This document shows, one piece after another, positions 1 to 64,000 of a DNA stretch of 64,000 nt. A program made the translations under genes and the position numbers. Source of the DNA: Pseudorasbora parva (taxonomy: Eukaryota; Chordata; Actinopteri; Cypriniformes; Gobionidae); assembly GCF_024679245.1 (NCBI RefSeq), contig NC_090173.1, forward strand, positions 56,635,211 through 56,699,210. The letters run 5' to 3'. Under the pieces are notes generated by a model. It was given only the letters and a program-made list of their open reading frames with translations, had not been told where the DNA came from and did not search any database. Numbering within the stretch: position 1 is the first letter of the stretch; every line of letters begins with the position of its first letter.

Positions 1-1
1 T

Positions 2-187
2 GTGAGAGTGTAAGCATCTCTGGTTAAGGAGAATAATCTGAGCACAGTGAGTGATGTTACTGAGATCTCTTATGAAGCTTTAGAGGTTATAAACGTGAGA
101 GTGTGAGTGTCTCTGGTTAAGGAGAATAATCTGAGCACAGTGGGAAATGTTACCTAGATCTCTTATGAAACTTTGGAGGAGACAAAC
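2..187. repeat. Two-copy tandem repeat, 93-bp period
   Basis: Two adjacent copies start at positions 2 and 95 with the same word order (GTGAGAGTGT, then TCTCTGGTTAAGGAG, then GAGCACAGTG) and scattered substitutions. The following ~110 bases repeat related words (GAGAAACATGTGAG, ATCTCAT) in looser form. No ORF or splice structure is visible. It may be a host minisatellite or the edge of a larger repeat cut off by the window. Confidence 0.7.
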
Positions 188-344
188 ATGAGAGAATAAC
201 ATTTCTTGTCTCAGGAGAAACATGTGAGAAGCAGGAGACTTAGCCTTATGTCTCAATTTGATGTTCACTTGATCTCATTTCTGTCTAGGAGAAAGATATG
301 AGTTGAGAAGGAGATCTCATGTTTGATTTTCCTTTCCTCTGGGT

Positions 345-624
345 CCTGACCCATCAAGGGATGGACTCCACTTGACCTCTGAAGGTGTGCTGTGGTATTT
401 GGCACCAAGATGTTTGGAGCAGATCCTTTAAGTCCTGTAAAATGTGAGGTGGAGCCTCCATGGATCGGACTTGTTTGTTCAGCACATCCCACAGATGCTC
501 GATTGGATTGAGATCTGGGGAATTTGAAGGCCAAGACAATGCCTAAAACTCGTGCTCCTCAAACCCTTCCTGAACCATTTGTGTTTTATGGCAGGAGCAT
601 TATCCTGCTGGAAGAGCCACAGCT
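345..624 (-). pseudogene. Tc1-like transposase, C-terminal fragment
   Basis: The minus strand encodes the signature WPSNSPDLNPIEHLWDVL at roughly 460-540, the stretch that holds the last catalytic acidic residue of the DDE triad in Tc1/mariner transposases. Downstream residues (LKDLLQTSWCQIPQHTFRG) also follow the Tc1 C-terminus. The N-terminal DNA-binding domain and the first two catalytic aspartates are absent, and the upstream frame is broken before the LINE insertion. A functional product is not possible from this copy. Confidence 0.75.
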
Positions 625-729
625 ACCAGGAATACCATCCATCCATCCATCCATCTATTATCTTCCACTTATCCGGGGCCGGATCGCGGGGGCAACAGTC
701 TAAGCAGAGACGCCCAGACTTCCTGCTCC

Positions 730-1186
730 CTAGCCACTTCCTCCAGCTCCTAAGGGGGGAACCCCGAGGCGTTCCCAGGCCAGCCGGGAGACATAATCCC
801 TCCAGCGTGTCCTGGGTCTTTCCCGGGGCCTCCTCCCAGTGGGACGTGACTGGAACACCTCCCAGGGAAGGCGCCCAGGAGGCATCCGAAATAGATGCCC
901 GAGCCACCTCAGCTGGCTCCTCTCGATGTGAAGGAGCAACGGCTGTACTCTGAGCTCCTCCCGAGGGACCGAGCTTCTCACCCTATCTCTAAAGGAGCAC
1001 CCAGCCAGCCAGGGAAGAAAGCTAATTTCAGCCGCCTGTATCCGGGATCTTGTCCTTTCGTTCATGACCCACAGCTCATGACCATGGGTGAGAGTAGGAA
1101 CGTAGATTGACCGGTAAATCGAGAGCTTCGCCTTACGGCTCAGCTCCTTCTTCACCCTGACAGATCGGTACATCGCCCGAATTACA
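730..1186 (-). pseudogene. LINE C-terminal fragment after RT
   Basis: The minus-strand frame reads AMYRSVRVKKELSRKAKLS and then a conserved fish LINE C-terminus (PTLTHGHELWVMNERTRS, then HIERSQLRWLGHLFRMPPG). It continues the RT fragment at 1435-1914; the sequence between them is a later insertion. It probably represents the thumb and C-terminal nucleic-acid-binding region. No catalytic residues are expected here. Confidence 0.65.
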
Positions 1187-1430
1187 ACGGGGGACACTAA
1201 AATTATGATCCTAAAAGTTATTTCAGGGGACACTAAAGTTATTCAACTAAATATAAAAATAAAATGTATTCATTTGGTCATATTTAATTCTATAAACCAT
1301 CCAAATTAAACTATCCAAATCTAATTTTGTTGCAATGTTGTCCTGTTTAACACTGTGATGCTGCTTTGAAACAATCGTCATTGTAAAAGCGCTATATAAA
1401 TAAAGTTGATTGATTGATTGATTGATTACT
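1186..1430 (+). repeat. L2-tail or SINE-like insertion inside the LINE
   Basis: This block splits the LINE reading frame. It ends with AAAGCGCTATATAAATAAAG followed by (TTGA)n, the 3' tail shared by fish L2-type LINEs and the SINEs that use them. ATTAC occurs at both edges (1181-1185 and 1425-1429) and may be the target duplication. The internal GGGGACACTAAA word occurs twice. No RNA polymerase III boxes were recognised, so it could equally be a very short L2 3' end. Confidence 0.5.
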
Positions 1431-1434
1431 GCAG

Positions 1435-1914
1435 ATACTGCACCGATCTGTCTGTCAATCTCCCATTCCATCCTTCCCTCACTCGTGAACTCCTCCACTT
1501 GAGGCAAGAACTCTCCACCAACCTGAAGTGAGCAAGCTACCCTTTTCCGACTGAGAAGCATGGCCTCGGACTTGGAGGTGCTGATTCTCATCCCAGCCGC
1601 TTCACACTCGGCTGCAAACCCAGTGAATGCTGACGGTCCTGGTCTGAGGGTGCCAACACGATAACATCATCTGCAAAGAGCAGTGACAAAATCGCATGTT
1701 CCCCAAACCGGACACTCTCTGACCCTTGGCTGCATCTAGAAATTCTGTCCATAAAAATTATGAACAGAACCGGTGACAAAGGGCAGCCCTGCCGGAGACC
1801 AACATGCACCGGGAACAAATTTGACTTACTGCTGGCAATGTGAACCAAGCTTCTACTCTGGTCGTAAAGGGACCGTACACCCCTAAGCAAGGGGGCCCCG
1901 GACCCCATACTCAC
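1435..1914 (-). pseudogene. LINE reverse transcriptase fragment (FADD core)
   Basis: Two overlapping minus-strand frames cover the palm of a non-LTR reverse transcriptase. The upstream piece has GLRQGCPLSPVLFIIFMDRI followed by the catalytic box FADD. The downstream piece has the TSKSEAMLLSRK and GREFT-like region, ending at EIDRQIGAVSAV where a second repeat has been inserted. A frameshift separates them around 1590. The thumb and C-terminus continue at 730-1186. The fragment is dead: truncated at the 5' end, frameshifted and interrupted. Confidence 0.75.
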
Positions 1915-2516
1915 CGAGCACCAGGAATACAGTTTCCATTATAGGCTGAACATGGTCTGCAACAATGCTTAGGTAGGTGGTGCGTGTCAAAGTAACATCC
2001 ACATGACACCCTGAATGGTCTGCGGCTATGCAGCCCCATACGCATCAGAACCAGTATTAACTTTCAATTTGAGCTCCAGTAGCTCGTCTGTTTGATCAGA
2101 CCAAATCCTTACACTTGCCCATTTTTCCTGCTTCCAACACATCAATGTTGATGAGAAAATGTTCACTTGCTGCCTAATATATCCCATCCACTAACAGGAG
2201 CCGTGATGAAGAGATCATCAGTGTTATTCACTTCATCTGTCAGTGGTCATAATGTTATGCCTGATTAGTGTACGTTAACCTTATAACCACGGTCCACTGT
2301 AACATCCCGTAGTTACATATATCTGAATTAGGGGTGTCCATGGTTAACCGATTAACCGTTAAAAATTGCGTAACCGAGTGAAAAATTTTGCTCGGTTAAG
2401 TGGCGTCAATGACGTGCTTTGAATTTAGTTGTAATACATTTTTGCACCACTAGAGACCGCCAGAGCGCTCTCAGACATTTGTAATATCCACAAGAAGTCA
2501 TGACCAGCTTTCTAAC

Positions 2517-2591
2517 ATGAAGTGGGCAAAGAAAAGTACAGCGTGGGAGCACTTTAAAATTGAGAGTGACGGGGCAAAATGCAAGTATTGG
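2517..2591 (+). pseudogene. BED-type zinc finger start of a hAT transposase
   Basis: An ATG at 2517 opens MKWAKKSTAWEHFKIESDG followed by AKCKYW. This matches the start of BED fingers: an aromatic W..HF pair followed by CxxC-type ligands. Here the second cysteine codon would fall exactly where the LINE begins at 2591-2592, so the finger is cut after Cys-Lys-Tyr. Sequence after the LINE pair (7462 onward, CAATGCAATGCTTACC) could continue the finger, but a further insertion soon obscures it. This supports the hAT assignment of the surrounding element. Confidence 0.6.
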
Positions 2592-5500
2592 AATCATAAA
2601 ACACGGGACGTGATGTTTAACTGTCCATTGTGCCAATGGATAGTATGCACATGAGGTTTGCCTCGATGTTGAGAGTGGCATGAGAGTTGTATCTCAAAAG
2701 TGGGAAAAGGTTTTTTTAAATTCTCTTCCTCTTTTTTTTTTTCCTTCGGGGGGGACACATCATCTGTAGTGTACCCTTGAATCAGGGGGTGTTTCAGCCA
2801 TTCAACACTATACACCCTCATCAAAGGTGGCCAGCTACAGGGTGATCAAACCTGAGCTTGTGTCCCTTGCCCAAAAGAAAAAAAAGAAGAAAAAAGAAGA
2901 GAAAAAAAAAAACAAACAAAAAAAAAAAAACCCAGAGCTGACCTGGGGTTGTGACCTGGGTTCTCATGTGGGGTGTAGGGTGGGGGGATCAGTGAGTGGG
3001 TCATGTTGTTGCTCTTTGAGCCCAGCAAGGGTCTTTCCGCTTAATCCATATCCACTGGCTGCTTCTTTCGGCCACTTCAGAGACTGATCTAATTGTCTGC
3101 CGCAGAGTCTGTCCATGGATGCCAAGGTCTTTCAGCATTCTAATGGTGGAAGAAGCCATGAAACCTCTGCATCCCACTTCAACCGGATAGACTTTTGCTT
3201 TCCATCCTCGTTGTTGGACGTCTGCTGCCAGTTCTATATATCGCAGTTTCTTGCGCTCATAGGCCTCTTCTACTAAGTTCTCCCATGGGACCGTGAGCTC
3301 AATGATGTACACTGACTTCAATGAAGGGGACCAGAGTACCAAGTCTGGCCTAAGGGTGGTGACTGCTATCTCAGGTGGGAAGATTAGTTGCTGGCCAATA
3401 TCAACTAGCATCTTCCAATCCCGGGCCATGGCTAGCTCTCCAGCTTCTGGTTTGGTAGGGGGATGGTTGGGCTTTTTCTGTCCCTCTCGGATGAAGGTTT
3501 GGGCCGTGATGGAATTGGCTGCTCTCAGGGGCAAGGAGTTGTTGGTATTTCTCTTGCTCTCAAGAGCTGCTGCCAGACTTTTCAGGACCTGGTTGTGTCT
3601 CCAGGTGTAACGACCTTGTGTGAGGCTGGTCTTACAACCGCTCAGGATGTGTTTGAGAGTCGCTGGAGTTGGGCAAAGGGGACAGGTTGGGTCCTCGCCA
3701 TACCATTGGCAGAGGTTTTTTGGTGATGGGAGCACATCATAGGTAGCTCTGATGATGAAGCTGATATTGCTTGCCTCCATCTCCCAGAGCTCCCTCCAGC
3801 TGAGCTTTCTCCTCTCCAGGCCTTCCCACCTTATACATTGTCCCTGTTTAGCAAGAGAGACGATCTTTGCACTTCTTTGCACCTCCTCTTGACGGCGCAC
3901 CTCCTCGACCACCATTTTCCTCCTCTCTGATGTTGAGGCCTTATGCCAAGTTGGCTTACTTGCTGTAAGGCCAAAGCCTCCTCTTCCCAACTGGACGTGC
4001 CCTACAATGTCACTGTGCCTCAGGGCTGATGTAGCTTGCTGCACCGCGTTGGATGGCGTCCATTTCCGTCCAGTTTCCAGGGATGGAACAGCATTACTGA
4101 TGGTCTGGTCTTTGGAGTCCTTCAAAGTCATCTGAAGTCTTACTTTAGCGCACTTGTACTCTTCGGTAAGGCTTGTGATAGGCAATTCAAGGACCCCTCT
4201 GCCATAGAGGCTGATGTTAGTCAGACAGCGTGGGACGCCAAGCCATTTCTTTACGTATGAAGTCATGGTTCGCTCCATCTTCTCCACAGTTGTTATTGGG
4301 AGCTCGTAAATAGTGAGTGGCCACATTGCCCGAGGGAGAAGTCCAAATTGCAGGCACCAGAGCTTAAGCTTCCCTGGCAGTAAAGTGCTGTTGATTTTTT
4401 CCAGACTGTTGGTAATGTCCTGCCTTAGTTGCTTCACTTGATCTTTGTCCCTTAGGCTTGCATTGTACCACCTGCCCAGGCTTTTGACAGGTTGTTCAGA
4501 CACTGTTGGTATTGGGTCGTCACCAATGCAGAACTTCACGTTTTTAAGCTGTCCCTTAACTATTGAGATGCTTCGTGACTTTTTCGGTTTGATTTTCATC
4601 CGGGCCCACTTGATGCTCTCCTGCAGTTTTCCAAGTAGCCGCCTGGTGCATGCTGCAGTAGTGGTCAGAATGGTCATGTCATCCATGTATGCTCGGATGG
4701 GTGGAAGACGGATCCCGTTCTTAGTTCGCTCACCCCCCACCACCCATCTTGAGGCCCTGATAATAACTTCCATGGCCATTGTGAAGGCCAGGGGTGAGAT
4801 GGTACAGCCTGCCATAATGCCTACTTCGACGCACTGCCATGATGTTGTGAAGTCGGCCGTTGTGAAGCAAAGTTGCAGGTCTTCGAAGTAGGCTTTTACT
4901 AGACTAGTGACAGATGATGGAACTTGGAAGAAGTTGAAAGATTCCCAAAGGAGGTTATGAGGAACTGATCCAAAGGCATTGGCCAGATCAAGGAAAATGA
5001 CATGGATGTCTCTTTTGTCTTTTTTCGCTGCTTGGATCTGGTGCCAGATCATACTGGAATGCTCCAAACAACCAGAAAACCCAGGAATGCCGGCCTTCTG
5101 TACAGATGTATCAATGTACTTGTTCTTCTCCAGATAGGTGGACAACCTCTGTGCTATCACGCTGAAAAAGATTTTCCCTTCAACGTTGAGAAGGCAGATT
5201 GGCCGGAATTGACTTATGTCTGTCGCGTCATTCTCCTTGGGAATTAGCACCCCTCCAGCCCTTCGCCACGCCTTAGGTATTATTCTCTTCTGCCACACTA
5301 TCCTCATGAGCCTCCAAAGGTAGCGTAGAACATCTGGTGCATTCTTGTAGAGCTTATACGGTACTCCATTTGGCCCAGGGGCTGATGCCGATCTTGCGTG
5401 TCGTACTGTTCTCTCTACTTCCTTCCATTTTGGAGGGCCAGTCTCCAGATTGAATTCAGGAGGTTGAATAGGTGGGATGTCTTGCGGGATAACTATCTGT

Positions 5501-6664
5501 TCGTGCCTTTTCGTGTCATGGTGGACCTTTTCCAGATGTTTTTCCAATTCTTGCTTTGGAATTTTCAGGGTTCCGTTTTTTTCCTTAGCGAAGAGGTCTT
5601 TGACAAACTTGAAGGGGTTTTTGTAGAATCGAGTTCTTGTGTGTTCCTTCTTCTTGCGAAGTTTCCTCAAGTTTTCTGCTCTTCGCAAGGTTGCCAGCCG
5701 ACACTTGATGTCCCCCTGGAGTAGCATGAGACCCTCTCTCTCTACCTCAGGGGCCTTCTTCCACTGCTTTCTCAGCTGCCTTCTCTCTTTGACCAACCTT
5801 TCGATCTCTTGCTGCCTCCTGGATTTGGCTGTTGCTGGTGTAGCTTTTTTACTTTTCCTTGTGTTCACTCCAAAGCGCTCTTCCCCGTAGTGGTAAATTA
5901 AGTTGCCCATCCTTTCCAGTTTTTTCTCTGCTGTGCCCACTTGTTGCTCCAGGATTTTTGTCAGATCATTGTTGACTATTTCCCACTCTCTCTTTTCAAC
6001 AGTTTTGGGCCACTTCACACTCGGTCTGTGCCCTTTGATCTTTTCCTCTTTGGGAGGTCTCTGTAGTTGGGTGGGTTCCTCCACCTGCATTCCTGTGCTT
6101 GTATTACCCTCCTCAGTGACAGGGGTGCTGATGCTCTGCAAACTTTGGTTTTTTTCCAGTTGCTGTGCTTCAATCGACTGATTTGACTGGTTGCTTCGTA
6201 AGAAGTACTGGTCAATGCGAGGCCCTTGTCCCTGCTCTCTCAAGCACCCTCTCTTTCCTTGGTGGGTCCTTAACCCCCTGTATGATGTTATTTTTTCCCA
6301 GCCACAGGTGCACATTTGAAGTGAGTGTCCTGTTGCCGCTGTGGTTGTCTCATGTGCCGTGTTCTTACTCGTAGTCATGTCCGTTCCTGGGTCTGTAACC
6401 ATGCTGTCAGTCATTGAGCCATCTTGCGCCCCCACTCTCGCAGGCTCTAGGGGTATGTTCCTTTGTTTACTTTCTGTAGCATTTTGCGGGTGTCTCCAAC
6501 TCACTTAAACCGTGTTGGAGACTGCCACCATGGGTAGCTAGCCCATGACAGCCCCAGTGGGGTCTATTCCCTCCAGTCAGCTGTCTCTCCAAGCAGTCAC
6601 ACAGACTTTCCTATGTTGTCAGCTGTCCTTTCACAGCGGTCACTGGACAAGTCCAGATACTCAG
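2592..6664 (-). mobile_element. Restriction-like-endonuclease LINE, copy A (near full length)
   Basis: A non-LTR retrotransposon on the minus strand with a ~160-base 5' leader, one long ORF and a 3' UTR with oligo-A/T tracts. Its 3' end abuts the broken hAT BED finger at 2591. Its 5' end abuts the 3' end of copy B at 6665. Encoding one protein with an N-terminal zinc finger, central RT and C-terminal CCHC plus PD-(D/E)xK nuclease is the architecture of the R2/R4/Hero/NeSL group. I cannot place it within that group. Confidence 0.75.
3001..6414 (-). CDS. R2/Hero-type LINE polyprotein: zinc finger, RT, restriction-like endonuclease
   Basis: The protein would nick target DNA and prime reverse transcription of its own RNA there. 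The frame is open from 6504 without an ATG; the first ATG is at 6414, giving 1137 aa. Numbered from the open-frame start, C65, C67, H81 and C87 form a finger-like motif, and basic helices follow around 230-300. RT motifs include FLDLANAFG (about D506) and a YMDD catalytic box at 606-609, where most LINEs have FADD or YADD. After the thumb come a CCHC knuckle (C941, C944, H952, C957) and RPDLVLWSP...YIIELT (D1054, E1069), the restriction-like nuclease core. No internal stop is present, so the copy may be recent. Clade (R2, R4, Hero or other) is unresolved. Confidence 0.8.
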   Translation of the reverse strand: MTDSMVTDPGTDMTTSKNTAHETTTAATGHSLQMCTCGWEKITSYRGLRTHQGKRGCLREQGQGPRIDQYFLRSNQSNQSIEAQQLEKNQSLQSISTPVTEEGNTSTGMQVEEPTQLQRPPKEEKIKGHRPSVKWPKTVEKREWEIVNNDLTKILEQQVGTAEKKLERMGNLIYHYGEERFGVNTRKSKKATPATAKSRRQQEIERLVKERRQLRKQWKKAPEVEREGLMLLQGDIKCRLATLRRAENLRKLRKKKEHTRTRFYKNPFKFVKDLFAKEKNGTLKIPKQELEKHLEKVHHDTKRHEQIVIPQDIPPIQPPEFNLETGPPKWKEVERTVRHARSASAPGPNGVPYKLYKNAPDVLRYLWRLMRIVWQKRIIPKAWRRAGGVLIPKENDATDISQFRPICLLNVEGKIFFSVIAQRLSTYLEKNKYIDTSVQKAGIPGFSGCLEHSSMIWHQIQAAKKDKRDIHVIFLDLANAFGSVPHNLLWESFNFFQVPSSVTSLVKAYFEDLQLCFTTADFTTSWQCVEVGIMAGCTISPLAFTMAMEVIIRASRWVVGGERTKNGIRLPPIRAYMDDMTILTTTAACTRRLLGKLQESIKWARMKIKPKKSRSISIVKGQLKNVKFCIGDDPIPTVSEQPVKSLGRWYNASLRDKDQVKQLRQDITNSLEKINSTLLPGKLKLWCLQFGLLPRAMWPLTIYELPITTVEKMERTMTSYVKKWLGVPRCLTNISLYGRGVLELPITSLTEEYKCAKVRLQMTLKDSKDQTISNAVPSLETGRKWTPSNAVQQATSALRHSDIVGHVQLGRGGFGLTASKPTWHKASTSERRKMVVEEVRRQEEVQRSAKIVSLAKQGQCIRWEGLERRKLSWRELWEMEASNISFIIRATYDVLPSPKNLCQWYGEDPTCPLCPTPATLKHILSGCKTSLTQGRYTWRHNQVLKSLAAALESKRNTNNSLPLRAANSITAQTFIREGQKKPNHPPTKPEAGELAMARDWKMLVDIGQQLIFPPEIAVTTLRPDLVLWSPSLKSVYIIELTVPWENLVEEAYERKKLRYIELAADVQQRGWKAKVYPVEVGCRGFMASSTIRMLKDLGIHGQTLRQTIRSVSEVAERSSQWIWIKRKDPCWAQRATT

Positions 6665-7461
6665 AATCATAAAACACGGGACGTGATGTTTAACTGTCCA
6701 TTGTGCCAATGGATAGTATGCACATGAGGTTTGCCTCGATGTTGAGAGTGGCATGAGAGTTGTATCTCAAAAGTGGGAAAAGGTTTTTTTAAATTCTCTT
6801 CCTCTTTTTTTTTTCCTTCGGGGGGGACACATCATCAGTAGTGTACCCTTGAATCAGGGGGTGTTTCAGCCATTCAACACTATACACCCTCATCAAAGGT
6901 GGCCAGCTACAGGGTGATCAAACCTGAGCTTGTGTCCCTTGCCCAAAAGAAAAAAAAGAAGAAAAAAGAAGAGAAAAAAACAAACAAACAAAAAAAAAAA
7001 AAAACCCAGAGCTGACCTGGGGTTGTGACCTGGGTTCTCATGTGGGGTGTAGGGTGGGGGGATCAGTGAGTGGGTCATGTTGTTGCTCTTTGAGCCCAGC
7101 AAGGGTCTTTCCGCTTAATCCATATCCACTGGCTGCTTCTTTCGGCCACTTCAGAGACTGATCTAATTGTCTGCCGCAGAGTCTGTCCATGGATGCCAAG
7201 GTCTTTCAGCATTCTAATGGTGGAAGAAGCCATGAAACCTCTGCATCCCACTTCAACCGGATAGACTTTTGCTTTCCATCCTCGTTGTTGGACGTCTGCT
7301 GCCAGTTCTATATATCGCAGTTTCTTGCACTCATAGGTCTCTTCTACTAAGTTCTCCCATGGGACCGTGAGCTCAATGATGTACACTGACTTCAATGAAG
7401 GGGACCAGAGTACCAAGTCTGGCCTAAGGGTGGTGACTGCTATCTCAGGTGGGAAGATTAG
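6665..7461 (-). mobile_element. Restriction-like-endonuclease LINE, copy B (5'-truncated)
   Basis: Bases 6665-7461 repeat 2591-3389 almost exactly, including the 3' UTR homopolymer runs, with a few substitutions and A-tract length changes. Copy B keeps only the 3' ~0.8 kb, so it is a 5'-truncated insertion. Both copies share the same 3' terminus (GAATCAT) and orientation and lie head to tail. The upstream edge at 7461 passes into CAATGCAATGCTTACC, probably hAT target sequence. Confidence 0.8.
7075..7461 (-). pseudogene. C-terminal nuclease fragment of the LINE protein (copy B)
   Basis: This open frame matches the last ~129 residues of the copy A protein and differs at only a few residues (for example EETYECKK where copy A has EEAYERKK). 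It retains the RPDLVLWSP and YIIELT segments of the restriction-like nuclease and the same stop codon. With no RT or zinc finger it cannot mobilise itself. The near identity to copy A implies both came from the same active lineage within a short time. Confidence 0.8.
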
Positions 7462-7484
7462 CAATGCAATGCTTACCACATTTT

Positions 7485-8150
7485 TCAGGCTATAAGTCGC
7501 TCCGGAGTATAAGTCGCATCAGTCAAAAAATGCGTCATGAAGAGGAAAATAACATAATTCGCACTGGACTATAAGTCGCATTAGGGCAGAAGCAGAGCGG
7601 GAGCTGCGCACGCTGTGCATAACGGAGCAGAAGAAAGAAAGTTTGAAGTGAGAAACTTGTGAGGGACTAGCGAAAAGCAGAGGTTACTTTAACTGTAATG
7701 AAGAAAACAAAAAAAGCTAATTGCGGACTGAAAGCAAGATGGCCAGAGCTGAAGGAACGAGTCCACAGATGCTTGAACTCTCTGCTGGGAGAGGCAGCCG
7801 CGCAAGTCAAACGCTGTGTGAATCATTCTCGGCTGCATATTTTACTACATGCATATTTTCTCTGCTGCTCTGCTGCATATTTTACTACATGCCCTAATCC
7901 TGCAGGCGCCCTCGCAGCCACTTGCATTGCTCGTGAACTGGAGCGCATCTCATCCTAATTTAACGAAACTCAGCGTAGGCCTCACAGACATGAAATATAT
8001 CTTAAGAAAGCTTGAAATGTCTTTTAACAATTTAAAACGAAAAGAAATAGGCTACTCTCTGATTATGTAATCCATGATGTGCATTTCTCTCTATAGGCGC
8101 GTTCACTACGGAGATGGCGGTCGTCAAATTAATAAACTAAAAATAATAAC
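7485..8150 (+). mobile_element. pogo/Tigger-like transposon fragment
   Basis: The left part carries TATAAGTCGC words repeated at 7492, 7510 and 7570, typical of the terminal region of Tigger-like elements in fish. Downstream is a decayed transposase start. No clear right terminus was found; the hAT terminal region resumes by about 8160. From 7830 to 8150 I see only short duplicated words (GCATATTTTACTACATGC twice at 7836 and 7872) and no gene. Confidence 0.5.
7645..7790 (+). pseudogene. pogo-like transposase N-terminal fragment
   Basis: One frame reads SEKLVRD, a stop, then RKAEVTLTVMKKTKKANCGL and KARWPELKERVH. This resembles the CENP-B/pogo-type helix-turn-helix start, where the stop replaces a conserved tryptophan in the usual VRDWRK motif. 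Homology is lost after about 7790. The DDE domain is absent. It is a dead fragment, useful only for classifying the surrounding insertion. Confidence 0.55.
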
Positions 8151-8250
8151 CCTGAGTCTGACGCACACTATGGTTAACCGAGTATTAACCGCTAAGGGCC
8201 TCGGTTAACGGTTAATGAAAAACTTGAAAACGTGCAGCCCTAATCTGAAT

Positions 8251-9208
8251 AATATGAGGGGCCCACCAACTATTCTCTTAACACTGCCAAAACATAGCTT
8301 AGTATTTTTCCCAGTATATTGTCACAAACGATAGGAGACCAAATGCAATTCTTATACCTTTATATAAAGTAAAAGTTTAAGGTACACCAGAAAATAATTA
8401 ACGTAATACATTTAAATGAAAATGAAAATAAATTGAAATAATACCAGTAAGTCAAAGAAATATAAACACCAAGATGGTCCGTGATACAATTTAATATAAC
8501 AAAAATGCATAGGACAATGAAAATATGAAATGTTTCTCAGATTAGCTCAGGGTTGTAGATGAGTGATTATTAAGGTAAGTATGAAATCACTACAGTGAAA
8601 GGATCGAAAATAGTCAAAGTTAAAGATGATGTCCAAATACTGATGATGTTGGAAAACCCCCACTCAAACCAAACCAATATGAATCTCTTGAAGTGTTCTT
8701 CAGATAATCCACCGAAACATTAATAATCCACAGAGTCAGGATTTGACATTCCATCAGGAAACACAATGAGAACCATCCATGGGTTAGGAGTCACCTGCTA
8801 TCTATATCTGTGGAGCCTATAATTCATGCAGATTCAGCACAACAATATACAAATATGGTAAACTTTAAAGAGTCCATCTATAAAAAGACAGGAAAAAAAA
8901 TCCTGAAAAAAATAAGGGTGAATATATGTATAAGATACAAGGGTAACAGCTAACACTGTTATAACCTTAACCTCTACTTGATACAAATGTATATCTCTTT
9001 TGAAAATATTATTTATTGGCCCTCATATTGCCTACCAGTGCAAATTAAAAAAAGTGTAGTTAAAACACAACAAATTGACATAGAACAATCAGCTTCATAG
9101 TCATACCTGCAAACTAGTTGTTACAAACCTTGGTGTAGATGAAACTCACAAAGGCGAAGGAGAACTTAGAACAGTAATCTCTAATAAACTGATACACATG
9201 AAACACCA
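8251..9208. other. AT-rich stretch without recognised genes
   Basis: About 960 bases of AT-rich sequence. I found no ORF above background, no splice structure and no terminal repeats. A short word is inverted between its ends (TATGAGGG near 8257 and CCCTCATA near 9019), which could hint at a degraded MITE, but the arms do not extend convincingly. Confidence 0.5.
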
Positions 9209-9719
9209 TGTAATAAAGTTCATAGGAAGGAGGCGGGAAGTGGCGAACATTCAACAACTTTTATTAAATAAACAATACGAAAGTAAACCGCGGGCAGCCC
9301 CTCACGGATGACTGCCCACACACACATAACAAAACATAAATAAAACTCAACGTAAAATCCAGGCATGGTCCTCTCTCGTCCTTGACTGGTGTCGCTCGTC
9401 CTTAAATGCCTCCAAGCTCCCTCATGAGAGGACTCGAGACCGGTGTGGCTCACAGGTGATGCTCTTTCGCAATCACGTCCTCGGTCTCACTCGCTCCTCC
9501 CATGTCTCTCGCTCGTTCACCTCGCCACACACCACTTTACAGGAACGTCGACGGACAAACACTGAGGGGAAACTGAGAACTAAATACACAGGGTAAACGA
9601 GGTGATTAACAGGACACAGGTGATGGTTATAACTAATTAGACAAACAGGGGAGAAACTAGGTCACAGGGGAATAAACTCAAAACACAAAGAACACATGAG
9701 ACAGAGCATACGTGTAACA
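9209..9719 (-). mobile_element. Isolated LTR-like sequence (probable solo LTR)
   Basis: On the minus strand the segment starts TGTTACACG and ends in TTACA. It has a TTTAAGG promoter-like box in the middle and an AATAAA signal (near 9260) shortly before its end, which is LTR layout. No matching second LTR occurs in the window and no target duplication was found at its edges. The gypsy LTR at 17641 differs. It could be a solo LTR or one end of a rearranged retroelement. Confidence 0.45.
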
Positions 9720-10204
9720 CTAGTCACTTTTAGGCGAAATTCGCCGTTTTGAATCAAAACGTCATTTATTTGTAATGTAACCTTCAAATAGGCGTGTCCT
9801 CGTGCCATAATGGAACATCTAACGAGGGAGGGTGGGGGCTCAGGAGGAGGGCGTGGAAAGACAAGGGAGGAAACAGAAAGTCCAAAACAAAGGAAACCAG
9901 TCCAACAAAAAGGGGAAGTCCATGGGGGGCATGGAGGACGGGAGGATCCAATGGGGAGCCTGGAGCAGGAGCCAGATGGCACAGAGACCAGCCAGGACGA
10001 GGCCCCAGCGCAGAGTCAATGGTGGGAGGAGCCACGGAGGAGACGACTGGGAGGAGGATGATGCCCTGGGGATGACCAAAGGAGAAGCCTCTGATGGAGC
10101 CGAGGAGCCCCCGTGACGCAGATGGTCCTGGAGACCAAGAGGAATACGCAGCGACGAGCACCCGAGGTGGAACCAGGGAACCAGAGGACAGCGGCTGATC
10201 CGGT
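9720..10204 (+). other. Purine-rich non-coding stretch upstream of gypsy pol
   Basis: Strongly G/A-rich sequence (9830-10160) with short open frames in several phases, none resembling a capsid, protease or zinc knuckle. Given its position it may be a degraded gag/leader region of the downstream gypsy element or an unrelated repeat. I cannot distinguish these. Confidence 0.35.
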
Positions 10205-12848
10205 TGGCTACCAAACTATCACCCCATCGGCCATGGGACTGCGCCAGCGACCTCCAGCCTGGCTACTCTACCTAAGGACCGCATCTATCCTCTGTCCATC
10301 CCGGAACAGAAGGCCATGGAGGAGTATGTACACGAAGCGCTACAGCAAGAGTTCATCCGTCTATCGACCCTCCCCTGCCGCTTCGAGCTTTTTCTTCGTG
10401 GCCAAGAAGGACGGAGGCGTGCGACCGTGTATCGACTACAGTCACCTGAATTCTCAGACCGTCAAGTTTAGTTATCCCCTTCCTCTAGTCCCATCCGCCC
10501 TAGAACAGCTCCGTGGGGCCACCATCTTCTCCAAGCTCGATCTCAGAAGTGCCTACAACCTCATTTGCATTCGCAAGGGAGACGAGTGGAAGACAGCCTT
10601 CATCACTCCCTCAGGTCACTATGGATATCGTGTGGGCCGTATGGGCTGTCCAACTCACCCTCCGTCTTCCAAAATTACATGAATGAGGTATTTTGTGAAT
10701 TCTTAAACAAGTTTGTCATCGTCTATATCGATGATATCCTCATCTATTGTAGTGACTTGAGGGAGCATTTAGGAGCATGTCTGTCAAGTCCTGCAAAAGC
10801 TTTGAGACTATCACCTTTATCTCAAGCTCGAAGTGCGAGTTCCATGTCTCCACTGTCCAGTTTCTTGGGTACATCATAGACAACCATGGAGTCAAGATGG
10901 ACCAGAGGAAGGTGGACACCATCACCCATTGGCCACAGCCCAACACCATCAAAGAGCTGCAGCGCTTCCTGGGATTCGCCAACTTCTACCGCCGCTTCAT
11001 AAAGAATTACAGCCTGCTCAGCTCCTAACTCACCTCTCTGCTCCAAAACCGGCCCAAGTCTCTGTCCTGGACTCCATCGGCCATGGAGGCCTTCCACCAG
11101 CTGAAGAACGCCTTCCAGTCCACTCCGATGCTGGTCCATCCCAATCCTTATCTTCCGTTCATCATCGAAGTGGATGCCTTATCGACCGGGGTCGGAGCGG
11201 TTCTGTCTCAGCGGCAGGGGACACCCTCACGACTCCATCCATGCACCTTCTTCTCCAGGAAGCTATCCTCGGCGGAGCAGAACTATGACATTGGCAACCG
11301 GGAGCTCCTGGTGATCAAGCTCGCTCTGGAGGAATGGAGATACTAGAGGGAGCAGAACATCCATTTGAAGTCATCACCGATCATCGTAACCTTGAATACC
11401 TTCATGACGCCAAGAGGCTGAATCATCGTCAGGCCCGCTGGGCCCTCTTTTTCACCAGATTTAATTTCAAGGTGACGTACCGCCCAGGGAACCATAGCAA
11501 CCGGGCGGATGCCCTTTCTTGTCTCCACCAAGCCGACCCTGAGCCCGAGCACCTTGAAACCATCCTCCCTCCAGCCATGGTTGTCAGCCCGATCCAGTGG
11601 GCGCTCCACGAACAGATCCAACAGGAAAACGCCCAACAGCCTGCTCCGCCGTGAGGTCCAGAAGGGCGCCTCTATGTCCCACCTCTCCATTGCCTGCCCC
11701 TTCTGGACTTGGCTCATTCTTCACCGGGCTCTGGACACCTAGGCAGGAGAAGGACCCTCTAGCTCCTTCGTCACTGTTACTGGTGGCCCGCCATGCCTCG
11801 GGACATCTCCCGATTCGTCAAGGGATGTTCAGTCAGCGCCAATGCCAACACCTCTAGGAGACCTCCCCGAGGGCAAGCTGGTCCCTCTTCCGATCCCCGA
11901 GCGTCCATGGAGCCATCTGGTGATCGACTTCATGACCGACCTGCCATCATCCCAAGGATTCACCTGTATCCTAGTCGTAGTCGACCGATTTTCGAAGTCC
12001 TGCAAACTCATCCCCTTCAAAGGTTTACCTACCGCGTTGGAAACTGTGGAGGCACTCTTCACACAAGTCTTCCGACATTTTGGGCTTCAATAAGACATCG
12101 TTTCCGACCGAGGACCCCAATTCATCTCTAGAGCGTGGACCGCTTTCTTCCGTATCCTAGGGGTATCCATCAGCCTCTTATCAGGTTACCATCCTCAGAC
12201 TAATGGCCAGACTGAATGGAAGATCCAGCAGATCGGGAGATTCCTGAGGGTATACTGCAACCAGAATCAGGAGAGCTGGAGCCAGTATCTGCCCTGGGCC
12301 GAAAATGCCCAGAATTCACTCCAGCAGTCCACCACAAGGCTCACCCCATTCCAATGTATCCTCGGCTACCAACCACTGCTCTTCCCCTGGACGGGTGAGC
12401 CCTCGGAGGTCCCAGCGGTGGATTACTGGTTCCGCCAGAGCGAGAGGGTCTGGGACTCAGCGCACATAATATTAAGCCAAACGCAGACCCACGCCGCGAT
12501 ACCAGCCAGGCCAGAAGGTCTGGCTCTCCACGAGGGACATCCGTCTCCGGCTGTCATGCCGTAAGAGTCCCCAGTACATCAGACCGTTCATGGTAGACAG
12601 GCAGCTGAACAAAGTCACCTATCGCCTTCACCTTCCTCCCACCTACAGAATATCCCATTCATTTCATGTGTCATTATTCAAGCCCTTCACTGAACCTGTC
12701 CCTTCTTCACCCACAGATCCTGGTGATGGTGCCGTACCTCCTCCTCTTACCATCGACGAGGACTCATCAGTCTACCGGGTGAGCACCATCCTCGACTCAC
12801 GGCGACGGGGTTCCCGGATGGAATACCTGGTAAATTGGGAGGACTATG
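10205..12848 (+). pseudogene. gypsy pol: RT, RNase H, integrase, first half of chromodomain
   Basis: The protein would copy and integrate the retroelement. Visible RT pieces are [19 protein letters not shown] (about 10270), [17 protein letters not shown] (10390) and the catalytic YIDDIL (10725-10742). [13 protein letters not shown] and [14 protein letters not shown] follow. RNase H shows [18 protein letters not shown] (11160) and TDHRNLEYL (11376). Integrase shows [13 protein letters not shown] (11910) and, after a stop in place of a conserved residue, [13 protein letters not shown] (12093). At least five frameshifts or stops occur (near 10380, 10640, 11027, 11345 and 12092). The chromodomain starts [20 protein letters not shown] at 12770 and is cut at 12848. 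Confidence 0.8.
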
Positions 12849-12879
12849 CTGCCCTACAAAGCAAAAAGGCAGTAACTAC
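12849..12879 (+). repeat. Left terminal inverted repeat of the 4.6-kb transposon
   Basis: Starts CTGCCCTACAAAG and contains CAAAAAGGCAGTAACT. It pairs with 17449-17479 with mismatches at positions 13 and 30. Near-identical subterminal copies of AAAAAGGCAGTAACTAC at 13102-13118 and the reversed GCAGTTACTGT at 13044 look like additional transposase binding sites. Confidence 0.85.
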
Positions 12880-13737
12880 GCAGAGTGCAGAACTGAGAAA
12901 AATGACTTTAAAGTTATCCTGTCATCCAGCCTAAGTAGTTGTAGGTAGATTATTGGACATGTGGCTTTTTTGTTACTTTATATTAGTTTTATTTTTGTAC
13001 ATATCAATCCTCATTTTTAATTTGGTATTTTACCCCTATTTTGCAGTTACTGTATTCTTGCTTTGTATTACTTACCAAAAACGTGGCACCATGCCAAGGA
13101 AAAAGGCAGTAACTACAGATTCTCCAAGAACTATTTTGCCACAACTTGGGCTCTGGGTGTGTTAGATATATTACTGTATTTTACTGTATTTGAAATAATT
13201 GGAACCATTTGTTTTTCTGAACATGGATATACCAAACCCAAATTAATTTGACCATTTTAGGTCAATATTTTCCACCCGGAAGCTGTTCTGGTGCTGAAAC
13301 GGCTGCTTAAAGTCTCACATTGCTAAGCTGTATCAAGGCCCAAATGGGGACAATTTATTTTGAATAGGACCACATTATTATGTGTGAGTATTAGATTAAT
13401 GTGTCTCTGGGGGTGTTTCTCAATCTGTAATGTAGTATCTGCTATACCTACAAATCACATTCATGTTAAAGCATTGCAAAACAACTTTTCTTTGGAGCAA
13501 TATAGGCAAGTTAAACTCCAATTCAACAGAGCAAAACAAAATCATGTTGCCTAAGTGTTTCTAACGCTTTTTGTACTCTTATGATGATAACTAAGATAAA
13601 CAAGTTGATGATTTTATATGGTGCAGTATCTGTTTCAGTAGGTTTATAAACATAAAGTACTGAATGAAATGAATACATGGGACAGATATTTCAAATTAGT
13701 AAACATACATTTAATAATAGATTGTGTGTGTGTATAT

Positions 13738-13744
13738 ATATATA

Positions 13745-13807
<63 letters not shown>

Positions 13808-13840
13808 ATGAATGAATGAATGAATAAATAAATAAATAAT
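13738..13840. repeat. (AAAT)n microsatellite near the transposase stop
   Basis: About 23 tandem AAAT units, with a short AATG interruption at 13807-13823. It lies just downstream (minus strand) of the transposase stop codon, in the presumed 3' UTR. A (TA)n run precedes it at 13734-13744. Confidence 0.9.
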
Positions 13841-13891
13841 GATGATAATAATAATACAAATAATTGATGAACACCACATTTCATATGGTTA

Positions 13892-15736
13892 TTACTCCTC
13901 ATCCTCCAAAACATTGCTCACAGGCAGGGAATACCAGAACACCCTCCTGTTTGGTGGCATGAGGTGACAAAGATTACAGAGGATGTCTCTCTTCTTGACC
14001 TCCTCAACCCCTCTATTCTGTGGTCGCAAAAGAGTGGGCACCTTCAGCGAGAATTTCTTCATGAGGAAGTCCAATTCCATAAATTCATTCTCCGTATGGG
14101 ACAGCTTGTAAAAGAGGCTCTTGGAGCCACGCCGCACCTGTATCTCCGCCATCTCCCCAAGCTTTGGTGCTTGCGCTTTCTTGACCTTGACGGTGGAGTG
14201 GCCATCCCTCCAATCTAGCACATTGGCATTCTCCAATTTGATAACATCCACCTTCCTGGAGTTGGAGCTTGCCACAACACTCACAAAGTCCTCAAAGTCG
14301 TAGACCACACCACCTGGACGGCTCCTCATTTGCTGCTCGACACCATGGTGGAAACTGTCTGCGCTCATGAACGTGTGTCCCCTCTCAAAAAACTTTAGTG
14401 TGATGTCCTCCTGTGAAATGGTGTCACTGTTCACAAGAGTGACAAGTGAGGATAGAAGGCACCAGTTCTTATTCTGTGCACTGCAGTTGTCCACCCAGAA
14501 TATGGTGTGGCGTACATCCCGCTCCTTCTCCAATGCAGTTGTATATGCTGATGTAATTTCCGCGGCACTTCGCCCAGCCATTCCCTCGTGCCACAATACA
14601 GAGATGGTGTTTTTTTTGTTTGTTTTTTTCCCCACTGAGGCAAATGTTTCGTGGTATGCCACGATGCGACGAGTAAATACTGCTGACTTGACTCCTGGCA
14701 TCCGTGGCAGCATTATCACCTTCTGGAGGTCCACACTCCGAACTGATGTCATGTCCGGCCAGTCCCTCTCTGCATCTGCCTGGTAGCTTTGGCGGCTCTC
14801 TAGGGCAGACTGCTTATGTTTGTTCCACCTTAGGCACTCTGGGCAATCTGAGCTTTCAGTCTCCCCTGTGTGGCAGTTCACATGTTCTGCATGTTCCAAA
14901 CAGTCCTCACATTGCTCCTCCCCAAGTTTGGCAAAGCTGATTTTTTTGTCTTTTACCATCTTCCTGTATGCTTCATAGGAGCAGGCGTTTCCTTTATCCA
15001 GGTAGTCTGAATGCATCATCTTAATTGTGATGTCACTTGGCAGGTACCGTCGATTTGGGGCATGCTCCCGTCTGTAATGGCTCACACAAGGATGGAAGGA
15101 CTCAATGTGGTCATCAAGGGTCTTCACGTCTATCTTGTTGACTGCAGCCTGCCTTCCTCTCTGGTCCTTGGATGGAACCAGTGGCCTGGTGTTCGACTTC
15201 CCCATCATGGAAATAACGAGACTGTCATTTTTAGGGTGGTAGCCCAATGATGACAGGAAAAACATTTTGCAGACCTGTCTTGGCTCTCCTTTCTGGTTTT
15301 GCAGGCGGTAGATAAATGAGCGGCCACGGCGACTTTCTGGGCCGGTTGTTATTCTTTTGGTTGGCATTGGGGTAACTGAGTAAAACATCCATGATCGTCT
15401 TTCTGTGTAGGTCATCTCCCAGTACTGACTCCATATCTCCCTCCGTCTTTCCTCTGAAATATGGTCTGTACACCTTTTTCGACATTTGGCACCACATGGC
15501 TCTCTCATTGGTGGTCGACGTGATTCAACATCAGGCTGTGGCCCTGGCTGTGGCTCTGGCTGGGGCTCTGGCTGGGGCTCTGGCTGGGGCTCTTGCACTT
15601 GTTCTCCTGGGTCTCCAAGTTCCACTTCAGTCTGTGCCATCGTAGGGGTTGGGACATAATCTAGGTCTGTAATGTCATCATATAAGCTGTCCACGCTGGT
15701 GGTATCCAGGAAAGTGTCCAGGATGGTCCACTCCAT
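13892..15736 (-). CDS. Putative transposase, DNCxxQNKN family, 614 aa
   Basis: The single long ORF of the 4.6-kb transposon starts at ATG 15736 and has no internal stop. The N-terminus is acidic with a QPEP repeat (50-68). A cysteine cluster follows (C81, C85, C89, H92), then KTLDDHIESFHPCVSHYRR (205-223) and CxxC pairs (C276/C279, C298/C301) suggesting zinc binding. The C-terminal half has DLQKV (D336), LWHEG (H383/E384), WVDNCSAQNKN (D416) and ERGHTFMSADSFHHGVEQ (D460, E467). The ordered acidic residues in an RNase H-like pattern are what a DDE transposase would show. The family is widespread in insects and fish as uncharacterised proteins; I recall it as linked to Sola-type transposons, which is not verified. 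Introns upstream of 15736 cannot be excluded. Confidence 0.75.
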   Translation of the reverse strand: MEWTILDTFLDTTSVDSLYDDITDLDYVPTPTMAQTEVELGDPGEQVQEPQPEPQPEPQPEPQPGPQPDVESRRPPMREPCGAKCRKRCTDHISEERRREIWSQYWEMTYTERRSWMFYSVTPMPTKRITTGPESRRGRSFIYRLQNQKGEPRQVCKMFFLSSLGYHPKNDSLVISMMGKSNTRPLVPSKDQRGRQAAVNKIDVKTLDDHIESFHPCVSHYRREHAPNRRYLPSDITIKMMHSDYLDKGNACSYEAYRKMVKDKKISFAKLGEEQCEDCLEHAEHVNCHTGETESSDCPECLRWNKHKQSALESRQSYQADAERDWPDMTSVRSVDLQKVIMLPRMPGVKSAVFTRRIVAYHETFASVGKKTNKKNTISVLWHEGMAGRSAAEITSAYTTALEKERDVRHTIFWVDNCSAQNKNWCLLSSLVTLVNSDTISQEDITLKFFERGHTFMSADSFHHGVEQQMRSRPGGVVYDFEDFVSVVASSNSRKVDVIKLENANVLDWRDGHSTVKVKKAQAPKLGEMAEIQVRRGSKSLFYKLSHTENEFMELDFLMKKFSLKVPTLLRPQNRGVEEVKKRDILCNLCHLMPPNRRVFWYSLPVSNVLEDEE

Positions 15737-15881
15737 TGTTTCAGCGGGGGGCAGGACTTGCTGCCTCTTTGATGGAATACCTACATGTGTATCTTAAATG
15801 AAAAAGAGAGAAAATTAGTGGCATGAATGTAAATCCACATCTGTCTGTGTCTGTCTGTCTGTCTGTGTAGGCTACTGCAAC

Positions 15882-15914
<33 letters not shown>

Positions 15915-17448
15915 GTATTTATTATTAATTATTATTATATGGACCTACAGGACAACATCTTCACTCTGATCAACATATGTAGGCTATATATCGATGTCTG
16001 TATATCATAATATTTAATTGTACAGGGAATAATTTTAATAAAGTTTAATTAATTAATAAATGCCTAAATAATGACTAACACAATAATAAATTAATAATTT
16101 TTAACCCTTAATGAAAATGAAGAAAGAAAAGCCAACATACAAAAAACGCAGCCTGGCTTTATAAGTTACATTAGGTTGTAAGTTGTATTATCCTACAATA
16201 ATAGGATAAAACAGAAGCTTGCAGTAATGCAGAGGGAAACATTTTCATAGGTTAATATAATTAAGGGGAATCCAAATTAAATATATAATTTTATATTTAG
16301 AAGAACAAACCGTGCAATAAATAAATGCTTAGGAACAGGAACCAATGTGTTGAGCCTGAGCGCTAAGGGGGGTCGTAAATAACTGCCGACTCGCTCTGCA
16401 GAAGTTTGTTTTTGTTGAAAGCATGATGCTTACAGTAAAGAGAAAGGTGTCAGTTTTGCTCACAACTCACTAATTTCTTTAAACAGCGGACATAGTCTTT
16501 AAACAGCGGACATAGTCTTCAAACAGCGGACGCGAAGAGAGTGCGTTTTAAGTTGAACAGACACCTGTTGCCGTTTCTCTGTCTGTTCGTTAGTAAGATA
16601 ATTCGAAAAGTACTGTACGGATTTGGATGACATTTTCGGACAACATGGGTATTAGGACAAGGAACAGATGACTACATTTTGGTGGTGATCCGGAACACGG
16701 GACATTTGGAATTTGTAATGCTACATTGACCGCGGTTATTATGCTCTCCGAGTGCTTTTCTAGTTATTGAATATTTTTCCACCGCTGATTGGATTATAAC
16801 TTTGTGTCATGAACAACAAAATGATGACATGGCATCGGCGATGATGTGAAGTTACAGAGGATAAAGTTACAGCTAGGAGCAGGGAGGATCAGGGGGAGGT
16901 AAGCAAAGCTATTTGAAACATCGCCTGTTAATTAGCATAATGCTTTCTGAATGGACCTCTGAGAGGAAGTCCCGCCCTGGCGGCTGACAGGTGTTTATAT
17001 TGTGATAGCCTAGCCTCTAAATGTTTAATCTGTCACTGTTACTTACCATTCTCCGGGTATTTTCTTTTCAACGCCAGTTCGACCATCTTCTTTCCCCTGC
17101 TTTGTGCCATCTCAAACAAAATTTGTGGGAAGTTAGAAGGGTGAAATCGCAAATGTTAAAACCGTCTCGTGAGGATGCCGCTAAATCAGCTGTGTGTGTT
17201 CACCATGGAAACAGTAACTGCGCTGCGTAGCAACACGGTTATTTTTTGTTGGGTAAAACAAAACAAGAATACAGTAATGGATGTTACTGTACTCATGCTT
17301 TGTTTCACTAGGCCTTTTTGCAGTTACTGTACAAACGACTACCATTTTTCACCAAAACGACACACATTTGAGATAATATTTTTTGTCACATAACAAAGGA
17401 TGCCTTGAATGTCATGAAAATGATAATAACTCATTTTTGACCAAAAAT
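15737..17448. other. Non-coding interior of the 4.6-kb transposon
   Basis: AT-rich leader region upstream of the transposase. It contains (TGTC)n at 15842-15868, (ATT)n around 15883-15935 and a 20-bp tandem repeat AAACAGCGGACATAGTCTTT at 16481-16500 and 16501-16520 with a partial third copy to 16534. The tandem copies lie about 750 bases upstream of the ORF and could be protein-binding sites. No second gene is evident. Confidence 0.5.
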
Positions 17449-17479
17449 GCAGTTACTGCCTTTTTGTTTTGTAGGGCAG
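17449..17479 (-). repeat. Right terminal inverted repeat of the 4.6-kb transposon
   Basis: Reads, inverted, CTGCCCTACAAAA then CAAAAAGGCAGTAACT. Further inverted copies of the GCAGTTACTGTA word occur at 17320-17331, with weaker ones at 17270-17300, inside the right end. This mirrors the left end and supports a multi-site subterminal binding region. Confidence 0.85.
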
Positions 17480-17483
17480 TATG

Positions 17484-17704
17484 GTCCTGAGGAGCGGAGC
17501 TGGATCTCCAGGAATGATGTGCTGGACCCTAACCTTCTCACTCAGTTTCAAGACCCTGACCGACCCGCTCCTCCGGGCCGTGGTAGACCCCGTCGCTGCC
17601 CGTCCCAACCGTCAGGAGCCACCCGTGGAGGAGTGGATACTGTCACGCCCTCACAACCATTAGACACTGCCACACCCACTCGTTCCCCATCACCTGAATT
17701 CTGA
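17484..17704 (+). pseudogene. gypsy pol C-terminus: second half of chromodomain
   Basis: The frame begins [19 protein letters not shown], the C-terminal half of a gypsy chromodomain (in the intact family [11 protein letters not shown] is continuous). It then runs through a proline/arginine-rich tail and stops at 17702-17704, inside the 3' LTR. It is separated from its first half only by the 4.6-kb transposon, whose TATG duplication overlaps the Tyr-Gly codons. Chromodomains in this group are thought to guide integration to modified chromatin. Confidence 0.8.
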
Positions 17705-17984
17705 ACACCTGGGCACCAGCACCAGTAACCACTACATAAGCACTCCTCACCTTCACAACCACTGTCTGGTCTTGCACCGATCCCATCATTGACTACCTGT
17801 CCTTACTAGAAGCCATCACCTGTAACCATCTTCGTCTTCATCGTTTTCCTCGTCTTCACCATCATCGTCTTCACCTCCATCGTCTGAGTGTCACCATCCA
17901 TCTAAGTATCACCTGTGTCCGTTACCTCTGATAATAAACTTTGCACTTGCACTAATTCATCTGTGTCCTCGTCTGTGTCTGACA
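17641..17984 (+). repeat. 3' LTR of the gypsy element
   Basis: Begins TGTCACGCCC and ends TGTCTGACA, with TG...CA termini. An AATAAA signal lies at about 17934, 50 bases before the end. A purine-rich GTGGAGGAGTGG precedes it and could serve as the polypurine tract. The pol reading frame runs about 60 bases into the LTR before its stop. No matching 5' LTR is in the window, so the boundaries rest on terminal motifs only. Confidence 0.6.
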
Positions 17985-18389
17985 ACTATAGTGTCTTATT
18001 TTAACTGAATTTATTAATCAAATGTGATGCAAACATTTAATAAGATAACGCCCTGGGGTAAATATTATGAATTATAAAACTGATGAGAATATTACTTCAG
18101 AATCAATAGATTTATACCACCAAAAATCCCCCATACATTGTACAGTAAATACAATTTGCTATGTCCTCTACCTGACAGGCCCGAAGTTAATCAATATCAA
18201 ATCAAACTGTGAAATTTGTGACAATGCAACACTATAGTGTAAATGTTTTTTACTTGAAGCAAATGTTACCTTTTACCTTTATTTTCTTGTCAGAGTGCAC
18301 CAAAATGCTTTGTTTACATGTTAAAAACACAAAAATGTTCTACTGGGAGGCAATGCCCCAGATCCCGCTAAAAGTATTTAATTCTGAAA
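17985..18389. other. AT-rich spacer between gypsy LTR and DIRS element
   Basis: About 400 bases with no ORF of note and no repeat boundaries that I can recognise. It may be one of the few non-transposon stretches in the window. Confidence 0.4.
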
Positions 18390-18411
18390 AACGTCTCGGG
18401 TTATGAATATA

Positions 18412-18597
18412 ACCCATGTTCCCTGAGAGGGAACGAGACACTGCGTCATCGTAGATGACACATCGGGGAACGCCCTCGGCGTGACGCTGCTGAGTTCATA
18501 TCAAAAAAGTCCAATCTTGATTGGTGTTGCGTAATGACGTAACGAGTGACGGCATACCCGGAGGTATAAAGGGACGCCGGCACAAGCAAACGCAGCT
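18412..18597 (+). repeat. DIRS 1 left inverted terminal repeat
   Basis: Runs from GTTCCCTGAGAGGGAACG through the TGCGTCATCGTAGATGACAC palindrome to CAAGCAAACGCAGCT. It is matched in inverse by 22868-23049 nearly base for base. The outermost 20 bases (18391-18411, CGTCTCGGGTTATG) are unique to this end and reappear in the internal complementary region. Confidence 0.85.
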
Positions 18598-18639
18598 TAC
18601 TGCTATGAAGCGGGCCGCTCTGTAGATAGGCGGGGCTAC

Positions 18640-18760
18640 GAGACGCAGTGTCTCGTTCCCTCTCAGGGAACATGGGTTATATTCATAACCCGAGACGTTC
18701 CCTTTATCGAGGGAACTCGCACTGCGTCATCGTAGATGACACATCGGGGAACGAGTACCC
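18640..18760. repeat. DIRS 1 internal complementary region
   Basis: Contains the inverse of the left end (AACATGGGTTATATTCATAA, CCGAGACG) fused directly to the inverse of the right end (TTCCCTTTATCGAGGGAACT, CGCACTGCGTCATCG). In the DIRS model this region templates the joining of the two cDNA ends into a circle. It lies immediately downstream of the recombinase stop codon at 18810. Confidence 0.85.
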
Positions 18761-18809
18761 ACTAGTCCTCGCCTATCTTGCACCCCATGACATGAACCGG
18801 AGTGCATAA

Positions 18810-19856
18810 TCAGGGGGCGAGCACCCTAGCGCCTGGCGTCACCGGGAGGTGCAGACTATAATACCTCACGAAGGTATGCGGTGTGGCCCACCCAGCCGCC
18901 TCGCAAATCTCTTGCAGAGAAGCTCCGGAAAGGAGGGCTACCGAGGAGGCCATGCCCCTGGTAGAATGAGCCCTCACGGCTATAGGTGAAGGCAAGTTGC
19001 GCACCTGATAGGCCGTTGCTATTGCCTGGACAATCCAGTTACTAATTGTCTGTTTCGCTGCAGGCAGCCCCTTCCTAGGTGGACCAAAGCACACTAACAA
19101 CTGGTCTGACTTCCTCCACTGGGCAGACCTCTCCAAATAAATCCTCAATGCCCGCACCGGGCAGAGGAGGTGAAGCCTGCCCTCATCTGCCGTCACATGA
19201 GGCGGGGGATGAAAAGCCTGGAGAACCACCGACCGTACCGCATTAGACGGTACCTTGGGGACGTATCCCGGGGTCGGCCGCAAGATAGCTTTCACGTTGC
19301 CTGGGGCAAACTCCAAGCAATTGGGTGTTACTGCCAATGCCTGAAGGTCCCCCACCCTCCTCAGAGAGGTGATGGCTAAGAGAAAAGCTACCTTAAGCGT
19401 GAGGTTCTTGGCCTCAGCCAACTCCAGCGGTTCGAAGGGGGCCTCAACCAACCCTTCGAGAACCACTGCCAGATCCCACGCAGGGATCCTAGAACGAGCC
19501 ACAGGTCTCATCCTCCGCGCTCCTCGGAGGAACCGTACAACCAGATGGTGCCTCCCCAGAGGTCCTTCACCTAATGGTGCGTGGAAAGCTCCTATCGCTG
19601 CCACATACACCTTAAGTGTGGACGGGGTAAGCCCGGCGGAAAACCGATCTTGCAGAAACTCCAGTACTGAAGCCACAGCGCAGTTCACTGGGTCTACTTC
19701 ACGGTCTCTACACCATATGGAGAACACTCTCCACTTCAAGTTGTACAGCTTCCTGGTGGAAGGAGCCCTGGAGCTGAGTATAGTCTCCACGACACCTGCT
19801 GAAAGCCCTTCCTCTATGAGCTCTGCCCCCTCAGGGGCCAAGCCCACAGGTTCCAT
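18810..19856 (-). CDS. DIRS 1 tyrosine recombinase
   Basis: ATG at 19856 starts a 348-aa protein that would integrate the circular DNA without target duplication. The N-terminal core-binding part shows SRAPSTRKLYNLKWRVFSIW. The catalytic part has the first arginine in ITSLRRVGDLQAL, the HxxR box in AHSTRGMASS, and a tyrosine in TFVRYYSLHLP, in the expected order. The same frame stays open for a further ~1.8 kb upstream, across the whole RT, which is unusual. Overlapping RT and recombinase frames are standard for DIRS. No disabling change was noticed in this ORF. Confidence 0.85.
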   Translation of the reverse strand: MEPVGLAPEGAELIEEGLSAGVVETILSSRAPSTRKLYNLKWRVFSIWCRDREVDPVNCAVASVLEFLQDRFSAGLTPSTLKVYVAAIGAFHAPLGEGPLGRHHLVVRFLRGARRMRPVARSRIPAWDLAVVLEGLVEAPFEPLELAEAKNLTLKVAFLLAITSLRRVGDLQALAVTPNCLEFAPGNVKAILRPTPGYVPKVPSNAVRSVVLQAFHPPPHVTADEGRLHLLCPVRALRIYLERSAQWRKSDQLLVCFGPPRKGLPAAKQTISNWIVQAIATAYQVRNLPSPIAVRAHSTRGMASSVALLSGASLQEICEAAGWATPHTFVRYYSLHLPVTPGARVLAP

Positions 19857-21556
19857 AACTCTGGCTGGGGGTGAAATATCGAGCCCCCCGCCTGAGTCAA
19901 CAGATCCCTCCTCAGAGGAATCTGCCATGGAAGGTCGTCTAGCAGGTCCATAATGTCGGAGAACCATACCCTGGTCGGCCACCGGGGTGCTATCAGAAGC
20001 AGGCGAATGCCTTCCCGGCGAACCCGCTCCAGAACTCCCGGGAGCAGAGCAATCGGGGGAAATGCGTACAGACGCAGCCTCGGCCACGCCTGTGACATGG
20101 CATCCAGGCCCAACGGAGCCGGATGCCTGAGGGAGAACCAAAGTGGACAGTGGGTCGTCTCTCGAGACGCAAACAAATCCACTTCCATTCGGCCGAACCT
20201 CTCGCATATGGCCTCCACCACCTCTGGATGGAGACGCCACTCCCCGGGCCTCAGCCCCTGCCTCGACAGGATGTCTGCTCCCTGGTTCTGGTCCCCCGGG
20301 ATATAAACTGCCCTGAGAGAAGACAGTTTCCCGTGGGACCACAGGAGGACTTGATGCGCCAGTCTGTACAGAGAGCGCGATCTCAGACCCCCCTGATGAT
20401 TTAGATACGATACCACGGCAGTGTTGTCGGATCGTATCAGGACATGGTGGCCGCGAAGGTCCTCGAGAAAACTCCTCAGAGCTTTCCAGACAGCCAGCAT
20501 CTCTAGGCAGTTGATGTGCCATGAAGCATGCTGGGCTGTCCAAGGACCTCTCGCCCCTCGGCCTTCCATGACCGCGCCCCAACCAGTAAGGGATGCATCT
20601 GTTGAAACGGTTTTCCGGCAACACGATGCTCCCAGTACTAGCCCCAGGGACAGAAACCAAGGTTTCTTCCATATAACCAGGGAACGAATGCATTTGCGCG
20701 TTACCCTGATCATACGAAAGGGATTCCCCTTCGGAGAAAACCCCTTGGTTCTCAGCCACCACTGTAGCGGTCTCATGTGGAGCAGGCCGAGTGGAATCAC
20801 ACTGGACGCTGCTGCCATGAGACCCACCAGTCTCTGGAACTGTTTGACAGTGATGCTGTGGCCCAACCTTATACTTGAGACCTCCGCCCGTATGGTCTCG
20901 ATACGTGCGGGTGACATGTGTGCCCGCATCGTTACCGAGTCCCACACTATTCCCAGGAACGTAATTCTCTGGGAGGGCGTCAACGTGCTCTTTTTCGTGT
21001 TGAGTCTCAACCCCAAACACCTCATGTGTGCTAGAACAGCATCTCGATGCTGAACTGCCATATCGTACGACCTGGCCATGATCAACCAGTCGTCGATATA
21101 ATTCAGTACCCAGATGCCCTGGAGTCTTAGCGGAGCCAGGGCTGCATCCATGCACTTCGTGAAGGTGCGAGGTGACAAGGCTAGGCCAAAGGGAAGGACC
21201 CGATATTGGAACGCTTCGCCCCCGAAAGCGAACCTCAGGAACTTCCTGTGACTGGGAAGGATGGAAATATGGAAGTAAGCGTCCTTTAGATCTATCGTGA
21301 CGAACCAGTCCTCGAACTGGATCTGACTCACGATAACAGGAATGGTTAGCATCCTGAACCTGTATCTCCTCAGAGACCGATTCAGAAGCCTGAGATCTAA
21401 TATTGGACGCAACCCCCCATCCTTCTTGGGGACTATGAAGTACCGGCTGTAGAACCCGACCTCCCTTTCTGGCGGGGGGACCCTTACTATCGCCCCTTTT
21501 TCCAGCAGAGAGCGTACTTCCTGCCCCATTACCCCCACCTGCTCGGGACCGACCAC
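19814..21556 (-). CDS. DIRS 1 reverse transcriptase / RNase H
   Basis: The frame shows RYFIVPKKDGGLRPILDLR, then VTIDLKDAYFHISI (first RT aspartate), then LPFGLALSPRTFTKCMDAAL and the catalytic box YIDDWL. RNase H follows with STDASLTGWGAVMEG, CLEMLAVWKAL, IRSDNTAVVSYLN and a final QGADILSR motif. The frame has no ATG before codon 10. The residues that should precede it (LVPLSEYLGAWSCLPNISVW, about 21590-21700) lie in a different frame, so either a frameshift mutation or programmed shifting near the G run at 21580-21588 joins them. Its 3' end overlaps the recombinase ORF by 43 nt. Length 580 aa is in range for DIRS RT/RH. Confidence 0.8.
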   Translation of the reverse strand: MVGPEQVGVMGQEVRSLLEKGAIVRVPPPEREVGFYSRYFIVPKKDGGLRPILDLRLLNRSLRRYRFRMLTIPVIVSQIQFEDWFVTIDLKDAYFHISILPSHRKFLRFAFGGEAFQYRVLPFGLALSPRTFTKCMDAALAPLRLQGIWVLNYIDDWLIMARSYDMAVQHRDAVLAHMRCLGLRLNTKKSTLTPSQRITFLGIVWDSVTMRAHMSPARIETIRAEVSSIRLGHSITVKQFQRLVGLMAAASSVIPLGLLHMRPLQWWLRTKGFSPKGNPFRMIRVTRKCIRSLVIWKKPWFLSLGLVLGASCCRKTVSTDASLTGWGAVMEGRGARGPWTAQHASWHINCLEMLAVWKALRSFLEDLRGHHVLIRSDNTAVVSYLNHQGGLRSRSLYRLAHQVLLWSHGKLSSLRAVYIPGDQNQGADILSRQGLRPGEWRLHPEVVEAICERFGRMEVDLFASRETTHCPLWFSLRHPAPLGLDAMSQAWPRLRLYAFPPIALLPGVLERVRREGIRLLLIAPRWPTRVWFSDIMDLLDDLPWQIPLRRDLLTQAGGSIFHPQPELWNLWAWPLRGQSS

Positions 21557-21957
21557 TGTCCAGACTATCCCCCCAAATTTCTGGGGGGGGAACTCTGAAC
21601 TGCAGTCTGTATCCCCGTTCTACAGTGCGCAGGGCCCACACAGAGATATTCGGAAGGCATGACCATGCACCGAGATACTCTGATAAGGGGACCAGCCTCT
21701 CGAGGCTGGTCTGGGGTATCAACCGAACCTCTGCCTCGACCCCCTGAAGCGGATAACCGGCAGGGACTAATCGAGGCAGATTTTCGGTGTGTGAACGCAG
21801 TCGCTGCTCTGCCGCAGATTTTATATGTGATTTTATATGATTTTATATTATATTTTATCACCCACCAGCGCGACCAGCCGCACTATATGCCCTCGCCACC
21901 AGCTTCGAAGTCTCTCGGCATGGTTTCGAGGGCAATGCCGAGAGACTTCAATGAGTC

Positions 21958-22785
21958 TCAAAGAGTCTTCAATGAAGCTGCTGTCTCGGGAGAGAGGTGG
22001 CCCGCGAGCGCCTCTTCTACCCTCGGCAGCGCAACATATCCCTTCTCAGACGCTCCCAGCACGTTAGCGAAGTCAAGTGCAGGGGGCGTAGTCAAACGTG
22101 CTGAGAAGGGTTTCTCCCACGCCCTGCACAGCTCACTGTGCAGGTCGGGGAAAAACGGCAGACCCCGGCGTGGAGGCTGGGCTCGACGCTTGAAGAAGCG
22201 CTCGTCCAGCTTGCTTGGCGGCTGGACGTGCACTTCCTCTTGTGGCCAATCTAAGCTCAGCTTGGCCACAGCGCGAGTCAAGACCTCCACGAGCTCCTCC
22301 ATAGCCTGCGAGTGGGGTGGCGACTGCCCCACTGCGCCTGCTTCGGTGCTCATTGTCAACGATCCCTCGGAATCGGACAGCATGAGCACCTGATCCTCCG
22401 CCTCGCGGGAAGAAGCCGCAGCGCGGGCTTCCACACGTAGCGGAAGATCCTCTGAATCGTCAGAGGAAGAGAGAGATGCCTCAACATTCCCTAATCCCGC
22501 TGACAGATCCAGCTGCGAGCCCCACGACCTGCGGCGCCGCTCTGCCTCGGCAACAGCGGGCCCAGAACCGCGAGGCTCGCGAGGCTGACCGGCCTCGTCA
22601 AAGACCGCCAGCCGCGAGCGCAGTACTCTCAGCGGCAGCTTATCACATTCGCCGCAAGCCGCTCTCTCGAGAGCGGCCCGGGCGTGCTGCATGCCGAGAC
22701 ACTGCACACAGAGCTGGTGTGTGTCCGTGCCCGAAATAAAGCGCGGACAGGGAGGCACACACCGTCTAAACTGCTCGCTCGCCAT
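21958..22785 (-). CDS. DIRS 1 gag-like protein, C-terminally shortened
   Basis: ATG at 22785 opens MASEQFRRCVPPCPRF. The protein has a cysteine pattern (CVPPCPRF, then CVQCLG, then CGECDKLPLR) that aligns with the gag-like protein of DIRS 2 (30972-32453), suggesting a zinc-binding N-terminus. A serine/acid-rich middle and PRRGLPFFPDLHSELCRAWE follow. It ends after 275 aa, whereas the DIRS 2 protein has about 493 aa and continues past the shared GYVxxP segment. The missing part and the AT-rich patch at 21825-21862 indicate a deletion or rearrangement between gag and pol. Role: presumed RNA binding or particle formation. Confidence 0.7.
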   Translation of the reverse strand: MASEQFRRCVPPCPRFISGTDTHQLCVQCLGMQHARAALERAACGECDKLPLRVLRSRLAVFDEAGQPREPRGSGPAVAEAERRRRSWGSQLDLSAGLGNVEASLSSSDDSEDLPLRVEARAAASSREAEDQVLMLSDSEGSLTMSTEAGAVGQSPPHSQAMEELVEVLTRAVAKLSLDWPQEEVHVQPPSKLDERFFKRRAQPPRRGLPFFPDLHSELCRAWEKPFSARLTTPPALDFANVLGASEKGYVALPRVEEALAGHLSPETAASLKTL

Positions 22786-22867
22786 ATCTAATGATATAAT
22801 AAGCCCTACGGGACAAACAACACCAAATAGACAGACAGAACACAGAGCGCGACCGCTGAAAGCAGGA

Positions 22868-23049
22868 AGCTGCGTTTGCTTGTGCCGGCGTCCCTTTATA
22901 CCTCCGGGTATGCCGTCACTCGTTACGTCATTACGCAACACCAATCAAGATTGGACTTTTTTGATATGAACTCAGCAGCGTCACGCCGAGGGCGTTCCCC
23001 GATGTGTCATCTACGATGACGCAGTGCGAGTTCCCTCGATAAAGGGAAC
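22868..23049 (-). repeat. DIRS 1 right inverted terminal repeat
   Basis: Inverse partner of 18412-18597. It includes a TATACCTCCGG-type box (inverted TATAAA near 22899) that could serve as the promoter for the minus-strand genes. It ends CGATAAAGGGAAC, which reappears in the internal complementary region. Confidence 0.85.
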
Positions 23050-23555
23050 ATGTCACCCTTTTCACCATTTGTCAGTTTGCAGGTATTACAGTGAAGCATA
23101 GCGAGTTTTTCTTCGTTTGAATAAATCAAGCACTTTCACATTGTCAGATGTTTGAAAATGTATTTCTGCATTTAGATCATCATTGTCCTGAGGTTGCTGT
23201 TGTTCAGACATTGTTGAGGTATTGAATTAGAGTCTAGACATGTTCCACATTGATGTATAATTCTGAAACTGTTGTAGTTGTGTTTTTTTACATTTGCGTA
23301 TTGTCTGTGTTTAAAAGATATCAGCCAAAATCAAATACAACATGTTATGACATTGTATAACCTTAGTCATCCGTGCATGCTAATGTTGAGACTGTGGACA
23401 GATGGTGTGTAATACACACAGAGAGAACAGCACCTTAACAATAAACACTGTAAATATGACTCAGAGTACTGAACCGTCATATTTGGCCTAGTCTATGACT
23501 CATACACACACATCCTATTTATTGCGTTTGGCGGATGCTTTGACACTGCACAAAA
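23050..23555. other. AT-rich spacer, no gene seen
   Basis: About 500 bases between DIRS 1 and the hairpin MITE. Only short chance ORFs; no splice-linked exons or repeat ends recognised. Confidence 0.4.
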
Positions 23556-23599
23556 TGCTCTTCTTGTTTTGTATTTTTGTCTCTTTTCCAGTCCAAAAA

Positions 23600-23900
23600 T
23601 CTAAAAAAAAAAAAATTAAATCAAGTTGCATTTACTAGATAAGTAAAATTACATAAGAATTTTTTCTTGTTTTCTGGAAAATAAAATCAAAATGTACAAA
23701 AAAAATCCTTTTTTTTACGTTTGGGACAGAAACAAGATTTCAGTCAGAAACAAGATTTTTCTTATCCTCTTGGCAGATAATTTTGCTTGTTTTAAGCAAA
23801 AACTAAAAAAAAAAAAAATCCAGAAAACAAGAAAAATAGCATGTCAGTTTACTTATCTAGAAAATGCATCTTGATTTAAGAATTTTTTGTCACTGTAAAT
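23600..23900. mobile_element. Hairpin MITE
   Basis: Imperfect inverted arms: AAATCAAGTTGCATTTACTA (23617) pairs with the inverse of CTAGAAAATGCATCTTGATT (23857), and AACAAGATTT / CTTGTTTT words recur across the middle. Poly-A runs sit at the arm joints. No coding potential. A longer poly-A of ~26 follows at 23913-23938. Confidence 0.65.
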
Positions 23901-24139
23901 TAAATACCATGTAAAAAAAAAAAAAAAAAAAAAAAAAATTCTGCAGGGTATCTTAAGGGATTTGCAGTCTATTCATGGTTTGCTTTTTGCCAGTAAATTT
24001 TTTTCATTGTAAATCCATTTTCACATCCTTGGCATTGCTAACGTCATGCTCAACCAGTTGTGCAACATGAATAAGTGTTATCAGGACACAAAAATTATGA
24101 CTATGTTACAATATCTGTCTAAAATATCTCAATACCAAT

Positions 24140-24830
24140 TAAGGCTGGGTGATAAACTGATAATTATCGCAATATAATTTTTCTTTATAAACCGATAACA
24201 CTTCGATAAATGCATGTGTTTTTCAGACTGGCACACTCTGTATAGTTTACAGTCACAGTGGCTGACAGGCTTGAAGGAGTGGAGCAAGAAAAATGAGCGA
24301 TAGTGAAGAAAATGCAGTGCCCACGACACTCAATTTCAGTAGTTTGGATACATTTTGGCTGTTTGTGATCCGACATAAAAAAGAGTGACGTGCACTAAAA
24401 ACTGTAGATGACTCAAGCCTTTAAAGACAGACAACACCACAAACCTGTTTCATCATTTAAAACACCACCCTTTACAACACAAAGAAGCTAAGAAATGACA
24501 GGCCTAAATGAGTGTTCGTGGATGTGGACCATTACAAGCACCAATGCAATTACCCAGCAAAATATTATATTCCATTGCAAAGGACATGCTTCCCATTAGC
24601 ATTGTTGAAAATTAGGTTTTTAAAAAGCTTATCAGCTTCCTTGACTTTAGATATGAGCTACCAAGCTGAATTTTTTTTTCACAGATAGCGATTACCCAAC
24701 TCTATACGGAGTGCAGGGAGAAGGTAAAGTGGCAGCTTCAAAATGCACAAATCTTCACCTGTACTTCTGATATGTGGCGCATCTGAACCGTACTATTCAG
24801 TTTATAGACATAAGCCCTATTCGTATGGAA
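24140..24830 (+). pseudogene. hAT transposase remnant with BED finger and DMW-like motif
   Basis: The left edge has GGCTGGGTGATAAACTGATA, typical of hAT termini. An ATG at 24293 begins MSDSEENAVPTTLNFSSLDT (approximate reading). A frame near 24410-24480 then gives a BED-like tail ending in an HHLKHH-like run, and near 24750 a frame reads FTCTSDMWR. The last matches the (T)xDMW motif that follows the first catalytic aspartate region of hAT transposases. Several stops and frameshifts break it, and the C-terminal dimerisation domain is not seen. It is a decayed copy distinct from the hAT at 25790-29920. Confidence 0.6.
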
Positions 24831-25789
24831 TTAGTTTTACAAGGTTAGCTGGAGTAATATAATTTTACCACAGGACATCTGTAATATTAATGGGCAAGTC
24901 ACACTGGATATGAAATATCAGTAAAACTAGCAGAAGTGGGAGGGTTAACTCAATTTACGCACCACCCTGTTGTCATGTTGTTGCCTGGGTTTTGTCACAG
25001 TAATCTACTAGAAAAATAGGACCCAAATGCAGAATGACAAAGGGAGTCATATGTATTGAATAAAAGGAAGGTGATGAGTGAAAACAATCCAGACAGTCAA
25101 CAGGGGATGACGGCAGAGATCAGACCCGGGCAATGTTAGGCTGAAGAGCTGAGAGGTGCAGCACCAGACAATTGCAACCCTCGAGATCTGTAATACCGGA
25201 CTGTCTTCCCCATCAGGAAGCAGGCAACACTAACACAAGACACAACAAGAGAGAGCAACAGGATATAGCAAGGCAAAGAAAACCCCAACTAAGCACTACA
25301 ACCACAGAAAGCAAGAATAGAGAAACTACTATACTGGAGATGCTAAAACAAAGAAATTTATTGAAAGAAATAACTGGAACTACAAGCAAAAGCGAAGAGA
25401 GAAAAGCAAACAAAAAAGGAACAAATAAGGCAAAATAACTAGAGCAAAAACAAAACCTGACTAGTGAAAAATCAAGAACTAGAAAAATCTAATAAAGAAG
25501 AAAATTGCAAACCTTATTTGGTAAAATAAACTAGAGTAATGATGACCAACAAGTAGCACAGTAAAGCTAACAAAGAATGCAGGAAAAACACAAACACGGC
25601 AAGCAATGAAGCAACAAGGGAAGGAGAACAATGTAAATGGAGCAGAACACATGAGGATCAAGTTAACACAATCACAATCAATTCTGCATTTTTACTTTCT
25701 CTAGATATAGCAGGCATCAAGCAAACATGGATATGAAAAATGAAAAAAATGTAGTGCCCATCAATATTACAATGTTATCCTAGGTAGAT
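24831..25789. other. Repeat-derived stretch without recognised genes
   Basis: 24960-25200 contains a TTTTGTCACAGTAATCTACT and GACCCAAATGCAG context that recurs near fish LTR retroelement ends. 25210-25680 is A-rich with one open frame of lysine/threonine-rich low complexity (25172-25438) that I do not consider a gene. Confidence 0.35.
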
Positions 25790-26734
25790 TTAATACAACA
25801 TAATTCTGCGGTTCTGGTGAGAACTGGCCAAATGTTTCACAAACTCATCCATGTTGAGGGAGCGTGCCCTCCTTGACTAAACACTGAGTATTGAGTGACT
25901 TAACCTGTCATCAGCCATTGTTGTTCTAAGGTGAGTTTTAAAGCTGAGAAGCTTCTCTCACAAGAAGCAGTGCTGATTGGTGTAACAAGTGAAATCTTTC
26001 AAGTCGAAATAGCTCATGGAAGACCTCTTTCAAAGTCAAGGAGAGTAGACGGTTTGTCACTTCCACTTTTCCTCTCTCCTATTAAAAAGCTGCTTGATTT
26101 GATGAACCTCATGTTTGAAGTCCTCTAAATCTGACTCAAATATCTGAGCAAAGGCAGACAGAGGCTCCTCAATCAAGAATGTTGTACTGTTTGGGTTGAG
26201 AGACCCCTTGCATTATCTCACAATTCTTCTATAAAAACTGCCTCTGCAGTTCAGCTGTGAGACTGTCAAGAAATTGATAAAATACAGCTCTTTGGAAGCT
26301 CTCGGCATCACTTTGGTCACTATTTTTCTGTACTACAGTGCTCATCATCAATGAGTCACACAATCAAATGCTTGTTTTAGGTTGTATTTTACACACTGTA
26401 CACTTATTTTGCAGTGCTCTACAATATATTCAACCTCTTTCCATAGTTTTCCAAACAAACCCTAACTTCTGTAGATCTGTAATGTGTCTGCAAGGGCACC
26501 TACTAGATCCACAGCCCTTGCTAGGTCAAGAAAGCTTGATTGGAGCATGTCAGAAAGACTTTTTTGGCATCACCAAGCAATTTACAGAAGGTAACCAAAA
26601 GCCCAATGAAATGTACATCTATATCCCGTAGCACTTTTAGAACTGCTGGAAGCCTTTCCCTCAGATTATAGGCATAGGAACATAGGAGCCTGATGCAAAG
26701 TTATAAAGCTTCTGCAGGAGAGCAAAAAAGTTAA

Positions 26735-28175
26735 AGGGGGGGTGAAACACTCAGTTTCAGTCAGTGTCATGTCAATCTTGAGTACCTATAGAGTAGCATT
26801 GCATCCTGCATATCTCCGAAAAGTCCTAGTTCCGAGTCTTTCCGAAAAAAGCCGAGCGGGTGGGGGCGTGTCGTGTGAGCGGAGCTAAATAATGACGTGT
26901 GCTCGCTGCTGCTATTGTGTTGAGTCGAGTGCGTCGTAAAGCTGTGTCATCCCTAACAGCGGGAAAAAAACTTTATTCAAAATAAAAATATGGCTTTTAA
27001 TCAGATACAGCCATACATCTATGATCCGGAATCAGACCCAGAGGCTGCAGTTAAACAGGAGCAGCAGCAAAAACGACTAGAGCAGGACGTCTCTATGTGG
27101 TACAAGTTATACACTAACTATATAATATGCTTAGCGGCTTGTGTTATTTACATATTTATACTTGAATTATATCGTCGTATTTTTGTCTTTGAAGGTGTAC
27201 ATGTGGGAAGTGCAGTTGTGCACGTGTGTTTGTGTGTTTACGCGTGGTTTGTGTAGACAGTAAGCGGACTGGTTTTGCACGGCAGGTTAAGTTAGTGTTT
27301 ACATAGAAAGACACGGAATAGTAGCGCATTTGAATGAAGAAGCGTGCTTATTTAGTTCAACATATTTCCCCACTCTTTGTGTATTGTTGTTTGGAGTGCT
27401 TTTACAATACACAAACATAAAGTTACACATATAGTGGCCAGCTAAACAAATGTACACGCACTACACATCGCATGCTCCATTGATCAATTAACTACACGTG
27501 ATCATGTTTGGGCTACTCGATGAGCATAGGCAAAAACACAGACATTTGAAGCAGTCTCACTCACCGCCTGCGGTTCTAACGTTGGGACTGCTCCATCATT
27601 CAGCATTAGGCGATCGGGAAAATCCGGCGTCGAGCTGGGCCTTGTTTATGAAACAGTCGGCACCGAAATGCAGCGAACAGATATAAACATTTGCGCAACT
27701 CAGTTGCTGATCCGGAAAAGCAAATTACATCCACTGTTGCCTTAACGCGGGGTTTTTGGGGAATCTGTGCAGGACTGTCTTGGTCTGGCAACCAACAACG
27801 CACTTTTTTGGTGACATTGTTATGTGCACATCACCTGTCCAGCATCCTACAAGCCAGCGCTTTGATGGGCGTAGCCTGTTGCTTTCGCTCTCTCCCTCTC
27901 TCTCTCTCTCTTCTCTCTCTCTCACGCGCTTCCGGTAGAATTGTCCGTAAGGCCCATACAAGGAAATTCCTCCCCCATTAACGTCAAAGGGGACGCATGA
28001 TCGCAAAAAACTTGCCGAAACTTATGACTAACCGGAAGTAGTATTTTTGACAAAGAAATACTCCCATCAAATGTCCACCTTAACTTTTGAAACTTTGTCT
28101 ATGTTTAGTATGGGATTCCAAGTCTTTAACAGTGTAAAAAGATCAGTATGCATGAAACAGCATTTCACCCCCCCT
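26735..28175 (+). mobile_element. TTAA-flanked DNA transposon (piggyBac/Kolobok-type target)
   Basis: TTAA sits at both borders (26731-26734 and 28176-28179) and the ends are inverted: AGGGGGGGTGAAA at left and its inverse at right. The right end also holds a TTTCATGCATACTGATC word. TTAA duplication is used by piggyBac and Kolobok elements. At 1441 bp with no transposase ORF it is non-autonomous. It is inserted in the hAT pseudogene. A CT-rich microsatellite lies at 27889-27922. Confidence 0.75.
26990..27256 (+). pseudogene. Split exons of a cysteine-rich P2X7-C-terminus-like module
   Basis: ATG 26990 opens MAFNQIQPYIYDPESDPEAA followed by a Q/R/K-rich helix. Read without splicing it runs into a hydrophobic stretch and stops. 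If a GT at 27100 is a donor and the AG at 27193-27194 an acceptor, the joined frame gives DVSMWCTCGKCSCA. The WCxCGxC start is familiar from the cysteine-rich domain found in fish proteins annotated as P2X7-like, many of them repeat-associated. The downstream part of the module is missing within the element. The intron reading is inference from splice-site consensus; the alternative is an ORF by chance. Confidence 0.5.
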
Positions 28176-30270
28176 TTAACTGCCTCAGGCACTTATTTTA
28201 CAGCATCGACGAGAACCAAAATCAAACAATGTGCATTACAGTGCACATAAAATGCAAATTTTGCACTGTTTTTAATCCGTGTAGAAACACCAGAATGCTT
28301 ACCGCTCATGATGGATGCACTGTCATAGCCTTGCCCCACAAGATTATTTTCTGTAGTCCAGGCCATGTTTTTCAAGGCAATCTATAATCATTTTTGTGAG
28401 GCCTGCTGCATCTAAGCTTTCGGCTGACTGAAAGTGTACAAAACTGGGACGTGGTGGTTGTAGTAATACCTCACAAATAAAGAGATCTTTTCTTTTTTCT
28501 TTAAATCTTTGGTTTCATCTACAATTACACAAAAAAAAATCACTTTCTTTTACTTTGTACCATCTCAGCTAAGACCTCAAGAACTTTGTTCTGGATTTGG
28601 TGGCTTGCGTACTTAGCATTGCCACATGAATTCATCCTTTTCTTAATACTCATGTTTTGCTATTTCTTCCAAGATTGTCAAAAATTGCCCTTGTTGTCCG
28701 AGTCATAAGACTCCCGATAACCTCTCTGTGCTATATTTTGAGTAGCAGTCAATAGTAGCACATCTCCAATTGTTTTAATGTAAGTACGATTTTCCTCTAC
28801 TTTCTTTTTCCGGCCCTCATTTATGAGATCTAGCATTGATGAGTTGCTGTCAATAGCTGTTTTATGCTGATTCCAAGCATACATAGCATTGATCTGCCTT
28901 TGAATGGAGCTTAAACCCAGAATATTAAAAACAGTTTTTTCCAGTTAAAAATCCTGCCTGGGATGTGAAGGCAGATTCAAGTGTATTGGGCAGAGAAAAA
29001 TGCCTACAGGCAAAACCATAAGCTGACTTACTGAATATTCAAGCCATGAATTGTCCTTACCAGGAGCTGTTAAAAGCCCTTTTCCTAGCACCATTCTGAG
29101 TTCTGGGAAATGTTTTCAAACATGACTGTACAGGATACTCTTCTCTGGATCTAGTGATATCTGAAATGCAAAACAAATAGTATTATAATATAATGCTAAA
29201 TAATGTCATATCTCTATGGAAATGTATAAGTAATTCACGAGATTAGATATTAACAGCTTTTAACTAAATGGTGTAGTTTCATTTATAGGTCTGGCCTACC
29301 ACTGGGTCCTTTTGGATCAGCAAATCTGGTGCTTGATTCAGTTGGGAGGGGCTCAATTACATCTCCGGCCTTGATACATCTGTTTATAACACAAGAACCA
29401 GTAGTATGTATTTACAATGTAAATGCCACAACCATCAACAATAAGAACACACATGAACAAATATTTTAAACTTGCTTTTGCAGAACAAGAAACAAGATAT
29501 TTTGAATCATGTTGATAACCAAACAGTTTTGGTTCCCATCAACTTCCATAGTATATTAAAAACTCAAAACTATTTGGCCAACATCCATCAAAATATATTT
29601 GTTTGCGTTCTGCCGAGGCAAAAGGTTAAACAGGTTTGGAATGACATGGAGGTGAGTAAATTATGACTTTTTTGGGGTGAACTATCCTTTTAATCTGACA
29701 AAATCATAACTTAAATTGATGTGACTGACTGCATCTGGTAGATACTCTGATCTGTTGGTGGTCCTGAAGTGTGACCACACTGACTATGACTAGCCTCAGC
29801 TAGGGAGCTGCTCTGGGGTCCAGTGGTCATGCAAGGGCTAGGGTCGGTTTGCACCTGATCTGCCTGTTTGTGCTTCTTTAAAAAAAAAAAAAACTCTGAT
29901 ATCTCTCCCTTTCTTTTCATAATTGATTCTGTACAAAAATATGACAGCCTATGGTTAGTCTATCTAATCATACAAATACCAACATATTTATCTTATCCTC
30001 ACTTTCATAACTATACATTAAACTCAACTGCCAGTCTCAAGTTAACAGTTTGATCATTGCTTGCCCCACTCTGAACTGAAGTAACTGAGCTAGCTAATCA
30101 ATTACAAACTGGGTCATTCCTAGCCTAGAAATTTAGACGGACCCTAGCGTCAGCAAATCTAATCTGCTGCGAGTGTCGTCTAGCAACTCTCAATTCACTT
30201 CTGAGCTGTAAATGCCAAACTCTGGTCGGGCCAATCACATCGTGTATAGAGTCAGTGGGCGGGGCCATAA

Positions 30271-30633
30271 TTGCGACGGCCGAGTTGCGTTTGCATGCTT
30301 CGAATAAACACAGAAACTGGCGAATGGTGGTCTTTTGAATCAGCTTTGACCGCGACTCTGGAAGACTTGGAGTTAAGCTTTATTCTGAGAAAAGAACACA
30401 GAACGGCACTGAAGTCATTCTTAAAAAGGGAAGATGTGTTCGGAGTTTTGCTGACCGGATACAGCGAATGTTTAATCTGTCAACTAGCTCTGTTTCACCT
30501 TCATTGCTCTGGTCACCATCCAGTGAATAATAGTTTCTGTTCCTCTCAATTTCGATTTCGTTTAAACTCCTACGGTGGCCGATTTAGTCATGGCTTCCAG
30601 TTCGACCTCTTCGGTGAGTGTTGCTTCAAATGA
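30271..30633 (+). pseudogene. RecQ-like helicase fragment with decayed Walker A
   Basis: The frame contains HRTALKSFLKREDVFGVLLT followed by GYSECLICQLA. In RecQ-family DEAD/DEAH helicases the corresponding segment is a Q-motif followed by a Walker A of the form GVLPTGYGKS. Here proline, glycine, lysine and serine of that loop are changed (L, S, E, C), so ATP binding is lost. Only about 60 residues resemble helicase; the rest of the ORF is background. Such fragments in fish probably come from a helicase gene carried by mobile elements, not from host RECQ genes; that is inference. Confidence 0.55.
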
Positions 30634-30748
30634 TGAGGTTACTTTTGAAAACTATTATAATTTGCAGTTATTTAATTTGCCAAATGATCTATGATCAAAT
30701 TAATCTATGTAAAATAGATTAATCTATGTAAATCTATGTAAAATCTAC

Positions 30749-30940
30749 GTTCCCTTTCGAAAGGGAACTCGCGCTGCGTCAGCTGACGCTACGGGGAACG
30801 CCTTCAGCGTGACAGGTGTCTGAAATCGCTATCAAATCACAATCCTACTGACCGTCGGCAGCTGGTGATGTCATCACCGTGCGACCAGGAAGTATAATAA
30901 GGCACCGTGCCAACATGACAACATCCTTTCGTCTTCAGGG
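30749..30940 (+). repeat. DIRS 2 left inverted terminal repeat
   Basis: Begins GTTCCCTTTCGAAAGGGAAC and includes GCGTCAGCTGACGC, a long conserved middle, and AAGTATAATAAGGCACCG, a promoter-like TATAA box before the gag ATG. Inverse partner at 36120-36330. Confidence 0.85.
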
Positions 30941-30971
30941 ACTGTTTTGTCTGGTTCGTTGGAAAGTCAGA

Positions 30972-32453
30972 ATGAAGTGCACACGCAAAGTGAAGGGAGC
31001 GTACAGGAAGTGCGCTGATCCGTGTCCCAGGTTTCTTACGCCTGAGGACACACACACCCTTTGTGTGCTCTGCCTGGGGGAAGAGCACGCGCGGGAGGTT
31101 CTCGAGGGGGCCTCCTGCGCGAACTGCGAGCGTTTTCCGTTGAGGACGCTCCGCTCTCGCCTGGCCTTCTTCTCGAGGGAAGAAGAGCCAGCATCTGGGA
31201 GCGGTCCCGCTCAAGCTGAGGCTGAGCGGCACCGTCTGTCCTGGGGCTCCCAGATGGACCTGGCTCATCGTCTGGAGAGTACAGTTCTCGCGGATGATCA
31301 GCCAGGTCGCGAGAGCAGGCTGACGGAGGAGGAGTCGGATGGAGACTCCTCCTCGTCGTCAGCCCATGCTCTTCCGGTCGATCAGAGGATGGCTGTGGAT
31401 GAGGGGGAAAATGAAGCTGAGGCTGAATCCTCCCAGCCATCCTGCCCCGTGTATGGGGAGCTGTACGATGTGATGGGGCGCGCGGCGCTGAGACTTCAGC
31501 TGCCGTGGCAGAGAGCCAGGGGAGAGGCCGCCCGCCCTGACAGATTGGGCGATCGGTTTCTCCCCGACCATAGCCGCCCAGCTCCCGGGAGCCTTCCATT
31601 CCTCCCCGACCTTCACGAGCAGGTCGTGGGGGCATGGAAGAAACCCTACTCGGCGCGAGTCCATCGGCATCAGCGGTTTAACTTCGCTGATGTCGAGGGA
31701 TTGGCCGAGGCAGGGTATGTGTCGATGCCGCCCATCGATGAGACGTTCGCGAACTATCTCGCGTCCGGGCGGCCATCGACACTAAGAGCTCCAGCCCTGC
31801 CGTCTAAACCATTAAAGACGACCTCGCGTCTTAACGGCAGGGCATACACGTCGGCGGGTCAGGCGGCGGCGGCCTTGCACACAATGGCAGTGTTGCAGGC
31901 CTATCAGGCCGATCTGCTGAGGGACCTCGATCAGGGGGAGGGCCTACCCCCTGATGCGATGGCTGAGTTGCGCCGCACCACGGATCTCTCTCTCCGGGCG
32001 GCCAAACACACAGCAGTCGCCATCGGACGGTCGATGGCGGCTATGGTCGCCACGGAGAGGCATCTGTGGCTGAACCTGGCGGACATCGGGGGGAAAGAAA
32101 AGGCTTTTCTCCTTGATGCCCCGGTCTCGCCCTCTGAGCTTTTCGGCACCTCCGTCGAGGCGGTGGTGGGAAAGTTCAGAGAGGCGAGGGCGCGCTCAGC
32201 GGCATATAGAACGTGTATTCCGCTGAGGTCCGGGGCGGCGCCCAGGCAGGAGGGTGTCCCTGGCCCTTCGAGGTCCGAGGATCATCGATTGGGCCAACGC
32301 AGCAGCGTAGCCTCTCGGGCGCCCCCTCCATGGAGGAGTAGGACGCAGAAGAGGCGGGACACCCGCAACAGGAGGAGGGACATCGGGGAGAAGAGCCGCT
32401 TCCAGCGCCGGAAGCGGGGTGGTGAGTCTCCGCCCCCGAGGGCGCGGAAGTGA
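30972..32453 (+). CDS. DIRS 2 gag-like protein, 493 aa
   Basis: I chose ATG 30972 (MKCTRKVKGAYRKCADPCPR) because it lies downstream of the TATAA box at about 30894 and matches the N-terminus of the DIRS 1 protein. Cysteines in CADPCPRF, CVLCLGEEHA and CANCERFPLR suggest zinc binding. Then come WGSQMDLAHRLE, an acidic/serine segment, GSLPFLPDLHEQVVGAWKKP and an alanine-rich helical region with QAAAALHTMAVLQAYQADLL. The C-terminus is strongly basic (RRDTRNRRRD), fitting nucleic-acid binding. The ORF is intact. As the only protein of the element it may package RNA copied by another DIRS enzyme; that is inference. Confidence 0.75.
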   Translation: MKCTRKVKGAYRKCADPCPRFLTPEDTHTLCVLCLGEEHAREVLEGASCANCERFPLRTLRSRLAFFSREEEPASGSGPAQAEAERHRLSWGSQMDLAHRLESTVLADDQPGRESRLTEEESDGDSSSSSAHALPVDQRMAVDEGENEAEAESSQPSCPVYGELYDVMGRAALRLQLPWQRARGEAARPDRLGDRFLPDHSRPAPGSLPFLPDLHEQVVGAWKKPYSARVHRHQRFNFADVEGLAEAGYVSMPPIDETFANYLASGRPSTLRAPALPSKPLKTTSRLNGRAYTSAGQAAAALHTMAVLQAYQADLLRDLDQGEGLPPDAMAELRRTTDLSLRAAKHTAVAIGRSMAAMVATERHLWLNLADIGGKEKAFLLDAPVSPSELFGTSVEAVVGKFREARARSAAYRTCIPLRSGAAPRQEGVPGPSRSEDHRLGQRSSVASRAPPPWRSRTQKRRDTRNRRRDIGEKSRFQRRKRGGESPPPRARK

Positions 32454-35400
32454 TGTAAATGTGTCCCCTCCTTTGTTTTTCTGTTATGTTCTTTTCTCTC
32501 CCCGGGCGCGCTTCACACCAGGCCGCGCGGGCCGATGATGAGCGGATGTGAGACTCTGACGGCCTGCCAGGCCGGTGTGTGCTCTGCCCGCACACAGTGC
32601 ATCGTCTCTGGGAATAGCGGGATTTCGCGGCCGCCTCCAAAAGCGGCCTTGTTTGAGAATGAAGCGCCCCACCCTCAGGTTAGTGCGCCGAAGCATGCAT
32701 GTTACATGAAGCGATGAGGCACTGAAGACAGCGGGTGAGTCCCCTTTTAGGGCAAACATTCTTCTTTTTAATGCCGTATGTTTGGACTCTATGCTTCCCT
32801 GAGGGATATTTTGTCTACAAAAGATGAAGAAAAGTGTAACAGTGGGCCTGTAGTTCCCCGGTAAAGGTGGCTAGAACGATGTTTTGTATAAACACAGTGT
32901 GTTTATGTTGGCTGTATGTTTGCTAGTGTAGCAACAGTAGTTTATAAGGCTGTTTCTCTTCTGGATATGATGTAATATGAGCAGTTGAGGCCACCGCACA
33001 TGCCGCGGGCATGTAGCGGCGATATAAACTGACGTATGTTCTCCTGGCGAACGTTTTTAGCTGTAGCCACCTCTGGGTAGCGTTGGCACCTCTGCTAGTG
33101 AAATATCTAGATGAATTTGTGAGGTTAGGCTAGCGCATGAACTACAGTAAGGTCTGTCCCAGCCCTGTTTAGGGCCGTTGTGTGTGGGATTATCAGACCG
33201 ATGCTAGTGCATCAAGTTGGCCTAGGCTGTTAATGGGATGACGGTGGCGTCTCGCGGTGGCATATCGCCCTGGCAGTTGCCCCGGGCTCCTGTCGGTAGT
33301 CCCGCAGGAGCTTTATATCCCTACCCGGCCTCCCCGCAGTAGGGTCGTCCGGCCAATGCCCACCCCCCTTCTGCATTTGGGGGTTATTATTAATGCATAA
33401 AGGTGTGTAGCAGAATGAATCGCGACTCAGCCAGTGGTCGTGGGGACGGGGTAGGCGTCTCTTCGCGGTGCGCAGTTAGACTGGTTTTGCTAGCCCCGCC
33501 CCCCAGAGCTAGTGCGGCCGCCACTTCTGGGCGGCCCCCCGGCTTGGTTCAGGAAATGGCCGGTTATGTGTGTGTGTGTTCAATATCTTTCACTTTTTGC
33601 TCTGTGTCTTCTGCTTCACCTTTTAGGCTCGGGTCGAGCTGTACTTCGCAACCATCTGAAAGCATCGGTTGGTAGGATGCTCCCCTGGAGTCGAAACACT
33701 GTCACGGCTGATGCCCTTGCGCGGACGGCGGACCGCTGGACGACCAGACGGCCGCCCTGGAGGCAGGTGGCGTAAGTTGTACTCCCCTCGCTTTAGAGGG
33801 TTCAAGGCGCTTTATGCTGAGTGCACTGCTGTGGGCATTGTGTTTTAGGTCCACGCTGGTAGGCGCTGCCTGAGAGACTGCGCCGTCGCAGAAGGCTGCT
33901 ATGGGCCGCTGGGGCGGACCGACTATAGAAGGCTGGCTGGCGGGAGACGCCAGCCGAGGCAGTCCGGGCAGTTAACTCTGGGTCAGGTGGTAGGCCTCAG
34001 TAGGCCTCCCTGCGGGTGAGTTCCGACGTCGTGGCCCATGTGAGCGGGGAGGGTTCTCCCCAACGATGTTGGTTGCAGTAGAAACCTCGTCAAAAGTAGG
34101 CCCCTAACGGCCTCCCTGGGGATGAGTCCCCAGGTAGTGACTGGATACCCAGTCCGCATCAGCCAGCAGACAGCCACTGTCAGCCCGACTTTAAGGGCTC
34201 GCTGAGTTTCAGCACGCCTCACATGGCGTCCCCTGAGGGGGTGACCTAGGGTTCCGACCATTGGTTGACAGGATCTAGGCCGCTTGAGGCCGCCTGTAGG
34301 GTGAGCCCCGGTTCCCAGGTCTTGCAACAGTGTGCGCGGGTGCTAGCCAGGCGGCTAGCATAGTCTGCTATCAGGGACGGGCCGCTTCAGGCCGTCCTAT
34401 GATCGTTTCCCGGCCCTGCGGGGTTTCCGGTGGGATTTGCCATCGGATAAGCACCGTATGTCACCAATCTAATAGGGAACTGCCATTCGGCAATAGGCCT
34501 CTCCGGGCCGCCCTAAAAAGACCGGACTGTACGTAGGCATCAAACAGGCCTCCCTGGAGGCGAGCCCCGGGAACACAACAGCTCCCAACAGTTTGCACGT
34601 TGGCTGACAGCAAGTAGGCCGCTCTAGGCCGCCTGAGGGTGAGCCCCCGAGCTGGGACGCTCGGTAGGCCAGTGTATTATGCTGTCAGGCCTCTTTTGGC
34701 CTTTTTGGGAGGGATTCCCGGACCAGGTCTCGGTGACAAGCTAGCTATTAGCATGGGTGGCTTCTGGCGCTATAGCCTCATGAGCCCCCTGAGGAACCAG
34801 TAAAGCCACCTGCCTGCAGGCCGCCTGAGGGTGAGCCCCGAGCTGGGACGCTCGTTAGGCCAGTGTATTATGCTGTCAGGCCTCTTTGGGCCTTTTTGGG
34901 AGAGGATTCCCGGACCAAGGTCTCGGTGACACGCTAGCCATTAGCGTGGGTGGCTTCTGGCGTTATAGCCTCATGAGCCCCCTGAGGAACCAGTAAAGCC
35001 ACCTTCCTGCGGCTTTTAACAGCAAACAGCTAACACTAACGGTGCTGGGTGGAGGCGCCTCATGGCCTCCCTGGAGGGGAAACGGTTCCTTGGAACAGGA
35101 ACGTATAACTGGCTTTGGGCTGACAGCTAGCGGCTACCCGCCGGTGGGTCCCGGCCTGCGCCGGTATAACTCAAGGGCGGGCTTATGCCCTAGCACAACG
35201 AGACTCCGTTTCTGCTGCGCAGTCCCTTCAGGACAGGGACTGGCTAGCCTACAGCATGGGTTACCTACCAAGCTGGCTTAAGAGCTCCCCTCATTGAGGG
35301 TCGTCTGCGAGCTTACGGCCGCTTGAGTCTGATCAGACGGGCAGGCCCCCCTCTGGGCCTCCCGGGTAGATCAGTCCATAGGCCTTTTTTAGGCCTCCTG

Positions 35401-35985
35401 AGCACCCCTGTAATAAATGTGCTCAGTAGATCCTAGGATCGAGCAGAAGAAACTCCCCTCGATGGCAAGGGTAAGAAGCACTAAGCTGAGTACTGCTCTC
35501 CAGGATTCCCGTCTCCGAGTTCCGGTCTGAGGAGGACACTGCCACTTTGCAGTCCCTCAGTCTGGATGCTCATAAGTAGAGCGATGTCCGGAGGCTCTGT
35601 TTTGACAGACAGGGTTGGCCAAGCTGGGGTGTCCCACAGAAGTGATGCCAGGTGAGGCCTCCCTGGTGGCATTCGGTGAAGGGTTTTCTCGAATTAGTGA
35701 CGGCTGGTGGCGCCCTCGGGTCCCCTAGCCACATTCCCTTAAGGGACTCCTTCCTTCGAAAGTAGTAGGTCCCAGGCCCTCGAGCAAGCCGAGAGTAGGA
35801 AACCTCAGTTAAAACTTGTTTAGGTTCTCTCTTAGGCATATAGCTTGGGCTATGACCGTAGGGAATGATGTCACTGGCAGCCTGTGTGGCTAGAGGGGGA
35901 GTGGTTCAGACTTTCCGCGAACACTCGTCCAGGCAGTTCTCACTGCCAGTAAGGGGCGTGCACTCCCCTCAGCATGGCGGCGTGG
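32454..35985. other. GC-rich non-coding interior of DIRS 2
   Basis: 3.5 kb with no long ORF and no RT or recombinase motif in any frame I examined. From about 33990 to 35410 a degenerate word of the type AGGCCKCCYTGAGGGTGAGC recurs at irregular spacing (for example 34011, 34110, 34284, 34550, 34631, 34821, 35059 and 35390). Part of it is a clear tandem duplication (34627-35011). It may be an expanded satellite that replaced pol, or captured host sequence. Confidence 0.6.
34627..35011 (+). repeat. 192-bp tandem duplication in DIRS 2
   Basis: Two copies start GGCCGCCTGAGGGTGAGCCC at 34627 and 34819. Each continues through GAGCTGGGACGCTCG, TTATGCTGTCAGGCCTC, ATTCCCGGACCA, CTCATGAGCCCCCTGAGGAA and CCAGTAAAGCCACC. 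They differ by a few single-base changes and indels, so the duplication is fairly young. Confidence 0.85.
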
Positions 35986-35989
35986 GTAT

Positions 35990-36110
35990 ATCGTTCCCCG
36001 TAGCGTCAGCTGACGCAGCGCGAGTTCCCTTTCGAAAGGGAACGTCCCCGGTTACGTATGTAACCTTAGTTCCCTGAGAACAGGGAACGAGACGCTGCGT
36101 CACATGGCCA
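35990..36110. repeat. DIRS 2 internal complementary region
   Basis: Contains the inverse of the left end (CGTAGCGTCAGCTGACGC, then TTCCCTTTCGAAAGGGAACG) joined to the inverse of the right unique end (TCCCCGGTTACGTATGTAAC). The layout is the same as in DIRS 1 and DIRS 3. Confidence 0.85.
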
Positions 36111-36119
36111 TGCTTCAAG

Positions 36120-36355
36120 GTGTGCCTGCCCACAGTCCCTTCAGACGAAGCGGATGTTGTCATGTTGGCACGGTGCCTTTTTATACTTCCTGGTCGCACG
36201 GTGATGACATCACCAGCTGCCGACGGTCAGTAGGATTGTGATTTGATAGCGATTTCAGACACCTGTCACGCTGAAGGCGTTCCCCGTAGCGTCAGCTGAC
36301 GCAGCGTCTCGTTCCCTGTTCTCAGGGAACTAAGGTTACATACGTAACCGGGGAC
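36120..36355 (-). repeat. DIRS 2 right inverted terminal repeat and unique end
   Basis: Inverse of the left repeat up to about 36310, then a unique ~40-base end (CTCAGGGAACTAAGGTTACA, TACGTAACCG) that reappears inside the internal complementary region. The border is GGGAC followed by GTT. Confidence 0.8.
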
Positions 36356-36698
36356 GTTTTCGTTATTTTTTTACCATTTCATTGCTAACAGCAGCTATCA
36401 GATTCCCAGACGAATGCATCTTAGTAAAGTAACTTTTATCAGTGCTATCGTTATTCTGTATATTGTACGACATCACTAGCGTAAGGCAAACAAATTAAAA
36501 TGCAATTAAAATATTAATGTCATGTTATCCGTCATAGAACACGGATTTATGTTATAAGGTAAACAATACTTTTTCATCATTGACGCGAGGAAAACTATCC
36601 TAGACGTCGTTCTAGTGTTATGCTCAGCACACCATGATATAATTAGCCAAGCAACAATAAAACTTCCAATATACACAAATAGGCGGAATTAATATTAC

Positions 36699-37045
36699 CT
36701 GTCGAGAAGAAAGCAGGAAACGTAGGCGTTCTTTTTAAAATCGTTGCTCCTCATGAGCTCTTTCCATCTTGGAAAGGCCACTCCAATATTTACTTTTGTC
36801 TTGTTGATTTGCCCATTGCGTTGCCGTCTTAATGTTCTTTTCCGTTTCCTTGGCGACTCTGATACATATCCCGCAATGTTACTAGGTCCCCGACCCGGGT
36901 CGAATTCGGTAACGTTAATCAATTCCGGGACGTGGTTGCTTTCACACAGAAGGCGACCCGGCAATGTTCCGGGAATATTGCGGGTCCGACGTGCAGTGTG
37001 AAAGGGGCTTAAGAGTGATCCTCCATCATCATATAGCAGCCTCAA
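36699..37045 (-). other. Exon-like ORF with basic segment and NIGVAFPRWKEL motif
   Basis: The minus-strand frame ends PRKRKRTLRRQRNGQINKT, then NIGVAFPRWKELMRSNDF and SCFLLDR, immediately before GACAG|GTAATA, a good splice donor at about 36699. The basic run could be a nuclear or nucleic-acid-binding signal. I have seen the VNIGVAFxRW...LLD pattern at the start of repeat-associated teleost proteins but do not know its function. The upstream part overlaps a CCCGGAATATTGCGGG-type repeat, so the true exon start is uncertain. Confidence 0.4.
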
Positions 37046-37464
37046 GCAATCCTCCTCTTCACATTCGCCATCGAGTGTAAAAACGCGAAAAGCGAAGCTT
37101 GAATTTACAGGTATGTCCCTCTTTGGCTAATGTACTTTCAATATGGAGGGGCAACATGGCGACCGCCATCCGAACCCTCAACACGTATGTATTTTCAATG
37201 GTTTATTATAAAATTACGAGAATACATTATTACTTGAAAGAAGTAAATATACATTAATGAGCACATATTTTTGAAAGAACTAAGTGATTTTAGCTAAGAA
37301 TAAACTAAAAAAGTTACACAGTGTAGCTTTAAATTATATATTTAGGTCTTAACCTTCACTTAAAGAGATGTAATAGATATTAAAAATACTATTGTATCTT
37401 TTTATTGATCTACACATTAAATTGCATCATGTCCTCAGTACAAAGTAATTAAATACCCCCCCCC

Positions 37465-37466
<2 letters not shown>

Positions 37467-37526
<60 letters not shown>
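37467..37526. repeat. (CA)n microsatellite after a poly-C run
   Basis: About 30 CA units preceded by a run of 12 C at 37456-37467. Ordinary dinucleotide microsatellite that borders the palindrome at 37531. Confidence 0.95.
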
Positions 37527-37527
<1 letters not shown>

Positions 37528-37530
37528 GTA

Positions 37531-37635
37531 AAGTAAACAGCCAAAAGAAGAAGAAGTAAATTGTTGTATGTTTATTGTCTTAATTCTTAATAACATTTAA
37601 GTTATATACATACAAAAGCCATTTAGAAGTTTCAA

Positions 37636-37723
<88 letters not shown>

Positions 37724-37828
37724 TTGAAACTTCTAAATGGCTTTTGTATGTATATAACTTAAATGTTATTAAGAATTAAGACAATAAACATACAACAATT
37801 TACTTCTTCTTCTTTTGGCTGTTTACTT
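37531..37828. repeat. Perfect 298-bp palindrome centred on (TA)n
   Basis: The left arm (AAGTAAACAGCCAAAAGAAG onward) is matched exactly in inverse by the right arm ending CTTTTGGCTGTTTACTT. Symmetry is exact at every position I compared, with the axis at 37679/37680 inside about 42 TA units. Exact arms around a TA run suggest a recent fold-back template switch or an assembly artefact rather than an old MITE. Confidence 0.85.
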
Positions 37829-37985
37829 CAGGGGTCCCCACAGCGAATCATCTGCCTCCATCTAGTCCTATCCTCTGTATCCTCTTCTCTCAGACCGACT
37901 ACCTTCATGTCCTCCTTCACTACATCCATAAACCTCCTCTTTGGTCGCTGACATCGCTGGTCTCACTCCTGTCCTGTACACCTTT
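37829..37985 (+). repeat. Fish LINE/repeat 3' fragment
   Basis: Begins CAGGGGTCCCCACAGCGAAT and continues with ATCTGCCTCC and CTTCATGTCCTCCTTCACTA. This wording is common in teleost repeat copies, which I associate loosely with RTE/Rex3-type LINE ends. No coding potential was seen. Family assignment is weak. Confidence 0.4.
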
Positions 37986-37989
37986 CCTT

Positions 37990-38188
37990 TCATTCTTGCT
38001 GCACAGCAAAAACTACAGTGTTAAATTAACTCTCCTGGGAGTATATATGAGACCACACTCAAGAGTGTTAAAGTGTTAAAATAACAGTGTTAAAATAACA
38101 CTGAAGCAGTGTTAACGTTATTAAGATAATTAACTGATTAATTGAGTGATGATTGGCAATTATTGAAAATACCTGATGTTAACAAGCA
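37990..38188. mobile_element. Left half of a MITE split by LINE insertions
   Basis: Contains ACAGTGTTAAATTAACTC and CAGTGTTAAAATAACACTG, then AGATAATTAACTGATTAATT and ATACCTGATGTTAACAAGCA. The same word order occurs in the fold-back at 59060-59140 and inversely at 62500-62650. The remainder of this MITE resumes at 45475 after two nested LINEs. Confidence 0.65.
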
Positions 38189-38223
38189 CATCAGACAGGC
38201 GGGTCGAGGACCCGAGGGAGGAG

Positions 38224-39528
38224 ATGGCGGCGACATCAGCAGGACGTGGTCGAGGAAATACTAATCGATTGAAAGCGGGAAATTCAAAAAACATTGCGAA
38301 AACTGTTTTAGGAGCGGTTGAGCACGACTGCTCCGTGAATGAATCAGATGTAGGTAGGTGGGCGGAAATGGATTACAGTGAAGAGAAAGACGAAGAAACT
38401 GAGGGAATAATGAAGGGAGAGTTTTCAAAAAAGAGACTCAGTCATGCAAAAGGGAATAAAAGAATAAGAAATGAAAATGGTGAGATTTCGGAAAGTGAGG
38501 AAGAAGGACATGAGCTAAATAAGAAGGAAATGCATGAGAATTCTATAGTCATAATAAGATTCAATGATAAAGATCAAGCAAACATGAAGATAATGAACCC
38601 GTTTGAATTAACAAAACATTTGGCAAGTAAGATAGGGGAGATCTTATATGCTAAGGTCCTAAATGATGGAAACTTGTTGGTCAATTGTGCTAATGAAGAT
38701 CAATTTGAGAAAGCAATCAAAGTAAAAGAGATCGGAAAACTGAAAGTGATAAACACACGAAGGGTGGGAGCTCGATATGGTGGAGGATGCAAAGGAGTGA
38801 TCACAGGGGTACCGATGAATGTAGGAATGGAAGAACTTAAGAAACATCTTAAAGGGGGGGAAATAGTGATTGCACAAAGATTAAAAACAACAAGAGAAGG
38901 AGTGAAAAAGGATAGTGAAACGGTATTGATTGAATTCGAGGGGGAAAATATGCCAAAGAAGGTATACCTTGGTTATATGAGTTACCCAGTGAGAATGTAT
39001 GTACCAAAACCATTGAGGTGTTTTAACTGTCAGAGGTTTGGACACATAGCCAATAACTGTAAAGAGAAGAAGAGATGTGCTAGGTGTGGGGGCGAGCATG
39101 ACTTTGGAAAATGTGGAACAGGAGTACAACCAAAATGTTGTAATTGTGGAGGAAGCCATAATGTGGCATATGGAGGATGTGAGGTGATGAGACAGGAAAA
39201 CAAAATCCAGAAAATAAGAGTTGAAAGAAGGATCTCTTATGCAGAAGCAGCAAGAGTACACGAGAATATCACCATAGAACAAACAGAATTTGGTGTGGAA
39301 GAACAACAACAAAGAACATGTGATAAGATTTATGTGGACAAAAAGGACTTGGTGACGTTTATTGCAGGAGTAATAAACAGTACAGCGGAAGTAAAATCAA
39401 AAAATGATAAAATACAGCTGGTTGTCAAAGCAGCAGTAAATCATTTAGGACTAGTGGGACTGACGTGGGAAGAAGTGAGGGAGAACCTCACTAATCAGTC
39501 AAGCCAGGAAGCATCATGTTTTGGTTAA
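38224..39528 (+). CDS. LINE ORF1: RNA-binding protein with three zinc knuckles
   Basis: ATG 38224 (GAGATGGCGG) starts the element's own frame, 434 aa; the frame is open upstream to 38176 but that ATG lies in flanking MITE DNA. The protein would coat LINE RNA. An acidic/lysine-rich N-terminus precedes an RRM-like region (about 100-230). Then come three CCHC-type knuckles near nt 39015-39185: CFNCQRFGHIANNC, CARCGGEHDFGKC and CCNCGGSHNVAYGGC. The C-terminus is charged. The stop TAA at 39526-39528 overlaps the ATG of ORF2 (ATGTTTTGGTTAA). Confidence 0.9.
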   Translation: MAATSAGRGRGNTNRLKAGNSKNIAKTVLGAVEHDCSVNESDVGRWAEMDYSEEKDEETEGIMKGEFSKKRLSHAKGNKRIRNENGEISESEEEGHELNKKEMHENSIVIIRFNDKDQANMKIMNPFELTKHLASKIGEILYAKVLNDGNLLVNCANEDQFEKAIKVKEIGKLKVINTRRVGARYGGGCKGVITGVPMNVGMEELKKHLKGGEIVIAQRLKTTREGVKKDSETVLIEFEGENMPKKVYLGYMSYPVRMYVPKPLRCFNCQRFGHIANNCKEKKRCARCGGEHDFGKCGTGVQPKCCNCGGSHNVAYGGCEVMRQENKIQKIRVERRISYAEAARVHENITIEQTEFGVEEQQQRTCDKIYVDKKDLVTFIAGVINSTAEVKSKNDKIQLVVKAAVNHLGLVGLTWEEVRENLTNQSSQEASCFG

Positions 39529-42500
39529 TATTAATGGTAATCATCTTACAATGGAATGCAAGAAGCTTACTGGCCAATGGCCAGGAATTCAAACATTTCA
39601 TTAATGACAGGAAAATAAATCCAGATGTAGTGTGTATCCAGGAAACTTGGTTAAAGCCAAATTTAGAGTTTGAGATTCATGGATATATAAGTATAAGAAA
39701 AGACAGAGAAAATGGGGGACGGGGAGGGGGAGGAGGATGTGCTACATTTATTAAGCAAGATGTTCCATATAGAGTACTGGAAAAGGGAGAGGATCTAGAA
39801 TACATTATGGTAGTATTGTGGGAAAGAGGGGAGGAAGTAGTTATAATAAACTACTATAATCCTTGCAAAAGGTTGGAAGTAGATAAGTTATTAAGGGTAC
39901 AAGGAAATAGACACAAAGTAATATGGTGTGCAGATTTTAATGCTCACAGTAAAATATGGGGGTGTTCACATACAGATGTAAATGGAAAGGTAATAGAAGA
40001 TTTAATGGATAATAAGGAATTAGTGTGTTTAAACGACGGAAGAGGAACAAGAATAAACATAACAACAGGAAATGAATCGGCATTAGATATTACACTAGTG
40101 TCCAATCCCTTGGCTGGAATAAGTAACTGGCATGTTTGGAATGATACTACAGTGGGCAGCGATCATTACCCAGTATCATGCTCAGTGGGAGAGCGAGTTG
40201 AAATAAGGCCAGGTGAAGGAATACCAAAATGGGGTTTAAGAAGAGCTGATTGGGGAAAATTTCAGCAATTAAGTGAGGAATCATTTTCAAGGATAGACAT
40301 ATCTGGAAGTATAGACGAAACAAACAAGCAAATAACATCAGCAATTATTAAGGCAGCAGATGGATCTATTCCCAGGAGTAATCAAAGGAGGATTAAAAAA
40401 CTGGTACCATGGTGGACAGAAGAGTGTCGCCAAGCTGTTAAAAACAGGAACAGAGCGTTTAAACTAGTTAAAAACACCCATAACATGCAGCATTTGATTC
40501 AGTATAAGAAGGCACAGGCTAATGTGAGAAGAACAGTGCGTCAAGCTAAAAGGGCAAGTTGGAGGGAATTTTGCAATGAAATAGGAAGATCAACACCTGT
40601 GAGTGAAGTTTGGGGAATGATAAAAAGGATGGGTGGAATAAGGAGGGAATGGGAAATTCCAGTTATAATAACCGAGAAAGGTACAGCAATCTCTAATAAG
40701 GAGAAAGTAGAAATAATGGCAAAAGCATTTGTAAAAATTCACAGTTCAGATAACTTGTCAGAAGTATGTAAAATGAGAATGGAAAGAACTAAGAATCAGT
40801 ATCCAGGAGTGTTAGACAGGAAGGAAAAAACTGATGATAAAATTGATGAACCTTTTAATATGGCAGAGTTGATGAGAGCAATAAATAAAGCAAAACCAAC
40901 ATCTCCAGGGAAAGATCAGATATGCTACATGATGCTAAAACATCTAGGGAAAGAAGCGCTCTTAAAGTTGCTGCACCTTTATAACAGAGTGTGGGAGGAG
41001 GGCAGTTTACCGAATGTATGGAAAGAAGCAGTGGTCATTCCAATAAGAAAACCTGGCAAGGATCCTTCAAAACCCACAAGTTATAGGCCAATAGCATTAA
41101 CATCAAATGTATGCAAAATAATGGAAAGGATGATAATAGAAAGGTTATCATATATACTAGAAAAAAGTAGCAAGCTAGCAAACTATCAAAGTGGTTTTAG
41201 GAAAGGGAGGAGTACCATGGATTCGGTTATAAGACTAGAAAATGAAATAAGAAAGGCTCAGGCTAATAAGGAATCAGTCATTACAGTGTTTTTTGATATA
41301 GAAAAAGCTTATGACATGATGTGGAAGGAAGGATTGTTGATAAAGTTGCACTTGATGGGTATAGGAGGAAGAGTTTTTAATTGGATAAAGAATTTTTTGT
41401 TTGGAAGAAAAATTGAAGTACGAATAGGCTCAGACATATCAAATCAGTTCGATGTGAGCAATGGAACACCTCAAGGCAGTGTGATAAGCCCGCTACTTTT
41501 TATCATCATGATTGATGATGTCTTTACAAAGGTGCCAATGGATATAGGGAGGTCTCTGTTTGCGGATGATGGGGCTTTGTGGAAAAGGGGAAGGAATATA
41601 GAGCATGCAATCAGGAAAGTACAAGGAGCAATTGATGAGGTTGTGGAGTGGGGTTATGATTGGGGATTTAAGTTCTCAATAGAAAAAACTCAAACAGTCT
41701 TTTTCACCAAGAAACAAATTAAGGAGGGGATGAAGTTAAATATGTATGGGAAAGAATTAGAAAGGGTTGGAACATTCAAATTTTTGGGAGTCACTTTCGA
41801 TTCACGGTTAACATGGGCAGATCATATAAAGAATATAGAAGGAAAATGCAAGAAAGTAATTAATGTGATGAGATGTTTGACAGGTAGGGAATGGGGAGCT
41901 AGTTGCTCTGCATTAAAAACAATATATGTGGCATTGATTAGATCAGTGTTGGATTATGGCAGTGTAGCTTATGGGTCAGCAGCCAAATATCTATTAAAGA
42001 AACTAGATGTGATTCAGGCACAGGCCTTAAGAGTGTGTAGTGGCGCTTTTAAAACTTCACCAATACCTGCACTGCAGGTAGAAATGGGAGAAATGCCGTT
42101 AGCATTAAGAAGGAGGCAGCTGATGACAAATTACTGGGCTAATTTGCAGGGTCATAATGATTGCCACCCCACAAAAATAGTGTTGCAGGAGACATGGGAG
42201 AATGCAAGATATAATGGAGATAACTTAAGTAGAATAGGCAATGAGGTAGCAAGAGAATTAGGAGTATTTTATATGAAGATGAGCCCTACTGTAGTATATC
42301 CGATGGTGGCTCCATGGTTACTTGTTTGGCCTGATATTGACTGGTATTTGTTAGAATTAAAAAAGAAAGAAAATGATCAAATAGATTTGGCAAATGCATT
42401 TAAGTGCCATATAAATAAAGATTATAAAGAATTTGTACATGTGTATACAGATGGTTCTAAGAAACCCGAGACAGGAGTGACAGGGTACGCGGTGGCAATA

Positions 42501-43295
42501 CCTGATAAAGGTATAGGTATTAATAGAAGAACATCAGATTTTTTAGGAGTATATACAGTGGAAATGGTGGCAGTATTAGTTGCGTTAAGGTGGGTGGAAA
42601 AAACAAGACAAGAAAGGGTTCTGATATGCTCCGATTCATCCTCAGTCCTTCAGAGTTTAAGGTCGTTTCACTCAAAAAGCCGTCAAGATGTATTATATGA
42701 AGTCCTTCAGTCAGTTACAAGGATTACAAATCAAGGAGGTCAGGTACAATTTATGTGGGTTCCAGCACATGTAGGGGTAAAAGGGAATGAGCAGGTGGAT
42801 GAATTGGCAAAGAGAGCATTAAAAAAGGGAAAAATAGAAATGCAAATTAAAATAAGTAAAGCAGAGGTCAAAAGTATCATCTGGGAAAAAACTAACCAAA
42901 TTTGGCAAGAAAGTTGGGACAAAGAGGAGACAGGAAGGCATTTATATCAAATTCAAAAGAGTGTAAAAATAACTAGGTTAGGTGGGGGGCACAGGAGAGA
43001 GGAAATAGTAATGACAAGGTTAAGGCTGGGGCATGGTGCTCTAAACAAAACACTGAAAATGATAGGAAAACACGAGACAGGCATGTGTGAGTGGTGTCAG
43101 GAAGAGGAGTCAGTGGAACACATAATTATAAGATGTAGGAAGTATGAGGTACACAGAGTGATAATGAGGAATAATTTGAGGGAATTAGGGGTGCAGGAGT
43201 TAACATTAAAAGGAGTGTTGAACAAAGGTGACAGAGCACAAGTTAGGATATTGTTAACTTTCTTAAGGGAAACTGGTTTGTTTCATAGGTTGTGA
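39516..43295 (+). CDS. LINE ORF2: endonuclease, reverse transcriptase, RNase H
   Basis: A 1259-aa polyprotein with no stop. The N-terminal apurinic-like endonuclease shows LQWNARSL, VVCIQETWL, WCADFNAHS and GSDHYPVSC. RT shows SYRPIALTSNVCKIMERMI, YQSGFRKGRSTMDSV, FFDIEKAYDMMW, NGTPQGSVISPLLF and the catalytic FADD (nt 41559-41570). An RNase H domain begins at YTDGSKK (nt 42444), with VEMVAVLVAL, CSDSSSVLQSL and GNEQVDELAKR, which marks the I clade. A CCHC knuckle CEWCQEEESVEHIIIRC is near the end. The 13-nt overlap with ORF1 in the -1 frame suggests stop-restart or frameshift translation. The start MFWLILM is short and hydrophobic; a fusion by frameshift is the alternative. Confidence 0.92.
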   Translation: MFWLILMVIILQWNARSLLANGQEFKHFINDRKINPDVVCIQETWLKPNLEFEIHGYISIRKDRENGGRGGGGGCATFIKQDVPYRVLEKGEDLEYIMVVLWERGEEVVIINYYNPCKRLEVDKLLRVQGNRHKVIWCADFNAHSKIWGCSHTDVNGKVIEDLMDNKELVCLNDGRGTRINITTGNESALDITLVSNPLAGISNWHVWNDTTVGSDHYPVSCSVGERVEIRPGEGIPKWGLRRADWGKFQQLSEESFSRIDISGSIDETNKQITSAIIKAADGSIPRSNQRRIKKLVPWWTEECRQAVKNRNRAFKLVKNTHNMQHLIQYKKAQANVRRTVRQAKRASWREFCNEIGRSTPVSEVWGMIKRMGGIRREWEIPVIITEKGTAISNKEKVEIMAKAFVKIHSSDNLSEVCKMRMERTKNQYPGVLDRKEKTDDKIDEPFNMAELMRAINKAKPTSPGKDQICYMMLKHLGKEALLKLLHLYNRVWEEGSLPNVWKEAVVIPIRKPGKDPSKPTSYRPIALTSNVCKIMERMIIERLSYILEKSSKLANYQSGFRKGRSTMDSVIRLENEIRKAQANKESVITVFFDIEKAYDMMWKEGLLIKLHLMGIGGRVFNWIKNFLFGRKIEVRIGSDISNQFDVSNGTPQGSVISPLLFIIMIDDVFTKVPMDIGRSLFADDGALWKRGRNIEHAIRKVQGAIDEVVEWGYDWGFKFSIEKTQTVFFTKKQIKEGMKLNMYGKELERVGTFKFLGVTFDSRLTWADHIKNIEGKCKKVINVMRCLTGREWGASCSALKTIYVALIRSVLDYGSVAYGSAAKYLLKKLDVIQAQALRVCSGAFKTSPIPALQVEMGEMPLALRRRQLMTNYWANLQGHNDCHPTKIVLQETWENARYNGDNLSRIGNEVARELGVFYMKMSPTVVYPMVAPWLLVWPDIDWYLLELKKKENDQIDLANAFKCHINKDYKEFVHVYTDGSKKPETGVTGYAVAIPDKGIGINRRTSDFLGVYTVEMVAVLVALRWVEKTRQERVLICSDSSSVLQSLRSFHSKSRQDVLYEVLQSVTRITNQGGQVQFMWVPAHVGVKGNEQVDELAKRALKKGKIEMQIKISKAEVKSIIWEKTNQIWQESWDKEETGRHLYQIQKSVKITRLGGGHRREEIVMTRLRLGHGALNKTLKMIGKHETGMCEWCQEEESVEHIIIRCRKYEVHRVIMRNNLRELGVQELTLKGVLNKGDRAQVRILLTFLRETGLFHRL

Positions 43296-43365
43296 GGATA
43301 AAACAGGGAGATGGGAAAGTATGTTGGGTAATGAATGAATGTGAGTTGTAAAATTATTATTATTT

Positions 43366-43488
<123 letters not shown>

Positions 43489-43622
43489 CTCTTTTATTTC
43501 TTTTTTTATGTGGAAACTAGATTGTAAACCTATTGTTTGATTCACACTCCGGAGCAGAAGGGGGCGGTAATGCACCAAAAGCTGGTTGCCAACCGCCGTT
43601 AAAAACAAAAAAGAAGAAGAAG

Positions 43623-45365
43623 AAGCACATCAGACAGAGACACATCAGAAGAGAAATGCAACAGCTTCATCACCTTCTTTAGGAAAAAAGTTGAGACCAT
43701 CCACTCTCTCCTTTCCAGCACTGCTGCTCTATCTGTCCCTACTGCCGACCCACAGCCTGGGACCTTCCAGCCTCTCTGTTGTTTTCCTGAAATCTCTAAG
43801 CAACAAGTTGAGGACATCATCAGCAGGATGAAAGCTTCCACCTGTATGCTGGACCCTTTACCCACAGCTTTGGTGAAAACACACATCAGCTCTCTTAGTC
43901 CCTTAATAACCAAAGTCATCAACCATTCTCTACGTACTGGTCATGTTCCATCTGCTCTTAAAACTGCTGTCATCAAACCCCTTCTGAAAAACCCCACTTC
44001 AGACCCTGAAGTTCTTGCAAATTACAGGCCTATTTCCAACCTTCCATTCTTGTCCAAAGTTCTAGAAAAAGTTGTTGCTGCCCATCTTCAGGATCATCTT
44101 AATTCAAACTCCCTTTTTGAAAAATTTCAGTCTGGTTTCCGTTCCGCTCATAGTTCTGAAACAGCCCTGATCAGGGTCACAAATGACCTGTTGATGGCAG
44201 CTGATACCGGCACACCATCGCTGCTCATTTTACTGGATTTATCTGCTGCTTTTGACACGGTTGATCACAATATCCTCCTTCAGCGTCTCCATCATTCTAT
44301 CAGACTCTCTGACACTGCTTTGAGCTGGTTCCAGTCATACCTGTCTGGAAGAACAGAGTATGTTTCCTTGGGAGGTGTAAAGTCTCAGACGCATACAGTA
44401 ACTTGTGGTGTCCCGCAAGGGTCGGTCCTCGGCCCGATTTTGTTCACCATTTATACTCTTCCCCTTGGCCACATAATCAACAGGCATGGAATATCATTTC
44501 ATTGCTATGCCGATGACACTCAGCTATATATAAAAACCAACCTCACTTCATCTACAGCCACTCTGTCATCTCTGAGCTCCTGTCTTGAGGATATTGAGGC
44601 ATGGATGAAGGCAAACTTCCTACAGCTAAATAGCTCCAAAACAGAAGCTATTTTAGTGGGTACACCACACCAGGTCCAGTCATCACCTATAACGCACATC
44701 ACCTTCTCTGGTCAAAACATTCCAATTTCATCGACAGTCACTAACCTGGGAGTAAGATTTGATGCTCAACTCACATTTGAAGCCCACATACAACATCTGT
44801 GTAAGATCTCCTTCTATCATCTCAGGAACATTGCTAAACTCCGTCCCACACTTGGTCTGTCAGATGCTGAAAAACTTGTCCATGCTTTTATTTCATCCAG
44901 GCTGGACTACAGCAACGCTCTCTTTTTTGGGATTCCTGGCAAAAGTCTACAAAAATTACAATACATTCAGAACAGTGCTGCCAGGATCCTAATGAGGATA
45001 AGAAAATATGACCATATCACACCCATCCTTCACTCGCTCCACTGGCTCCCTGTTTCATACAGGATTAATTATAAAATCATTTTACTTACCCATCAATGCA
45101 TCCACGGAAACGCACCCCCCTACTTAAAGGAACTACTCGTCGCAACACAAAACTCTTCACGCAACCTCCGTTCTGGAAATAAAGCCCTTCTTCAACCATC
45201 CACAACAAAGCTCCGCACTATGGGGGATCGAGCCTTCTGCTCAGCCGCACCGCATCTTTGGAATTCCCTTCCAGAAAACCTAAGGGCTCCTCAAGCCATA
45301 GACTCTTTTAAGAAAGAACTAAAAACCTTTCTTTTTAAACAAGCATTTTTTACTTTTTGCTAATT

Positions 45366-45405
<40 letters not shown>

Positions 45406-45474
45406 GTAGCACTTTGGGATTGTTTTTAACTATGAAAAGGGCTTTACAAATAAAATATATTATTATTATTATTA
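43623..45474 (+). mobile_element. L2-clade LINE, 5'-truncated
   Basis: A 10-bp duplication TTAACAAGCA flanks the original insertion (38179-38188 and 45475-45484). The first 10 bases of the L2 lie before the I element at 38189-38198. The 3' end has GTGTAGCACTTTGGGATTGT, a GGGCTTTACAAATAAA box and an (ATT)n tail, as in fish L2. Only the RT part of the protein is present. A poly-T run of ~34 occurs at 45368-45401. Confidence 0.85.
43828..45363 (+). CDS. L2 reverse transcriptase, partial
   Basis: A 511-aa open frame starting inside the protein (the endonuclease is missing through 5' truncation). RT motifs are NYRPISNLPFLSKVLEKVV, FQSGFRSAHSSETALIRV, LILLDLSAAFDTVDHNIL, TCGVPQGSVLGPILF and the catalytic CYADDTQLY (nt about 44500-44526). 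The L2/CR1 C-terminus follows with SRLDYSNALFFGIPG, HWLPVSYRI and RSGNKALLQPSTTKLRTMGD. The frame is intact to its stop, so the copy is not old. The ATG at 43828 is an internal methionine, not the natural start. Confidence 0.85.
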   Translation: MKASTCMLDPLPTALVKTHISSLSPLITKVINHSLRTGHVPSALKTAVIKPLLKNPTSDPEVLANYRPISNLPFLSKVLEKVVAAHLQDHLNSNSLFEKFQSGFRSAHSSETALIRVTNDLLMAADTGTPSLLILLDLSAAFDTVDHNILLQRLHHSIRLSDTALSWFQSYLSGRTEYVSLGGVKSQTHTVTCGVPQGSVLGPILFTIYTLPLGHIINRHGISFHCYADDTQLYIKTNLTSSTATLSSLSSCLEDIEAWMKANFLQLNSSKTEAILVGTPHQVQSSPITHITFSGQNIPISSTVTNLGVRFDAQLTFEAHIQHLCKISFYHLRNIAKLRPTLGLSDAEKLVHAFISSRLDYSNALFFGIPGKSLQKLQYIQNSAARILMRIRKYDHITPILHSLHWLPVSYRINYKIILLTHQCIHGNAPPYLKELLVATQNSSRNLRSGNKALLQPSTTKLRTMGDRAFCSAAPHLWNSLPENLRAPQAIDSFKKELKTFLFKQAFFTFC

Positions 45475-45575
45475 TTAACAAGCAGAATCACCAAATGAGA
45501 AAAATCTCAATTTTAAGTCACCATTATGGTGATCAGTGTTTGTTTTACTTGGGCTCTTGACCCTTGACATTTTAA
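45475..45575. mobile_element. Right half of the MITE split by LINE insertions
   Basis: TTTTAAGTCACCATTATGGTG, AGTGTTTGTTTTACTTGGGC and CTCTTGACCC match the fold-back at 59350-59405 and inversely 62265-62325. Together with 37990-38188 it reconstitutes one MITE arm into which L2 and then the I element were inserted. Confidence 0.7.
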
Positions 45576-45796
45576 GATTATGGCTACGTCCGAAATCACG
45601 TACTTCCATACTATATAGTATGCGAAAAACAGTATGCGAGCAGAGAGTAGTATATCCGAATTCATAGAATTCGAAAAACAGTATGCGAAAAGTACCCATA
45701 TGGCCTACTACTTCCGGCGAGATTATGAAGTGTGCATACGATGGACACTTTACTATCCCATGATGCCACGGGAGAGAGGAGTTGCCGTATTTGAAA

Positions 45797-47142
45797 ATGG
45801 CGGAAATGGCGGAAAACGGAGACGCGGCGGTTTTCAAGTGTAAGTACTTTTAGAAACAACTTTTTGTTTATTTGTGGTTAAACTGTATTTGTTTAACATC
45901 ATATAAGTAAACGACTGACTTGTTAAAAGTGTAAAAGTGTAAAATAAAAGTGTAAACTGAGGGTGTCCTTTTGCAGCCAATTCAGAAAAAAATATAGTTT
46001 TATCATTTTTAGACCGATAAAAATGTAAATGTAATGTAAATCAGCTATCTAACACTGTTTTAATTCACAGAGTTCGTTGTTTAGCAGTTTAATGAGATTA
46101 CACAAAAAGTAAATTAAAATTATATATTTCTCATTTACTAGAATTGATATTATCAAAATGTATTGGCTACATAGCAAACTACTGTTAACAAGTGTAAGTT
46201 ACCTCAGCTTGTCCATGGTTCATCACATGTTAAAATCTGTGTTGATTTTTGCAGGGGCTGATGAACACATCCGCCTTTTAATTCAGTGGAGAGGGGCTAA
46301 TGAAGCCCTCTTCACTGGAAAAAGGAATGCAGTGAAAAAGGGGTTTGAGTAAGTATACAAGACAAATGCAATTTTATTCAAGTACTGTAGATTCAATGGT
46401 GAGTTAGCTGTAACATTAGATGTAAACATTTTTCTACTCTAGCTCTTACTACATTCATTTTATGCTTGATTTCTGCGCATTTATTGCAGAGTTTTTGTGA
46501 CAGAGCAGAGGTTAGAGGGAAAAATGTCTGCTGCTCAGATTTAAAAAAAAGGGAAAATCTAAAACAAAAATATAAAGTAAGACTTTTTTGTTATTCTTCA
46601 CCTCAAAATTATTTAATCATGCAAATGTTACTGCAATGCAATATTTTAATAAATCGGATGTTTTACAATTATTTTTTTTAAATATTTGTAGGATCTGAAA
46701 TGTCCACAGACTGGGGTGAGCACTGAGGATGGAGATGTTACAGCAGCATCCTGGAAATGGTATTCTGCCATGGATGAGGCAATAGGGGGCAGAACCCTCC
46801 ATCACACCACCCACCCTTATTGCCTCATCTGGCCCGGATGTTGCTGTTACCTCTCCATCCTCAGTGAGGTCAGAGCGGGAAAGAGTAGGGAGGAAAAGAA
46901 AAGATTTTGAGGAGTTGATCCGAGAGATGGAGAAGAGCAAAGCTGAAAGAGAGAGAGATGCCATTGAAAGGGAGGAGAGGCGATGGAGGGAGACGGAGGA
47001 AAAGGAGGAAAGAAAAGAGAGAGAGCGACGAGAGCATGAGAAGAGACTAGAACAGGAGGCCAGAGAAAGAGATGAAAGAATAGACCAAGAAATGAGAGAG
47101 AGAGAAAGGGAGACAAAAGAGAGGGAGGAAAGATTCCTTTAG
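45797..47142 (+). pseudogene. Harbinger MYB/SANT-like protein gene, four exons
   Basis: Exons with good consensus sites: 45797-45839, 46255-46348, 46490-46576 and 46692-47142. Joined, they read VFKWADEHIRLLIQWRG, then NEALFTGKRNAVKKGFEVFV, a MYB/SANT-like trihelix fold. LKQKYKDLKCPQTGVSTEDG and a highly charged coiled coil (EREERRWRETEEKEERKERE) follow. In Harbinger elements this partner protein brings the transposase into the nucleus and to DNA ends. An in-frame TAA at 46542-46544 and a one-base frameshift near the G run at 46786-46790 inactivate it. AATAAA lies at 47175. Exon structure is inferred from splice consensus and frame continuity. Confidence 0.75.
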
Positions 47143-47382
47143 CTACTAGAAATAATTGCTAAAAAGTAATGTTAATAAAGAAATCAAATTTAACAAATTA
47201 TACAGTCTCTTTTCATTTATTTGTTTATAAGTTCACTGTCATGCTGTTTTAGCAAGTTCTATTATAAAACACTTAATTCCCAGGGATTTACAGCCAGATT
47301 GTCAGTTGCAAAGTGCTTAATGTGACCTTGAGTAATTAGTATTTTAAAGTGTTTTAATGGTTTTTGAAACAAGCAAACTGCA

Positions 47383-47675
47383 GTTCCCTGAGAGAGAGGT
47401 TCCTCGTATTACGTATGGGAAAAACTCCTTTTCTCGAGAATGTGAAGCAAAATTTTATTAATAAAGGTATCTATGTAAAGCGCAGTGAGCTGCACGGCCA
47501 TAGCCCAGCGTGAGGAGCGCTCTGATTGGCCGGGCCGCGGCAACTGCAGGAACCTATGGTGAGGCGGCTGAGAGGAACGAACCAATGGGGGGCGTTCCAG
47601 AAGCCCGCCGAAAAAGGTGCTTATATTTGCATACAGGAGGCTATATAAGACCCTAATTCGCCATAGGTGTCAGAT
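47383..47675 (+). repeat. DIRS 3 left inverted terminal repeat
   Basis: Starts GTTCCCTGAGAGAGAGGTTC and runs to GCCATAGGTGTCAG. It includes GGAGGCTATATAAGACCC, a strong TATA box about 40 bases from the inner edge, so the repeat likely carries the promoter. Inverse partner at 52180-52470. Confidence 0.85.
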
Positions 47676-47999
47676 TTTATCTCCTTCAGCGATACCTTCG
47701 CTGATCTCCGGAAGAAGCACCGCCGTTGAAAAGGCACCAGCGGAACCTGCAGCTGAGGACGACGGACTCCCTCTCCGCCTTCTCTGCCGTTCCAGCTACG
47801 CCATCCGGCGTTATATATCCTTTAAACTGTGTCTATGTTGAGTGTTGTATGTGTTTGTGTGTGTGTTGCCGCTGCAACGCCACTTCTAGAGCTTACAGGC
47901 TTGTTCTATTCGAGGACTCTCTCGTTCCGCCGCGTCGTTAAGCCCCGCGGAAAGACGGAGCTCTTCTCACTCTCCCTCTGCTCTCGTCCCGTCGCGCTG

Positions 48000-48880
48000 A
48001 ATAGCGCCGCGGAAAGAGAGAATGTTAGAGGACATGAGCACACTCAAGCCGAAGCTCTCTTCACTCTGCCGCCGCCGCGGCGGCTCTTCTTCCGCCGCTG
48101 CCGCAGAGTTGTCCTCACTCTTCTCTCGTTCCGTCGCGCTACAGCCGCGGACAGAGAATACTAGAGTGAATAGGCGAACTCGAGCCGAAGCTCTCGTCAC
48201 TATACCGTCGCGCTGAGGAGGCGCCGCGGACAGACGGAGCTTTTCCTCACTCTTCCTCTTCTCTAGTTCAGTCGCGATATCGCCGCGGACAGAGAATACT
48301 AGAGTGAATAAACTAACTCGAGCCGAAGCTCTCGCCGTGCTGAAGAAGCGCCGCGGACAGAGTTTTTCCTCACGCTTCCAATTCTCGTTCTGTCGCTCTA
48401 TCGCCGCGGACAGAGAATACTAGAGTGAATAAACTTACTCGAGCCGAAGCTCTCGCCGTGCTAGAAGCGCCGCGGACAGAGTTTTTCCTCACGCTTCCAA
48501 TTCTCTCGTTCTGTCGCTCTATCGCCGCAGACAGAGAATACTAGAGTGAATAAACAAACTCGAGCTGAAGCTCTCGCCGTGCTAGAAGCGCCGCGGACAG
48601 AGTTTTTCCTCACGCTTCCAATTCTCTCGTTCTGTCGCTCTATCGCCGCGGACAGAGAATACTAGAGTGAATAAACAAACTTGAGCTGAAGCTCTCGCCG
48701 TGCTAGAAGCGCCGCGGACAGAGTTTTTCCTCATGCTTCCAATTCTCTCGTTCTGTCGCTCTATCGCCGCGGACAGAGAATACTAGAGTGAATAAACTAA
48801 CTCGAGCCGAAGCTCTCGCCGTGCTCATTCTACTGCCGTAGTGCTGAAGCGCTGCGGACAGAGAAAACTAGAGTAAGTTA
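48000..48880 (+). repeat. 121-bp tandem array in DIRS 3
   Basis: The landmark GAGAATACTAGAGTGAATA begins at 48154, 48292, 48413, 48534, 48655 and 48776. The four steps from 48292 to 48776 are exactly 121 bp each, with only a few substitutions per unit; outer copies are more diverged. Each unit contains GCCGCGGACAGAG, CTCGAGC(C/T)GAAGCTCTC and a T-run. The region lies downstream of the TATA box in the left terminal repeat, in the position of gag. Confidence 0.92.
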
Positions 48881-49889
48881 GACGAGCGAGCTCGGGCTGT
48901 GGGGTATGTCAAGAACAATGTCGCTGCAGCGCTCTCTTACTGCCAAGGAAGTTGTAATGGCTGCTTTGTCATGATAGCGCGCGCACGGCCCTTCCACAGC
49001 GCGTTGCTGACTAGAGCGCGACTTACGTCATAGCACGCGCTCACTGTCAGAGCATAAGGGCGTCGGAAAATGGCTGCCAAGCTAAGCCCTTTTTTCACTC
49101 TATCACTTCCAGTCCCCTTTATTCAGGCGGCTGGAAAGGTTTTTACACTGTAGACAAAGTGTCCACTACACAGTGTGCACCCCTACATAAGCACTGTTAA
49201 TTCAGCCTCACAAAATCACAAATAAATCCCGCCGAGGCCGGATTACACCATATAAAGTCAACTAGCCTTATTGCAGTCAACTAGCCTGTAGTCAAACACG
49301 CTTGTCTGCATGCGCGCTTTCAGTCTAGACTAGAACATAACGGCATTGTGGAATGGCTCACATACCACCCGCACTTCCTTACATTCTCCCAGTTCCCTTA
49401 AGTTAAGTGACTGGAGATGAAATATTGCAGTCAACTAGCCTGTGTTAAACACGCTCGCCTGCACACTAATGCTGTGTGCGTTTACCCCTGTGGATTTGCT
49501 CACTGGTTTGCACCGTGGGTATTCTACGTAGGTTGTGCGCCACTACACATTGTTTACACTACACACAAAAGAGCTTTCTATGTAGGAAATGTGCCCACTT
49601 TACAGTCTGCACTCCTGCACCCAAGCACTTTTCACAAAGTTCACTCTCGCACACACAATATAAATGTGAGGCGCGCGCCCACTGCAAAGCCTGCACCGCC
49701 AAAACTAACACTATCCCCACAGTGTTACAAGCAGTGTTACAGCACAAGCAACCCGGCTAACAGGCCCCAACTACTAAGCGGCCAGCCCCCGAATCTAATT
49801 CAACCCCTGGCTTCACGAGCCCAGGCCTGGCAGGCCATTCCTGGTATATAATATTGGGTGTTGAACATATAAAACGAGGTTCTCGCTAC
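48881..49889. other. Non-coding interior of DIRS 3 between array and pol
   Basis: About 1 kb with repeated words GCAGTCAACTAGCCTG (49274 and 49427) and TACACTA/GTGCACCCC, but no gag, RT or other gene. It may be decayed gag beyond recognition. Confidence 0.45.
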
Positions 49890-51800
49890 AGTTTTGCTCG
49901 CAGACCCCGCGATTCAAGCCGTGGTCGAGCCCTCAGTAAGAAGCAATGTCAGTCACGTGCTTTTCGCTGATGCATTGAAACTGTTAAAGGAGAGAGCGGC
50001 GGAAACAGTACACCCGACGCTAGCGAGTCAGGTTTTTACTGTCGCTAATTCCTCATGCCGAAAATGGATGGCGGTCTCAGGCCCATTTTCCAGGCATCTG
50101 AACAAAGCACTTATGACACGCTCGTTTCAAGGTGCTGACGGTGAAACAAATTCTCGCGCACATTCGCCCCGGGGATTGGGTTTTCTCAATAGATCTGAAA
50201 AACGCATACTTCACGTTACGATAACCCCCTCTACAGGCCATTCTTGAGATTCGCCTTCGAGGGGCAGGCTTATCAGTACAGTCATTGTCATAGACTCAAG
50301 ACTCAACGAGCGTCTTACGGCATAAGAACCACCACGTCTTGATAACGTACATAAAATCGCTAGGGCAGCCGAGATCAGACTCTCTTCACTGCATGGCTAA
50401 GCATCTCCTTTTATGGGCAGAGCACAATCTGAGCTCCCTAAGGGCGGCTTACGTGCCAGGTATTCTGAATCAGGGTCCGGACATGTTATCAAGAGGACCC
50501 ATGTCCCCAGGGGGATGGTCCCTTTACCCGCAAACGATTCAGCTCACACAGCACACGCTGCCCAATATTTTTTCTGCAAACGCAGGGATGCCCTGGCCCA
50601 TGTTGGCCCAGACTCCCTCTATATGCTCCCTCCGATCGCGATCCAGCTGCAAGCCTGTGCTTTTTAATAGCCCCACTTTGGAAGAACCGCACATGGTTCT
50701 CCAAACTGTTTCAGCTGTCAGACACAGCCCCATGGCCTATTCCGCCAACGAAAGGGAAGATCTGGCATCCCAATCCCGAGCTGTGGGCCCTCCACGTATG
50801 GCCCATCAACGGTATCCGGGAACCTCTCTGACAAGTTATGAACACTATTTCGGAAGCTAGAGCCCCTGCTATCTGGCAGCTCTGCTTTGAAGTGGTCAGT
50901 GGTTTTCTAACCAGTGTGCTACGCGAAACATCGACGCACACTCATGCGAACTGGCGGAACTGCTCGCTTTCTCCAAGAGCTAATGGACGCGGGTCGTCCC
51001 CCCTCCATACTCGGGGTGTGTGTCTCCGCCATAGCAGCTAGCCACGCTCCGATCGCGGCACATTCACTAGGGAAAAGTGATCTTATTGTGTGTTTTCTTA
51101 AAGGGGCCAGGAGATTCAGCCCGCCTTGCCCCTACCTCGGTCCCTATTTGGGACCTCGCCATGGTTTTGGAGGCCGTGAAGGGTTCCCCCTCCTAACCAC
51201 TTCAGACCACAAGCTTGAAGCACATATCACTCAAAACCGTTTTTCTGCTGGCTGTGGCCTCGGTTAAGCGAGTGGGTGGCTTACCTGCACTCTCCGTGAG
51301 CCCTTCCTGTCTTGAGCTTGGGTCCAGCAACTTCAAGGTTGTGCTCAAACCGAGGCATGGTTTTATGCTGAAAGTGCTATCAACCCCTTCAGTACGCAGG
51401 TCTTTTCACTGCTTAACCCGCGTCTCAGAGAGAATAAGACGCAAACCTATTCTGCCCAGTCAGAGCATTGAGATTGTATCTAGAGCGCTCCGCCCCCTTC
51501 AGGCAGTCGGATCAGCACTTCATTGCTTCGGTGGCCGCACTAAAGTTTGTGCTGTCATGAAACAGACTCTCACACTGGATAGTGGATGCAGTCCCACTAG
51601 CATATAGGTCTAGGACCTAACCTGTCCTACAGGCATTCAAGCCCACTCCTCTAGAGGCATGGCCTCATCTTGGGCTTGGTTGTGTGGCATTTCTTTGGAA
51701 GATATCTGTGCGGCGGCAGGCTGGGCCTCTCCGTCCACTTTTATCAGATTCTACAAGTTGGAGGTTCCAGCTCTACAAGCAGGGCTTCTCTCCATCTAGG
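49890..51800 (+). pseudogene. DIRS 3 pol remnant: RT, RNase H, tyrosine recombinase
   Basis: Pieces appear in the DIRS order on plus. RT: HLNKALMTRSFQG, then frames giving VFSIDLKNAYFHVTI (about 50180-50225) and RFAFEGQAYQYS (50245-50282). RNase H end: LLLWAEHNLSSLRAAYVPGI followed by LNQGPDMLSRG (50405-50495), matching the DIRS 1 QGADILSR motif. Recombinase: FLLAVASVKRVGGLPALSVS (51245) with the first arginine, then AHSSRGMASSWAWLCG (51645) with HxxR, then TFIRFYKLE (51737) where the catalytic Tyr should be. The RT catalytic YxDD segment and part of the palm appear deleted around 50290-50340. Frames change at least six times. Not functional. Confidence 0.75.
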
Positions 51801-52039
51801 CTCTTTCTAGACCCTGACAAACAGATTGCCTTATGTTTTGGCCTGTACACATTAGCCCTCAAGCACTTATTCATTCATCATAAGATCCGACTATGTCCGA
51901 TCAGCTGTTCAAACGAACCGACTCTTCTGGTTCTTCATTCCCCTTATAAGCCGCCTCTGTCGGTCTATCGGGGGTTTATTAACATGTGCTTTGGGTATAC
52001 TGGGTCAGTCAGCACACACGGCGCTTTACATTGTGTTCC

Positions 52040-52135
52040 CATACGTAATACGAAGAACCTCTCTCGAAAGGGAACGTACTCGGTTACTTTCGTAACCTCA
52101 GTTCCCTGAGAGAGAGGAACGAGTATTACGTTCCA
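52040..52135. repeat. DIRS 3 internal complementary region
   Basis: Fuses the inverse of the left end (CCCATACGTAATACGAAGAA, then CTCTCTCGAAAGGGAAC) to the inverse of the right unique end (GTACTCGGTTACTTTCGTAA). Same arrangement as in DIRS 1 and 2. Confidence 0.85.
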
Positions 52136-52179
52136 TGCTGTGTTTATGCTTCTCAGGTATCGCTTCAGTCGATCTTAAA

Positions 52180-52496
52180 ACCTGACACCTATGGCGAATT
52201 AGGGTCTTATATAGCCTCCTGTATGCAAATATAAGCACCTTTTTCGGCGGGCTTCTGGAACGCCCCCCATTGGTTCGTTCCTCTCAGCCGCCTCACCATA
52301 GGTTCCTGCAGTTGCCGCGGCCCGGCCAATCAGAGCGCTCCTCGCGCTGGGCTATGGCCGTGCAGCTCACTGCGCTTTACATAGATACCTTTATTAATAA
52401 AATTTTGCTTCACATTCTCGAGAAAAGGAGTTTTTCCCATACGTAATACTCGTTCCTCTCTCTCAGGGAACCGAGGTTACGAAAGTAAACGAGTAC
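52180..52496 (-). repeat. DIRS 3 right inverted terminal repeat and unique end
   Basis: Inverse of the left repeat, then the unique end GGAACCGAGGTTACGAAAGT followed by AAACGAGTAC. The unique end reappears as GTACTCGGTTACTTTCGTAA in the internal complementary region. Confidence 0.85.
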
Positions 52497-53362
52497 GGTA
52501 TATCTGAAAGTATGCTGCCTGACTGAATATGAGTGCTGCACTGTACAGAAAAACCCACACACTCCAGACAACATTAAAATGTATTTGCTTTATTTTTGTG
52601 TATTTAACTTTCAAATGGATACAGGATACAAAGCTTAAAACACAATCAAATAACTTTGGTGTAAAGTAGTATAATTGAGCTAAAAACGCCACACACACAA
52701 AAAAAGCATTAAAACATTTTTGTAGTATAGTGTCATCACGAGGAAAGAAAATTAACTTTCACAGGTTTCAAAAAGATCTAAAGGACTTTAATACTAGCAA
52801 TCTCATTTATAGGGCATTGCTTTAAAATAATATATGTTTCTTTCAAAGTAGGTGTACAAATGAGGACTTAACGCTTTGGGTATTTTTTTGATTTCCACTT
52901 GAAGTAATTAATTTGTAAACCATTTACCATTATGTGATATGTAGCTAGAATTTCAAAGATTTGGTACACAAATTCACACTCAGCCTAAGGCAGTGTGCCA
53001 GTGGTTGGTGGGTGTCACCTCTAGGGACCACTGTAGCTCCGAGATCCCCTGTCGATTAGCCTGGGTCTGCAATATCCCCAGTTACCATGTGTAGCCGCGA
53101 GGAGGCCCGACAGGAGTCTTGGTGCTGGAGAGGCTTTGTCCAGCGCAGTGAGCTGTAAGATCCAGAGAGATGCACACAAATAGCCATCCACCTCTCTAAC
53201 TACTACTACTGCACTGTACGCGTCACAACACTCTGAGGGACTGTGCCCACACACACACACACCTAACTATTTACATAATAACTACCATAGACAATCTGGA
53301 ACAATGCCAACCTGAGAACAAGAACTGATTAGAGAACAAGAACGTAACCTGTTAAAATTGTC
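52497..53362. other. Intergenic part of the Harbinger element
   Basis: AT-rich, no gene recognised. It would be the shared 3' flank of the convergent MYB-like and transposase genes. A short CA run is at 53251-53262. Confidence 0.4.
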
Positions 53363-54749
53363 TTACAGGTAATCATGCTCATGTAGAGCAGGCACACAGT
53401 TGCCTGGTGCAGACACCGCTGCAGCGAGAGTGTTCCGCACGTGCTCTCCTGCGCTGGCTTCTGTGTTGCGGGGTTCAAGTGGGCCATCATCATTCTCCGC
53501 AACTTCAGGATCAACAATGTCCACATTAAGAAGACAGAGGTTGTGGAGCACCGTACATCATGCAATGACATCTGGCACAAAAGCAAGACTGACTTCCAGG
53601 GCCTTGAAAAAAATGGATCGCCAGCGTGTTTTCAGCATCCCGAAGGCCCTCTCAACGATGTTCCGTGCTCGAGAATGCTTCCTGTTGTAGTGAGCCTGTA
53701 CAGCATTCTGCACAGGCTCTCTGTATGGGGTCATGAGGCAGATGGGCGCACTCAAGCAAAGATACCCACTATCTCCGAGGATGCACTTTCCTGCAGGTGG
53801 ACTCAGGCGGCCAGCATACACAGGGCTGTTCTTCAGCACCCTGGCATTGTGCACAGACCCAGGATACCCCACAAAAATGTCGAGGAACTTCCCCTTGTGG
53901 TCAGTGATGGCCTGCAGCTGGACAGAATTAAATAGCTTCCGATTGAAGTAGCACTGGATGTCACTTGCTGGTGGTTTGATGCGAATGTGACATCCATTTA
54001 TGGCACCAGCTACAACACTGAACGCTGGAGACCCTGCCAGCTGGGAAAAACCTTCTCCCACTGCCTCCAGGTCATCTGCGCTGGGGAAAGCGATAAGCTG
54101 CTTCAAAATGCCGATAACTGCGTTGCTCATTCTGTGCACAATGTCGTGCAGAGTAGACTTTGGGATGTCAAAGGCGAGTGACACCACCCGGTATGATGCA
54201 GCATGGGTCAGCCAGTAAAGGAACACCAGCACCTCGATGTCCTTTTCCCAACCATGGTCGCAATCTGGTTTCACCGCAGCAATCAGGGACTGGATGGACT
54301 GCCGTGAAAGTCGGAGGTTGGGACGGAAGTCAGCTCCATCTTCAAAATACAGCCGAAGTATTGGCACAGCAGCATTCAGATGGCAGTAGGTTGTAGGGCT
54401 CATAATCTGTAAACGTGTATATAGTTTATTTTATAATACAATTTGAATCAACAAGAAAATTGTTTCCTGTGTTGACTTATTTAGAAATATAATGTATATG
54501 ATCCAATTTTTTATGTATTTTGTATGTGTTTGTGTGTCTGCCGGTGTGCATGCATGTATGTATTATGTGTGAGTGTATAACATACATATATATATACATA
54601 TACATTACAGGCCAAAAGTTTGGACACATTACTTTTTGTAATGTTTTTGAAAGAATATTCTTCTGCTCATCAAGCCTGCATTTTTGATCGAAACATTTGA
54701 GATATATATTTTTTTAATATTGTGATATATTATGTAATAATAATGACTA

Positions 54750-55303
54750 TGAGTTTAATGTCTCGGGGAATAATTAACTCAAAAGGGATTCAATACTCAA
54801 TATTCATGAATTTATGAATATAATTTGCTAGTCGTTCATTACGTATTAAACTTTTCCGATAAGGAAAAATAATTAATTAAATACAAGTAACCCTTTACGG
54901 AATTGCTTGAAATTATCTTACTAAGTTTGTCCTGCAAATTAGTTATAGACTTTTCAAATCAATTCTCAATAAGGGATTACTGCTTTACGAGCGCATAAGA
55001 AACATTAACTTTACTGATCAGGACAAAATCAATATTTCAAATGGTCATACAGTTTACTTTACTAAAATAGAAGCATAAGCAGTTTAGGTAAGGTTAGGAT
55101 CGTAAGTTTCATTGACTTTGTGTATGTGGAATAGTAACAGATTCAATTCAAAAATGTCTTTTGGAAGTTTAATAAACACAGACTAAAAATAACAGTACAA
55201 TTCACACAGAAAGTACATACTAAATATGCATAAAGAGAGTAGAAATATAGATAGTAAACAAAAAGAATATGGTACATAAACGAAAAGAATGAATAGACCA
55301 AAA

Positions 55304-55383
<80 letters not shown>

Positions 55384-56330
55384 CGTTCACTTCAGTTTGT
55401 TACACAGAGCCCTCACGGAGTTAACTCGTCCCAAACGGGGTTAACACGACCTTTTTAACAGCAGTTTGGATTGTAGAAATAAGAATACTTGCTTTGGTTT
55501 TGGCTTCTCGCGTGTGTGCGTGTATTCTGAGTTCAAATGTCCTGCGTGTCCGGCGGTTCTTTCCGAGGTCGGTGTGGAGCGGAGGGTCTCTTTGAAGTGT
55601 GCTGAGTTCTCCTCTCTGAAGAATGCCCTCGGGGGCTGGAAAGCGGATGGCAGGTGGCCCTGCGGCGTTTGATGCGATGCAAAAGCGAAAGGGTGAGGGT
55701 CACATTGGCATTTGTAGATCAGGTAGAGCGACGCCCATTTCCTGGATGGTCCAATCGATCAGAGCGTTTTCGGCACGAAACAAAGTTCTTTGTTCAGCTT
55801 AGTCCCTCCTTTTGGTTCTTATCCGGGGAAGATATGCTTAATGCATTTTTCTTTACAACGCTGGTATTTTTATAATAATGCATGTTCTGTAAATTCTTTT
55901 ACAAGATTCGGTACGATCGCATTTTTCTGATTACAAGGATACCATGGATCATAAGTCTGAGTACACAAATACAGGCTTTCCACTGTCTGTGGGCCTACAC
56001 AGCTTGAGTTACATTCAAATAATTTCTCCTAATTATTTCAGACACATATAAAAAAACTTTAAGCAGAAAAGCATACATTTAATACGTTTTTGGGGTGACT
56101 TTTAATCATACATTCCTTTGATACTCGTGGGACTCTATTTGGGTGTGTGTGTCTAGATGTTTGTGAGGTGTCAGATATCGTGCAGGGCCATTTGGGGGCA
56201 ATAAAAGTCACTACGGAGCCTGCTTGTTATCTCCCAAGGGAGATCAAAGAGTGGTCTTTCAGACATCGTGGTGCCCTTGTGGTCATTAATCGTATTAACA
56301 TGATCTGATAACGCGCCTCAGAGAGGCGAG
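54750..56330. other. Unclassified ~1.5-kb insertion, possibly a solo LTR
   Basis: Starts near TGTCTCGGGGAATAATTAAC and lacks homology to the surrounding MITE. It holds a (GA)n run (55307-55380) and a GC-richer part at 55400-55760. No long ORF and no confirmed terminal duplication. A large solo LTR is one possibility; I cannot support it further. Confidence 0.35.
55307..55380. repeat. (GA)n microsatellite
   Basis: About 36 GA units inside the unclassified insertion. Confidence 0.95.
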
Positions 56331-57194
56331 AGGCATCTGGCCGTTTGCCCGTTTCATCCGTTTCATGATCCTTCAGAAATCATTCTAATATGAGGATTTA
56401 TTATGAGTGTTGGAAACAGTTCTGCTGCCTAATATGTTTGATGAATAAAAGGTGCAAAATAACTGCATTTATTCAAAATAAAAACATTTTCAAATAATAT
56501 AGATCTCCTTTAATATATTTTTTTATCAATTTAACACATCTTTGCTAAATAAAATTATTGATTTATTTCAACAACAAAAAAGAAAAATTGTAATTGTATA
56601 TTATTGTTACTAAAGATTACTATTTTTTAAAACATTTGCTTTTTTTTATTCAGCAAAGTATTATAAAAAAGTAAAAGTAGGTTATGAAAAATATTAAGCA
56701 GCAGTACTGTTTCCAACTTTAAAAATGAATCATCATATGAGAATGATTTCTGAATGATCATGATCACTGAAGACTGGAGGAATGATCCTGAAAATTCAGC
56801 TTTGATCACATAATAAGTATAATAAATTGAAAAACAATTATTTTAAATTGTAATAATATATCACAATATTACTTTTTTCTGTATTTTTGATCAAATAAAT
56901 GCAGGCTTGATGAGCAGAAGAAACTTCTTTTAAAAACATTACAAATGGTAATGTGTCCAAACGTATTGCCATTAAATTTAAATTACTAAACCTAAGCATA
57001 CGTGCTTGATAAAAATGTTCATTTTAGAAGAAAATTTCAGACGGCATTTAGAGGCTTGTACATCTGAAGTGTTCATATATATACATATGTATACATGTGT
57101 ATTGTATCTGACAGGCTTGTGATATTGCGTCAATGAATGAATCAATAGAGACATGCACACATATGTATCTATTAATTAATTAATTCATGTTTAT

Positions 57195-57720
57195 TCATCG
57201 ATGATATTACATTTACATTTATGCATTTAGCAGACACTTTTATTCAAAGTGACTTACAACTCAGGAGAACAGGAAGCGATCCGTCAAGAAGAGGCAAAGA
57301 AACACAAAAAGTGCCCCAAATACCAAGATTTGTATACCGCTCAGAGTAGCAAAAAACAGAAAAGGGAAGAAGAAAGGAAAAATAGAGGAGGAAAGAGGTT
57401 TTTTTTTTATTTTTTTTATGTAAGATTAAGTGCTCATGGAAGAGATGAGTTTTTACCTGTCTTTTGAATGAAGCGAGTGATTCTGTCGTGCGTATGGAAG
57501 GCGGAAGATCGTTCCACCAACCAGGAACAACGAAAGAAAAAGTTCTAGAGAGGGATTTCATGCCTCTCTGTGATGGAACCACAAGCCTTCGCTCATTAGC
57601 TGAGCGAAGGCTTCTGGTGGGGGTGTAGAGTCGTAGGAGTGAGTCGAAGTATGCGGGTGCCAATGCACTATTACAAGCAAAAAGTGCTTTTTTCTTGCCA
57701 AAAATCATCATCTGTCATTG
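57195..57720 (-). mobile_element. L2-type LINE 3' fragment
   Basis: The minus strand encodes ALAPAYFDSLLRLYTPTRSL, ERRLVVPSQRGMKSLSRTFS and VPGWWNDLPPSIRTTESLAS, the last ~120 residues of a fish L2-like RT protein. It ends in the tail AGTGTCTGCTAAATGCATAA. RT motifs are absent through 5' truncation. It lies in the Harbinger transposase intron. Confidence 0.75.
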
Positions 57721-58009
57721 TTCACATGTTTATGTGTGTGACTCTGTGTGTGTGTGTTTTCTGAGGTAAAATTTAATAGCTAAATAAAATGTAATACTTA
57801 CATTATTTGAGAAATTCCGCAAAAGCTCTCGACGTAGGCGTGATCTGCGAGTAGCTGACCGACGCCTCCTCTGGATTGTGAGCTCGAACGACGTAAAAAC
57901 GCAGATGAAAGCGGAAAGCAGAATTAAAAACATCCTCGCGAAGTTGGTGCAGTCAGTGGAATGGGCTCTTTAAATTTTCGCGCTGTTATGACAGCATCTG
58001 TCACGTGAC

Positions 58010-58500
58010 AATTCTCATATGAGGATTTGATGCTCAAGAGACATTTATGATTATTATCAGTGCTGAAAACAGTGTTGATGCTCATGGTGCTTCATTTTTG
58101 TGGAAACCACCATACCATTCAAACATTTGTGGTGAAATTAAAAAAAGAGAGAAATTAATACTTTTGTTGATCAGACATAGGCTACATTAAATTGATCACA
58201 AGTGATATTTTTGATATTACAAAAGATAATAATTTATTTAATAAATGCAAATAAATGCTGTCCATTGAACTTTCTATCATCAAAGAATCCTGAAAAATAA
58301 AATGTATCATGGTTTCCACAACATTTTTAAGCAGCACAACTGTGTTCAACACATAATAATCATAAATGTTTCTTAATTATGAAATCCTCATATGAGAATG
58401 ATTAGTGAAGGATCATGTGGCACTGAAGACTGGAGTAATGATGATAAATTCAGCTTTGATCAATGAATAAATGAATAAATCACACTACACTCTAAAAAAT
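58010..58500. mobile_element. Non-autonomous MITE, related to 56330-56830
   Basis: CATACCATTCAAACATTTGT, GAGAAATTAATACTTTTGTT, TTTCTATCATCAAAGAATCC and CTGAAGACTGGAGTAATGAT are words of a very common fish MITE. The TCATATGAGAATGATTAGTG segment matches the copy at 56740 in inverse and direct forms. No ORF. Confidence 0.65.
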
Positions 58501-60058
58501 GATCGTGATATTAACGGTGTAAGGTTGTAATATTCCACGGTTAAAAACTGTTATTTGGTAAACATAAAGTTTGCGTAGGTCTAACCTTATGCCTGTAAAA
58601 TTTACAGAAAAACAATGTAAAATCCCAACAGAATATTATTGGAAACCCAAAAACATATATATTTTTTTTAAATCACAATTAACTTTTGTAAACTGTTAAA
58701 CAGAATATTGTGTTATATTTACAACAATATGTGATTATAATCAAATTTGTTTGTTAAACCTACAAATATTGGTATAAAAAACAGAGAAATACTGTAATAC
58801 TGTAAAAAAAAATGTTAATTTGATAAGCAAATATAAAAAATAAAGTTTCAGTCAGTTGTTCTTAGAAATGTAAGTTATTTTACAAGTTTATGCACTTAAA
58901 AAAGTCTAAACATGTATTTGAATTGCATATAAATGTTACATGCATTTTGATTATTTAATTTTGACAAACAAATTAATAAACTTAATGAAAATCTTATTTG
59001 TAAATCAAACATAAATGAAACAGGTAAGATTCTCAGATGAGAAGCTCACTACTGAGTTAAAGTACTATTGAACCAGTGTTGAAGTTAATGAGATAATTAA
59101 GAGACTATTGACAATTAATGATGAACACCTGATGATAACAATCAGAGTCACTGAAGGAAAGAGAAACACAAAGAACTGACTTCAGCCACAGCTTTAGATG
59201 AAATCAATTGAAGATAAATGAAGACATTAAATCTCTGAAGATTTCAGCAGAGGATTTAACAATTCCACAAACACCATTACCAGCTTCATGCATTACTAAC
59301 TAGACTGACTATATTTGTGTAATTTATGTTTTAATGAAAGTAATAGTTTTATTTGAAGTCACCATGATGGTGAACAGTGTTTTCTTTAGTTGGTCTCTTG
59401 ACCCGCCAACATTAGTTATCTTGCTGCTTTAATTGTGTTTATAGCACTTTTGTTATGGCATGGAAAGCGAAGCAATAATATGGTCAGGTGATTTGGCTCT
59501 TTGTTCATGATGCTATAATCATCATCTAGTGATCACTGGTCTTGTTCAGAGTCTAAGGTCCTTGTTATGTGTGTGTTAATTTGGTTTTATTCATAATAGC
59601 GGCCAACTGGCTATGTCATTCTACAGCATGAGTTTCAGCAATGTTGTGGCAATCTAATATGCAGAGCTAAAAAAAAAAAAAAAGTGTGCAAAAGGTTTTA
59701 ATCTATGGCCGCTATTAGACACAAACAGATATCAAAAATCAGTGTATAAATCTCAACAATGGTGACAATCAATGAAAAGCTTCATGCTGCAGTGCATGCT
59801 GGGTACCACCAATCAAAACTCTCCCATGGGTCCCAGCATGCATTGCGGCACGAATAAATGATGCATCTGAATTGACAAATTTTCTTTCTTTTTTTTAACT
59901 TTTGCTGTTTTTCTTGTGATGTTTTATAGTTGCTTGTTTCATTTTAAGAGTAGATGTTTATCAGATTTTTTTTTTTTGCTTGTCACCATTGTAGAGATAC
60001 ATACACTGATTCTTGATGTCTGTGTGTGTCTAAATAAAAACTTTTTTTATAAACCTGC

Positions 60059-60441
60059 TGTCACAATTCACCAGTGTGAGTGCCCGTGATCACCACCAGA
60101 GGGCACTCCACCACGGACTGTCACTCCATCACAAACTACATTACCCATAATCCTTTCCCCGGACTCATTAGCACTCAATGTTTACACCTGTGTCTCATCA
60201 CTTATGATGTAAGCCTGGTTATCTGTGTCATTCATTGCAAAGTCTTGTTTAGTGTCACAACGGCATTTCTGAGCGTTTCACTGTTTTCATGTATATTGGT
60301 CTTTGATTTCTTGCCTTCTCTGTGGATTACCCTTTTGCCTGTTCCTTCTGTTTTGTTTGCCTTTTCGAACTGCCTACCTGTGTATGACCTTTTGCCTGTT
60401 TTATGGACTACAACCTTCTGTCTCAGAGCAGGTTTGTAACA
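60059..60441 (+). repeat. 5' LTR of the 1.9-kb element
   Basis: TGTCACAATTC to GTTTGTAACA, 383 bp. It contains ACCACCAGAGGGCACTCC, wording frequent in cyprinid LTRs, but lacks the 46-base block with AATAAA that is present in the 3' copy. Confidence 0.75.
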
Positions 60442-60456
60442 GAAGACTTCGCCACC

Positions 60457-61509
60457 ATGGATCCAGCAGTATGTCTCGTCCGTCTATGCCAGGGAACTCA
60501 CTCACTCGTGGACCACATCATAGACTTTCTGAACATTGCACACTCCACCAACCTCCCGGACTTTATGTTGATTGACTTTTTTTGCTATGGACTCAACAAA
60601 CAGTTACAAAGCAAACTCGTCCGTGATGGTCCTCGAGGGTCCCTGAGTGAGTTTCTTGATTATGCCCTTCAGATAAGCGGCTCTGCTTTCACAGTGGGTG
60701 TCATGGAGGATGATTGTGACATTTCCACTGCATCTGCCAAGCCTGTGTCCTCGGGCAAGATGGCCGCCGAGCCAGTGTCCTCTGACAAAATGGCCACCGA
60801 ACCTGTGTCATGGGACAAGATGGCCGCTGATTCTGTGTCCTCAAACAAGAGGGCCGTCGAACCTGTGTCATGGGACAAGATGGCCGCTGAGCCTGTGTCC
60901 ACGGACAAGAGGGCCGTCGAACCGGTGTCATGGGACAAGATGGCCGCCGAGCCGGTGTCTTCTGACAATATGGCCGCCGAGCCAGTGTCCTCTGACAAAA
61001 TGGCCACCGAATCTGTGTCATGGGACAAGATGGCCGCTAAGCCTGTGTCCTCGGACAAGATGGCCGCCGAGCCGGTGTCCTCTGACAAGATGGCCGCTGA
61101 GCCAGTGTCATCTCAGCAGACCTTCCAGAGCCTGGTGTCGTCTCAGCAGACCTTCCAGAGCCTGGTGTCGTCTCAGCAGACCTTCCAGAGCCTGGTGTCG
61201 TCTCAGCAGACCTTCCAGAGCCTGGTGTCGTCTCAGCAGACCTTCCAGAGCCTGGTGTCGTCTCAGCAGACCTTCCAGAGCCTGGTGTCGTCTCAGCAGA
61301 CCTTCCAGAGCCTGGTGTCGTCTCAGCAGACCTTCCAGAGCCTGGTGTCGTCTCCGCAGACCTTCCAGAGCCTCGTGACGTCTCAGCAGACCTTCCAGAG
61401 CCTCGTGTCGTCTCAGCAGACCTTCCAGAGCCTCGTGTCGTCTCAGCAGACCTTCCAGAGCCTTGTGTCGTCTCAGCAGACCTTCCAGAGCCTCGTGACG
61501 TCTCAGTAG
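60457..61509 (+). CDS. Gag-like protein with two internal repeat arrays, 350 aa
   Basis: ATG 60457 sits in GCCACCATGG, a perfect Kozak context 15 bases after the 5' LTR. Residues 1-95 resemble a Ty3-type gag matrix/capsid start ([20 protein letters not shown], then [20 protein letters not shown]). Residues ~100-210 are a 10-aa repeat of the form [10 protein letters not shown] with a W/S alternation. Residues ~215-350 are about 14 copies of [10 protein letters not shown] encoded by a 30-bp minisatellite. No zinc knuckle or protease is present. Function of the repeats is unknown; they may be slippage products tolerated in a disordered tail. In related elements similar K/M/A/E/P repeats follow gag. 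Confidence 0.65.
60725..61100 (+). repeat. 30-bp coding repeat, KMAAEPVS type
   Basis: Twelve or so units built on GACAAGATGGCCGCCGAGCC plus GTGTCCTCTG, with an alternating longer period caused by TCATGGGACAAG units. It is in frame with the gag-like ORF. Confidence 0.85.
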
Positions 61510-61536
61510 ACCTTCCAGAGCCTCCAGCCACTGAAC
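61107..61536 (+). repeat. 30-bp minisatellite, QTFQSLVSS type
   Basis: About 14 units of TCTCAGCAGACCTTCCAGAG plus CCTGGTGTCG. The first eight units are identical at the base level and later units have C/T and G/A changes. The array ends in a unit where CAG became TAG (61507-61509), which is the ORF stop. A further GC-rich duplication (GAGTCCAGAGAGGGCTCCGC twice, at 61538 and 61569) follows. Confidence 0.92.
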
Positions 61537-61681
61537 AGAGTCCAGAGAGGGCTCCGCCTCCTGCCCCGAGTCCAGAGAGGGCTCCGCCTCCTGCCCCGAG
61601 TCCTCTGTCGTCGGGGTCTTCAACCTCACCTGCGCTGCTGAGGTGGTCGTCTGCGCCGCCGTGGGGGTCTTCAACCTCACC

Positions 61682-61989
61682 TGTTACACCTCAATGTTTA
61701 TGTAAGCCTATATAAGCCTGGTTATCTGTGTCATTCATTGCAAAGTCTTGTTTAGTGTCACAACTGCATTTCTGAGCGTTTCACTGTTTTCATGTATCTT
61801 GGTCTTTGATTTCTTGCCTTCTCTGTGGATTACCCTTTTGCCTGTTCCTTCTGTTTTGTTTGCCTTTTCGAACTGCCTACCTGTGTATGACCTTTTGCCT
61901 GTTTTATGGACTACGACTTTGGATTACCCTTTAATAAATACTGTGTGTGGATCTTCAACCAACCTTCTGTCTCAGAGCAGTTCGTTACA
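61682..61989 (+). repeat. 3' LTR of the 1.9-kb element
   Basis: TGTTACACC to GTTCGTTACA, 308 bp. It retains TTTAATAAATACTGTGTGTG (polyadenylation signal) near its end but lacks about 110 bases near its start that the 5' LTR keeps. From GGTTATCTGTGTCATTCATT onward the two LTRs are almost identical. Confidence 0.75.
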
Positions 61990-63049
61990 CCTGCATATTG
62001 TTTGATTACTACAATCATACTGGATATCGTTCTGTAAACCACATGGATATTATTACACATACTACACAATTAACACATCACCTTTATAACCAGAGCATTA
62101 GAATCTGAATGAGCTCAGTGATTCAACCACTACATGATGATTATATCATCATCATCATTAATGAGCCAAATCACCTGGCCATGTTTTTTTTCTTGGCTTT
62201 CCATGCTGTAACAAAAGTGCTTTATAAACACAGGTTAAGCAGCCAGAAAACTAATGTGAAAGAGACTAGGGTCAAGAGCCCAACTAAAGAAAACACTGCT
62301 CACCATCATGGTGACTTCATATAAAACTATTATTTTAATTAAAACAGAAATTACACAAATAAAGTCAGTCTGGTTAGTAATGTGTGACGCTGGTAATGCT
62401 GTTTGTGGAGTTGTTTAATCCTCTGCTGAGATCTTTAGAGATTTAATGTCTTCTTTTATCTTCAGTTGATTTCATCTAAAGCTGTGGCTGAAGTCAGTTG
62501 TAGTTCTTGTGTTTCTCTGTCCTTCTGTGATTCTGCTCATGTTCATCACTAATGGTCAATCATCACTTAATTATCTAATTAACATCAACACTGCTTCAAT
62601 TGTACTTTAACTAAGTAGTGAGCACACACATGAACACCGGGAAGTGTTAATTTAACATGAGCATTTTTCTGTGCTTTTCCTTAATACTTAACTGTTTAAT
62701 TTAGGTATAACTGGCATATATCAATCACATTCAGTTTATTAATACAATTTCACAAATCTTACCTGTTTCATTTATGTATACTTACAAATATGAATCACAT
62801 TAAGTATATTAATTTGTTTATGTAAAAAAAAAAATCCAAATGCATAGAAAATGTATATGCAATATAAATACATAAATCTTATGCTTTTTGATTCCTTTTT
62901 TCTTTTAGTCTTTACATTATTATGTAATACTTACTGGTTTTATATTTATATTTATGTAAAAAAAAAAAAAAAAAAAAAACAGTGCCTCCTCTAACCACGC
63001 CTAATTTTTGAATTTCATAGTGTGCATAGTTTCATAATTCTCTGGTAAC

Positions 63050-63960
63050 GGCAGCTGCCAGCCTTTTCCCGTAAAAACAACAGGTTTTTCCCCATAACAT
63101 TTACAGTAAAAAGACGGCAGCTGTGGTTGCCAGAACTTTACCATAAAAAATACGGCAGTAACGTTTTAGGTTTTACGGGACAGCACCATATAATTTAAAG
63201 GTTTATAATGTAATAATTACGGTTAAAAACTATTTATTTTACAGGTCAAAACTGTATAATTTAAAAGTTTATACATTTTATTTTATTTAACAGTAAAACA
63301 CCGTTAAATGTACAGTTTTTCGAAGTGAAAAAAAAACAGGTCATTGTGTAATTAACAGTGAAAAACCGTAAATTGACATTTCCAGAATTCCCCACGTGAC
63401 ACTTCGCATTTGATGCATTTTCATTGAATTAACTATGTTTCTTCTTAGTTTTTTTCTAATCACTTATGTACATTAAGGTTTTATTTTACATCTAATGTTA
63501 AATAAATGTTTATTGCATTTTTAAAAAGCCATGTCTGTTACCATGATGGTGTTTGTGTGTGCACCTTCTATATATTAATATTGTCCCTCCAAAAGCTGCG
63601 TGTGATGAGCTTTGATTCATCATGTGATTCTCATCACCACTGTAATTGGGGGCTGTCAATCTATATCAAAGGTACACAACAGATATTAGCATTTCAATAA
63701 GTTGGTAATTTAATATTATTTCAGTTAAATATTTTTTTTACCGTAATTGTTTTATAGTGCACTGTGTACACATTATTATTACAATATAAACTTTTAAATT
63801 ATATGGTTTTGAACTGTAAAATAAACAGTTTTTAGCCGTAATTACCACATTATAAACCTTTAAATTATATGCTGCTGTCCCATAAAATCTAAAACGTTAC
63901 TGCTGTATTTTTTATGGTAAAGTTCTGGCAAATTTGATGGGTATTTTTTTACAGTGTACA
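63050..63960. mobile_element. Palindromic AT-rich MITE
   Basis: GCCAGAACTTTACCATAAAA, CGGCAGTAACGTTTTAGGTT and GGACAGCACCATATAATTTA at 63130-63200 are inverted at 63840-63925. The next inner words (TAATTACGGTTAAAAACTAT, AAACTGTATAATTTAAAAGT) also pair. The loop holds 63300-63750 with no gene. No transposase is present; the superfamily was not determined. Confidence 0.7.
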
Positions 63961-64000
63961 GTTTTGAATTGTAAAATAAATGGTTTTCAACCATGATTAT

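Follow-up and report, generated by a model that had tools for sequence, protein, structure and literature searches.

Sola transposons, as characterised in PMC10741241, duplicate 4 bp of target DNA, encode a DDD transposase, measure 2–9 kb, and end in terminal inverted repeats (TIRs) of 11–1,124 bp. They have been reported in zebrafish, medaka, and stickleback (PMC4746887), and the Sola2 elements described from slime moulds are flanked by AT-rich target-site duplications (TSDs) (PMC3627910). The element analysed here lies within the Sola range in its 4-bp TSD, its size of 4,631 bp, and its 31-bp TIRs; in comparison with Sola2, its target prefers C-TATA-G instead of AWWT, and its TIRs of 31 bp differ from the 12–21 bp published for slime-mould Sola2. 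Kolobok and piggyBac have the 4-bp TSD length in common with the element, but their duplication is TTAA, and Kolobok termini read 5'-RR (PMC9587614); both are ruled out because the 30 perfect TSDs include no TTAA, and Kolobok additionally because the termini of the element begin with CT.

Among young fish transposons, Passer of stickleback is documented with 16/16 copies intact (99.97%) and with activity in human cells (PMC9976928). Many intact, near-identical copies are found for the present element as well, as for Passer and other young fish transposons; however, Passer belongs to the pogo superfamily, unlike this element, and its movement has been demonstrated, whereas that of the present element is predicted. 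The protein that it encodes belongs to Pfam PF25273 (DUF7869), an entry with no stated function, which the present analysis connects with a mobile unit, a predicted fold, and a target site. To our knowledge, no member of the DUF7869 family (probably Sola2) has been shown to move. Very probably, the locus is an autonomous DNA transposon of the cut-and-paste kind, with the DUF7869 protein as its transposase; it would have spread very recently, is probably still mobile, and is most likely of Sola type.

Element borders and the gypsy insertion site

The window, i.e., the whole 64-kb stretch of DNA that was analysed, contains the transposon at 12849..17479, as delimited by its TIRs, its TSD, and 23 further full-length copies (features given without a strand carry none). 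A previous sequence-only reading had set the borders at 12845..17483; its TIRs and TSD are real, but that span includes both copies of the TATG duplication (left, 12845..12848; right, 17480..17483) in addition to the element proper. The TIRs occupy 12849..12879 (+ strand) and 17449..17479 (− strand) and carry the two mismatches that had been counted, at positions 13 and 30, so that 29 of 31 positions match; the TIR core is found at two places in the window, versus 0 times in 100 shuffles.

The insertion splits the chromodomain of a gypsy element into a 5' part (12782..12848, +) and a 3' part (17484..17560, +). The reported TATG is present on both flanks, and a single TATG-equivalent site stands in the unoccupied gypsy copies. 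Excision had been said to restore the split chromodomain codons, and the joined flanks do read through and match Pfam Chromo (6e-9). In the search for empty sites that had been recommended, 40 long gypsy matches in the genome span the junction with the site unbroken and represent unoccupied relatives of the insertion site. LTRs of the host gypsy were sought as direct repeats of at least 60 bases, and none were found.

Further copies of the TIR motif lie inside the element. At the left end, one at 13043..13068 (−) matches 21/26 positions, the best of 200 random sequences reaching 18, and another at 13091..13116 (+) matches 20/26. At the right end, the copy at 17256..17281 (+) matches 18/26, which equals the best random score, and, together with the left inner copy, makes up an inverted repeat of 35 nt (86%); a weaker copy at 17280..17305 (−; 16/26, not above chance in the scan) resembles 13046-13072 at 85% over 27 nt.

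The DUF7869 gene, its predicted fold and its relatives

The intact 614-aa ORF described earlier (13892-15736) is real, but it is not the whole gene, its N terminus being missing. Exon 1, which had been overlooked, lies at 17047..17110 (−) and contributes 40 extra residues, and exon 2 (13892..15792, −) contains the ORF and the Pfam DUF7869 match; the putative intron between them (15793..17046, −) has a GTAAGT donor and a TTTAAG acceptor and keeps the frame, so that the predicted spliced gene encodes 654 aa. The same exon 1 peptide begins the Astyanax relative P0003 and is retained at 62% identity in L049, a 61%-identical lineage of the same genome.

Against the PF25273 profile, the search of the 614-aa protein that had been advised returned 28.9 bits (E 1.1e-6), which passes the gathering cut-off of 26. 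The ordered acids singled out from the sequence are conserved, D336 and D416 in 98/98 aligned sequences and D460 and E467 in 97/98; the last two are equally conserved, and either of them may be the third catalytic acid. The zinc-like cysteine pairs hold up in the same alignment, with C85 and C89 present in 85/85 sequences that reach that region, C156 in 94/94, C276 in 98/98, and C279, C298, and C301 in 97/98.

The structure model, VIA-align, and conservation together support a predicted RNase H-like catalytic domain at ORF residues 300-505 (14222..14839, −), in which the codons for D336, D416, and D460 lie at 14729-14731, 14489-14491, and 14357-14359, respectively (all −). The model of this domain has a pLDDT of 90.3 and a pTM of 0.88. 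Foldseek alone gave no match at E <= 0.001 for the predicted structure; in VIA-align, which only re-ranks Foldseek candidates and whose output is redundant, with HIV and PFV represented many times, 50/50 rows listed are DDE/D enzymes, and by this measure the predicted structure has the RNase H-like fold whose absence would have refuted the earlier interpretation. The predicted catalytic fold is like that of Tc1/mariner transposases (Mos1, SETMAR, Sleeping Beauty) and retroviral integrases, but identity in the aligned part is about 10%, and a shared fold does not amount to membership. Mariner elements duplicate TA, 2 bp in length; Tc1/mariner membership is ruled out by the 4-bp TSDs of the element.

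Two more lineages of related proteins occur in the same genome. The ends of L049 that are related to those of the window element lie at positions 1494 and 6855, with TIRs and the TSD TATA; an outer repeat (AAGCGATAGAGG... with AGCT) was considered as the ends of L049 and rejected, because the window-related ends lie inside it. The genes of L049 and the window element differ by a pS of 0.81 and a pN of 0.25, which counts in favour of the transposon reading. The L050 lineage (24% identity) likewise has TIRs, with the TSD ATAT, and its score against DUF7869 is below the cut-off (0.017). In L051, ATAT lies inside an AT repeat, and its TSD is therefore ambiguous; L052, a copy from the L050 family with paired ends, is without a matching TSD and was excluded from the support. 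Relatives were also sought in viral and prokaryotic contigs, where none were confirmed and the TIR patterns gave no match.

These lineages bear on whether the DUF7869 protein is the mobilising enzyme or instead a passenger, or a gene captured from the host, that depends for its transport on an enzyme whose gene lies elsewhere. The lack of a described function for DUF7869, of which no mention was found in the literature searched, would suit a passenger; however, after this gene the longest ORF in the element measures 139 aa and runs antisense to it, and a DDE/D-type fold is predicted for the protein itself. Because the three protein lineages occupy separate units with TIRs and 4-bp TSDs, the passenger explanation was set aside as highly improbable. 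The link first drawn between the protein family and a mobilised unit is supported by the score above the DUF7869 cut-off and by the two related lineages, and the genome copies, TSDs, unoccupied sites, and related TIR/TSD lineages point to DUF7869 as a family of cut-and-paste transposases, an assignment that we regard as nearly certain. A function would thereby be given to a large set of animal proteins with a patchy distribution, which are catalogued as unknown and whose genes frequently pass for host genes in annotations. Points that count against the reading as a whole are the Foldseek result, the low DUF7869 score of L050, the lack of a TSD in L052, and the TSD mismatches in 4/24 young copies.

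In the mechanism that we propose, the Cys/His-rich N-terminal part would bind the TIRs and the inner motifs, and protomers would bring the element ends together. The RNase H-like domain (D336, D416, and D460, with E467 as the alternative third acid) would excise the element and insert it into the target at strand positions separated by 4 nt; repair of the gaps would then produce the duplication.

Genome copies, target sites and age

The genome contains 84 TIR matches, which were paired by eye, with 14 left unpaired. The search thereby uncovered the additional copies with 4-bp duplications whose absence would likewise have refuted the earlier interpretation, including 24 full-length units of 4,583-4,631 bp on 14 contigs, the main cause of length variation being an ATAA microsatellite (13736..13839). 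Median pairwise divergence among these 24 copies is 0.043%, and the gene is open in all of them (23 encode 654 aa and one 650 aa), which suggests a very recent spread of the family.

Perfect 4-bp TSDs flank 30 of the 35 paired units, full-length and non-autonomous, with one mismatch in the other 5; for the full-length copies, the figures are 20/24 and 4/24. The target preference is the palindrome C-TATA-G: over 29 sites (counted without L030, which duplicates L029, and without the five imperfect TSDs), the AT-rich position counts are T 21, A 24, T 18, and A 16. L029 and L030 have both 300-bp flanks and the TSD in common and therefore represent one insertion that was duplicated. This pair is what would favour regarding all 24 copies as segmental duplications or assembly artefacts; yet no other copies match flank to flank at E 1e-10, and TSD sequences vary from locus to locus, so that such an origin is almost inconceivable.

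A family that is very young and still mobile is the reading towards which we lean. Alternatively, a young family could have died or been silenced already, its burst finished and its copies identical merely because little time has elapsed, and only one genome has been covered, in which three of the 24 copies carry potentially important protein changes: L013 alters C338 (the conserved C298 of the ORF), L018 alters N476, and L028 is 4 aa shorter. Against this stand the identical protein encoded by 18/24 copies, the frames open throughout, and the comparable signature of Passer, for which PMC9976928 documents activity in human cells; a family already dead or silenced is less likely than not. Returning to a mobile family, the one-base TSD mismatches of the 4/24 young copies all fall at TSD position 1 or 4, which fits a change in the base adjacent to one element end. 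It may tentatively be proposed that this is a transposon of the DUF7869 family (probably Sola2) mobile today in a vertebrate, that a single type entered recently and reached 24 loci, and that the mismatches reflect its chemistry, in that a base flanking the donor site was taken along to the new one.

Superfamily assignment and shortened copies

The element probably belongs to the Sola superfamily, an assignment made by general features, with Sola known here by description only; its AT-rich targets make Sola2 most likely. A cut-and-paste transposon outside Sola, with DUF7869 forming its own group or belonging to another superfamily with 4-bp TSDs, e.g., Academ, is rather unlikely. Among the matches listed, most of which are unnamed, no named one belongs to the slime moulds for which Sola2 proteins have been published, which counts for a separate group; on the other hand, the 4-bp TSD, 2–9 kb size, and TIR length agree with Sola as described in PMC10741241, as would the conserved acids if D460 is the third (DDD), and AT-rich TSDs agree with Sola2 in PMC3627910.

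With 24 open, near-identical copies, the element can be used for an assay as found, no reconstruction being needed. If it is active, a superfamily whose 4-bp target favours C-TATA-G would join the few vertebrate gene-transfer tools, and the chemistry of such transposases would become accessible.

Shortened copies accompany the full-length ones. Eight 1.23-kb non-autonomous copies retain approximately 430 bp of the left end (12849..13280; ~91% identity) and 287 bp of the right end (17193..17479; 94-95% identity), and the element or a close relative may have mobilised such internally deleted copies in trans. When five of the unpaired TIR matches (L044-L048) were compared with the reference, four proved to be non-autonomous copies whose other end is absent from the matches; L046 retains 102 bp.

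Insertion site and transposase gene

The transposon occupies window positions 12849-17479 (4,631 bp, from comparison of the termini in the window), and the borders agree with those proposed by the sequence-only reading: the 31-bp terminal inverted repeats (TIRs), described as carrying two mismatches, match at 29 of 31 positions, TATG is present on both sides (12845-12848 and 17480-17483) as a 4-bp target-site duplication (TSD), and the flanks, once joined, read through the gypsy chromodomain (Pfam Chromo, 6e-9), as was claimed for excision. Because the gypsy pol pieces in the window lie in alternating frames and the inserted gene is intact, the insertion probably postdates the decay of its host. 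A 177-nt query made of the joined flanks (junction at 99/100; 40 of 155 candidates scored) gave at least 42 genome matches, of which 40 span at least positions 6-166 and thus cross the junction, 34 of them without a net gap (identity 89-95%); the other two are short pieces (85-166). The empty sites that had been proposed as a check are therefore present, as gypsy paralogues with an unbroken site and the target present once.

The reported intact 614-aa ORF (13892-15736, minus strand) is indeed an open frame, but it is not the whole gene: a minus-strand exon at 17110-17047 leads to a GTAAGT donor, and a TTTAAG acceptor joins the ORF in frame to give a product of 654 aa. The added peptide, MAQSRGKKMVELALKRKYPE, also begins the Astyanax protein P0003, and a second lineage of the genome (locus L049) has a counterpart upstream of its gene, 62% identical; from the sequence, we infer an intron between exon 1 and the ORF exon. 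The Pfam search proposed earlier placed the protein above the cut-off of DUF7869 (PF25273), a domain of no stated function. In the protein database, 665 proteins matched at E <= 0.001 (7,992 scored), and a Hydra relative used as the query retrieved 427. Named relatives among the 120 matches listed come from fishes, insects, Hydra, and a limpet, the closest of those with a name indicating a fish as the source of the window; none of the names shown for the listed relatives says transposase, most rows being nameless.

Copies in the genome

The genome (1.23 Gb, 79 contigs) was searched with the 29-bp TIR core, allowing up to 3 mismatches, which yielded 42 forward and 42 reverse matches; the same core read backwards, as a control, yielded 0. 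Pairing by position left 14 matches single and gave 24 units of 4,583-4,631 bp spread over 14 contigs, in addition to eight shorter units of 1,232-1,246 bp and single units of 850, 879, and 3,248 bp. Other copies with 4-bp duplications, suggested as a further check, were found: among all 35 pairs examined, 30 have perfect TSDs and 5 have one mismatch.

The 24 long copies diverge by a median of 0.043% and a maximum of 0.15% (276 pairs), with 21 substitution columns in all. In every one, exon 1 and the splice motifs are present and exon 2 is open. The protein measures 654 aa in 23 copies (mean identity among these, 99.93%) and 650 aa in one, which has a 12-bp in-frame deletion; 18 of the 24 encode an identical protein. 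Comparison of the flanks gave no match between long copies except for L029 and L030, which, because their flanks are shared, are one insertion, duplicated. A protein search of the genome returned at least 56 matches, including the same 24 at 100% (rounded); the others are L049, an open frame at 61%, fragments that reach 76% at most, and more distant relatives, the lowest at 25%. No match has an identity between 76% and that of the 24 copies, which look like the product of one recent burst. By way of comparison, stickleback Passer, a transposon that proved active in human cells, is reported to have all 16 of its 16 copies intact, with 99.97% identity (PMC9976928).

Target site, ends, and mismatched duplications

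Across 29 non-redundant sites with a perfect TSD, the preferred target is C-TATA-G, its six bases occurring in 18, 21, 24, 18, 16, and 17 of the 29, respectively. The information content is 3.97 bits, whereas none of 2,000 samples drawn from these flanks exceeded 1.18; such a palindromic target would be the choice expected of a symmetric subunit pair. The left end holds two internal copies of the TIR motif (21/26 and 20/26; best of 200 random sequences, 18), and those of the right end (18/26 and 16/26 versus a random best of 18) are supported mainly by pairing with the left copy as an inverted repeat (86%); these internal copies may be extra binding sites.

Non-autonomous relatives (L033-L041 and L043; 0.88-3.2 kb) all have perfect TSDs. 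The 1.23-kb copies have lost most of the gene but retain some 430 bp on the left and 287 bp on the right, ends that are probably enough in cis. With a divergence of 5-9% from the autonomous element in these ends, the 1.23-kb copies stem from an older relative; some nevertheless moved recently, because only 1 base in 1,237 separates L038 from L039.

One mismatch in the TSD occurs in 4 of the 24 long copies (L011, L012, L018, and L019), whose bodies are 0-1 bases off the majority sequence, and it always falls at TSD position 1 or 4, for which the chance is 1 in 16 if positions are equally likely. These few cases (four) would fit an alteration of the base adjoining one element end, and a flanking base might have been taken along during transposition.

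Related lineages, classification, and neighboring elements

The L049 unit (C15; 5,362 bp, TSD TATA) has ends related to those of the window element and encodes a 639-aa protein, 61% identical. The protein evolved under purifying selection, since the two genes give a pS of 0.81 (saturated) against a pN of 0.25 over 612 codons. This second DUF7869 element is enclosed, at 1008-6895 of the locus, by a pair of outward repeats (AAGCGATAGAGG...) that match at 28 of 30 positions and are bordered by AGCT; the pair may mark a further transposon or some palindromic arrangement. The L050 unit (C18; 915-4143 of the locus, 3,229 bp, TSD ATAT) has a 30/30 TIR beginning CGTTAGCC (best of 100 shuffles, 21/30) and an intact 659-aa ORF, whose product is 24% identical to the window protein over 500 aa (E 9e-31), retains the four acids (D336, D416, D460, and E467 of the window ORF), and matches DUF7869 only below the cut-off (E 0.017). 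Its TIR has 30 matches in the genome; of two further pairs examined for a TSD, L051 has ATAT within an AT repeat and L052 has none. Judged by sequence, L050 is a distinct, distantly related transposon family. The claimed link between an uncharacterised protein family and a mobile unit thus holds, as three lineages combine the protein, TIRs, and 4-bp duplications, two of them firmly. Under the name TARBP2, a protein of the tilapia Sarotherodon (P0196) matches 85% of the L050 transposase at 83% identity; it is probably a transposase that has been joined to a host gene or misnamed as one.

By its general features the element is a candidate Sola: it fits the published descriptions of Sola (4-bp TSD, 2-9 kb, TIRs of 11-1,124 bp; PMC10741241) and Sola2 (4-bp, AT-rich TSDs; PMC3627910). 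The DDD transposase also given for Sola would agree with D460 as the third acid, E467 being equally conserved. Kolobok was rejected, as its described features do not fit (PMC9587614). In a literature search that most subscription papers lay outside, DUF7869 was named nowhere, the letters QNKN returned only work unrelated by title, and Sola phrases returned papers (including PMC10741241, PMC4455052, and PMC9033089) that, by title, contain no test of Sola activity.

Elsewhere in the window, a 368-aa ORF at 60403-61509 (plus) with long tandem repeats has no Pfam match; nor do two ORFs with similar N termini (CPRF...DTH.LCV.CLG) at 21958-22785 (minus) and 30915-32453 (plus), perhaps gag-like ORFs of two DIRS copies. 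At 18810-21529 (minus), a DIRS-like reverse transcriptase (RT) and RNase H ORF overlaps one with a weak phage-integrase match. By reading of the ORF, the 1,137-aa frame at 3001-6414 (minus), with an RT domain and an N-terminal C2H2-like stretch, is R2/NeSL-like. The DDE_Tnp_4 ORF at 53558-54403 (minus) is probably a Harbinger-type transposase fragment, and a LINE at 38176-43295 (plus) has two overlapping open ORFs, with a zinc knuckle in ORF1 and endonuclease, RT, and RNase H in ORF2.
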